Below, piece by piece: positions 1-40,807 of a DNA stretch of 40,807 nucleotides; position 1 is the stretch's first letter, and the number at the start of each line of letters is the position of its first letter. The translations under genes and the position numbers were made by a program. The stretch covers positions 1-40,807 of the forward strand of contig CANRTI010000011.1 in assembly GCA_947642635.1 (NCBI GenBank). Direction: 5' to 3'. The notes under the pieces are model-generated. The model was not told the origin of the DNA, searched no databases, and worked only from the letters and a program-made list of their open reading frames with translations. Source of the stretch: an uncultured Mycoplasma sp. Lineage in GTDB: Bacteria > Bacillota_I > Bacilli_A > RF39 > UBA660.

Positions 1-68
1 GTTTTACTATATCATATTAATTTGTTATTGACAAATCTTAGAATGTCAAAAAAAAATCAAATTTAAAT

Positions 69-1901
69 TTAATTTTTTCTAGATAACAATAAGCCAGCTC
101 TATAAATATTTAATTTACTATTTTCAGAAATTGTAAAACTTTCAACTATTTCTTTTGTCATAGAAGTTACATCACCATAGCTAACTTTTCCAAGTGGCGT
201 TCTTACAAAAGCATCAATGAAATTAATAATGTCAGGTTGTAAATCAAAATCAATATTTTCTCTTATATAATTAATAAGACCAGTTTTTAATTCCTCTTGT
301 GATTCTGGTGCATAATTATCTAAAATAATATGTGCTACTATTTTACCATCATAATAATCTGTTTTACACATCTTTACTCCAAAATATCCATTTATTAACT
401 CAGTAATATCAGATTTTTGAACTTGCTCTGTATTAATAATAATTGGATCTGAATATCTATCTAAAACATTTAAACTGCCAGTATAATCTACAAATCCATA
501 ATCCCCAGTATCATACCAAAGTTCCTCTCCGCCTTCAAGATGTATCAAAGATTTTTCTGTTAATTCCGGATTACCATAATACTCATTCATTAAACAAGGA
601 CCAGTTAAATAAAGCTTACCTCTTTCATTATAAGTTAAATCTTTACCATCTTTCCTAACTCTAACATTATTATAAGGTAAAGGAATACCTGCAGAACCAA
701 AAACATTACAATTAGGATGAGCTACTGAAAAACATGAATCCACTTCTGTACAACCATATCCAGCTTCTTGATAAAGACCATTTTTTTCAAGAAATCTAAT
801 TTCTTGATTAATGTCTCCTCTTTCCCCTCCAACTACAACCTTTTTTAAATATGGAGCAATTTTTCTTTGATCTTCTTCACTCATAGTTAAGTACGAATCC
901 CAAAGATATTGTGACCATATTCCATAATTTGGACAATATTTTTTCAATAATTCAGGAATATTTTCATAAGATAATTCAAGTTCTAATATTTCTTCAAAAC
1001 CAATACACATTCCAACATGAATTAAATCTGCATCCCAGATTGCTAGAAAAGGTGGAACTAAAACTAAATTCTTTTCTCCTCTTTTTAAATTTAAATTTGC
1101 TTTATCGTGTTGCCATGCTAATACATTATTTGCATCATGACTTAATAAAACAGCCTTATTTAATCCAGTTGTACCACTAGTAAATGCAATATTACAAGGC
1201 ATTTTCTCATTATAAACACTTTCAATTACTCCATCATAATTTACTGCAAACCCCAAAAATTTTCTTAAACTTTTAGAATTATTAATTCTTTTAGATTTTA
1301 TTGAATTTAACACTTTTAAAATTTCAATCTTTATTCTTTCAGAATTAGTTAGCGGAGTTGATTTTTCTAAAGGCAAAATATACTTTTCAATGTTACCAAA
1401 TTCTTCTAAATTTAAAATATCTGCAACCTTACCTTCTAATAAATCTAAAACAAACACCATGCTAGGATTAATTTTATGTAATTGTTTTACTAAATTTCCA
1501 TTTTCAGCATCTTTAAAATTTAAATTAGAAGTAATAGCCCCAAGCATTCCACATGCATATTTCAATGCAATTAATTCTGGTGTTGTCAAAGAAATAGTGG
1601 CTATTTTATCACCTTTTCCAACACCTTTAGCTTTTAAAGCTTTATAAAACACCAATATTAATCGTCCTACATCTGACACAGTTAAACTTTTCATACCACG
1701 ATTATTAATAAGAACCTGATTTAAATGATCTTTATTACATGTAAAAAAATAATCTGTTTGATTCATTTTGGGTAATGGCATTTGAAAAATTCTTTGATCA
1801 TACCATTGTTCCCATATACGATCCTTATGAATTACACCAGTAATAGGTCTTTTTAATTCAAATTTTTTATCTTCTCTTACTATACCTTTTAAATTTCCCA
1901 T
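69..1901 (-). CDS. AMP-forming acyl/aryl ligase (ANL superfamily)
   Basis: This 610-residue protein should adenylate a carboxylic acid with ATP and pass it to CoA or a carrier protein; the substrate cannot be read from sequence. Visible adenylation motifs in order are the phosphate loop TSGTTG at residues 241-246, YGCTE at 382-386, YDTGD at 463-467, and a C-terminal PLGKVSY with the adenylation lysine near 572. Length is usual for the family plus a somewhat long N-terminus. It follows the sortase gene in the same direction with 91 bases between them, and that gap holds a good promoter, so it is probably its own transcription unit. No carrier protein, thioesterase or other lipid gene is nearby. 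The superfamily call is secure from the motifs; fatty-acyl ligase is only one option among acyl-CoA synthetase, acyl-ACP ligase or peptide-synthetase-like adenylation enzymes. Confidence 0.85.
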   Translation of the reverse strand: MGNLKGIVREDKKFELKRPITGVIHKDRIWEQWYDQRIFQMPLPKMNQTDYFFTCNKDHLNQVLINNRGMKSLTVSDVGRLILVFYKALKAKGVGKGDKIATISLTTPELIALKYACGMLGAITSNLNFKDAENGNLVKQLHKINPSMVFVLDLLEGKVADILNLEEFGNIEKYILPLEKSTPLTNSERIKIEILKVLNSIKSKRINNSKSLRKFLGFAVNYDGVIESVYNEKMPCNIAFTSGTTGLNKAVLLSHDANNVLAWQHDKANLNLKRGEKNLVLVPPFLAIWDADLIHVGMCIGFEEILELELSYENIPELLKKYCPNYGIWSQYLWDSYLTMSEEDQRKIAPYLKKVVVGGERGDINQEIRFLEKNGLYQEAGYGCTEVDSCFSVAHPNCNVFGSAGIPLPYNNVRVRKDGKDLTYNERGKLYLTGPCLMNEYYGNPELTEKSLIHLEGGEELWYDTGDYGFVDYTGSLNVLDRYSDPIIINTEQVQKSDITELINGYFGVKMCKTDYYDGKIVAHIILDNYAPESQEELKTGLINYIRENIDFDLQPDIINFIDAFVRTPLGKVSYGDVTSMTKEIVESFTISENSKLNIYRAGLLLSRKN

Positions 1902-1929
1902 ATTTATCTCGCTTTCTTAACTCAAATAG

Positions 1930-1958
1930 ATATTAAAATATTTTACAAAAAAAGTCAA
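1930..1958 (-). promoter_or_regulatory. Sigma-A-type promoter for the acyl ligase gene
   Basis: On the minus strand a -35 box TTGACT (1953-1958) is followed after exactly 17 bases by a -10 box TAATAT (1930-1935). It lies about 30 bases before the start codon at 1901. The Shine-Dalgarno sequence there is weak (AAGAAAGCGAGA). Confidence 0.65.
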
Positions 1959-1992
1959 TCAAAATAGTAAAATAATGTAAAAAAGTTAAAAA

Positions 1993-3249
1993 TTATCTTA
2001 CTTGTCTTTTTATCAACTTAGCATGAACAACCATTTTATTATCTCCCGTATAACACGTAGATAAAGTTAATAATTTATCTTGAATTGTCACACTAGTATC
2101 AAATTTATGAACACTTCTACCAAGAATTGTATCAATATATTTTTGATGTGATTCATCTGTTCCAAATTCTGAAATTAAATAATATGTTTCCGTTGGAATA
2201 GTATAAACTGATACTATTTGCCATTGTGTATTTTCTGTCGGTGTTGACAAATTTATAATATAATTATCTTTATTTTGAAACCAATCTTTATTTAAAGCAT
2301 ATCTTAACGACCCAAACATAGTTCGATCTTTTCTAGCATGGGCATATATGATTGTATTATCTTGTAAATTTTCTAGATCATTTCGATAATCTAAAAATAC
2401 CCATCCAGCTCCATTATATTTTTTATCAAAAGAATGTGTTAAATAATAATCATTATCTGTAGTTTGCACAATTGGATAATTAATATTAGTACCATTTACT
2501 TTAACAAATCCCACTGTATCACTATTTTTCTTTAATAATTCTGTAAAATCTACACTTATTAAAGGAACTTTCATAAAATTCCAATAATCATTATTTGGAT
2601 TTCCTGGCTCTGGTTCATTTACTAATTCTATATTACTCCCAGTATCAACATCTACTTCTACAACATCTGTAGTACTAGTAATTTCTTTAATTTGTTTATT
2701 TAAAGCTTGACTATCTATATACCAATTAATTATTTTATATCCTGATATTATAATAGCTAAAAAAGACACTACTAAAATTCCATAAAAAATTGGTTTAGGT
2801 TTTAATTTAGGTTTAACACTACTAGAAACATCCAAAACTGAAGTATTAGTATCTTTTACTACTATTTCTTCAACTGGTTTAATAATCTTTGGTACAATAA
2901 CTTCTTGCTCTTGCAATTTTTTATTTAATCTTTGTTGTAACTCTTTTAACTTTCTTAATTCTTCTGTTTTTTTCGCTTCAATTTCTAAATCAATACTTAA
3001 TTTTTTTAAAGATTCTAAATTTTGATCTTGTTTTTGAATATCATCTTCTAACTTAATAGTTTCTGGTACTTTTTCAACATTTCTTATTTTTTCATAATTT
3101 TCTTCTACTTCAGGTACTTTTAAATAATTTATTTCTTTTTTAGCATTTAACAAATAATCATCTTCTAAAAAAATATTATTTTCACTATTTTTTCTTTTAG
3201 GTAAGATAATTTTATCTTCATCAATTTTATTAAACCGTTCCTTATTCAT
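1993..3249 (-). CDS. srtB: Class B-type sortase with long coiled-coil N-terminus
   Basis: A membrane transpeptidase that would cut a C-terminal sorting signal and link the surface protein to cell-wall precursor. The 418 residues comprise a charged, probably coiled-coil cytoplasmic region (about 60-120), one membrane segment (about 153-174), and a sortase domain from about 225. The catalytic His is H304 in IIYAHARKD and the catalytic Cys is C399 in LTLSTC. The domain layout (TVGFVKVNGTNINYPIVQ-type start, HSFD, FGSLR) is class B. The residue expected to be the catalytic Arg, just before VVHAKLI, is Lys405. The N-terminal extension of about 150 residues is unusually long. A Shine-Dalgarno AAGGGTG precedes the ATG. 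The gene lies directly downstream of a secreted protein with a sortase-like tail (3330-4595), its likely substrate. Class assignment is by motif recognition, not alignment. Confidence 0.88.
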   Translation of the reverse strand: MNKERFNKIDEDKIILPKRKNSENNIFLEDDYLLNAKKEINYLKVPEVEENYEKIRNVEKVPETIKLEDDIQKQDQNLESLKKLSIDLEIEAKKTEELRKLKELQQRLNKKLQEQEVIVPKIIKPVEEIVVKDTNTSVLDVSSSVKPKLKPKPIFYGILVVSFLAIIISGYKIINWYIDSQALNKQIKEITSTTDVVEVDVDTGSNIELVNEPEPGNPNNDYWNFMKVPLISVDFTELLKKNSDTVGFVKVNGTNINYPIVQTTDNDYYLTHSFDKKYNGAGWVFLDYRNDLENLQDNTIIYAHARKDRTMFGSLRYALNKDWFQNKDNYIINLSTPTENTQWQIVSVYTIPTETYYLISEFGTDESHQKYIDTILGRSVHKFDTSVTIQDKLLTLSTCYTGDNKMVVHAKLIKRQVR

Positions 3250-3268
3250 AAAAGCACCCTTTTTAACC

Positions 3269-3300
3269 GAAAAAAGATGATATCATAATCATCTTTTTTC
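3269..3300 (-). terminator. Rho-independent terminator after the surface-protein gene
   Basis: A perfect 13-bp inverted repeat (3269-3281 and 3288-3300) with a 6-base loop ends in a T run on the minus strand. It sits between the surface-protein gene and srtB. The arms are also A/T-run flanked on the plus strand, so it could act both ways, and some read-through into srtB is plausible. Confidence 0.7.
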
Positions 3301-3329
3301 AAAACCTGTTATAATATCATACTTTTATT

Positions 3330-4595
3330 TTATAACATTATTTTTTTAGTTGCAACACCTAAACCACTTATCCCTAAAATAGTTATTAAACCATATACTA
3401 ATACATTATCTGCTGTTTTAACATTATTATCTGGTTCATTATCACGATCTGGTTCTTTATAACCATTAACTGCATCTTTTATAGCTGGATCAATAAACAC
3501 ACTTTTTAATATTACATCATTTTCAATAATTGTATTTTCATCAAAATCTTCATTAGTATCTTCCACAATAAATTTTAAGAACTCTTTTCCTTCACGAATT
3601 TTAAATTCTTCCAAACTAATTGCATCTTTTAAAGGAGTACCACTTAATACTTTAAATTCTTGACCATTAATTGTAACTTTTACATAGGAAATACTTTTAT
3701 TTTTAATATCATCACTTGCATTTTTAACTGAAGAACCAATATATGAAATACTTACATCACCAAAATTATCATTACCGATTTCAAAATTTTCTACTTTTCC
3801 ACCATTTACTTCAATAGTAGCATTTTTTAATTCTCCTGTTGCATCATCACCAACTGAAACAGCATAAAGATTATTAATATAAGCATTATCATTAACAACT
3901 AAATTTGCATATTCTAAAGTTCCACGATTAACTGTATGGACAATATCAATAGTTCCTCCTAAAATATTCATAGTAGTACTATCAGTATAGCCATTTGAAC
4001 CACTACCAATAACGTAATCCATAACGCCACCATTAATATTTACTATTGCATTTTTAGTATAAGAAATACCTTCACCACCACCATAAACAATACCAATTTT
4101 ACCACCATTAATAGTAACTTCTGTATTATTTACAATTGTTTTAGAATCATTTTTATTACTAGCATCTGGTAAAACATCACCACAATTAATTCGATTATAA
4201 GAAGCAGCTCCGCCACCAAGAACTTGACCTGTAACTTCGCCACCATTTACATATATTTTAGCATTGTTAACAGTACTTTTATGAAGACCGCCACCAAAAA
4301 TATTACTAACTTTTCCATCAATCATAATAATTTTAGTATTTTCAATTACATCATCACTATTATGACTACCACCAAATATTACAGCATCATCACTTACTGC
4401 TCTTGTTTCACTTCCAAAGCGAATTACTGTTTGATTATTCTCTGAATCAATTACTATATCATTTCCATTTGCAAAAACAAAATCTCTTGTTCCCACAGTT
4501 TTAACTTCAACTCCTAAGGCACTAACACTTTTTCCAAATAGAAAAGTACAAGCACATACCATAACCAACCCTAAAAACTTTTTAATTCCTTGCAT
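3330..4595 (-). CDS. Secreted repeat surface protein with sortase-like C-terminal signal
   Basis: A 421-residue predicted cell-wall-anchored protein. Residues 1-26 form a signal peptide (positive start, hydrophobic core, cleavage near SVSA). Residues about 70-280 are irregular repeats of the type I-NGG-x-(I/V)-x-x-(V/I)-GGG (for example NGGKIGIVYGGG near 163-174), which suggests a right-handed beta-helix. Residues about 303-368 resemble a degenerate InlB/Flg_new-type beta-grasp repeat (VTINGQEF, then SGTPLKD). The C-terminus has NVKTADN at 391-397, a hydrophobic stretch 398-416 and Lys417-Lys418, which is the layout of a sortase sorting signal. A strong AGGAGG Shine-Dalgarno and a near-consensus promoter precede it. 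The next gene downstream is a class B sortase. Function is probably adhesion or surface display; the ligand is unknown. Confidence 0.75.
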   Translation of the reverse strand: MQGIKKFLGLVMVCACTFLFGKSVSALGVEVKTVGTRDFVFANGNDIVIDSENNQTVIRFGSETRAVSDDAVIFGGSHNSDDVIENTKIIMIDGKVSNIFGGGLHKSTVNNAKIYVNGGEVTGQVLGGGAASYNRINCGDVLPDASNKNDSKTIVNNTEVTINGGKIGIVYGGGEGISYTKNAIVNINGGVMDYVIGSGSNGYTDSTTMNILGGTIDIVHTVNRGTLEYANLVVNDNAYINNLYAVSVGDDATGELKNATIEVNGGKVENFEIGNDNFGDVSISYIGSSVKNASDDIKNKSISYVKVTINGQEFKVLSGTPLKDAISLEEFKIREGKEFLKFIVEDTNEDFDENTIIENDVILKSVFIDPAIKDAVNGYKEPDRDNEPDNNVKTADNVLVYGLITILGISGLGVATKKIML

Positions 4596-4619
4596 TTTTT
4601 CTCCTCCTAATATATCACT

Positions 4620-4648
4620 AGTATAACTCTGTCAAAGACAGTTGTCAA
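4620..4648 (-). promoter_or_regulatory. Strong promoter with a palindrome in the spacer
   Basis: On the minus strand TTGACA (4643-4648), 17 bases, then TATACT (4620-4625), close to the sigma-A consensus. The spacer contains a perfect short palindrome, CTGTC-TTT-GACAG (4629-4641), placed where a repressor would block polymerase. It drives the surface-protein gene at 4595. Confidence 0.7.
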
Positions 4649-4682
4649 ATATAAATCAAGTCAAAATGTAAAATTTACAATT

Positions 4683-4719
4683 AAAAATGTACACCATTAA
4701 TAACGCAGTGTACACTTTT
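4683..4719 (-). terminator. Terminator at the end of the suf operon
   Basis: Inverted repeat with arms 4683-4694 and 4708-4719 (core GTGTAC, one mismatch), followed by five T on the minus strand. It lies just after the last gene of the suf cluster, before the promoter at 4620-4648. Confidence 0.65.
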
Positions 4720-4725
4720 ATTATA

Positions 4726-5286
4726 TTATTTAATTTTTAATTCTTCTTTATGACCATCTTCATAAACTAATTTATTATCTTTTACATCAACAATATTTTG
4801 GAGATTTAAATAATTATCCATTACTTTAGTCTTTAATAAATCATAATAATCTAAATAACTAAATAACGCTATTTGACCATTTTCTTTAATAAAAACTACA
4901 TACTCTAAATCATCTTTTTTTAAGAGCCTTATCTTTTTTATTTCACAATCAAGTTCTACCTTAAACCCTTTAATTTTATAACCATTTACATATATATCAT
5001 AATAAAAACTACGATTATATAAAGTAGTTAAACGATCCTTCAAATTATCATGTTCATCTAACTTTTCAATATCTTCTAATTTAATTGGCACTAAATAACC
5101 AATACCTTCATTAGTTAAATATATATCTAAATAATCTAGATGAATATTTTCAATAATTGCTACTTTCAAATCATCATTTTTATCAGTGTCAATATTAACA
5201 TCATCTTGACACTTATCATAGATAATATATCCTCCTAATAAAAGAATAATTATAACTAAAAAGATAGTTAATTTATTTATTTTCAT
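4726..5286 (-). CDS. Unknown membrane-anchored protein at the end of the suf operon
   Basis: Not recognised. About 186 residues from the ATG at 5286; a TTG at 5295 in frame is an alternative but has no better ribosome site. The N-terminus is one hydrophobic segment (about residues 5-23, rich in Ile and Leu) followed by an acidic, soluble, probably extracytoplasmic part with many Tyr, Asp and Lys. There is no lipobox; a Cys occurs shortly after the membrane segment (YDKCQDD), but not in a lipobox setting. The start overlaps the 3' end of sufU by 14 bases, so it is translationally linked with the Fe-S genes, and a terminator follows it. In related operons this place after sufU is commonly taken by sufB; nothing in this protein resembles SufB. 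Confidence 0.7.
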   Translation of the reverse strand: MKINKLTIFLVIIILLLGGYIIYDKCQDDVNIDTDKNDDLKVAIIENIHLDYLDIYLTNEGIGYLVPIKLEDIEKLDEHDNLKDRLTTLYNRSFYYDIYVNGYKIKGFKVELDCEIKKIRLLKKDDLEYVVFIKENGQIALFSYLDYYDLLKTKVMDNYLNLQNIVDVKDNKLVYEDGHKEELKIK

Positions 5287-5701
5287 ATTTTGCAAGCACT
5301 TCTAGTATTCCCCTATAAGGTAATAAAACACAATTTTTTCGATTATTTTGTTTATATATCTCACTAAAAGCAATTCCTTCATTTAATATTTCTTCATCAT
5401 ATTCTAATTCTTCACACATATTGGTAAAGTTAGCAATATATTTTTTAGCATCCATTATTTTTTTACCAATCAAATTTTTTATCATTATTGAAGCTGAAGA
5501 GGTTGAAATAGCACAAGCTTCTCCCATAAAACTAATATCTTTAATAACTCCTTCTTCAACTAAAATATAAATATCCAAATTATCAATACAATTCGGATTT
5601 CTAGAATTAATTAATTCATAATTCTTATCTTCTACAACTCTTTTATTAATCGGATTACTAAAATGCTCTAAAATAATCTCTCTTTTTACTTCTTTATCCA
5701 T
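5273..5701 (-). CDS. sufU: SufU-type sulfur acceptor protein
   Basis: SufU takes persulfide sulfur from SufS for Fe-S cluster assembly in Gram-positive bacteria. From the ATG at 5701 the protein has 142 residues, the normal size. Conserved features are NPNC (Cys38) with Asp40 two residues on, GEACAISTSSASIM (Cys63), and RKNCVLLPY (Cys124), matching the three Cys and one Asp zinc/persulfide ligands of the family. The usual C-G-D is C-I-D here. An in-frame TTG three bases upstream exists, but ATG 5701 has the better spacing to AGAGATG. The ATG overlaps the sufS stop by one base (TGATG), so the two are coupled. Confidence 0.9.
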   Translation of the reverse strand: MDKEVKREIILEHFSNPINKRVVEDKNYELINSRNPNCIDNLDIYILVEEGVIKDISFMGEACAISTSSASIMIKNLIGKKIMDAKKYIANFTNMCEELEYDEEILNEGIAFSEIYKQNNRKNCVLLPYRGILEVLAKYENK

Positions 5702-6897
5702 CAAAACATCTCTTTCATTATTTTATCTTTATCTTTTAATAAATCTACTAAAGCATCAATTTCACTTTCTGTATTATAAAAATACAAACTAATTCTTAAC
5801 GAATTGGCTACTCCAACTACATCTTTAGTTAGCTTAGCACAATGATTTCCAGCTCGAACACAAATTCCATATTTATTTAAATAATACGCCACATCTTCTG
5901 AAAATAACCCATCAACATTAAAAGTTACTATTCCACTATCGGCTTCCAAATTTAATATATCAATATGTGGAATTTTAATCAATTTTTCAATTAAATATTG
6001 CCGCAATTCATGTTCTTTTTTAAAAATCTTTTCCATCCCTATATTTTTTAAATAATTAACCGCCGCTCCAAAACCAATAACTCCTGCAATATTCGGTGTC
6101 CCTGCTTCTAGACGAGTTGGTATATCTTTTAACACCATTTTTTCAGGATTATCAAAAGATTCATTCATTCCTCCACCTAAATTAACTGGTTCCATATTTT
6201 GCATTAATTCATATTTAGCATATAAAACTCCTACCCCCGTAGGTCCTAACATTTTATGACTTGAAAAAGCTAAAAAATCAATATCACTTTCAGTCACATT
6301 TACTTTACGATGCGCAATACTTTGAGCTCCATCCACAACAACAAAAATATCTTGTTCATGAGCAAATTCTGTTATTTCTTTTATTGGTCTAACATCTCCA
6401 ATTACATTAGTAATTTCTGCAATACTTATTACTTTCGTTTTTGGACTAACAACTTTTTTTAAATTATCAAGTGTTACAAAATAATTATCATCTAAAGGAA
6501 TATACTTAATAATTGCACCAGTTTGACCAGCTATCCGAAACCATGGCATAACATTTGAAGCATGTTCTGTTTTAGTTAAAATTATTTCATCGCCAGCTTC
6601 TAATAAATTTTTAAAAAAACCATTAACAATTAAATTCAAACTATCAGTTGCTCCCGAAGTAAATACAATTTCTTCTTTTCTTTTAGCTCCAATAAATTCT
6701 TTAACTAAATCTCTCGTATTTTCATATTCTAAATCTACTTTTAAAGAAATATCATAATCTCCTCGGTGGGCATTAGCACTATAATTTTCATAATAATCTA
6801 CCATTTTATCAATAACTACTTGGGGCTTTAAACTAGTTGCCCCATTATCAAAATAAATAATATCTTGTTTTAACATTGGGAAGTCTTCTCTATACAT
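5701..6897 (-). CDS. sufS: Cysteine desulfurase SufS
   Basis: A PLP enzyme that takes sulfur from cysteine to give alanine and an enzyme persulfide, feeding SufU. The 398 residues match the family length. Visible sites are EHASN (His112), VVVDGAQS (Asp189), the PLP lysine in SSHKMLGPTG (Lys215), and the active-site cysteine in RAGNHCAKL (Cys353). In group II desulfurases this loop is usually RAGHHCAQP, so it is slightly divergent but has the catalytic Cys. The gene is packed directly after the sufD-like gene (next base) and overlaps sufU, consistent with one operon from 8314 down to 4726. Confidence 0.95.
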   Translation of the reverse strand: MYREDFPMLKQDIIYFDNGATSLKPQVVIDKMVDYYENYSANAHRGDYDISLKVDLEYENTRDLVKEFIGAKRKEEIVFTSGATDSLNLIVNGFFKNLLEAGDEIILTKTEHASNVMPWFRIAGQTGAIIKYIPLDDNYFVTLDNLKKVVSPKTKVISIAEITNVIGDVRPIKEITEFAHEQDIFVVVDGAQSIAHRKVNVTESDIDFLAFSSHKMLGPTGVGVLYAKYELMQNMEPVNLGGGMNESFDNPEKMVLKDIPTRLEAGTPNIAGVIGFGAAVNYLKNIGMEKIFKKEHELRQYLIEKLIKIPHIDILNLEADSGIVTFNVDGLFSEDVAYYLNKYGICVRAGNHCAKLTKDVVGVANSLRISLYFYNTESEIDALVDLLKDKDKIMKEMF

Positions 6898-7566
6898 TTA
6901 CTCACCTCCAATTTTTTGCTTCATATATTCATCCATATTACCAATAATAAAATTATTAAGTAACATTTTCTTAGCATTCTCTTTTCTTATCCCTTTACCC
7001 ATTAAATAATTTAAAGATTCCTCTGAAACATTACCAATTGTTGTCAAATGATTTGCCACCACTTCATTACTTAAACAAATTATATTTGGTTCAATATGGA
7101 CAAATCCCCCATTATTTATTCCTTTTAAATCCTCAAGAGCAATATTATCTTTTGTTTTTTTATCAACTGTAACATTAACTACAATCTTACTTAAACCATT
7201 ATTACTTATATTTCTTATATTAATATCGCTAACATTATTATCTTTCACTAAATCATTATCAATATTTACACTACTATCTTCTTTATTAACTAAAGATTGT
7301 CTATAATATAATTTGGAATTACTAGTTGATTTAATATTAACATTTAATTTATTATCAATATTATTATTATAAATATAGATATTAAGTATACTATTTTCTT
7401 CTAACTTTAAATTTAATTTATTTATTTTTTGATTAATTAAATAAATTGTTACTTCTTCATTAACCTCAATATCAATCTTGTCACTTTTAACTTCAACATC
7501 ATAAATTCCCTTATTTAATTTAATAATATCACTCACTAATAATTTATGCACTATTTCATTTCTCAC
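6898..7566 (-). CDS. sufD: Short SufD-like Fe-S scaffold protein
   Basis: A SufB/SufD-family beta-helix protein of 222 residues, about half the usual length (SufD is typically above 400). The C-terminal signature is clear: VANHLTTIGNVS followed by YLMGKGI and a hydrophobic helix, which corresponds to SufD/SufB 'HGATTG..LFYLRSRGL'. His173 matches the functionally important SufD His; the residue after it is Leu where SufB has Glu, and the SufB catalytic Cys is not seen, so it is SufD-like rather than SufB-like. The N-terminal two-thirds is a run of short Asn/Ile/Lys-rich beta strands. The start at 7566 is GTG within the 3' end of sufC and has a poor ribosome site; a GTG five codons on is possible. 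No second scaffold gene occurs in the window. Confidence 0.8.
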   Translation of the reverse strand: MRNEIVHKLLVSDIIKLNKGIYDVEVKSDKIDIEVNEEVTIYLINQKINKLNLKLEENSILNIYIYNNNIDNKLNVNIKSTSNSKLYYRQSLVNKEDSSVNIDNDLVKDNNVSDINIRNISNNGLSKIVVNVTVDKKTKDNIALEDLKGINNGGFVHIEPNIICLSNEVVANHLTTIGNVSEESLNYLMGKGIRKENAKKMLLNNFIIGNMDEYMKQKIGGE

Positions 7567-8314
7567 TTATATCAAATTCCTTATTAAAAGAGCTAATTAT
7601 TTCTTTAAATCCTTCATTTAATACTTTACTAGCTAAATCTTTATTACCACTCTTAATAATTTTCTTATCCCATAATAAATGCACTTTATAATCTTCAAAA
7701 TTTCTAATTAAAACCAAAGAATGGGTAATAATCAAAATTGTAGGATGATACTCGTTATAGTATTCTTTTAAACTATTAACTACTACTCTAAGAGCATCAA
7801 CATCTAAACCAGAATCAACCTCATCTAAAATAATCAAAGAGGGTTTTAACATCCATAAATGTAGTAATTCAATTTTTTTGCGTTCTCCTCCTGAACAACC
7901 AACATTAATTTCTTGATGAATAAATCTTTTATCTAACTCCAATTTTTGACATATATTTTCTAATTTTTTATTAAAATCAAATATATTAACATGTCCCTCT
8001 TTTTCACTTAATGCTACTCGTAACATTTCAGCATTTGTTACTCCTTCAATACTTATTGGACTTTGATTTAATAAATAAATACCCTTTTTAGCCCGCATTG
8101 CAATATCTAAATTAGTAATGTCTTCTTTATTATATTTAATCTTACCAGTTATTTTATATTCAGGATGCCCCAATAACATTTTAGCAAGACTACTTTTTCC
8201 TACACCATTTTGTCCTAAAAAAACATGAATTTCTCCTGCTGGTATTTGTAAATTTAAATTCTCAAATAATTTTTTAGTTGCAACTTCTAAATTTATATTA
8301 ATTAGTTCTAACAC
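7556..8314 (-). CDS. sufC: SufC ATPase of the SUF Fe-S assembly system
   Basis: An ABC-type ATPase that binds SufB/SufD scaffolds and drives cluster assembly in the cytoplasm. 252 residues, normal length. Walker A is GQNGVGKSS (34-42, Lys40), the ABC signature CSGGERKK (140-147), Walker B LIILDEVDSGLD (Glu164 region), and the switch His is in ITHS (His198). The E-V-D-S-G-L-D segment is typical of SufC. The start is GTG, supported by AGGTGG six bases upstream. It is the first gene of the suf operon and lies 30 bases after the ttcA-like gene. The 3' end overlaps the sufD-like gene by 11 bases. Confidence 0.95.
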   Translation of the reverse strand: MLELININLEVATKKLFENLNLQIPAGEIHVFLGQNGVGKSSLAKMLLGHPEYKITGKIKYNKEDITNLDIAMRAKKGIYLLNQSPISIEGVTNAEMLRVALSEKEGHVNIFDFNKKLENICQKLELDKRFIHQEINVGCSGGERKKIELLHLWMLKPSLIILDEVDSGLDVDALRVVVNSLKEYYNEYHPTILIITHSLVLIRNFEDYKVHLLWDKKIIKSGNKDLASKVLNEGFKEIISSFNKEFDISEK

Positions 8315-8333
8315 AATAAACCACCTACTACTT

Positions 8334-8342
8334 AGTATACCA
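8334..8342 (-). promoter_or_regulatory. Extended -10 promoter element for the suf operon
   Basis: TGG-TATACT on the minus strand, 20 bases before the sufC GTG. The -35 region (inside the end of ttcA) is poor, which is usual for extended -10 promoters. It suggests suf is transcribed separately from ttcA. Confidence 0.45.
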
Positions 8343-8344
8343 CA

Positions 8345-9159
8345 TTATTGTTTATAATCACTTAAAAAACTCGTATATTTACCATCTTTCTTCGATCCTA
8401 AAATACAATTCATATTAATATTATTTAAAGCTGTAAATATATTATTATCAATATTTTTATGTTCTTTTCTTAGTTCATTTATTAATTTCTTCATAGCCAT
8501 TCTTTTACTATCACTTTCTTTTTTCGCTGTCACAGCGCAAGCACAATTAATAAAATTTAAATTATTATATTTTTGCCAACTAATTATTGCTCCTTCTTTA
8601 ATTAAATAAAGTGGTCTAATTAACTCTAACCCTTTAAAATTATCACTATGTAATTTTGGCAACATTGTTTTTACTTCTGCTCCATAAAATAATGATAATA
8701 AAGTAGTTTCAATTACATCATCAAAATGATGTCCTAAAGCAATTTTATTACATCCCAGCTCTTCCGCTTTACTATATAAATAACCTCTTCGCATTCTAGA
8801 ACACATATACAAGGATTTAAAGGGTTAAGTTTATTAGCTACTTCAAAAATATCCGTTTTAAAAACTTCTAAAGGTATTTGTAAAAGTTCTGCATTTTTTA
8901 AAATAATATCTAAACTTTCTTCACTATAACCGGGGTTCATAACGACAAAAGAAACCCAAAAATTGATTTTGCCATGTCTTTTTAATTCTTGTAAACATTT
9001 TGCTAATAAAAAAGAATCTTTCCCGCCACTAATGCAAACCATAATATGATCATTTTCATTAATTAACTCATAATCTGTCACTGCTTTAGTAAACTTACTC
9101 CAAATTTCTTTACGATATTTTTTTATAATAGTTCGCTCAATTTCTTTTACTACTTCCAT
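8345..9159 (-). pseudogene. ttcA: TtcA-family tRNA thiolation enzyme, frameshifted
   Basis: TtcA-type enzymes use ATP and a 4Fe-4S cluster to thiolate tRNA cytidine. Two overlapping frames each carry half of the protein. The first (from ATG 9159, ribosome site GGATGTG) has the PP-loop SGGKDS at residues 44-49 and runs to LNPC. The second continues with YMCSRMRRGYLYSKAEELG, GHHFDD and a later NCACAV. The frames join if one base is added at about 8809, which gives PCYMCSRMRRG, the expected CxxC (Cys117, Cys120) and a protein of about 271 residues, normal for the family. As it stands translation leaves the frame exactly at the CxxC. No slippery heptamer is visible. Either a recent pseudogene or a sequencing/assembly error. 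It is transcribed just ahead of suf, which would supply its cluster. Confidence 0.85.
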
Positions 9160-9184
9160 ATTTATCACATCCAAAAACACCTAG

Positions 9185-9213
9185 ATTATAACATAAGTCA
9201 CTCTAATTGCCAA
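9185..9213 (-). promoter_or_regulatory. Promoter of the ttcA-like gene
   Basis: Minus strand TTGGCA (9208-9213), 17 bases, TATAAT (9185-9190); a strong sigma-A-type match 26 bases before the ATG at 9159. A well-preserved promoter argues against an old pseudogene. Confidence 0.7.
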
Positions 9214-9220
9214 TTTAAAA

Positions 9221-9242
9221 AAAGTTAATTTTTCTTAACTTT
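9221..9242 (-). terminator. Terminator after the HD-domain gene
   Basis: AAAGTTAA arms (9221-9228, 9235-9242) with a 6-base loop, then a T-rich tail on the minus strand. The stem has a single G:C pair, so it is weak, but it lies 16 bases past the HD gene stop. Confidence 0.45.
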
Positions 9243-9257
9243 CTATTCCAAAATATT

Positions 9258-9923
9258 TTAATTTAAAAAATTTGTAATATTAACTTCTAAACCATTAATT
9301 AAAAACTGAAAATCTTTATTTAAATAAGTAGCAGCTTTATTGGGAATAACAATAGCTTTAGGCCAATTTTTTAAAACCTCAATTTTAAAATCATTAACAG
9401 TTTCATAATTTACTATTAACTTTGTATCTGTAATTTTTATAATTACTTTTCTAATTTTTTGAATTTCTTTATTAATTTCATCTTGAATAGATGAATTCTC
9501 TGTTCTATGATAAGTTACATCTAATTTATCTGCTAAAACTAGAGCTAAACCCACTAAAGATTTTATGGCATTTCCTTTAGAATGATCTTTAATAGCATCT
9601 CTTAACATTTCTAATTCCAAATCATTAACAGCACTTTTTGAAATATAATTAACAAATATTTCACTACTTAAAAGTGCATGATCTACTTTATCTTTCTTAA
9701 TTAATCCAACATCATGTAATAAAGCAGCAGCCATTCCTAAATCAATAATCCTTTTTGAAGCATTTAACTGTTCTAAAATATCTTTAACATAATTAGCTAC
9801 TCTTTTAAAATGACCAAGTCCATGTTCCCAATCCCATTTTCCATCAGTTATAAATTTAAAACTCTCAATTTGTTTTACTAAAGCCAAATATTCTTTATTA
9901 TTCAATATTTCATCATACAACAT
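9258..9923 (-). CDS. HD-domain phosphohydrolase
   Basis: A 221-residue metal-dependent HD-superfamily hydrolase, likely acting on a nucleotide or other phosphoester; the substrate is unknown. The motif order is HGLGHFKRV (His34/His38), LLHD (His70-Asp71), a following HA at 82-83, and an Asp in the LADKLD stretch (Asp132), the usual H...HD...D metal ligands. The C-terminal 70 residues (KIRKVIIKITDTKLIVNYE, then NWPKAI) are outside the HD core. Ribosome site AAGGGTG precedes the ATG. It has its own terminators on both sides, so it is a single-gene unit. It has no RelA/SpoT synthetase or TGS part, so it is not a full alarmone enzyme. Confidence 0.85.
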   Translation of the reverse strand: MLYDEILNNKEYLALVKQIESFKFITDGKWDWEHGLGHFKRVANYVKDILEQLNASKRIIDLGMAAALLHDVGLIKKDKVDHALLSSEIFVNYISKSAVNDLELEMLRDAIKDHSKGNAIKSLVGLALVLADKLDVTYHRTENSSIQDEINKEIQKIRKVIIKITDTKLIVNYETVNDFKIEVLKNWPKAIVIPNKAATYLNKDFQFLINGLEVNITNFLN

Positions 9924-9963
9924 AACTACACCCTTAATTATTTTAATTATAACAAATATAAAA

Positions 9964-9993
9964 AAACAATTAAATAATATCTTTTAATTGTTT
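9964..9993 (-). terminator. Terminator after the small membrane-protein gene
   Basis: AAACAATTAAA arms (9964-9974, 9983-9993) form an 11-bp stem with an 8-base loop, and the minus-strand transcript continues into a T run. It lies right after the stop of the gene ending at 9997. Confidence 0.6.
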
Positions 9994-9996
9994 ACA

Positions 9997-10425
9997 CTAT
10001 TTTTTTCTTACTCTTTTTCGAACTAATTGAGGACTAACTATTGTTACATTAGAATAATCTAATTTATTATTTGAATCTCTTTTAGGTATATCATCCTGAT
10101 TATTTGACAACTCTTTAATTTTTTTAGCCATCTTTTTTTCATCCTCAGTAAAAGATACTTCATTTTCTCCATCATCATAATCAATAATACCTAATTCTTT
10201 TAATTTAGCAATAAATTTTCTATCAGAAGAAAAATAATTAACCATTAAATCCATTGCAAAAATCATATTAACCATTGGAATTAAAGATAGAATAATTATT
10301 TTCATCATTTCTTTATTAAAATGCCCTTTAACATTTTTATATTGCAAATCATAACTTACTTTTTCATAAACATAAGCTTCTACTATTAATGTATACAAAT
10401 AACTTAAACTAAAACCTAATATCAT
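9997..10425 (-). CDS. Hypothetical two-segment membrane protein
   Basis: Not recognised. The 142 residues have two probable membrane segments (about 2-20 and 43-64) with a short basic loop between, then a charged cytoplasmic-looking tail: KLKELGIIDYDDGE, an EDEKKMAKKI helix, and a very basic end VRKRVRKK. The ATG at 10425 is preceded by an AAAGAAGA ribosome site. It follows ylbE in the same direction with a 76-base gap, so it might share the ylbD-ylbE transcript, but no known partner of YlbE looks like it. Confidence 0.6.
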   Translation of the reverse strand: MILGFSLSYLYTLIVEAYVYEKVSYDLQYKNVKGHFNKEMMKIIILSLIPMVNMIFAMDLMVNYFSSDRKFIAKLKELGIIDYDDGENEVSFTEDEKKMAKKIKELSNNQDDIPKRDSNNKLDYSNVTIVSPQLVRKRVRKK

Positions 10426-10501
10426 AATTATTATCTTCTTTCAAGCAAAGCAATATCAATATATCACTTGTTTTTCAAAATTTCAATATTATTTTTAACT
10501 T

Positions 10502-10723
10502 TTATTTAAATGTTTCTAAAAGTGAAGATACTATATCAATTGTATTAAGCGCATCATTTAATTTATCGCTAGCTCTTTCTTTATATTTTTCTTTCATTTC
10601 TTTCATAAAAGTTTTTTGATAATCCGGATTTCGATTTAAATATTTAATATAATTACTATTATCATCTAAATATTTCTTAAATTTTTTATTTTCTAATAAT
10701 TCTTTTTGTAAATAATATTCCAT
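10502..10723 (-). CDS. ylbE: YlbE-like small protein
   Basis: A 73-residue protein matching the YlbE-like family of Bacillales. The diagnostic part is a short N-terminal helix, then NSNYIKYLNRNPD at about 22-34, corresponding to 'QPYWYRKLSRNP' in Bacillus, followed by a helical stretch and a C-terminal IDIVSSLLETF. Its function is unknown in Bacillus as well. It lies two bases downstream of ylbD in the same order as in Bacillus subtilis (ylbD-ylbE), which strengthens both assignments. In Bacillus the next genes are ylbF and ylbG; here they are not present. Identification is from memory of the family pattern. Confidence 0.7.
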   Translation of the reverse strand: MEYYLQKELLENKKFKKYLDDNSNYIKYLNRNPDYQKTFMKEMKEKYKERASDKLNDALNTIDIVSSLLETFK

Positions 10724-10725
10724 CT

Positions 10726-11091
10726 CTAATCCTCAAAAAATTTATTCAACGGCCGACTAGATAAAGGTCCCTTTATTACATTACCAACATTTGAGGCATT
10801 TTTAGTAGTTAAATCTTCAACTATTCCCAATGCTTTCTGAGCTGTATTTATATGTTTTTGAATTTCATCAACATTAAAATTCTTCATTAAATCACTTATT
10901 TTTGATCTTCCAGTTTCATTTACTTCTTCTTTTTTACTACTTCTTTCATAAGGTTGCCATGCTTTGGCATCATTTCCATAAACATCATATATTTCATAAA
11001 AAGATTGTAAAGTCATTTCTTTATTTTTAATATATTCTACTAATTCTGGTTTATTACGAATAAATTCTTTAAATTCTTCTTTTTTACTCAT
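10726..11091 (-). CDS. ylbD: YlbD-like protein (spore-coat-associated family)
   Basis: A 121-residue homologue of Bacillus YlbD, annotated there as a putative spore coat protein. The N-terminal third has the family pattern: KEFIRNKPELVEYIKN followed by TLQSFYEIYDVYGNDAKAWQPY, equivalent to 'W(Q/E)xFYEEW..GExDxxW' in Bacillus. The middle is charged and the C-terminal half (MKNFNVDEIQKHI to VEDLTT) is helical, with a Pro/Arg end. It starts 43 bases after parC and is followed at once by ylbE. Its ribosome site AGGTGA is partly inside a hairpin (11101-11126). Whether the host sporulates cannot be told here; the gene may have a non-spore role. Confidence 0.72.
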   Translation of the reverse strand: MSKKEEFKEFIRNKPELVEYIKNKEMTLQSFYEIYDVYGNDAKAWQPYERSSKKEEVNETGRSKISDLMKNFNVDEIQKHINTAQKALGIVEDLTTKNASNVGNVIKGPLSSRPLNKFFED

Positions 11092-11100
11092 TAAAAATCA

Positions 11101-11126
11101 CCTAGTAAATTGTATGTTTTACTAGG
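11101..11126 (-). promoter_or_regulatory. Hairpin covering the ylbD ribosome binding site
   Basis: A perfect 9-bp stem CCTAGTAAA/TTTACTAGG with an 8-base loop lies between parC and ylbD. On the minus strand the 3' arm ends in TAGG, which is the first part of the ylbD Shine-Dalgarno AGGTGA. The following TGATTTTTA is only weakly T-rich, so it could be a poor terminator or a translational control hairpin. Confidence 0.5.
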
Positions 11127-11134
11127 CAATTTTA

Positions 11135-13615
11135 TTAAATTTTAAAATCTTTTGTAAATTCTTCTAAAGTTTCTTTTGATTTTTTGTTATCCTCTTTTAC
11201 ATTCGGTTTTTCATCTTTTTTAATTACAGTTATTAATTGATATTTTAAATCAAATTTATTAACAAAACCTTTAGTTAAATTACTACCATTACTTTGTAAA
11301 TCCATAATTGGAATTTCACTATTTTTAATTTCTGTAATTTCATTATCTTTTTTTACTATAATTATATCTCGACCACTAGTTAAAAAAGCATTTACCATTT
11401 CATAATTAACAGTTTTATTTTTCTTAATAAGCATGGTTCCTTTTTTAGCTCGACTTAAAATTTTTAAATCACTAACTTTAATTCTCTTAGCAGTATTATT
11501 ATTTGTAAAAACATTTAAATATTCACTATTATTATTTAAACTTCCACCATATACAACTTCATCATCTTTTAAATTTATTCCTTTTACACCACTAGCTTTT
11601 AATCCCACAATAGGAATTTCAGCACTAGCATATCTTAAATAATATCCCAATTTTGTAACAATAACAACACCATCTTTACAAATATCAACATTAATTAATT
11701 CATCATTTTCTTTTAATTTAATAGCTGTTAATGTCTTTGTATAACGTGTAACAACTAAATCAACCATTAAAATACTTTTAACCATACCATTTTTAGTAAA
11801 TAAAGATAATTTTTTATCTTCTTCTAAAATATAAGCCGCAATTATTTTTTCATTTTCTTGTAATGGCACTAAATTGCTAACATGTTTACCTAATTCCCGC
11901 CATTTTACTTCCCATATTTTATAAACTGGTATAAATAAGTAATTTCCTAAATTAGTAAATAAAACTAAATTATCTAAAGTCGATGTTTCAAAAAGATTAG
12001 TAACATAATCTCCTGGTTTTAACATTGTTTCACCATCTGAAGAATTAAATGATTTTGTAGAAACTCTTTTTAAATACCCTTCATTTGTAACAACTACACA
12101 AACATTTTCTTTAGGTATCATTTGCATTAAATCTAGTTTAATTTCTTTAATTTCATCAACAATTTCCGTTTTTCTAGGTGTAGCATATTCTTTTTTAATA
12201 ATTTTCAACTCTTTTTTCATAACATACTTTAATGCTTCTTCATCTCGTAAAATTGCTTTTAAACCTTCAATTAATTTCTTTAAAACTTCTTTTTCTTCTT
12301 CTAATTGAACAACATCTGTATTTGTTAAACGATATAATTGCAATGTTACAATTGCTTCAGCTTGTTCCATTGTAAATTCGAATTTTGCTACTAAATTCTC
12401 TTTTGCATTACTTTTATTTTTACTACCTCTTATTACTTTTATAACTTCATCTAATATTGAAATACATTTAATTAATCCATCAACAATATGTAATCTTTTT
12501 TCTTTCACACTTAAATCAAATTTTGTTCTTCTTGTAATGACTTCTTTTTGATGAGCAATATAAGCATCTAATATTTCTAAAATTCCCAATGTTTTAGGAG
12601 CTCTATTTACAATGGCTACCATATTATAATTATAAGATATTTGTAAATCTGTATTTTTAAGTAAATAATTTAAAACTAATTCACTATTAGCCCCACTTTT
12701 TAAATCAATAGCAATTCTTAAACCTTCTCGATCAGATTCATCACGAACTTCAGCCATTCCTTCAATTTTTTTATCAATTCTTATTCCATCAATTTTATTA
12801 ACTAACATTGCTTTATTAACATCAAAAGGAATTTCTGTAATTATTATCTTTTGTTTACCTTTTTCTTTAACTATTTCATATTTAGAGCGAATAATTACTT
12901 TTCCTTTTCCCGTTTTAAAAGCATCTCTTATTCCATCTTTTCCATGAACTATTCCACCAGTTGGATAATCTGGACCTTTTACAATATCTAAAATCGATTC
13001 TAAATAACAATTTGGTGAATCAATTCTTTTTATTGTAGCATCAATAATCTCTCCTAAATTATGAGGAGGAATATTTGTAGCATACCCAGCACTAATTCCC
13101 ATCGTTCCATTTACTAACAAGTTTGGAAACTTAGCTGGTAAAACAGTTGGTTCTAACAAACGATCATCAAAATTTGGCGCCCATTCAATAGTTTCTTTAT
13201 CTAAATCACATAAAAGTTCATTACTAATTTTAGCTAATCTAGCTTCTGTATAACGATAAGCAGCTGGCGGATCGCCATCCATTGATCCATTATTTCCTTT
13301 CATATCAACTAAAATGGCATTTTGCTTCCACCATTGACTCATTCTAACCATTGCATCATAAACAGAAGTATCACCATGCGGATGATATTTACCTAAAACA
13401 TCTCCTACAGTAGTAGCACTTTTCAAATATTTTTTTTCATAAGTATTACCAGCTTTAAACATTGCAAAAAGAATTCGTCTTTGAACTGGTTTTAAACCAT
13501 CCCGAACATCTGGAATTGCTCGATCTTGAATAATTTCTTTCGCATAAGAAGCAAAACGTAACCCCATTATTTCTTCTAATGCATAATCTTCTATTCTTTT
13601 AATTACATCTTCCAT
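11135..13615 (-). CDS. parC: DNA topoisomerase IV subunit A
   Basis: ParC cuts and rejoins DNA to unlink daughter chromosomes, as a tetramer with ParE. 826 residues. The catalytic tyrosine is Tyr122 in AAYRYTEAR; the segment before it, [13 protein letters not shown], is the ParC form (GyrA has GNFGSxDGD). The quinolone-region helix is [12 protein letters not shown] with Thr83 and Asp87. The C-terminal part has degenerate beta-pinwheel blades ([25 protein letters not shown]) and no GyrA box, again supporting ParC. A basic tail follows ([17 protein letters not shown]). It starts 18 bases after parE in one operon and may lead on into ylbD-ylbE. Confidence 0.95.
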
Positions 13616-13633
13616 TTACGAAACCTCCATTTA

Positions 13634-15541
13634 TTAAGATACCCGATAACTATCTTCCATTGTAAATTCAATATTTTCTTCAATCCACTCTTTTCTTGGC
13701 TCAACTTTATCTCCCATTAAAACATTAACTCTTTTTTCCGCCAAAGCAGCATCATAAATATTAACTCTAATTAAACTTCTAGTATCAGGATTCATTGTTG
13801 TATCCCATAACTCATCAGGATTCATCTCACCCAAACCTTTATTTCTAGAAATATCTGGTTTGCCACTATGTTCATTCATAATTTTAAACCTTTCATCATC
13901 GCTATAAGCATAAAAATGTTTCTTACCATAATCTAATTTATATAAAGGTGGCTTAGCTATATAAAGTTTACCAGCTTCAATTAAAGGACGCATAAAACGA
14001 TAAAAAAATGTTAACAAAAGAATTTGAATATGTGAACCATCAACATCAGCATCAGTCATAATTATAACTTTATCATAATTAGAATCTTCAACCATAAAGT
14101 CACTTCCAAGACCAGCCCCAATAGTATGAATTATTGTATTAATTTCTTCATTTTTTAAAATTTCACTAACTCCTGTTTTTTCAGCATTAATTACTTTTCC
14201 ACGCAAAGGTAAAATTGCTTGATATTTTCGATCTCTACCACTTTTAGCAGAACCTCCTGCCGAATCTCCTTCTACTAAAAACAATTCGTTTATTTTAGCA
14301 TTCTTACTTGTTGCTGGAGCTAATTTTCCAGATAAATTTTTTTCAATTTTATTTTTTCCTTTTCCATTACGAGCTTCTTCTCTAGCTTTTCTCGCTGCTT
14401 CTCTTGCCACTTTACTTTTTGCAGCTTTATCAACAATATTTAAAGCAATCTCTTTATTTTCTTCTAAAAAGAATCTTATATTTTCATAAGTAATTCCTTC
14501 TGTTATACTTCTTGCCTCAGCAGTACCTAATTTTCCCTTAGTTTGTCCTTCAAATTGTAATTTATTTTCTGGAATTCGAAGATTAATAACCACACTTAAA
14601 CCTTCTCTTACATCACTTCCATCAAAAGTACTATCTTTTCCTTTTACTAAATTATTAACTTTAACATAATCATTAAAAGCTTTTGTAATTCCCGTTTTAA
14701 AACCTACTTCATGAGTGCCACCATCAATTGTTTTTACATTATTAACAAATGATAAAATATTTTCATTATAAGTATCTGTATACTGCATAGCTACATTCAC
14801 TTCAATATCATTTTTACTACCAGTAAAATTCAATACTTTATGTAAAGTGTTTTTTCCTTCATTAATATATTCAACAAAATTTGTTAATCCCTCTTCATAA
14901 TGATACTTAACTTCTCTTTTATTATCTTCATCAATTACTTCAATAGTTATATTTGGAATTAAAAAAGCACTTTCTTGCATTCTTTCACAAATTGTTGTAT
15001 AAGAAAAACTACAATTTTTAAAAATTGTATAATCTGGCCAAAATGTTACTACAGTTCCTGTCTTATTTGAATTTCCAATTGTTTTAAGTGGACTTTCAAC
15101 AATTCCCCCATCTTTAAACCGAATATTTGAAATTACTCCATCACGATAAATAATAACATCCATCTTACTACTTAAAGCATTAACTACTGAGCCGCCAACA
15201 CCATGAAGTCCTCCACTAACTTTATAATTTCCTTCTTCAAATTTACCACCAGCATGTAAAACTGTATAAATAACTTCTGGAGTCGATTTTCCACTTTCAT
15301 GCATACCAATTGGTACTCCACGACCATTATCCGCTACTGTGATACTTCCATCTTTATGTAATACAATTTTAATATGATTACCATGACCATTTATTATCTC
15401 ATCAATAGAATTATCTACGATTTCCCATACTAAATGATGAAGTCCTCTTTTATCCGTACTTCCTATATACATTCCTGGTCTTTTACGTACCGCTTCTAAA
15501 CCTTCTAATATTTTAATTGACGATGCATCATATTTTGCCAT
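13634..15541 (-). CDS. parE: DNA topoisomerase IV subunit B
   Basis: The ATPase subunit of topoisomerase IV, 635 residues, normal length. GHKL ATP-site motifs are WEIVDNSIDE (Glu40, Asn44) and VADNGRGVP (Asp71), then GGLHGVGGSVVNAL. The TOPRIM metal site is EGDSAGGSAKSG (424-435) and DADVDGSH (497-504). ParE-specific text such as KNEEINTIIHTIGAG and TFFYRFMRPLIEAG separates it from GyrB. The ATG at 15541 follows GGTGAATAGAT and a good promoter. First gene of the parE-parC operon. Confidence 0.95.
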   Translation of the reverse strand: MAKYDASSIKILEGLEAVRKRPGMYIGSTDKRGLHHLVWEIVDNSIDEIINGHGNHIKIVLHKDGSITVADNGRGVPIGMHESGKSTPEVIYTVLHAGGKFEEGNYKVSGGLHGVGGSVVNALSSKMDVIIYRDGVISNIRFKDGGIVESPLKTIGNSNKTGTVVTFWPDYTIFKNCSFSYTTICERMQESAFLIPNITIEVIDEDNKREVKYHYEEGLTNFVEYINEGKNTLHKVLNFTGSKNDIEVNVAMQYTDTYNENILSFVNNVKTIDGGTHEVGFKTGITKAFNDYVKVNNLVKGKDSTFDGSDVREGLSVVINLRIPENKLQFEGQTKGKLGTAEARSITEGITYENIRFFLEENKEIALNIVDKAAKSKVAREAARKAREEARNGKGKNKIEKNLSGKLAPATSKNAKINELFLVEGDSAGGSAKSGRDRKYQAILPLRGKVINAEKTGVSEILKNEEINTIIHTIGAGLGSDFMVEDSNYDKVIIMTDADVDGSHIQILLLTFFYRFMRPLIEAGKLYIAKPPLYKLDYGKKHFYAYSDDERFKIMNEHSGKPDISRNKGLGEMNPDELWDTTMNPDTRSLIRVNIYDAALAEKRVNVLMGDKVEPRKEWIEENIEFTMEDSYRVS

Positions 15542-15559
15542 ATCTATTCACCATAATTA

Positions 15560-15588
15560 ATATTATCATAGCCGCCTTAATTATTCAA
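15560..15588 (-). promoter_or_regulatory. Promoter of parE-parC
   Basis: Minus strand TTGAAT (15583-15588), 17 bases ending in TGA, then TAATAT (15560-15565): a -35/-10 pair with an extended -10. It ends 18 bases before the parE ATG. Confidence 0.65.
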
Positions 15589-15641
15589 CTGAACTTAAAA
15601 ATTTTTGACAAAGATAAATATTTAAATTAATTAAAATAAAA

Positions 15642-15663
15642 AAGAATAATCATTTTTATTCTT
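15642..15663 (-). terminator. Terminator after the Asn-rich membrane protein gene
   Basis: AAGAATAA arms (15642-15649, 15656-15663) with a 6-base loop, then a T-rich tail on the minus strand. It separates the Asn-rich gene from parE. Confidence 0.65.
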
Positions 15664-15671
15664 CATTATTC

Positions 15672-16970
15672 CTAATATTTATCATAGTCATTTAAATTAG
15701 GTAACTCAATATTTATACTAGTATTATCTTCTTGTGCTTTTAAAGAAGGAAGTTCAATATCTATTTCATCTGTAGATGGTACATTTTCCAATTCTTTATC
15801 ATAATCAAAATCAAAATTTGGAACAGTTTCTACTATTTTTTCTTCTTTTGGCGGAGCATAAACTGAGCTAAAAACACTCGGACTTTTTACATAATTATTA
15901 CTATAAGGTGCTGTTGCTTGATCTTTAAAATCATCTTCACTAAATTTTCTTACAGGGATTGGTCCCATTTCTGGTTCTTTAGGAACTTCTGCTTTTTTAG
16001 GTTCCTCAATAGTTTTCATAATATCATCAAAATTAAACTCTGGTACAGTCATTTCTGATGAATTATTGTTAATAACTTCTTGTTTTTCAACATTTAAATT
16101 ATCACTAAAACCACTATTAAAAGGACTTACATTAACATCACTAAATTGAAAAGGTTTATCTACAGTTTTATCTAACAACGGTTTATTGTTATTACTATTT
16201 TCATTAGTATTACTAGGAATATTAAAAGTATCATTTGAACTAACAAAAGGATTAATTACTGGTTCAGAAACACCACTATTTAAATCATTACTAGGAATAT
16301 TTATATTATTAGTTAAATTATCAAATAAATTATTTGGTTGTTCATTACTATTTGGAAAAACACTATTTAGGTTAGGTGTTACTGCATTTTCCCTATTTTC
16401 TTCTGAAACAACTTGCTCAACTGGCACCGGATTTACTACTGGTGTCACTATCTCATTAATTTTGTTATCAACAATATTATTATTTAAATTATTTAACGCA
16501 TCAAAATTAGGTGCCATGTTATTACTAATATTATTAACTGAGTTATCAGGCATCACATTATTTTGTGGCATAACAGTTTGTCCACTATTATTATTCATCA
16601 TATTTTGATTATTTAAATTATTTTGAGGACTTTGATTAAACTGATTTAACTCACGATTAGCAAATTCATTAATACTTTCCAAAGATGGCATAACCATTGT
16701 ATCATTTAAATTTTGAGGACTTGAAGTATTTAATGGATTTGCACCAATATTATTATTTGGAACTTCTACTTTTTCCATAATACTGTCATCTTTAAAAGTA
16801 TCATTATTGATTTGTTGCAATTTTTTAGTAGCTTCAATCTCACGATTTTTTTGATCTTTTTTACCAAAAAATAAAATTACAATAAATAACAAAACTAAAA
16901 CTGCAATTGAAATCATTAAATAGGTCCCAAAATATTCATAATTGTATAACTTTTCTAAAAATTGTTCCAC
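15672..16970 (-). CDS. Asn-rich single-pass membrane protein, unknown function
   Basis: Not recognised. About 432 residues. The GTG at 16982 lies inside the ribosome site AAAGAGGTG, so the GTG at 16970 (nine bases after it) is the likelier start. A short N-terminus is followed by one membrane segment (about residues 14-36), a basic KKDQKNREIE stretch, then some 370 residues of low-complexity sequence very rich in Asn, Pro, Ser, Val and acidic residues, with short repeats such as NNLN, NNIN and ELPSLK/ELPNLND near the end. By the positive-inside rule the long tail should be cytoplasmic. That layout recalls membrane tethers of division or secretion machines, but there is no recognisable domain. 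It is monocistronic, with its own promoter and terminator, upstream of parE. Confidence 0.7.
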   Translation of the reverse strand: MEQFLEKLYNYEYFGTYLMISIAVLVLLFIVILFFGKKDQKNREIEATKKLQQINNDTFKDDSIMEKVEVPNNNIGANPLNTSSPQNLNDTMVMPSLESINEFANRELNQFNQSPQNNLNNQNMMNNNSGQTVMPQNNVMPDNSVNNISNNMAPNFDALNNLNNNIVDNKINEIVTPVVNPVPVEQVVSEENRENAVTPNLNSVFPNSNEQPNNLFDNLTNNINIPSNDLNSGVSEPVINPFVSSNDTFNIPSNTNENSNNNKPLLDKTVDKPFQFSDVNVSPFNSGFSDNLNVEKQEVINNNSSEMTVPEFNFDDIMKTIEEPKKAEVPKEPEMGPIPVRKFSEDDFKDQATAPYSNNYVKSPSVFSSVYAPPKEEKIVETVPNFDFDYDKELENVPSTDEIDIELPSLKAQEDNTSINIELPNLNDYDKY

Positions 16971-17000
16971 TTGCAAAAACACCTCTTTATTCTAAATTAA

Positions 17001-17029
17001 ATATTACCATAAAATACCTATGAATGCAA
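17001..17029 (-). promoter_or_regulatory. Promoter of the Asn-rich protein gene
   Basis: Minus strand TTGCAT (17024-17029), 17 bases, TAATAT (17001-17006), placed about 30 bases before the GTG at 16970. It is divergent from the small HTH gene that starts at 17176. Confidence 0.6.
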
Positions 17030-17098
17030 TAACTTTTCTATAATTAGTCTATGAAACGCCAACAAGGATGTGAACCATTTAAAATAAATTAAAATTTT

Positions 17099-17114
17099 TT
17101 ACCAAAAATTACCA
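17099..17114. repeat. Direct repeat TTACCA with 10-bp period
   Basis: TTACCA occurs at 17099-17104 and 17109-17114, exactly one helical turn apart, in the intergenic region between the divergent HTH and Asn-rich genes, just before the likely promoter of the HTH gene. It could be an operator; the sequence alone does not prove this. Confidence 0.35.
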
Positions 17115-17175
17115 TTTTTTCGTCATACACAACAAAAATATGATAAAATAAGGATGTATTAGGAAGGTGAGGTAT

Positions 17176-17382
17176 GTGCCAAATAAATATACAAAAAGTT
17201 TCAAAAAACGCGTAACTGAAACAATTCTTTTAAAGAAAAATTCTACTAGTTATATGGCAAGAGAATTCAACGTTCCTCTTAAAACAGTCGAAAAATGGAT
17301 TACTGCTTATAACAAAGATAATCATTGTTTTGATGAAGAAAATATTAATCAAAAAACTTTAGATTTAAAATACGAAGACTAA
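17176..17382 (+). CDS. Small helix-turn-helix protein, transposase-OrfA-like
   Basis: About 68 residues from GTG 17176; the GTG at 17167 lies within the ribosome site AGGAAGGTGAGG. The sequence NKYTKSFKKRVTETILLKKNS followed by YMAREFNVPLKTVEKWITAY is the N-terminal homeodomain-like HTH of IS3/IS911 OrfA or HTH-23 proteins. The leucine-zipper end of OrfA and an OrfB with a DDE domain are missing, and no terminal inverted repeats are visible. It is one of two plus-strand genes in the window, with its own terminator. It may be a relic of a transposon or a domesticated regulator acting on the divergent 17.0-17.17 kb region. DNA binding is well supported by the motif; the role is unknown. Confidence 0.7.
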   Translation: MPNKYTKSFKKRVTETILLKKNSTSYMAREFNVPLKTVEKWITAYNKDNHCFDEENINQKTLDLKYED

Positions 17383-17413
17383 AAAAATAAAGTTCACAAT
17401 TACTTTATTTTTT
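17382..17413. terminator. Bidirectional terminator between convergent genes
   Basis: A perfect 12-bp inverted repeat AAAAAATAAAGT/ACTTTATTTTTT (arms 17382-17393 and 17402-17413, 8-base loop) between the convergent HTH gene and tagA. T runs follow on both strands; it overlaps the last codons of tagA. Confidence 0.75.
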
Positions 17414-18109
17414 TATTTGCCATACAAATTTAACATTATTCTTCCAAAATCTTTTTAGTCTTGCAGGTTCTTTAATAATACGATAAAACCACTCTAAATT
17501 ACATTTTATAAATATTTTTGGAGCTCTTTTTTTATAACCACTTAATACATCAAATGACCCTCCAACTCCAATAAATATTCCCTTAGAAAATTTATTTAAA
17601 TATTTATAAATTATTTTTTCTTGTTCTCCTACTCCAAGAGCCACTAAACAAACATCTGGTTCTAATTTAATAATTTTCTTAAATACTAAATCTCTATTCT
17701 TGACATAACCATTACTATAACCTTTGATAACAATATTAGGATAATCATTTTTAATATTTTCTACTAATTTACTTACTACTTCTTCTTTAGCTCCAAATAA
17801 ATAAATTGATTTTTTTTGAACATTTAGCTCTTTTAACAAATATTGTGAAATATCTATTCCCGTAATTCTTTCTTTAACAGGAAGTTCTAATTTACGACAA
17901 GCTTTTACTACACCAATTCCATCTGGAACTAAAACAACATTTTTATTAAGCAGTATTTCACTCATAAGTAAATCTTTTTTTGCTAACATAACTGTTTCAG
18001 GATTAACTGTTATGATAAATCTCTTACTATTATTTTTTAAATCTTTTTGTAATAAATTATAAAATTCTAACTCACTACCTTGATATATTTTTTTTAAATA
18101 TTCTTGCAT
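17405..18109 (-). CDS. tagA: WecG/TagA/CpsF-family glycosyltransferase
   Basis: TagA-family (GT26) enzymes add a ManNAc-type sugar to undecaprenyl-PP-GlcNAc, the second step of teichoic-acid linkage-unit synthesis. 234 residues, typical. Motifs are TVNPETV (34-40), VPDGIGV (61-67), RITGID (81-86), GVGGSFDVLSG (181-191), RAP (195-197) and LEWFYRIIKEPAR (205-217), the membrane-facing C-terminal signature. It is the last gene of the glycopolymer region, three bases after a GT4 gene. TagO (35826-36911) and the UDP-GlcNAc 2-epimerase (19440-20549) provide the preceding steps. The exact sugar donor is inferred. Confidence 0.9.
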   Translation of the reverse strand: MQEYLKKIYQGSELEFYNLLQKDLKNNSKRFIITVNPETVMLAKKDLLMSEILLNKNVVLVPDGIGVVKACRKLELPVKERITGIDISQYLLKELNVQKKSIYLFGAKEEVVSKLVENIKNDYPNIVIKGYSNGYVKNRDLVFKKIIKLEPDVCLVALGVGEQEKIIYKYLNKFSKGIFIGVGGSFDVLSGYKKRAPKIFIKCNLEWFYRIIKEPARLKRFWKNNVKFVWQIKK

Positions 18110-18112
18110 TAT

Positions 18113-19384
18113 TTACTTTTCATCCTTTTTTATTAAATCAATAATAGCTCTAGCTTTCTTACTCCAATCATTTTCTTTGGCTTCAGCATCTAATAATTTT
18201 AAATATTTTTGATCATTTTTTAAAGTTAATCCTTTATCTAAATTTTTTAAAAATTCTATATGATTTTTCGATAATAAAACACTTTTATATTGTCGACATT
18301 CATATAAATCAGTTATTACAATCGGAATATTTAATGCCATATATTCAAATATTTTAACCGGACTTGTCGATTTAGTAATATCATTAATCACAAATGGAAT
18401 CATCAAAATATCAGCTTTCTTAGCATAATATTTTAATACTTGATAATCTCTAGAACCTAAAAAATAGATATTCTCTTCTTTATTAATATTTAAATCATAA
18501 CTATCATCATATTTAATTCCTAAAAGTACAACACTGTAATTATTTGTTTTAGCTATTTTTTTTATTAAATCATAGTCAAACCATTTAGCTAATGCTCCAT
18601 AATACATTACAATTGGTTTATTCTTATTTAATACTTCTTGAAATGCATCATCTACTTGAAAGTCACTCTCAAATTCTTGAAAAAATTTATAATCTACTCC
18701 ATTAGTTGATAAAACTAAATTCTTTTTTCCTCGATGATTTTCTACATCTTTTTTAAGTAAATCGGCTGTTACTACTACATAAGTATTATCATGATTCATT
18801 ACATAATTATATTTATCAATAATATTTTGCGGTAAATTCTTTGTTCCCGCTAAATCTGGTGATAAATGATCTACATATTCATAAATAAATCTATAACCAT
18901 TATTTAAATAATTTTCAATATTAGCAATCGATAACTTCCAATCTGTCGAATATAATTGTACATATTTTGGTTTCTTTATTTTATCTAATTCTTCCATTAA
19001 TATTTTGTTTAATTTAATATTATTAAAATTAAATAAATAAATATTCTCTTGATGCTTTTTTAAAGATTTTACTTTATCCGTCATAGTGGTCACTTCATAG
19101 AATACTAAACATTTATTTTTAGATAAATTATTTGCAATATGTTGCGGTCTTTGAAATAATGGCACATTATATCCAAAACTACTCCGCCATAAAATTATCC
19201 GTTCATATTTTTCATTTTTTAAAATATCTTTTATTTTTCTTTGATATTTCTTTTGATGTAATAAAACTTCAAAACTAATTTTATCTAAATAATTTGCAAT
19301 TATATAAGCTCTTAATTTTTTACAAAAACCCAAAAACCCATACTTTTTATAAACATTTACTAACTTAGAAACTTTCTCTTTCAT
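18113..19384 (-). CDS. GT4-type (GT-B fold) glycosyltransferase
   Basis: A cytoplasmic glycosyltransferase of about 423 residues. The start is ATG 19384 with AGGTGAT seven bases before it; the GTG at 19393 lies within that ribosome site. Residues about 70-85 contain GYNVPLFQRPQHIA, a signature seen in many cell-surface GT-B enzymes. The C-terminal donor half has VMYYGALAKWFDYDLI, ILMIPFVIND, and STSPVKIFEYMALNIPIV, the usual E-x7-E-like nucleotide-sugar site. It sits between wecB and tagA, so it most likely extends the linkage unit or polymer. Donor and acceptor unknown. Confidence 0.82.
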   Translation of the reverse strand: MKEKVSKLVNVYKKYGFLGFCKKLRAYIIANYLDKISFEVLLHQKKYQRKIKDILKNEKYERIILWRSSFGYNVPLFQRPQHIANNLSKNKCLVFYEVTTMTDKVKSLKKHQENIYLFNFNNIKLNKILMEELDKIKKPKYVQLYSTDWKLSIANIENYLNNGYRFIYEYVDHLSPDLAGTKNLPQNIIDKYNYVMNHDNTYVVVTADLLKKDVENHRGKKNLVLSTNGVDYKFFQEFESDFQVDDAFQEVLNKNKPIVMYYGALAKWFDYDLIKKIAKTNNYSVVLLGIKYDDSYDLNINKEENIYFLGSRDYQVLKYYAKKADILMIPFVINDITKSTSPVKIFEYMALNIPIVITDLYECRQYKSVLLSKNHIEFLKNLDKGLTLKNDQKYLKLLDAEAKENDWSKKARAIIDLIKKDEK

Positions 19385-19418
19385 GTTTATCACCTATAAA
19401 TAAATTCTAGCATATAAA

Positions 19419-19445
19419 AAGTAAAAAGCAAATTACTTTTTACTT
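19419..19445 (-). terminator. Terminator after wecB
   Basis: A 10-bp perfect stem AAGTAAAAAG/CTTTTTACTT (19419-19428, 19436-19445) overlapping the wecB stop, followed by five T on the minus strand. Partial read-through into the downstream GT4-tagA pair is likely, as no clear promoter was found for them. Confidence 0.6.
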
Positions 19446-20549
19446 AAAATAATCAATTATAGCATCAACAATTTTTTGACTAGCTGTCCCATCCCCATAA
19501 GGATTTGAAGCATGACTCATTTTGTCATACGCACCTTTATCTATTAATAACTTTCTAGTTTCTTCATATATAGTCATTTCATCAGTTCCAACTAATTTTA
19601 AAGTTCCAGCTTGTATTCCTTCTGGTCTTTCAGTTGTATCTCTTAAAACTAAAACTGGTTTTCCAAGACTCGGTGCTTCTTCTTGAATACCCCCACTATC
19701 AGTTAAAATAAGGTAAGATTTATTTTGAAAATTATGAAAATCCAAAACTTCCAAAGGTTCAATCATTTTAACCCTATCACTTTCTCCTAAAACTTCTTTA
19801 GCAACATTTCTAACCAAAGGATTCATATGAATCGGATAAATTACTTTAACATCTGAAAACTCATCTACAATCCTTTTTATAGCTCTAAAAATATGATACA
19901 TTGGTTCTCCTAAATTTTCTCGACGATGAGCAGTTAATAAAATCATTTTTTCATTATCTTTAATCCATTCTAATTCTGGATGAGTATAATTATCTTTAAC
20001 TGTAGTCTTCATTGCATCAATAGCCGTATTTCCTGTTACATAAATTTTATTACAAGCAATATTTTCTTTTAAAAGATTTTCTTGACTTATTTTAGTTGGG
20101 GCAAAATACATATCTGTCATACAGTCCACCATTTGCCGATTCATTTCCTCTGGAAAAGGCGAATATTTATCATATGTTCTAAGTCCTGCTTCAACATGTC
20201 CAATTGCTACTTGATTATAAAAAGCTGCTAAAGCACCTGCAAATGTTGTTGTAGTATCTCCATGAACTAAAACAATATCTGGTTTACATTCTTTAATAAC
20301 TTTCTCTAAACCATTTAATGCTCTTGTAGTCACATCACCTAAAGTTTGACCTTGTTTCATAATATTTAAATCATAATCTGGCTTTATTTGAAAAGTTTCT
20401 AAAACTTGATCTAACATTTCTCGATGTTGCGCTGTCACACATACTATACTTTCAATCTCTTCTCGACTTTCTAGCTCTTTAACTAAAGGAACCATTTTAA
20501 TAGCTTCTGGTCTTGTCCCAAAAATACTCATTACTCTTATTTTTTGCAT
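19440..20549 (-). CDS. wecB: UDP-N-acetylglucosamine 2-epimerase (non-hydrolysing)
   Basis: Interconverts UDP-GlcNAc and UDP-ManNAc, the donor for TagA-type transferases. 369 residues, normal. Motifs in order are FGTRPEAIKM (10-19), VHGDTTTT (95-102), GHVEAGLRT (117-125), FPEEMNR (132-138), TAHRREN (206-212), DSGGIQEEAPSLGKP (284-298) and RDTTERPE (303-310). Strong ribosome site AGGAGG before the ATG, with its own promoter. Also called mnaA in Gram-positive bacteria. Confidence 0.95.
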   Translation of the reverse strand: MQKIRVMSIFGTRPEAIKMVPLVKELESREEIESIVCVTAQHREMLDQVLETFQIKPDYDLNIMKQGQTLGDVTTRALNGLEKVIKECKPDIVLVHGDTTTTFAGALAAFYNQVAIGHVEAGLRTYDKYSPFPEEMNRQMVDCMTDMYFAPTKISQENLLKENIACNKIYVTGNTAIDAMKTTVKDNYTHPELEWIKDNEKMILLTAHRRENLGEPMYHIFRAIKRIVDEFSDVKVIYPIHMNPLVRNVAKEVLGESDRVKMIEPLEVLDFHNFQNKSYLILTDSGGIQEEAPSLGKPVLVLRDTTERPEGIQAGTLKLVGTDEMTIYEETRKLLIDKGAYDKMSHASNPYGDGTASQKIVDAIIDYFK

Positions 20550-20565
20550 AATTACCTCCTAATAA

Positions 20566-20594
20566 ATTGTAACAAAAATAATACATTAAGTCTA
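20566..20594 (-). promoter_or_regulatory. Promoter of wecB
   Basis: Minus strand TAGACT (20589-20594), 17 bases, TACAAT (20566-20571). One mismatch in each box from common sigma-A forms; the boxes end 16 bases before the ATG, with AGGAGG between. Confidence 0.55.
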
Positions 20595-20624
20595 TGATAT
20601 ATAATTTATATTTTTCTAATTATT

Positions 20625-21747
20625 TTACCTTGATTTTTTATCTTGATTTTTTAAAGCATTAAAAAGTAGACTATTATACATATCATATATATTTTTTAAA
20701 TAATCATCATTATCACATGGAACAGAATATAAATAAGGTAAAATTCCATTTTCAATTAATTCTACAACCATTTTCATCGATTTACCACTAGGATAGAATG
20801 CATAATAATTTGAATATTTTTGTGTTAAATATTCATCTACAACAACATCTCTATTAAAAGTAGATTTAACTTCAACAGTGTTTTTCACATATTTCAATAA
20901 CATAAGCTTAAATTTTTCACATTTATCTAAAGGCGCATTCAGATAAATAACCGCTTTTTTATCATTTTTTTTCAAAATTGTAATTATTTCTCTAACTACC
21001 AAAAAAAGTTGATTAAAATCCGAGTCAAACAAACAATCAATCAAAATAGTATCGTTATCACAATTTTCTTGTTTTAAATTTACAGCTTCTTCATATTTTC
21101 TTCTCCAATATAATGCAATTTGTTTAACAGAATCTGGAATTAATACCTCATCTTTTAATATTTCTTCAACATCTTTAGAAATCTTAAAATCAGCATTTCT
21201 TTCAACTCTAGTTTTCGCAAATAAAAATGAATCGCGCCACGTATGATCAACAAAATATGTAACATATAAACTAAAAAATAATTCACCTATATAATTATGA
21301 GCTAAATTTTCTAAAGGGACGGTAAAAATATCTGGAACTCTTCCAAATTGGATATAAAACAACGCTTTTCTATAAATTTGAACTGGAGAAACTATACTGT
21401 AAATTCGATTGCAATTCTCAAGATTTGCTACTTGACAAGCAACATAACATTCATCTCCAGAATTATACACTCCATCTTTTGAATATAATTTATTCATTTC
21501 ATCCGCTCTTATATTAGTAAGCGGAATTCCATTTTCTAGTAAATATCTTTTACCAGCCTCACTTAAAGAAATATTATCTGACACATATTCCTCATTTTTT
21601 ATAATACTATGTTTACTTCCAGGAATATAAATAATAACTTCATTATTTTTGGATTTTTCATATTTATAAATATCTATTGCTTTATCTAACCTTGAAGTAA
21701 ATTCCGCATTCGGTTGGATATTAATTAAAGGATGACAAGCTGCAACT
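20625..21747 (-). pseudogene. 3' part of a DUF218/YdcF-like gene split by an insertion sequence
   Basis: The open frame continues upstream of the GTG at 21584 without a start, back to the insertion junction: it reads through CHPLINIQPNAEFTSRLDKAI at its beginning. The segment carries the core of a DUF218 (YdcF/ElyC-type) domain: RLDKAIDIY, IIYIPGSKHS, LSEAGKRYLLENGIP, VYNSGDECYVA, and IVSPVQIYRKALFY. The last 190 residues (from about FVDHTWRDSF) are not recognised. DUF218 proteins are linked to envelope precursor metabolism in other bacteria; here the gene lies among glycosyltransferases. Joined to the 5' part (23018-23387), the original protein has 493 residues. Translation from the internal GTG would miss the start of the domain. 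Confidence 0.85.
21737..21747. repeat. Target-site duplication, left copy
   Basis: AAGCTGCAACT immediately outside the left end of the insertion; the identical 11 bases are found at 23018-23028 outside the right end. ISAs1-family elements are generally described with 8-10 bp duplications, so 11 is slightly long and one or two bases could be chance matches. Confidence 0.75.
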
Positions 21748-23017
21748 AAGGCAATCGCATAAAAACTTTACGTAAATAATCAAATGGAGAGGATTATATT
21801 AAAGATAAGATTTTCAATATTTTTAAAATCAAAAGAATAACGAGTAAGTTTTTTCTTTAAAGTAAGATTTCCCATAGAAGTATCTAAACGAGCTAAATTG
21901 AAGACAATCTTTCTGATAATAGCTAAATTATGATAGAATTGTCTTTTTTACTTGTAGAATGGTCTTCATCTAAAATAACATCTAATCTCCAGTGAAGAGA
22001 ACATTCAATATTCCAGTGTTCTCTAGTAATATCTCTAAACTTTTCAATGGAAAATTGTTGACTTAAAATATAATAATTTTTTGTAATAGAAACTTGATTG
22101 TTTTCTTCTTTATAAACATCCATTCTAGCAATAGCTCTAACAGATTTCCACTTATCTTGATTATGAATACAATTAGTATCATAAGAAATATAATAAGTTC
22201 TTTTTTCTATTCTTCCATGTTCTTTTTCATAATTAGTTTCAAAAATATCAATATCTGAAGAATCTCTTTTTAGTTCTAAATCAAAATTAGTTTTAATATC
22301 ATCTTTTAAATCTTTTTGATTATCTTTAGCTTTTAATATATAAGCAGCTTTCTTCTCATAAACAATTTTGTTAGCAATCTCTTCTTGAGTACCAATCGCA
22401 TCAATAGTAATAATCTTTCCTTTAACATCAATTAAATCAAGAAGATTAGGAATAGCAGTAATTTCATTAGATTTATCATCAATTTTTAATTGACCAATAG
22501 AAAGCCCAATATCACAAAGAAAGCCAGAAAGAATGTAGGGGAAGTTACCATTATTTACTTTATCTCTAGCACTTTTAATTGCTTTACCATCTATAGCGAT
22601 ATGAAGACCATTTTGACCTACAATATCTTTAATCCATTCGATAAAAATATTCATAAATTTATTAGGGTTAATTAAAGAGAATATTCTAGAAAAAGTATCA
22701 TGAGAAGGAATACCATTATCAAGACTTAATAAATTAGTAAAATAGTTTTCATGTAAAGATAAAAAATCAACCATATTAACAAAGTCAGTATAACCACATA
22801 AAGTACCATAAATAGTTAAAATTAAAATGTTTATTAATTTATGTTTTTTACCTCTAATATCTCTTGGGTCTTCTAATACCTCAAAATGATTAAATAATGT
22901 TTTCATATATATCATACATCCTTTTATTAATAGAATACATGATATTTTCATTTATTTTCATATATTTAAAGAATAATTATATCACTATGTCAATATATTT
23001 TTTTATGCGATTGCCAT
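21748..23017 (-). mobile_element. ISAs1-family insertion sequence, 1270 bp
   Basis: Bounded by 18-bp terminal inverted repeats, one mismatch: left A-A-GGCAATCGCATAAAAA (21748-21765), right, read on the minus strand from 23017, A-T-GGCAATCGCATAAAAA. It carries one transposase gene on the minus strand, followed by about 175 bases without another gene (the out-of-frame tail of the transposase and the left end). It is flanked by an 11-bp direct repeat. Removing the element with one repeat copy joins the DUF218-like frame without loss of a base, so the insertion is recent. Confidence 0.88.
21923..22906 (-). CDS. ISAs1-family DDE transposase, C-terminal tail frameshifted
   Basis: From ATG 22906 (ribosome site AAAGGATG) about 327 residues; an ATG at 22951 is less likely. 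The N-terminal H-repeat-associated part is VLEDPRDIRGKKHKL. The DDE residues are Asp106 in IAIDGKAIK, Asp169 in ITIDAIGTQ, and Glu301 in REHWNIECSLHWRLDV, with KSNEITAIPNLL between, all typical for ISAs1. The frame stops after KKDNSIII. The next frame continues with NLAIIRKIVFNLARLD and about 40 further residues to roughly 21790, which matches the usual C-terminus of the family, so one base seems to be missing near 21930-21945. The catalytic core is complete; whether the shortened enzyme works is unknown. Confidence 0.85.
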   Translation of the reverse strand: MKTLFNHFEVLEDPRDIRGKKHKLINILILTIYGTLCGYTDFVNMVDFLSLHENYFTNLLSLDNGIPSHDTFSRIFSLINPNKFMNIFIEWIKDIVGQNGLHIAIDGKAIKSARDKVNNGNFPYILSGFLCDIGLSIGQLKIDDKSNEITAIPNLLDLIDVKGKIITIDAIGTQEEIANKIVYEKKAAYILKAKDNQKDLKDDIKTNFDLELKRDSSDIDIFETNYEKEHGRIEKRTYYISYDTNCIHNQDKWKSVRAIARMDVYKEENNQVSITKNYYILSQQFSIEKFRDITREHWNIECSLHWRLDVILDEDHSTSKKDNSIII

Positions 23018-23028
23018 AAGCTGCAACT
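23018..23028. repeat. Target-site duplication, right copy
   Basis: AAGCTGCAACT, identical to 21737-21747, directly outside the right terminal repeat of the insertion. Confidence 0.75.
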
Positions 23029-23387
23029 TCTATTAATATTTTTTGAGGCTTTAAATTTAAATCAACTGGTTTTATATGATTTTTAATATTTTGCCAATAA
23101 CCATCTACTTGATTTAAATCCGGAGGTACTATAAAAAAGATAATAGCTAACTCCAATTCTAGCCTATTTGCTTCACTTAAATTTATACTCCCACTTTCAA
23201 TTTTCCAAAAATGTTCTATCGCCAAAGATTTTAATTCTTCACCAGATAGTTTTCTTAAATTATTAATCAAAAATTCTACATTCTTTCTATCTTTTAAACT
23301 TTCTAACAAATCTTTACCTACACTTGATAAAAAAGTATATCTAACAGTTTCAAAATCATTATTTAAATCATATAAATCTTTATTCAT
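23018..23387 (-). pseudogene. 5' part of the DUF218/YdcF-like gene, cut by the insertion
   Basis: Begins at ATG 23387, overlapping the stop of the preceding GT-C gene by one base (TAATG) with ribosome site GGTGAT. It encodes about 123 native residues, ending in QKILIEVAA, after which the frame enters the insertion and stops at 22977 (136 residues in total). The N-terminal 110 residues are helical (LLESLKDRKNVEFLINNLRKL, then LELELAIIFFIVPPD) and precede the DUF218 core found at 20625-21747. On the unbroken allele the sequence would read EVAA then CHPLIN. The truncated product lacks the core domain and is presumably inactive. Confidence 0.85.
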
Positions 23388-24874
23388 TAAATATCACCAC
23401 TTAATTCATAATAATGAAAGCCATAAAAGTTGTTTACTTCATCATAATTTTGATTTAAAAATTTTATAAATTTATTAAAATCATAATATTTAAGATTCAA
23501 ATATTTTTCCAAAGACGAATCAGAAATTAATATTAATTTTGGCAGTTCTTTATTTAATTCATTATATAACTCATCCAAGACTTTTACTTTTTCTGAATCA
23601 TTAACATCAAAATCTATAGGTAAATACAAATATTTACTTGCAGATAATCTTTTGGTATGATACATAAAATTATAACCATCAAAAATATAAATTCTATCAT
23701 TTATAGAAGTTAAATTATCTACAGATTTATAAAAAATATTATCATATTTACCTATTAAATTTTTAAAAATATTATCGCTAACATTTAAAAAACTATTATA
23801 TCCCAATAATAATATTACAAATAAAAATATAAATCGGTTTTCTTTAAAGAAATTGGAAACTTTATCAATCATAACACCAATCGGAAAAGCAATCAAAGGA
23901 ATAAAACTTAACGAATAATGTGAAAAATTTGCATTAGACATTGTGGATAAATACATATTAAATATAATACTAACTAATACCCCCACATGAACCAAAGAAA
24001 ATTTTAATTCTTTCTTTTTAAACACACAATTCATTACATATCCAAAATATAAAATAATAAATATATAACCATAATTACTTAAATTTAACAATAAATTATG
24101 TAATATTTGCATTTTTTCTATAACAGTCTTATCAGAAAAATAAGAAGAAGGCCCAAAATAAACTTGTTGCAAAAAATCTAACAAAGCATCATTAAAATAA
24201 AAATACAATAAAATTGGAATAATTAATATAAAACAACCGCCTAAAAAACTTCCGACCGCAATAATTAAATCTTTAAATTTCTTTTTATATAGTAAATTAA
24301 TAAATATAATTAAAGCAAAGCCAACAAAAACTGCAATCAAATTTGCTCTAATCAATATTGAAGCAGCAAAAAAAAAACCAATAATACCAATTTCTAATGG
24401 ATTCACTTTATAAAATTTTAAATATTTACAAAATAAAAATAAAGATATAAACGTAAACGGCAAAACAAACTCTTCTGTTAAAACCCCATTCCAAAAAATA
24501 TTATTTATTGAAACAAAGGTCAAAATAGTTGATATTAGACTAATATTTTTACTATAAAATAAATTTAACGACCTATAACAAAATATACATGATACAAACA
24601 TTAAGAATACTTCTATAACAAATATCCCCCATGTATTATTTACTAATTCACCTAAAGCCAATAAATAATAAAACACTGGACCTTTATTATCGTACATATC
24701 TTTATAAGGAATTTCACCTTTAGTAATTCCATATGCTATTTGCTTATAAATTGCCGCATCAGAATTTGCAGCATACGATCCAGCTATAGAAAAAGAAGAT
24801 TGTAAACAAATAAATACCGAAATAACAAACAATATAATCAAAATTAAATAATTTTCTTTTAAAAATTTTTTCAT
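23387..24874 (-). CDS. GT-C-fold membrane glycosyltransferase (GT39/ArnT-like)
   Basis: A multi-pass enzyme of 495 residues with about ten or more hydrophobic segments. The first extracytoplasmic loop has SDAAIYKQIAYGITKGEIPY followed by KDMYDNKGPVFYYL, the acidic-motif layout of GT-C transferases that use polyprenyl-phosphate sugars (Asp38 and Asp62 are the candidate catalytic acids). A moderate soluble C-terminal part follows. The gene is just after a polyprenyl-phosphate sugar synthase and a GtrA flippase, so the three form a complete outside-the-membrane glycosylation module. The acceptor is probably the wall glycopolymer made by this locus. Strong ribosome site AAAGGAG. Confidence 0.82.
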   Translation of the reverse strand: MKKFLKENYLILIILFVISVFICLQSSFSIAGSYAANSDAAIYKQIAYGITKGEIPYKDMYDNKGPVFYYLLALGELVNNTWGIFVIEVFLMFVSCIFCYRSLNLFYSKNISLISTILTFVSINNIFWNGVLTEEFVLPFTFISLFLFCKYLKFYKVNPLEIGIIGFFFAASILIRANLIAVFVGFALIIFINLLYKKKFKDLIIAVGSFLGGCFILIIPILLYFYFNDALLDFLQQVYFGPSSYFSDKTVIEKMQILHNLLLNLSNYGYIFIILYFGYVMNCVFKKKELKFSLVHVGVLVSIIFNMYLSTMSNANFSHYSLSFIPLIAFPIGVMIDKVSNFFKENRFIFLFVILLLGYNSFLNVSDNIFKNLIGKYDNIFYKSVDNLTSINDRIYIFDGYNFMYHTKRLSASKYLYLPIDFDVNDSEKVKVLDELYNELNKELPKLILISDSSLEKYLNLKYYDFNKFIKFLNQNYDEVNNFYGFHYYELSGDI

Positions 24875-24893
24875 CTAAAGCTCCTTTACTTCT

Positions 24894-24922
24894 ATAATAA
24901 CAAAAACATCAAATTTTATCAA
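24894..24922 (-). promoter_or_regulatory. Promoter ahead of the GT-C gene
   Basis: Minus strand TTGATA (24917-24922), 17 bases, TATTAT (24894-24899), between the terminator of the upstream operon and the GT-C ATG at 24874. Confidence 0.55.
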
Positions 24923-24944
24923 TAAATAGAAGATAAATAAAAAA

Positions 24945-24963
24945 CTAATTTTTTATCAATTAG
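24945..24963 (-). terminator. Terminator after the polyprenyl-phosphate sugar synthase gene
   Basis: CTAATT/AATTAG arms (24945-24950, 24958-24963) followed by six T on the minus strand; overlaps the end of the gene at 24956. Short stem, so efficiency is doubtful. Confidence 0.5.
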
Positions 24964-25747
24964 TTAAATTATTTTCTTTCAATATTTTCCTTTTTTTATT
25001 TCTCAATTTTAAAGCAGTAATTAAAGAGTTTTTTACAGTCTTTAACACTTTCATTTTACTTTCGCCTAATTTATTATCATATCGTAGTACAAAACCCGTT
25101 TCTCCAATTTTAGCACCACTTAAATGCAATTTATATATTATTTCCATCATACAAGAAAAACCAGATTCTTCAATAAACTTATCACCATAATCCTTAAAAG
25201 CTTTTGCAATAATATTATATGAATATACTCTATATCCACAAGTGTAATCCTGTACATTCGGTATCTTTAACATTAGTTTATAATAAAATTTTGCACCTGA
25301 ACTCAAAAAATTTCTATGTTTAGGAACTCCAACTATTTCAGAATTATCACAATATCTCGAAGCAATAACACAATCCAATTTATTATCAAAAAGATTTTTT
25401 AACATATCATTAATGTACTTAGGATCATGAGTATTATCACCATCCATTACACAAATCAAATCTCCATCTTTTCCAATATCTAAAAATTTTTTAAAGCCAG
25501 TTCTTAATACACCACCTAAATTTTGATTTTTTAAATGATATATTGGTTTAACATTTGAATACTTTTTCTCCATTTTCATTATTATTTCTTTAGTACTATC
25601 AGTGCTTTTATCATCCACTGGCATAATAATTAAATCATAATTAAAATTATTTTTTAAATTATCTCTTTGCTTATACCAAGAATCAATTAAACTTTCAATA
25701 TTCTCTGACTCATTATATGCAGGCAATAACGCATAAATTTTTTTCAC
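24956..25747 (-). CDS. GtrB/DPM1-type polyprenyl-phosphate glycosyltransferase (GT2)
   Basis: Transfers a sugar from a nucleotide donor to a polyprenyl phosphate on the cytoplasmic face. About 263 residues from GTG 25747, chosen because AGGAG lies eight bases before it; the TTG at 25765 precedes that ribosome site. GT-A motifs are LPAYNESENI (near residue 8), DDKSTDST, and MDGDNTHDP (DXD, near 101-109). The C-terminus is basic without the two membrane segments of GtrB, so it is DPM1-like. It follows gtrA by 14 bases. Together with GtrA and the GT-C enzyme it makes a three-part side-chain glycosylation system. Confidence 0.88.
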   Translation of the reverse strand: MKKIYALLPAYNESENIESLIDSWYKQRDNLKNNFNYDLIIMPVDDKSTDSTKEIIMKMEKKYSNVKPIYHLKNQNLGGVLRTGFKKFLDIGKDGDLICVMDGDNTHDPKYINDMLKNLFDNKLDCVIASRYCDNSEIVGVPKHRNFLSSGAKFYYKLMLKIPNVQDYTCGYRVYSYNIIAKAFKDYGDKFIEESGFSCMMEIIYKLHLSGAKIGETGFVLRYDNKLGESKMKVLKTVKNSLITALKLRNKKRKILKENNLTN

Positions 25748-25761
25748 AAATAACACTCCTA

Positions 25762-26169
25762 TCAATTAAACTTTTCATATAATTTTTTTCTAATAATATA
25801 TAATCCAAAAAAAGGTATTATAATAGACAAACTCTTAGAAATCAAAAAACAAATTTTTTCTGAGGCAAAATAGCTTACTAATACTTCATTAGAATAATAA
25901 ATTATTAAATTTGCTATAATTAAACCAAATACAAACGTACAAATATATATCAATAAATTTTTAGACTTTTTCTCTTCAACATGAAATACTAATTTTGAAT
26001 TTAATAAATATTGCACTATCGCACCACTTATAACACCAACAGAATTAGCAACTACTAAAGAAAAAAAAGATTTAAAAATATAAGTTATAATAATATCAAT
26101 TATAGTAACAAAAATAGATATAATACCATATACTATAATTTTTTTATATTTTTTTAAAAGATTAACCAT
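25762..26169 (-). CDS. GtrA-family membrane protein (lipid-linked sugar flippase)
   Basis: 135 residues with four membrane segments, the standard GtrA size. The family pattern is visible at the N-terminus (VYGIISIFVTIIDIIITYI) and in NSVGVISGAIVQYLLNSKLVF, where the N-x-x-F/L-V-F motif after the second segment is typical. GtrA proteins are thought to flip polyprenyl-phosphate sugars to the outside. Overlaps the UGM-like gene by eight bases and precedes the polyprenyl-phosphate sugar synthase. Ribosome site GAGG before the ATG. Confidence 0.88.
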   Translation of the reverse strand: MVNLLKKYKKIIVYGIISIFVTIIDIIITYIFKSFFSLVVANSVGVISGAIVQYLLNSKLVFHVEEKKSKNLLIYICTFVFGLIIANLIIYYSNEVLVSYFASEKICFLISKSLSIIIPFFGLYIIRKKLYEKFN

Positions 26170-27436
26170 TTACAACCTCATTTTCTAATTTATCTGCTAA
26201 TTCTTTTGCTTCTATCATACAATCTTCCATAGAACAGTATGTCCAACCACCATATCTTCCAATTGAAAAAATAGATTTTTTAGATAAATTAGACAATACA
26301 ATTTTTATTTTATTATCTGTTTCTTTATTAATATGAACATAAGCAGGATTCATAACAATAGGTACATAATCAACCAATTCAAAGGTATCATCAATTATAT
26401 TTTGTTTTTTCAAATTATCTATAGTAAGCTCAAGTTGCTTATTAATTTCATTATCAGTAATTTTTATATCTTTATTATAACCAATCTCAACATACATACT
26501 TAACTTATTTTGATTTAAAATATTATCATAAAAACCAATACGATAATAATTACAATCTTTACTTGGTATGTACAACCAATGCTCATTTTTTAAATAAGAT
26601 TTTTTATTAAACCCTAAATTAAAAACTAATACTTGATTATAAGATAATTGATTGGCTAATTCAGGCTCATTAACAAAATTCAAAAAATTATTTAATGGCA
26701 TAGTATTAATTAAATAATCATAATATATAATGTTATTTTTAGAAGTTTTAACAAATTTTTCATTAATATTTATTTGAACAACATTTTCTTCTAACACAAT
26801 TTTTTCTTTATCTAATTTCTTCTCTAATATTTTAATAAAAGACTGTGCTCCATTTTTAGGATATAAGAAATTATTATTATAAGAATTATTATTTGATTCT
26901 TTCATATTTTTAATTATTAATTCTTTATCAGCATAAGGAAAAAATCTCCCCATTGCTTCAACATCTAATTTTGCTAAATCAATAGCATAAAGTTTTTCAT
27001 TATATGGTTTCAAAAATTTTTCAACAATACTTTTTCCAAATTTTCCATAAAGCATATCCAAAAAATTATCATAATTTTTTTTCTCAGCTTTATTAAATAA
27101 ATCATATAAACAATCAATAAATTCCTCTTTTTCTAACTGATGAATATTCATTTGAAAAGGATAATCAATTAATTTATTATTATAAATAATTTTAGTACAT
27201 TTATTTTGATAAACAATATCCTTCTTTGGTAAATCATTTATAAATTTATTCTTAAATTCATCATTTTTAAAATGAAAGAAATGTCCTGCATAATCCCAAA
27301 TATAATCTTTTCTTTTAATAGTGCGACAATAACCGCCAACTTCTTTTTCTTTCTCTATTATAACATAATCCTTAACATAATTAGCAAAGGTTAATCCAGA
27401 AATTCCCCCACCAATTATTAAATATTTAGTCTTCAT
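26162..27436 (-). CDS. FAD flavoprotein, UDP-galactopyranose-mutase-like
   Basis: About 424 residues from ATG 27436 (ribosome site GGGAGA eight bases before). The N-terminus has the FAD Rossmann motif IIGGGISGLTFA, an acidic end of strand two (IIEKEKEVGGYCRT), and WDYAGHFFH. Further on IDYPFQMNIHQL and FLKPYNEKLYAIDLAKLD resemble UDP-galactopyranose mutases, especially the eukaryotic-type branch; the C-terminal FAD motif is SIGRYGGWTYCSMEDCM. It likely rearranges a nucleotide sugar (for example pyranose to furanose) for the surface polymer. A different FAD-dependent amine-oxidase-type reaction cannot be excluded. It sits between a glycosyltransferase and gtrA with overlapping ends. Confidence 0.75.
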   Translation of the reverse strand: MKTKYLIIGGGISGLTFANYVKDYVIIEKEKEVGGYCRTIKRKDYIWDYAGHFFHFKNDEFKNKFINDLPKKDIVYQNKCTKIIYNNKLIDYPFQMNIHQLEKEEFIDCLYDLFNKAEKKNYDNFLDMLYGKFGKSIVEKFLKPYNEKLYAIDLAKLDVEAMGRFFPYADKELIIKNMKESNNNSYNNNFLYPKNGAQSFIKILEKKLDKEKIVLEENVVQININEKFVKTSKNNIIYYDYLINTMPLNNFLNFVNEPELANQLSYNQVLVFNLGFNKKSYLKNEHWLYIPSKDCNYYRIGFYDNILNQNKLSMYVEIGYNKDIKITDNEINKQLELTIDNLKKQNIIDDTFELVDYVPIVMNPAYVHINKETDNKIKIVLSNLSKKSIFSIGRYGGWTYCSMEDCMIEAKELADKLENEVVNG

Positions 27437-27441
27437 AAACA

Positions 27442-28722
27442 CTATCTCCCCTTTATGCTTCCAATCAATTCATCAAATTTACATGCTACAGTTACCGCGT
27501 CAAATCTTTCCGCATAATCAAAATTTAATTTTTTAGAAAAACCCTCATAAATTATTAAATATAAATAATTTAATATTTCTTCAGCATTATTCTCTAAACA
27601 TAAAGAATTATATTCTTTTAATATTTCTGAACTAGCCCCATCTAACATTGTTATTCCAAATATTCTTTTTTTTGAACCAATATAATCAGCTAGCTTAGCT
27701 GCAAAAAATATATTTTGATCAGTAATATCACTTATATTAGCGTCGATTAATATTAACCAATCCGCCTTCTGCATAACTTCTAAGCTTTTTAAATAATCTA
27801 TATTTTTTTTAATTCTAACAAAACTCAATAAATCATTATTTAAAAGATATAGTTTTTCATTATCACTCATACTACCATAAAAATAAAATTCTACTTTATC
27901 TTCTAACTCAGGATCTAATTCATTTAATCTATTTAAAGCAACAAATAATTCATGAGGAGATCTCACATCGTCTAACGAACCAACATATGTAAAAACTATT
28001 TTTTCATTTCTATGTTTTATTTTTTTATATAATGAATTGTCATAACTATGATATAATACTACAGCTTTTTTTATCAAATCTTCTTTATTTTTATAGTCTT
28101 GTAACATATAACTTTGTTGAAACTTATTATTAAATATTATATAATCACATTTATTAATTATTTCTTTTTGCAATTCATTATTATCTTCAATAAAAAATTT
28201 TTCCCTTTTTTTGTAATTCATTTTATATCTCAACGATCTTAAAATTCGAAAAGGAGAAATAATTTCTTTTAAACCCATATGTCTTACATATCTTTGATCT
28301 AATGAATATGGATTACAATATTTTATAACTTTTAACGTAAATGGATTATTACCAATCGGATCACCAAATGATGCTATCCATTTAATATTTGGTTTTATTT
28401 TTTTTATTTCTAAACCTATTATATGAGAAACTTCTGGCATAGATCTAGTCATAACTATATCATATTTATCCAAATTTTCATAAAAATAATCTATTGCTTC
28501 TTTTTTAAATTCATTCAAATCTTTTGCATCAGAATCAATTCTTCTAATATTTTTTCCTAAAATAATATCATCAGATTGTCCATATGACCAACTTTCATTA
28601 TTATGTTGAGTATAAACATCATATTCATATTTTGAATTATTTAATAATTTAAAAGTAACTAATCCTTCTGATGAATTTATTGGTGGAAAAAACCAACTTA
28701 TTACTAAAATCCTTTTTCTCAT
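27442..28722 (-). CDS. GT-B-fold glycosyltransferase (GT4-like)
   Basis: 426 residues. The N-terminus ILVISWFFPPINSSEGLVTFKLL is the usual opening of GT4 enzymes (Gly-rich acceptor loop replaced by SSEG). The donor half starts near FTYVGSLDDVRSPHELF, with YFYGSMSDNEK and later ADWLILIDANIS and FFAAKLADYIGSKKRI, which covers the E-x7-E nucleotide-sugar region in a divergent form. It overlaps the upstream GT2 gene by four bases (ATGA) and the next gene follows at once. Substrates are unknown; context indicates polymer assembly on a lipid carrier. Confidence 0.75.
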   Translation of the reverse strand: MRKRILVISWFFPPINSSEGLVTFKLLNNSKYEYDVYTQHNNESWSYGQSDDIILGKNIRRIDSDAKDLNEFKKEAIDYFYENLDKYDIVMTRSMPEVSHIIGLEIKKIKPNIKWIASFGDPIGNNPFTLKVIKYCNPYSLDQRYVRHMGLKEIISPFRILRSLRYKMNYKKREKFFIEDNNELQKEIINKCDYIIFNNKFQQSYMLQDYKNKEDLIKKAVVLYHSYDNSLYKKIKHRNEKIVFTYVGSLDDVRSPHELFVALNRLNELDPELEDKVEFYFYGSMSDNEKLYLLNNDLLSFVRIKKNIDYLKSLEVMQKADWLILIDANISDITDQNIFFAAKLADYIGSKKRIFGITMLDGASSEILKEYNSLCLENNAEEILNYLYLIIYEGFSKKLNFDYAERFDAVTVACKFDELIGSIKGR

Positions 28723-29765
28723 GACAATCTCTTCCTTCTAAGTCTATTTCTTAAATTATATAAATAATTAAAAGATTTTTTTAACATCTTATTTTTTATC
28801 TTTACAAACTTAAAATTTGTTTTACGGTGGTATCGAATAAAAGCAACCTTATTAGACTTTTCATATAAATCCCTATCAATCGACATAAAATATTTATCGA
28901 ACTCAACAATTTGACTATAAGTCTCATTTTGATTTTTATCATAAACACAAAAAATAGTATAATGAGTATTTAGCAAATAAATTAATATCATCTCCAAATA
29001 ATCTCTTTTAACTTTAGATATTTTTGATTTAATATTTTTGTAATATTCAATTAAATATTTCAATACTTTTTCGTGTGATAATTTGTTTTTTACAAACGAA
29101 TCAATATTAACACTTTGATTTTTTCTACCTATATAATATCTATAAACATCAAGATTATAATAAACAAAAGTTTGTACTTCTTTAATTGGCTCAATATTAT
29201 ACTGCATATCAACATAAAATGTTTTTTCTAACAAACAAAGTTTCGAATTTTTTAAAATATCAAGTTTATAAGTTGAAGTAGCCATTACAAAATATTCACC
29301 ATTCAAAATGTTTAAATCAATATCATCAAAATAATATACCTTATTCTCTACCAAATTTTTATAAATATAAATGCTTTCGTGTTGATCATAAACATGAATT
29401 TGACGATAATTAGTAACTACTAAATCAGCAGTTTCTTTTTTTAATTTCTGAACAAATTTTATAAAATCAACACATTTAAACCAATCATCACTATCTAAAA
29501 CACGAAAATACTTTCCTGTAGCCAATTCCAATCCTTTGTTTATTGTAGATCCATGACCACCATTTTCTTTTTCAATCAATTTTATTGTATCAGGATATTT
29601 CCTTCTGTATTCTTTTACAATATTTACTGAGTCGTCTTTACTGCCATCACTTACAACTAAAATTTCTATATCATTAATAATTTCTTTTAATAAAATACTA
29701 TCCAAACATCTCTTTATATATTTTTCAGTATTATAAACAGGAATCAAAATTGTTAAAATTTTCAT
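28719..29765 (-). CDS. Family 2 glycosyltransferase
   Basis: 348 residues. GT-A motifs are TILIPVYNTEKYI (6-18), VSDGSKDDS (38-46), KENGGHGSTINKGLELATGKY and VLDSDDW (DXD, 89-95). The remaining 200 residues are a helical extension with a basic end (KIKNMLKKSFNYLYN then RNRLRRKRLS) that may associate with the membrane. No membrane segments. It comes directly after the TagH ATPase gene and overlaps the next glycosyltransferase. Likely adds one sugar to the exported polymer. Confidence 0.88.
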   Translation of the reverse strand: MKILTILIPVYNTEKYIKRCLDSILLKEIINDIEILVVSDGSKDDSVNIVKEYRRKYPDTIKLIEKENGGHGSTINKGLELATGKYFRVLDSDDWFKCVDFIKFVQKLKKETADLVVTNYRQIHVYDQHESIYIYKNLVENKVYYFDDIDLNILNGEYFVMATSTYKLDILKNSKLCLLEKTFYVDMQYNIEPIKEVQTFVYYNLDVYRYYIGRKNQSVNIDSFVKNKLSHEKVLKYLIEYYKNIKSKISKVKRDYLEMILIYLLNTHYTIFCVYDKNQNETYSQIVEFDKYFMSIDRDLYEKSNKVAFIRYHRKTNFKFVKIKNKMLKKSFNYLYNLRNRLRRKRLS

Positions 29766-29777
29766 AATTATACACCT

Positions 29778-30539
29778 CTACCTACCACTCATAAACTTTT
29801 TATACTCGTCACACACTTCTTTTCCACCAATTTTTTGCACACCCCCATGTTCTAGCCAAACAACTCGATCACACATCTTCTTGATTTGTTCAATCGAATG
29901 TGAAACAAACAATACAGTAGTCCCTCCACCAATCATTGATAACATCTTCGCTTCACTTTTCGCTTGAAAAGCCATATCACCAACTGCTAAAATTTCATCA
30001 ACAATTAATATTTCAGGATCAACAATCGTTGCTATTGAAAAAGCGAGTCTTGCCACCATTCCGGATGAAAAATTTTGTACGGGAACATCTAAAAAATCTT
30101 TTAACTCCGAGAATTCCACAATTTCTTCAAACTTTGAATCAATTAATTCTTTTGAATACCCCATCACCGCTCCATTTAAATAAATGTTTTCACGCGCTGT
30201 CAATTGAGGATCAAACCCTGCTCCTAATTCAATCATCGGACAAATATTTCCATAAGTTTTAACACTACCCTTAGTAGGTTTCATAACTCCCGAAACAACT
30301 TTTAAAAGTGTCGATTTACCAGCCCCATTGGAACCAATAAAACCAATTACTTCTCCTTTTTTTACTTTAAAATCTACATCTTTCAAAGCCCAAAAATTAT
30401 TTTTTTCTTTCTTTCGCCTCTTATCTTTTTGAAAAAAATTAATAAATCCTTGTTTTAAAGAAAAACCTTTTTCAATCCCTAAATTAAAACGCATAGAAAC
30501 ATTTTCGACTTCAATCATTATATCTTTCTTATCTTTCAT
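29778..30539 (-). CDS. tagH: Teichoic-acid/polysaccharide exporter ATPase (TagH/Wzt-type)
   Basis: ABC ATPase that pairs with TagG to export a lipid-linked polymer. 253 residues. It has the family-specific N-terminal insertion (FSLKQGFINFFQKDKRRKK), then Walker A GSNGAGKST (69-77), IELGAGFDPQLTARENIYLNG (the polymer-exporter Q-loop region), signature NFSSGM (156-161), Walker B LIVDEILAVGD (178-188), and switch FVSHS (His214). It lacks the C-terminal carbohydrate-binding domain found in some Wzt proteins and the SH3-like tail of Bacillus TagH, so substrate recognition is probably by the common mechanism. Strong AGGAGG ribosome site, eight bases after tagG. Confidence 0.9.
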   Translation of the reverse strand: MKDKKDIMIEVENVSMRFNLGIEKGFSLKQGFINFFQKDKRRKKEKNNFWALKDVDFKVKKGEVIGFIGSNGAGKSTLLKVVSGVMKPTKGSVKTYGNICPMIELGAGFDPQLTARENIYLNGAVMGYSKELIDSKFEEIVEFSELKDFLDVPVQNFSSGMVARLAFSIATIVDPEILIVDEILAVGDMAFQAKSEAKMLSMIGGGTTVLFVSHSIEQIKKMCDRVVWLEHGGVQKIGGKEVCDEYKKFMSGR

Positions 30540-30547
30540 AAAGCCTC

Positions 30548-31342
30548 CTACACATAATAGATAAATTTATCTTGGTTTTTCCTAAAGATAAATATCCCCA
30601 ACAATAATATTCCAAATCCACAACCAAAGCAATAAATCCACACATTTAATGTTGGCACAGCATGATATAAAATAATATCTCGGGCAAATTTTACAAACCA
30701 ATATAAAGGATTAAACTTAAAGAAAAATTGTAAATTTTCCGGAATAATCGAAATATCATACATAATTGGTGTCAAATATGTCCATAAAGTAATAACTACT
30801 CCATAAATATAAAACATATCTCTTAAAAACACTGAAATTGTTGATAATATCAATCCAAAACCAAATGTAAACATAAATAAACATAAGAACATAAAAGGAA
30901 GCAACAAATGATGTACTGTCACACCAGTTCCGGTTGCAAATATTATGATATATAATGGTATTAAAGTCAATAAAAAATTAATCCCTACAAACAAACATTT
31001 TGTCAAAGGAAAAATATATTTAGGAATATAAACTTTATTTATTAAACTAAAATTAGCTACTACACTACTCATCGCTAAATTCGAAGCTTCATTAAAATAA
31101 TTAAAAATTACCAGACCACTCATCAAATAAGCTAAATAGCTAACTCCTGGTGTTGTTGTTTTAAATATATTAGTAAATACAATCGCCATCACCGCCATTG
31201 TAAGTAAAGGATATAACAAACTCCATAGAACACCTAAAACACTTCTTTTATATTTAACTTTAAAATCACGAGTTACTAATTGCTTAACTAAAAAACTATA
31301 TTTCTTATAAGTATATTTTAAATTATTTATTATTTTTTTCAT
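30548..31342 (-). CDS. tagG: Teichoic-acid/polysaccharide exporter permease (TagG/Wzm-type)
   Basis: ABC-2-type permease, about 264 residues from ATG 31342 (AAAGGA eight bases before it); the in-frame TTG at 31384 is unlikely. The amphipathic N-terminus with FLVKQLVTRDFKVKYKRSVLG followed by VLWSLLYPLL is the hallmark of the Wzm/TagG family. Six membrane segments follow, with TPIMYD and FNPLYWFVKFARDIIL near the fifth. Cotranscribed with tagH. Together they move the undecaprenyl-linked polymer across the membrane. Confidence 0.9.
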   Translation of the reverse strand: MKKIINNLKYTYKKYSFLVKQLVTRDFKVKYKRSVLGVLWSLLYPLLTMAVMAIVFTNIFKTTTPGVSYLAYLMSGLVIFNYFNEASNLAMSSVVANFSLINKVYIPKYIFPLTKCLFVGINFLLTLIPLYIIIFATGTGVTVHHLLLPFMFLCLFMFTFGFGLILSTISVFLRDMFYIYGVVITLWTYLTPIMYDISIIPENLQFFFKFNPLYWFVKFARDIILYHAVPTLNVWIYCFGCGFGILLLGIFIFRKNQDKFIYYV

Positions 31343-31364
31343 TACAAGTATCCTTTCATTATTT

Positions 31365-31394
31365 ATTATAACAAAAATCCTCAATTATTAGCAA
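31365..31394 (-). promoter_or_regulatory. Candidate promoter for the tagGH-glycosyltransferase operon
   Basis: Minus strand TTGCTA (31389-31394), 18 bases, TATAAT (31365-31370), overlapping the last codons of the upstream ligase-like gene and ending 22 bases before the tagG ATG. Confidence 0.5.
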
Positions 31395-32850
31395 GTTTTT
31401 TGCTCATATTACTGCCCCTAATCCAATTTAAAATAAATGCAAATGTAATCGTCGGAAACAAAGAATTAATAATATTTCCTGTTAAGTAAGCTGAAAACAT
31501 AAATAAAACTATACAAGATAATGTTAAAAAAACTTCAAATGATCTTTCTTTAATAAATTGATAACTATAATAAAACAATATTATAATATAAAAACTTAAT
31601 AATATAATACTTCCCAATATTCCAAAAGCATAATAATGTAATAAAAAATCTCTTTCAATATTTACTACATTTTGAATTCTAACGTTTGAAATTCCCACTA
31701 AAAAATCTAATTTACTATTATTTATCTCTAACATTCTTAAAACAATACTCTTTTCAATATATCGATAATTTATCTCTTCCATTTTATTATTTTTTACAAA
31801 ATCATACCAAAAATCTTCATCATCTCGCATCGGGTAATATTGTTCAAAAAAGATATTTGGTAAATAATCTGGATTATAATTATCTAAAACAAATTGTTGT
31901 TTTTCACTTGTTTTATTCTCCGTTTTGTTAATACCATCATTAACATTTTGATTACCATTATTATTTAAAACATTACTATCTAAAACAGACGTATTACTTT
32001 TATTTAACTCACCATTACGGTTCATAAACGGCGAAATTGGTAATAACAATCCCCAAATTAATATCACCCCTAACACTAGCCAAACCTTATGATTAATTTT
32101 TTCTTTTCGATATTTTGTTAAAATCAAATACACAACTAGTAAAACGCCTAAAGATAAAAGTCCCCCTAAAGAGGATACTCTCGTTCCTAACATTAACATT
32201 GCCATCCCAATAGCAAACATATAAATAATATTTCGCTTTCTTTCTAAAAGAAAACTAAAACTTACTACTAATAAACAAAGTAATACTACTGCTACTTGAT
32301 TAGCATACATAAAATAACCTTTTGACGCCGTTTCTAAATAATAAATATTCTTACTCCAAGAAAATATATTATATTTAATTACTCCTTCTCCATAACTACT
32401 TAAACTAAACTTTAATAAATTCGTCACTATAATTGAACCAGCCATTAAAATAATCCATAATTTTAACATCTTACCATATTTTTCTCGTGCAATTTTTTGA
32501 TAATATAGACTATATAAAAAAGTTCCCGACATCAACAATTTAATAATCGCCACCCCTTCATTAATTACACTATATTCATTTACGACTAAAGAATTAAATG
32601 AAAAACTTTTCCACCAAGATATGCCTAAATAAATTAAACAAAGTCCATAATATAAGAAAATATATTTTAAATTTTTTCGTGATTCTTTAAAAATTATTAA
32701 TGTTAAAATAAATATAATACTTAACAAAATAACTATCACTAAATTTGTATAATGATTATGCAAAAAAGTTAATCCGGTCAAAGGAAATATTCCTAAAAAA
32801 ATTAAAGTTAAAATTTGCACTAATTTTTGATTTTTTGATAATTCTAACAT
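31381..32850 (-). CDS. O-antigen ligase/polymerase-like membrane protein
   Basis: About 489 residues from ATG 32850 (GGTGAATAAA just before; the GTG at 32862 is part of that ribosome site). Around ten or more membrane segments with the layout of the O-antigen ligase / Wzy-like family: NQVAVVLLCLLVVSFSFLL and MAMLMLGTRVSSLGGLLSLGVLL (Thr-Arg in the TR-S motif) before a large extracytoplasmic loop of about 120 residues, then two or three more segments. The loop is Asn-rich at first (NTSVLDSNVLNNNGNQN) and then Tyr/Asp-rich. It probably polymerises or ligates the glycan outside. It lies upstream of the TagGH exporter genes. Family call is moderate; a pure hypothetical membrane protein is possible. 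Confidence 0.7.
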   Translation of the reverse strand: MLELSKNQKLVQILTLIFLGIFPLTGLTFLHNHYTNLVIVILLSIIFILTLIIFKESRKNLKYIFLYYGLCLIYLGISWWKSFSFNSLVVNEYSVINEGVAIIKLLMSGTFLYSLYYQKIAREKYGKMLKLWIILMAGSIIVTNLLKFSLSSYGEGVIKYNIFSWSKNIYYLETASKGYFMYANQVAVVLLCLLVVSFSFLLERKRNIIYMFAIGMAMLMLGTRVSSLGGLLSLGVLLVVYLILTKYRKEKINHKVWLVLGVILIWGLLLPISPFMNRNGELNKSNTSVLDSNVLNNNGNQNVNDGINKTENKTSEKQQFVLDNYNPDYLPNIFFEQYYPMRDDEDFWYDFVKNNKMEEINYRYIEKSIVLRMLEINNSKLDFLVGISNVRIQNVVNIERDFLLHYYAFGILGSIILLSFYIIILFYYSYQFIKERSFEVFLTLSCIVLFMFSAYLTGNIINSLFPTITFAFILNWIRGSNMSKKLANN

Positions 32851-32893
32851 TTTATTCACCAAATTAATTATAACTTATGAATAAATAAAAAAA

Positions 32894-32910
32894 AAGAAGA
32901 AAATCTTCTT
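32894..32910 (-). terminator. Terminator after spoVIF
   Basis: AAGAAGA/TCTTCTT stem (32894-32900, 32904-32910) with a three-base loop, then eight T on the minus strand. Overlaps the spoVIF stop. Confidence 0.7.
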
Positions 32911-33151
32911 AAAACATTTTATCAATATTTTGGGGAACATTACCATTAATTACTTTACTAACTATTTTATCACTTTGTTCTTTACTAATATTTTTACCAG
33001 TCATTTTACTTAAAGTTTCAATTACTTCTCTTAAAGTTTTTTCATCTTTCATATTTCCATTTTGTAATTTTTCAGCTAAACCAATTATGGTATTTTTATC
33101 CACCTTTGTTTTTTTCTCCACCTTATTAAAAAAAGAATCACTTAAATTCAT
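32909..33151 (-). CDS. spoVIF: SpoVIF-like small protein (stage VI sporulation protein F family)
   Basis: 80 residues matching the Bacillus SpoVIF family across their whole length: FFNKVEKKTKVDKNTIIGLAEKLQNGNMKDEKT, then a Leu-rich segment, LSKMTGKNISKEQSDKIVSKVINGNVP and a short end. Bacillus SpoVIF is needed for normal coat assembly late in sporulation. Here it is in an envelope-polymer locus, 45 bases after yerB, with GAGGTG before the ATG and a terminator at its end. Homologues are also annotated in Firmicutes not known to sporulate, so the name marks family, not function. Identification is from memory of the pattern. Confidence 0.75.
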   Translation of the reverse strand: MNLSDSFFNKVEKKTKVDKNTIIGLAEKLQNGNMKDEKTLREVIETLSKMTGKNISKEQSDKIVSKVINGNVPQNIDKMF

Positions 33152-33196
33152 ATAACACCTCTAAATTATTATATGATTAAGTAATTCAAATGTTTA

Positions 33197-34240
33197 TTAA
33201 CCTATTGTTAAAGTTCCCGTTTTTGGATATATTTGAATGAAAGTATTACCATCTGAAACATCTATTTCTGTTCCATCTAAATACATATACTTAGTTTTAC
33301 TTTCTCGATCTTTTTTACTCCATTTAATTGGTATGCTGTAACCATTCGTAATATAAACGCCTTTTCCTTCTCCAATATTTTGTAAATCTTTTAATTTTTC
33401 ATCATAATCATTATATTGAACATCATAAGCAATAATATTTTTAAATTTATATTGTTCACCAGTTACTAAATCAACATGTTTTTGCCCACTCATACTCCGA
33501 TAATACATTTTATCTTCACTATTATATTCATAACTAGATGTTTGATAATTAGAATATTTTATCGCTACTGTATTTGCAACTTCTGCCCCTTCTTTTTTCG
33601 ATAAATCTACTTCATCAACACTATAATTTAACAAATAACCTTTATCTGTAGTAGTTCTTAATTTTAATTTTTCAATTCCTTGATGAATTAAATCCGTACT
33701 TGTAAATCCTGTATGTTCGGTTGCTCTTTTTAAAGTTTTATCACGCGTAAAATATTTTCCTTCATAAGTTATTCCATCTAATCGATCTAATCCTAATTCT
33801 TTTAAATGCGCATAAGCTACATAAGAACCACCCCAGTGTACATAAATAGCATCATTTTCCATAACATAATCTAAATAATTATGTCTTGAACTTCTTACTG
33901 AACCAATTTTATCTACTTTAGCATCTTGCGTATATAAAGCCATCATTCTTGTAATGCCACCTTCAACCATTATCTCATAAATTAAATAAGCATCTTTCAA
34001 ACCTGATTGTGGCCAAGCAGCCCGATTATTATTAATCATTACTGCAATCGGTCTTTTATCACTATTTAAATCAACTATTTGAACACTTTTATTAGAATCA
34101 TCCACTTTATCCGGTTTCTTTTCAACTGGTTTATCATCTTTTAATAAAAAGAAAACTCCCACTACTATAGCAATTAATAACAAAGAGCCAATTACTATTG
34201 CACCAATCATATATTTTTTATCAAATTTAATTTTTTTCAT
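33197..34240 (-). CDS. yerB: YerB-like DUF3048 protein, membrane-anchored
   Basis: 347 residues. One membrane segment at about 10-33; no lipobox Cys, whereas Bacillus YerB is a lipoprotein. The extracytoplasmic DUF3048 part is clear: RPIAVMINNNRAAWPQSGL, AYLIYEIMVEGGITRMMALY, KIGSVRSSRHNYLDYV, and a second domain around YKFKNIIAYDVQYNDYD to GTLTIG. The molecular function of DUF3048 is not known. The gene follows the LCP ligase gene, with TAGGAG before the ATG. Its place beside tagO and LCP suggests a role in the envelope, which is only guilt by association. Confidence 0.85.
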   Translation of the reverse strand: MKKIKFDKKYMIGAIVIGSLLLIAIVVGVFFLLKDDKPVEKKPDKVDDSNKSVQIVDLNSDKRPIAVMINNNRAAWPQSGLKDAYLIYEIMVEGGITRMMALYTQDAKVDKIGSVRSSRHNYLDYVMENDAIYVHWGGSYVAYAHLKELGLDRLDGITYEGKYFTRDKTLKRATEHTGFTSTDLIHQGIEKLKLRTTTDKGYLLNYSVDEVDLSKKEGAEVANTVAIKYSNYQTSSYEYNSEDKMYYRSMSGQKHVDLVTGEQYKFKNIIAYDVQYNDYDEKLKDLQNIGEGKGVYITNGYSIPIKWSKKDRESKTKYMYLDGTEIDVSDGNTFIQIYPKTGTLTIG

Positions 34241-34289
34241 TTTTTTACTCCTAACTACATCTATTATAACTTATTTACTAATTAAAAAA

Positions 34290-34310
34290 AAGAATTAATT
34301 AAACATTCTT
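34290..34310 (-). terminator. Terminator after the LCP gene
   Basis: AAGAAT/ATTCTT stem (34290-34295, 34305-34310) with a 9-base loop, followed by a run of eight or more T on the minus strand, two bases past the LCP stop. Confidence 0.55.
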
Positions 34311-34312
34311 AA

Positions 34313-35767
34313 TCAATTCATATTACTTTTTAAAATTCCTTGAGCACTCAAAATTGTATCTTGATCGGGAATCATAACATATAATTCTTGCGAAGGATAA
34401 GTATAAGTATAAGCATAAGAATCTTGACCATTTAAACTTATAGACTCAATTTCCCAATTAGGCATACTATCTAACTGCATTTTTACTAAACTCATTATTT
34501 TATCAGTTGTAATATTTGTTGCAAAATTTCCTTCTACTGATTTCAATATATCATCGTACTTAACTAATATAGCACTTGAACTAGCTTTTTTAATAATTGC
34601 ACTTATCATAGCTTGTTGATTTTCTCCTCTTTGCCGATCTCCTTCTAAAAATGCTTTTCTTGTTCTAACAAAATCTAATGCTTGCTTACCATTAACATGG
34701 TTATATCCTTCTTTAAATCGAAAATGATATTCATAGCTTGAGAAATTATATTTAGAATAAACTTCGACACCATCAAGAGCATCCACTAATTTAATTAATG
34801 CATTATAATTTACTTTAACATAATAATTAATTTCAATATCAAGTAGATTTTCTAAAGTTTTCATACTCATCTCAACACCATATATTCCAGCATGTGTCAA
34901 CTTATCTTTTTTATTAACACCATCTAATTCAACATAATAATCTCTAGGAATATTAATCATTAATATTTTATGAGTTTTTGGATTAACATTCATAACAATA
35001 TTTACATCACTTCTTGTTTTATCAGTAACATCGCCATATGTATCAATACCAGATATATAAACATTAAAAGTATCTTTAGTAACATCAACATCTTTTTCTA
35101 AATCTTTTATTTTTTCTCGAATAGCAAATTGATATAAAATTTTGGTATTACTTAAAGGATTATAGCCCTCTAATTCATTATTTTCACTAAATATTTTATA
35201 AAAACTTTCTTCAATTAACATACTAGTAATTTTTTTATTATTTAAATCATCTATAATCTTTGTAAAAGATTCATATTGTTCTGCATTAATCTTAACTTTA
35301 CTTTTCAATTTTTTTATAACACTATCCATATTAGTTTCCAATTTTTCTTCATAACCAATTTCGGTATTTGCTAAATCTTCAATCTTATTATATTTTGAAT
35401 CTTTTAAAACTAACACATAATAAGTTTTAGTTTCATAATCATATTGCTTAGTAAAATCATCAATAAAATTAAATGTTTTATTAAGGTAAAAAAAGACTAT
35501 TATCAAAACAATTATATAAAGAATTTCTAATGTCACAAAAATAATTTTAATAATTTTCTTTAACCTTTTAAAACAAGTCAAAAAAATCAATATTAAAGGT
35601 AAAATAAGTGCTCCTACTACATAAATTACAAAATATTTCATAGGTAAAACATTAAACTTAATTAATAAATAAGTATTTAAATAAACAATAATTAACAAAA
35701 CAAGCGCTATTAAAATCAAAGAAACTCTTTTAAATTTTCGCTTATTTATTCTTTTATTTAATCGCAT
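34313..35767 (-). CDS. LytR-CpsA-Psr (LCP) family wall-polymer ligase
   Basis: Transfers lipid-linked teichoic acid or polysaccharide to peptidoglycan. 484 residues. Three membrane segments (about 15-37, 44-65, 71-95) are followed by an accessory region (about 113-220, periplasmic-binding-protein-like: VLVLKDSKYNKIEDL, IGYEE, TSMLIEES), then the LCP catalytic domain (about 233-400). Catalytic-site residues are ISGIDTYG, TRSDVNIVMNV (Arg252, Asp254), NIPRDYYV (Arg275, Asp276), and FVRTRKAFLEGDRQRGENQQ (Arg368, Arg370, Asp377, Arg378, Arg380). GAGG before the ATG. It sits between tagO and yerB, fitting a role at the end of the polymer pathway. Confidence 0.92.
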   Translation of the reverse strand: MRLNKRINKRKFKRVSLILIALVLLIIVYLNTYLLIKFNVLPMKYFVIYVVGALILPLILIFLTCFKRLKKIIKIIFVTLEILYIIVLIIVFFYLNKTFNFIDDFTKQYDYETKTYYVLVLKDSKYNKIEDLANTEIGYEEKLETNMDSVIKKLKSKVKINAEQYESFTKIIDDLNNKKITSMLIEESFYKIFSENNELEGYNPLSNTKILYQFAIREKIKDLEKDVDVTKDTFNVYISGIDTYGDVTDKTRSDVNIVMNVNPKTHKILMINIPRDYYVELDGVNKKDKLTHAGIYGVEMSMKTLENLLDIEINYYVKVNYNALIKLVDALDGVEVYSKYNFSSYEYHFRFKEGYNHVNGKQALDFVRTRKAFLEGDRQRGENQQAMISAIIKKASSSAILVKYDDILKSVEGNFATNITTDKIMSLVKMQLDSMPNWEIESISLNGQDSYAYTYTYPSQELYVMIPDQDTILSAQGILKSNMN

Positions 35768-35825
35768 ACAAAAAACCTCATGCTATTATTATATAATAAT
35801 TCCCATATTTATTCCGAAAATCTTC

Positions 35826-36911
35826 CTATTTTTTACTTTTTTTGACATTTTTCTGTTGTTTAAACTTCCCTTTTTTAGTATGTTCATATAAAATATCAGT
35901 CTTCAAAATAACAAATAATAACAATAACATTAACAATAAATATAAAATAATGGCATTTTTAGTTTTTCCAATAGCATAAAAAATTGAAGCCACTGAAAAC
36001 ATAATGTTAATAAGATAAATAATAATAATACTAATTTGAGGTGAAAAACGTAATTTTAGTAATTGGTAATGAAAATGTTCTTTATCTGGTTCACCAATAT
36101 TTTTTCCTTTTAATAATCTTCTAAAAATTGCTAAAAGAGTATCAAAAATTGGAATAGCCAAAATAACTACCGGAATAATTAAAGTTGTCAAAGTAGCAAT
36201 CTTATAGCCAACAAGAGCGATAACAGCAATCATAAATCCTAAAAAAAGACTTCCAGAATCGCCCATAAAAATTTTTGCTGGTGGAAAATTAAAGACTAAA
36301 AATCCTAAAGTAGATCCTAGCATAATTAAAGATAAAATAATATCTAATCCACCAAATTTCCCTAAAACATAAGCAATAATACTTATAGTTAAAAAATAAA
36401 TTGAACTAATACCACCAGCTAAACCATCTAAACCATCAATTAAATTAACCGCATTGGAAATAGCCACAACAAAAAATATGGATAAAATATAATTAAATGG
36501 TTCCGAAAAATAAAAATTAAAACCCAAAAATGTAACTTCTGAAAAATAAATTTGTCCATAAACTACAACAATTAAAGCCGCAATTATTTGCACTAAAAAT
36601 TTATAACGAGCCCTAATTGGTTTAATATCATCAAATATACCAATTAATAAAATTATAAAAGCCCCAATTAAAATAGAAATCATTTGCGAAGTTATTTCAC
36701 CATATAAAATATATCCAAACAAAAAAGCTCCAAAAATTGCTACGCCACCAAATCTTGGCATAGGTTTAGTATGAATTTTTCTTTCATTGGGAATATCTAT
36801 TGCACCAATATGATAGGCAATTTTTTTAACAATAGGAATTAATAACATTCCAGCAATAAAAGTAACTAGAATTATTTCTAAAACTTTATGATTATTAACA
36901 ATTAAATTCAT
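35826..36911 (-). CDS. tagO: UDP-GlcNAc:undecaprenyl-phosphate GlcNAc-1-phosphate transferase (TagO/WecA)
   Basis: First committed step of teichoic-acid-type synthesis: GlcNAc-1-phosphate from UDP-GlcNAc onto undecaprenyl phosphate. 361 residues, about eleven membrane segments. Conserved loops are PNERKIHTKPMPRFGG (41-56), FDDIKPI (Asp94-Asp95), NLIDGLDGLAGG (156-167), FMGDSGSLFLG (215-225) and the HFHYQLL motif (His279, His281). The ATG follows TTAGGAG. The basic tail is short. One of the best-supported assignments in the window. Confidence 0.95.
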   Translation of the reverse strand: MNLIVNNHKVLEIILVTFIAGMLLIPIVKKIAYHIGAIDIPNERKIHTKPMPRFGGVAIFGAFLFGYILYGEITSQMISILIGAFIILLIGIFDDIKPIRARYKFLVQIIAALIVVVYGQIYFSEVTFLGFNFYFSEPFNYILSIFFVVAISNAVNLIDGLDGLAGGISSIYFLTISIIAYVLGKFGGLDIILSLIMLGSTLGFLVFNFPPAKIFMGDSGSLFLGFMIAVIALVGYKIATLTTLIIPVVILAIPIFDTLLAIFRRLLKGKNIGEPDKEHFHYQLLKLRFSPQISIIIIYLINIMFSVASIFYAIGKTKNAIILYLLLMLLLLFVILKTDILYEHTKKGKFKQQKNVKKSKK

Positions 36912-36964
36912 TTTTCTAACTCCTAATTTAAATTATAGCTTATTATTTTTAAAAAATAAAGAAA

Positions 36965-36981
36965 AAGAGCTTAACACTCTT
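36965..36981 (-). terminator. Terminator after the Ig-like surface protein gene
   Basis: AAGAG/CTCTT stem (36965-36969, 36977-36981), extendable by a U-G pair, followed by a T-rich tail on the minus strand; overlaps the stop of the gene at 36980 and separates it from tagO. Confidence 0.5.
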
Positions 36982-38380
36982 ACTTTTGAGATTTTTTCTT
37001 CTTCCCTTTTTCTTCATCTATCTCATCTTCATCACTTTGAATAACCTCAATTAAATCATTATAATTATCATCACTGTTCTCTTCAAAAAAACTATCATTT
37101 TTTGTTACTTTTTTCTTTCGTTTTTTCTCTTTTTTATTATTATCTTTTCCTAGCAAGCGATTTTTTAATTTTCTTCTACTACTACTTAAAGCAATAATAC
37201 AAATAATTGCTAAAAATAACGCTCCACCAAATATTATAATTACATATAAATAAGTTTGATTTAACTCTTCTAAAATATTTGTATTCTCACCATCATACAT
37301 AGAAAATGTTTTATTGACAGAATCATAAACATAAAAATCCTTTTCACCAGTAGCTACATTCATCCCATAAACAATATATAATTTAGATTGATCATTATTT
37401 TTAAATACTCGATATTTAACTCCTTCAATTATTTCTTCAGCTACAATTAAGTTATCTAAATCTTCTTTATAATCCAAAATAACTATTCTTAAACTAACCC
37501 CAACTACTTCATTATATTTTTCATATTTTCCATCTTGATAAATATAATGAACCACTGTCCCATCTTCTTTTTTTAAACCAACCAAATTATAGTTTAACTT
37601 TTCATTATAACAAACTGGCACTGGTGTTCCATCAATATTCACTTCACTTTCAACAAATAGTTCGGGACAACTATAATTACTTCGCAATTTGATTACAGTA
37701 AAATTATTTCCATCAATTGTAACTTCAATCGGATTTTGGTCAATAACATTTACTGTTAATTTATATACTTTTTCTTTTCCTGTTTCACTTTTTACAACAA
37801 TTTCAAAAGTATTAACACCTTCAGTTAAAGTGACATCACCATTTCCTCTAACTGATGCATAACGATCATTTGCTAAAGCATTTATTTTTACCCCTGTCGT
37901 TCCTTCGGGAACCACGACACTATAATCTAATGTATCTTTATCAAAGACAGGACTAATTTCATAACCTTCAACACTCAAACTTTTTAAATTATTATCATTA
38001 GATTTTTCGCGTGGTAAAGATACAGTAATTACTACTGATTTGGCTGCTAAATTAACTGGATTTCCACTGCCATCACTTACTCCTGATGGGGTTACTGTAA
38101 TAGTTGCAGTTCCAACACTTAAAGCATTTAAAGTTATGGTATAAGAACTATTTTCAATCCAAGCTCGGTCTTCACTTATCGAAACTACTGCTGGATTAGA
38201 AGATTTAATATTAAATCTTCCTGTTACATCAGTTCCCTTTATTGTTAATTTTGTAGAACCGCCCTTAGTAATTCCTGATGATGTAACTCCAATGGTATAA
38301 GAAGCTGCCGCTGCTATATTTATTCCTAAAAACAATGTAAATAACACTAAACAAAATTTTAAACTAATTTTTTTAATCAT
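36980..38380 (-). CDS. Surface protein with Ig-like and cadherin-like domains and charged cytoplasmic tail
   Basis: 466 residues. Signal peptide 1-26 (ends AAAA). A Big_2-type Ig-like domain (about 28-121: SSNPAVVSISEDRAWI, then GTATITVTPSG) is followed by a cadherin-like beta-sandwich (about 127-212: NNLKSLSVEGYEISPVFDKDTLDYSVVVPEG, then NTFEIVVKSETGKEKVYKLTV). A region of unknown fold with two Cys (238, 257) comes next. One membrane segment (376-399) leads to a long, very basic then acidic cytoplasmic tail (RKLKNR, KKEKKRKKKVTK, SDEDEIDEEKGKKKK). It is directly downstream of the GH73 autolysin (one base between), so the two are cotranscribed and may act together at the cell surface. No enzyme motif seen. 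Confidence 0.78.
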   Translation of the reverse strand: MIKKISLKFCLVLFTLFLGINIAAAASYTIGVTSSGITKGGSTKLTIKGTDVTGRFNIKSSNPAVVSISEDRAWIENSSYTITLNALSVGTATITVTPSGVSDGSGNPVNLAAKSVVITVSLPREKSNDNNLKSLSVEGYEISPVFDKDTLDYSVVVPEGTTGVKINALANDRYASVRGNGDVTLTEGVNTFEIVVKSETGKEKVYKLTVNVIDQNPIEVTIDGNNFTVIKLRSNYSCPELFVESEVNIDGTPVPVCYNEKLNYNLVGLKKEDGTVVHYIYQDGKYEKYNEVVGVSLRIVILDYKEDLDNLIVAEEIIEGVKYRVFKNNDQSKLYIVYGMNVATGEKDFYVYDSVNKTFSMYDGENTNILEELNQTYLYVIIIFGGALFLAIICIIALSSSRRKLKNRLLGKDNNKKEKKRKKKVTKNDSFFEENSDDNYNDLIEVIQSDEDEIDEEKGKKKKSQK

Positions 38381-38381
38381 A

Positions 38382-40103
38382 CTATCTCTCCATTATACTA
38401 TTCTTTATTTTAACATAGTCTGTAGCCCCAATCGATCCATTACCATCGACATCAGCCGCCAAACTTTGTGCAATACTTAATGCACTACCTGATTTTTCCA
38501 TAATATAATTTTTAATTTTAACATAATCGGTTGCTCCAAGAGCCCCATCACCATCAACATCTCCCTTGATAACAACTGTATAAGTATATGTATTTGTACC
38601 ATCAAAAATATTTATAACTTGACCTGTTTTTAGAATACTATCACCACTTACTCCATTAACTGTAACAGTTAAACCTAAAGTAGCTTGAATATCACTAATA
38701 GCAGAACCTAACTTAATACCCGTCAAACAACCATTCACTTTTGATGCCCCTAATTTTTCTAAAATTGTTTTTTCTTCTGTCGTTGCATTATTATTTGGGT
38801 CTTTGATAATTACATTACTAGCACCACCACTAGCCCAAACTAAACCAGCTAAGACTGGACTTTCGGCACTAGAAACTGCACCTATGTTAAGAAAATTATA
38901 TAAACCAGAATAAGTTTTCCCTTGATAAGTAAATTCTCCTCCTTTAGTAGCTACCGAACCATTATTTCCTGATTCTTGTTTAGCTAAACTTGCTAAATAA
39001 ACAGCACTTATATTAGCAACTTTTCCAGCTTCTACAAATATTGAAGCATAAAGTTGATTATCTAAAAGAGAATATCCTTCCATAAAGGTATTATTTAAAA
39101 TTGTTTGAACAACACTTTCAGTATAATTATCACTATAACCTAATCTTTCAAACATCAAAATACGTTCAGGAACTAAGAAATTTCGAGGATCTAAATAATA
39201 TTCTACAGTAGCATCATTTGGTTTATACCACCCTGGTTCAGTTTGTTGTGGCTGACCAGTTGATAAATCATAATATTTTTCACCACCTTGAATTGAAGAA
39301 ATTGCTTTTTCAGCAGTAACAGAAGCTTTAAAATCTAAAGTCGTATTTAATGCTTTAAAAGTCCAATTTGGATAAGTCTTATGAATAATCCGCAATTTAC
39401 ATTTATAACTTTCTGGAAATCCTTGTTCAACTAATGCTGCTTCAAATATCGGATCAGTTGAAGTCTCACAACTTAAATCAGGACTCTTACCTGGCAAAGC
39501 CGTATACTCAGGCATTCCTCCATAAATTGGAATAGTAAATTCTAATGGTAAATTCAAAAGACCATTAGCTTGATAACTTTTAAAACTAGAATAAGCTTCT
39601 GAATAAGGTGCTTGTAAATTAGCCATATAAATATGGTTATATGGAAAATGCGATGAAATCGGATCAACATTAAATTTTTTTAAATATGAAGTATATTGAC
39701 CATCTGCAATATATTTTTCAGTAACATACTTAGCTCCCCCAACAATCGCCGCTTTTGGACTTGTCCATGGTCGATTATATTTATCAACATACTCTGATTG
39801 CAAAGACATTTTGGCATAAGTCGCACAAACATACCCTACATTGCCTGCATCATCATATATAACACTATACCACCCATCACTACAAGAACGTTCACTTGGA
39901 TAAGTAGCAGCACTAGTTAAAGAATAAATGCTTCCATTAGCAAGAGTTTTGATTGTTCCATAATTAGTTCCTGGTCCTTTTCTTAAATTAACACCACTAC
40001 CATTTATTTGAACAATATATGAATCAGCAAAACAATAACTCATATTAATTATGAATCCTAAACAAATAACTAAAAAATATTTAAAATAATTATTTCTAAG
40101 CAT
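38382..40103 (-). CDS. Secreted GH73 glucosaminidase with SH3b and dockerin domains
   Basis: A predicted peptidoglycan hydrolase, 573 residues. Signal peptide 1-26. An SH3b domain (about 28-98: GSGVNLRKGPGTNYGTI, GWYSVIYDDAGNVGYV) is followed by a region common in gut Firmicutes glucosaminidases (YNRPWTSPKAAI..., YPNWTFKALNT) and the GH73 core with the probable catalytic Glu377 in AKQESGNNGS and the FLNIGAV motif (404-410). A small beta domain leads to two dockerin type I calcium-binding repeats, DVDGDGALGATDYVKIKNYI (515-534) and DVDGNGSIGATDYVKIKNSI (551-570). Dockerins normally bind cohesins; no cohesin is in the window. First gene of a unit with the Ig-like surface protein. Assignment of the dockerin is strong from both repeats. 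Confidence 0.9.
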   Translation of the reverse strand: MLRNNYFKYFLVICLGFIINMSYCFADSYIVQINGSGVNLRKGPGTNYGTIKTLANGSIYSLTSAATYPSERSCSDGWYSVIYDDAGNVGYVCATYAKMSLQSEYVDKYNRPWTSPKAAIVGGAKYVTEKYIADGQYTSYLKKFNVDPISSHFPYNHIYMANLQAPYSEAYSSFKSYQANGLLNLPLEFTIPIYGGMPEYTALPGKSPDLSCETSTDPIFEAALVEQGFPESYKCKLRIIHKTYPNWTFKALNTTLDFKASVTAEKAISSIQGGEKYYDLSTGQPQQTEPGWYKPNDATVEYYLDPRNFLVPERILMFERLGYSDNYTESVVQTILNNTFMEGYSLLDNQLYASIFVEAGKVANISAVYLASLAKQESGNNGSVATKGGEFTYQGKTYSGLYNFLNIGAVSSAESPVLAGLVWASGGASNVIIKDPNNNATTEEKTILEKLGASKVNGCLTGIKLGSAISDIQATLGLTVTVNGVSGDSILKTGQVINIFDGTNTYTYTVVIKGDVDGDGALGATDYVKIKNYIMEKSGSALSIAQSLAADVDGNGSIGATDYVKIKNSIMER

Positions 40104-40125
40104 TTTACCCTACTTTCTACTATAT

Positions 40126-40134
40126 ATTTTACCA
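40126..40134 (-). promoter_or_regulatory. Extended -10 element for the autolysin gene
   Basis: TGG-TAAAAT on the minus strand, 22 bases before the ATG at 40103. No convincing -35 box. The ribosome site is AGTAGGG. Confidence 0.4.
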
Positions 40135-40228
40135 TAAATTTTTAAAATATTGCGTAAAATTGTATAAAGTATTACATTTTTTAAAACATCTTTACATATT
40201 TTTGTTTTCTTTTTCATAAAAGTTATAT

Positions 40229-40234
40229 TATAAT
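40229..40234 (+). promoter_or_regulatory. -10 box for the Lys-rich protein gene
   Basis: Perfect TATAAT, 24 bases before the ATG at 40259, divergent from the autolysin promoter. The -35 region is T-rich without a clear match. The ribosome site is AAAGGAAG. Confidence 0.45.
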
Positions 40235-40258
40235 AAGGGAGAAAAAAGGAAGATTTAA

Positions 40259-40747
40259 ATGGATAAGCACTTTGATGACATAGATATATTTTTTATAGTA
40301 ATGATACTTCTCTACTTTATAGTATTACTAACCTTTGTATTTGTTTTCCTAGTTAAATATTTTGACTTATTTCTTAAAGATAAAAAACAAATGCAAACTA
40401 TCAATGAAGATAAACCACAAAAGAAATTAGTTAAAAAAACGCCTCCTTCCAAACAAACTGTTTCTAAAAAGAAAACTACGCCTAAAAAAGATTCTGAAAA
40501 GATTGTTGAAAAAAAGACAGTTACTAACAAAAAAACTACTACTAAAAGTCCAACAAAAAAAAACCAACCTATCACTAAAAAAACTACTACTAAAAGCAAA
40601 AAATACTCTTCTAAAACCACTAGTACTAAACCAAAAAAGACTAATACTACTCAAAACAAAACTGAACTAAAGAAAAATAAAAATTATAAAAATAATGTTT
40701 CTTATGTTAAAAAATCTCCTTCTAAAACAAAAAAAGAATCTAAATAA
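40259..40747 (+). CDS. Single-pass membrane protein with Lys/Thr-rich tail
   Basis: Not recognised. 162 residues: a short acidic N-terminus (MDKHFDDIDI), one long membrane segment (about 11-36, aromatic and aliphatic), then some 120 residues of low-complexity sequence made mainly of Lys, Thr, Ser, Pro and Asn, with short repeats such as KKTTTKS and KKTTPKK. The tail is strongly basic and probably disordered. By charge it should lie in the cytoplasm, where it could bind nucleic acid or acidic membrane/polymer. The opposite strand is open in two frames, but these are composition shadows. It has a -10 box, a good ribosome site and a terminator, so it is a real single-gene unit. Confidence 0.75.
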   Translation: MDKHFDDIDIFFIVMILLYFIVLLTFVFVFLVKYFDLFLKDKKQMQTINEDKPQKKLVKKTPPSKQTVSKKKTTPKKDSEKIVEKKTVTNKKTTTKSPTKKNQPITKKTTTKSKKYSSKTTSTKPKKTNTTQNKTELKKNKNYKNNVSYVKKSPSKTKKESK

Positions 40748-40766
40748 ATAGATTCAGGTTGTAGAC

Positions 40767-40799
40767 AAACCCCATATTAGAAAAAATATGAGGTTTTCT
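40767..40799 (+). terminator. Terminator after the Lys-rich protein gene
   Basis: Stem AAACCCCATATT/AATATGAGGTTT (40767-40778, 40785-40796; one mismatch, six-base loop) followed by T-rich sequence on the plus strand. Confidence 0.7.
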
Positions 40800-40807
40800 T
40801 TTGAAAA

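Follow-up and report, generated by a model that had tools for sequence, protein, structure and literature searches.

Does the insertion sequence (IS) that splits a gene at 20625-23387 (minus strand) of the window (the whole stretch of 40,807 nucleotides that was analysed, from an uncultured Mycoplasma sp.) represent an ordinary inactivation of that gene, or a reversible switch of a surface polymer? The interrupted gene runs from an ATG at 23387 to a stop at 20625 and consists of a 5' part (23028..23387, -), whose ATG overlaps the upstream stop codon (TAATG), and a 3' part (20625..21746, -), which encodes a remote DUF218-like domain and a C-terminal third. The 5' part now reads as 136 aa (ORF 22977-23387), its final residues being IS-derived. 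Joining of the flanks by script, with one repeat copy kept, produced a frame of 1,482 bp (493 codons) with zero internal stops, the other two frames of the joined strand containing 54 and 76 stops respectively. At the rebuilt junction (LIEVAA|CHPL) the IS cuts between A and C.

One relative of the split gene was found: WP_013483453.1, a hypothetical protein of 565 aa encoded by the Ruminococcus albus 7 plasmid pRUMAL01, which is 43% identical to the rebuilt protein over 176 residues and in which the motif cut by the IS is intact (LIEVAAQHPL, versus LIEVAACHPL in the rebuilt protein). Because this uninterrupted protein matches across the junction, the joined frame, beyond merely being open, is independently confirmed by sequence comparison as the ancestral frame. 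Thus the exact rebuild proposed in the preliminary description (EVAA-CHPLIN, 493 codons and no stop) was reproduced, and an uninterrupted homologue crosses its junction. The locus is a clean textbook case, with a pre-insertion gene that is exactly readable and validated by a distant homologue.

The transposase matched the ISAs1 model NF033564 (E 3e-89; 299 bits, cut-off 70), with the Pfam domains DDE_Tnp_1_assoc and DDE_Tnp_1 both above cut-off, confirming that it is of ISAs1 type. The ends and the target-site duplication (TSD) of the element were fixed by comparison with six related loci (L016, L019-L022 and L025). On this basis the IS occupies 21747..23018 (-; 1,272 bp), with its transposase co-directional with the operon. 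Its 19-bp ends, distal (21747..21765, TAAGGCAATCGCATAAAAA) and proximal (23000..23018, reverse complement TATGGCAATCGCATAAAAA) to the transposase start, are 95% complementary and lie just within an 11-bp direct repeat (AAGCTGCAACT, at 21737-21747 and 23018-23028). The 11-bp match is the sum of a 9-bp TSD (AGCTGCAAC, at 21738..21746 and 23019..23027) and the terminal T and A of the element, which by chance equal the adjoining target bases. Because five complete relatives share both a 9-bp TSD and the same ends, the element was taken as 1,272 bp and its TSD as the 9-mer AGCTGCAAC; the rebuilt gene frame is the same whichever repeat length (9 or 11 bp) is chosen. The element thus has both the terminal inverted repeats and the short target duplication of fixed length that characterize the ISAs1 family. 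Of the earlier account of a 1270-bp ISAs1-type element between 11-bp repeats, the family and the presence of the repeat at both sides held, while the length of the element was corrected to 1,272 bp and that of the true duplication to 9 bp.

A scan of GTDB genomes revealed 12 related loci in metagenome-assembled genomes (MAGs) of uncultured Bacilli, the nearest relative having 84% protein identity and 83% DNA identity across the full element. The nearest copies (L016, with the 83% DNA identity, and L023) are from uncultured Bacilli MAGs, and L020 is from Candidatus Onthousia faecigallinarum. All five relatives with both ends readable (L016, L019, L020, L021 and L025) have an exact 9-bp duplication and the ends TATGGCAATCGC...GCGATT(G/A)CCTTA. 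The window copy shares with its relatives a DDE transposase, a length of about 1.27 kb, matching terminal repeats and the 9-bp duplication; unlike the five checked relatives, which interrupt no open frame, it sits inside a gene. Within uncultured Bacilli these elements make up an ISAs1 subgroup with well-defined bounds (ends TATGGCAATCGC, 9-bp duplication), which is of use for annotation. Two further arrangements were seen among the relatives: i) at L025 (64-1767) and L026 (391-2094) the same ISAs1 element is split by an apparent IS200-type TnpA gene, an IS within an IS, and the flanks in the two MAGs are identical on one side; ii) at L023 (2440-2460) a distal-type end (TAAGGCAATC) is present on both sides, the proximal end having seemingly been replaced.

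The transposase ORF as listed (21923..22951, -; 342 aa) carries a frameshift near its 3' end that had been overlooked in the preliminary description: a 1-bp deletion after residue ~340 (at about 21925-21940) truncates the frame, and the lost tail runs on in another frame to about 21790. The deleted base is present in seven aligned relatives, the frames of L017 and L019-L023 are intact, and the relatives share a conserved version of the lost stretch (NLAIIRKIVFNLARLD...); in this the window copy differs from its relatives. As assembled, the complete transposase frame of an autonomous element is therefore missing, which affects the autonomy of the element and not its family membership. The deletion could be an assembly error, because a ttcA-like gene (tRNA 2-thiocytidine synthesis) elsewhere in the window is likewise missing a single base. 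That gene (8345-9180, -) is read in two frames via an apparent 1-bp deletion near 8810, and its frames are long and uninterrupted in 11/11 genus relatives carrying the gene; its deletion is a genuine mutation or else an indel introduced by the assembly. For the window element, a broken transposase is the probable state. The element is also the sole ISAs1 transposase and the sole such end pair in the assembly (94.5% complete), and no solo element ends were found there. A weak second match to the element on contig C8 was rejected as chance, its surrounding 4 kb containing pilus-type genes but lacking a transposase.

The split gene lies within a cell-surface glycan locus (17405-36911, -), which includes TagO-like, LCP, DUF3048 and O-antigen ligase-like genes, an ABC exporter pair, several glycosyltransferases, WecB and TagA. 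The gene is translationally coupled (TAATG) to its upstream neighbour, which encodes a PMT_2-type membrane glycosyltransferase (23387..24874, -; Pfam PF13231), and is followed by a WecB-like UDP-GlcNAc 2-epimerase gene (19440..20549, -; Pfam PF02350, E 2e-124), a group 1 glycosyltransferase gene and TagA/WecG-type genes. The surface-polymer setting suggested earlier is thus borne out by the Pfam matches of the neighbours. The compared genomes of the genus share WecB and the group 1 glycosyltransferase as conserved genes but differ in the genes upstream of WecB, the variable segment of the locus across the genus lying between a UGM-like gene and WecB (L086-L091). No relative of the split gene was found in the 36 other genomes of the genus, in 60 near, about 390-395 class-level and about 390 phylum-level genomes, or in a GTDB pattern scan, IMG/VR or phages; the DNA pattern of the empty junction likewise had no match in IMG/VR. 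Five class-level genomes gave weak matches to the 3' part; these scored 16-19 bits, three contained stops, and all were rejected. The split gene is an accessory gene in the variable part of the glycan locus.

What the gene encodes is visible as a remote likeness to DUF218. The 3' part had no usable Pfam or NCBIfam match, and neither gene fragment matched PF02698 at E<=1. With a two-sequence profile, however, hhalign against DUF218 gave a probability of 95% over about 66 columns, covering the first half of the domain (reversed control, 0.2%). An HMM of DUF218 proteins, built mostly from proteins of the same clade, gave the 3' part 12.9 bits (best of 200 shuffles, 5.3), and the R. albus homologue scored 16.3 bits against PF02698 (E 0.0098), below the cut-off of 27.6. 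By eye, the SGG, NT..N and YH/FH of DUF218 (YdcF-ElyC-SanA, PF02698) appear to be replaced in the window protein by PGS, YNSGDEC and VQIYR. The "DUF218-like" label given to the gene earlier is therefore justified as a distant likeness (hhalign 95%) and falls short of family membership, the match being below the Pfam cut-off for PF02698. Single-sequence structure models of the 3' part and of its DUF218-like domain (pLDDT 41 and 38) were too poor for a fold search, and a search of solved structures returned no match. The long DUF218 proteins (482-488 aa) of genome G018 were rejected as counterparts, being membrane proteins of another architecture with a C-terminal DUF218. DUF218 proteins are little understood in E. 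coli, where ElyC functions in the biogenesis of the envelope and S-adenosylmethionine is bound by YdcF (PMC3879167).

The R. albus and window proteins differ outside the shared region. The N-terminus of the former gives a winged-helix-like match (Trans_reg_C) that falls just short of the cut-off, whereas that of the latter is helical; and the R. albus protein stops where the window protein extends for ~190 aa more. In addition, the R. albus gene is plasmid-borne and outside any glycan locus. Its fusion of a winged-helix-like N-terminus to a DUF218-like domain (L064, 10831-12528) suggests a ligand-sensing role for this homologue. Within the window protein, the C-terminal third (20628-21110, -) aligns weakly with the DUF218-like domain of the R. 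albus protein, with a score of 69 that none of 1000 shuffles reached (highest, 57), and does not align with its own first DUF218-like domain; it is perhaps a degenerate second DUF218-like domain arising from internal duplication.

Very probably, then, an accessory gene of the glycan locus was inactivated, fairly recently, by an ordinary IS insertion: an ISAs1-family element would have transposed once into the gene, duplicating 9 bp of target and inactivating it; the encoded protein, of 493 aa, had a remote DUF218-like domain. We infer that the gene product was lost after the insertion and that the insertion is not reversible but stable; because no other examined genome of the genus has the gene, its loss would alter the polymer little or not at all. 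As for age, zero nonsense changes in 493 codons places a 95% bound of ~46-49 neutral substitutions, or ~3% divergence, on the time since inactivation, presuming that the fragments are free of selection. A fairly recent insertion is plausible on this bound, which is weaker than the "very recent" of the preliminary description.

It is quite improbable that both fragments work as separate polypeptides, the 3' part being translated from a restart or by readthrough from the IS. A possible restart is the GTG at 21584, which stands behind a plausible ribosome-binding site (GAGGAATAT) and opens a frame of 319 aa, and neither fragment has decayed; yet the break and the GTG restart together remove the beginning of the DUF218-like domain and with it the RL..A..Y segment conserved with R. 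albus, and the 5' fragment terminates in IS-derived residues. A misjoin of the element into the contig is scarcely credible: the assembly is of metagenome type and the window contains at least two suspicious 1-bp deletions, but an identical 9-bp sequence flanks the element on either side and its ends are correct at each junction, the hallmark of a real transposition, and a repeat-collapse misjoin is unlikely for a single-copy element.

The preliminary description raised a possible switch of surface-polymer structure, which is not supported. As a rival reading, such a switch would toggle the DUF218-like gene, and through it the glycan, by precise excision and re-insertion, in the manner reported for IS492. 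H-repeats belong to the ISAs1 group. IS492 in Pseudoalteromonas atlantica is known to switch a polysaccharide by precise excision, and is a cited precedent for IS-driven variation of exopolysaccharide (PMC2536512); H-repeat remnants in Salmonella O-antigen clusters are proposed mediators of recombination (PMC3715488). Both cases resemble the window in having an IS in or beside surface-polysaccharide genes (PMC2536512, PMC3715488). Unlike them, the window presents a simple insertional inactivation with no sign of excision or recombination. The exactness of the reconstruction and the undecayed state of both gene halves speak for a switch; on the other hand, no sign of programmed excision was observed, IS492 differs from this element and excises by a mechanism of its own, and the only ISAs1 transposase in the assembly, which is 94.5% complete, is frameshifted, this frameshift being possibly an error. 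Because the assembly has no second copy, the transposase is probably broken and no empty allele was observed in the genomes searched, a reversible switch is very improbable, although an intact second copy could lie in the missing part of the assembly. Equally little credence can be given to a polymorphic, excisable insertion that controls an uncharacterised DUF218-like glycan modifier in this uncultured Bacilli lineage.

Ordinary inactivation is compatible with a polymorphic insertion in which some strains keep the intact gene and no excision takes place. The chances of such a polymorphism appear evenly balanced: the insertion is single and recent-looking, neither half contains a stop or frameshift, and neutral divergence is at most about 3%; against this, no allele of any kind was found in the genomes searched. 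Accessory glycan genes are commonly inactivated by ISs, and the general picture is unchanged by the insertion in the window.

Elsewhere in the window, a gene at 38382-40103 (-) encodes a secreted protein which, by eye, begins with an SH3-like part, continues with a glucosaminidase-like one and ends in a dockerin-like C-terminus.
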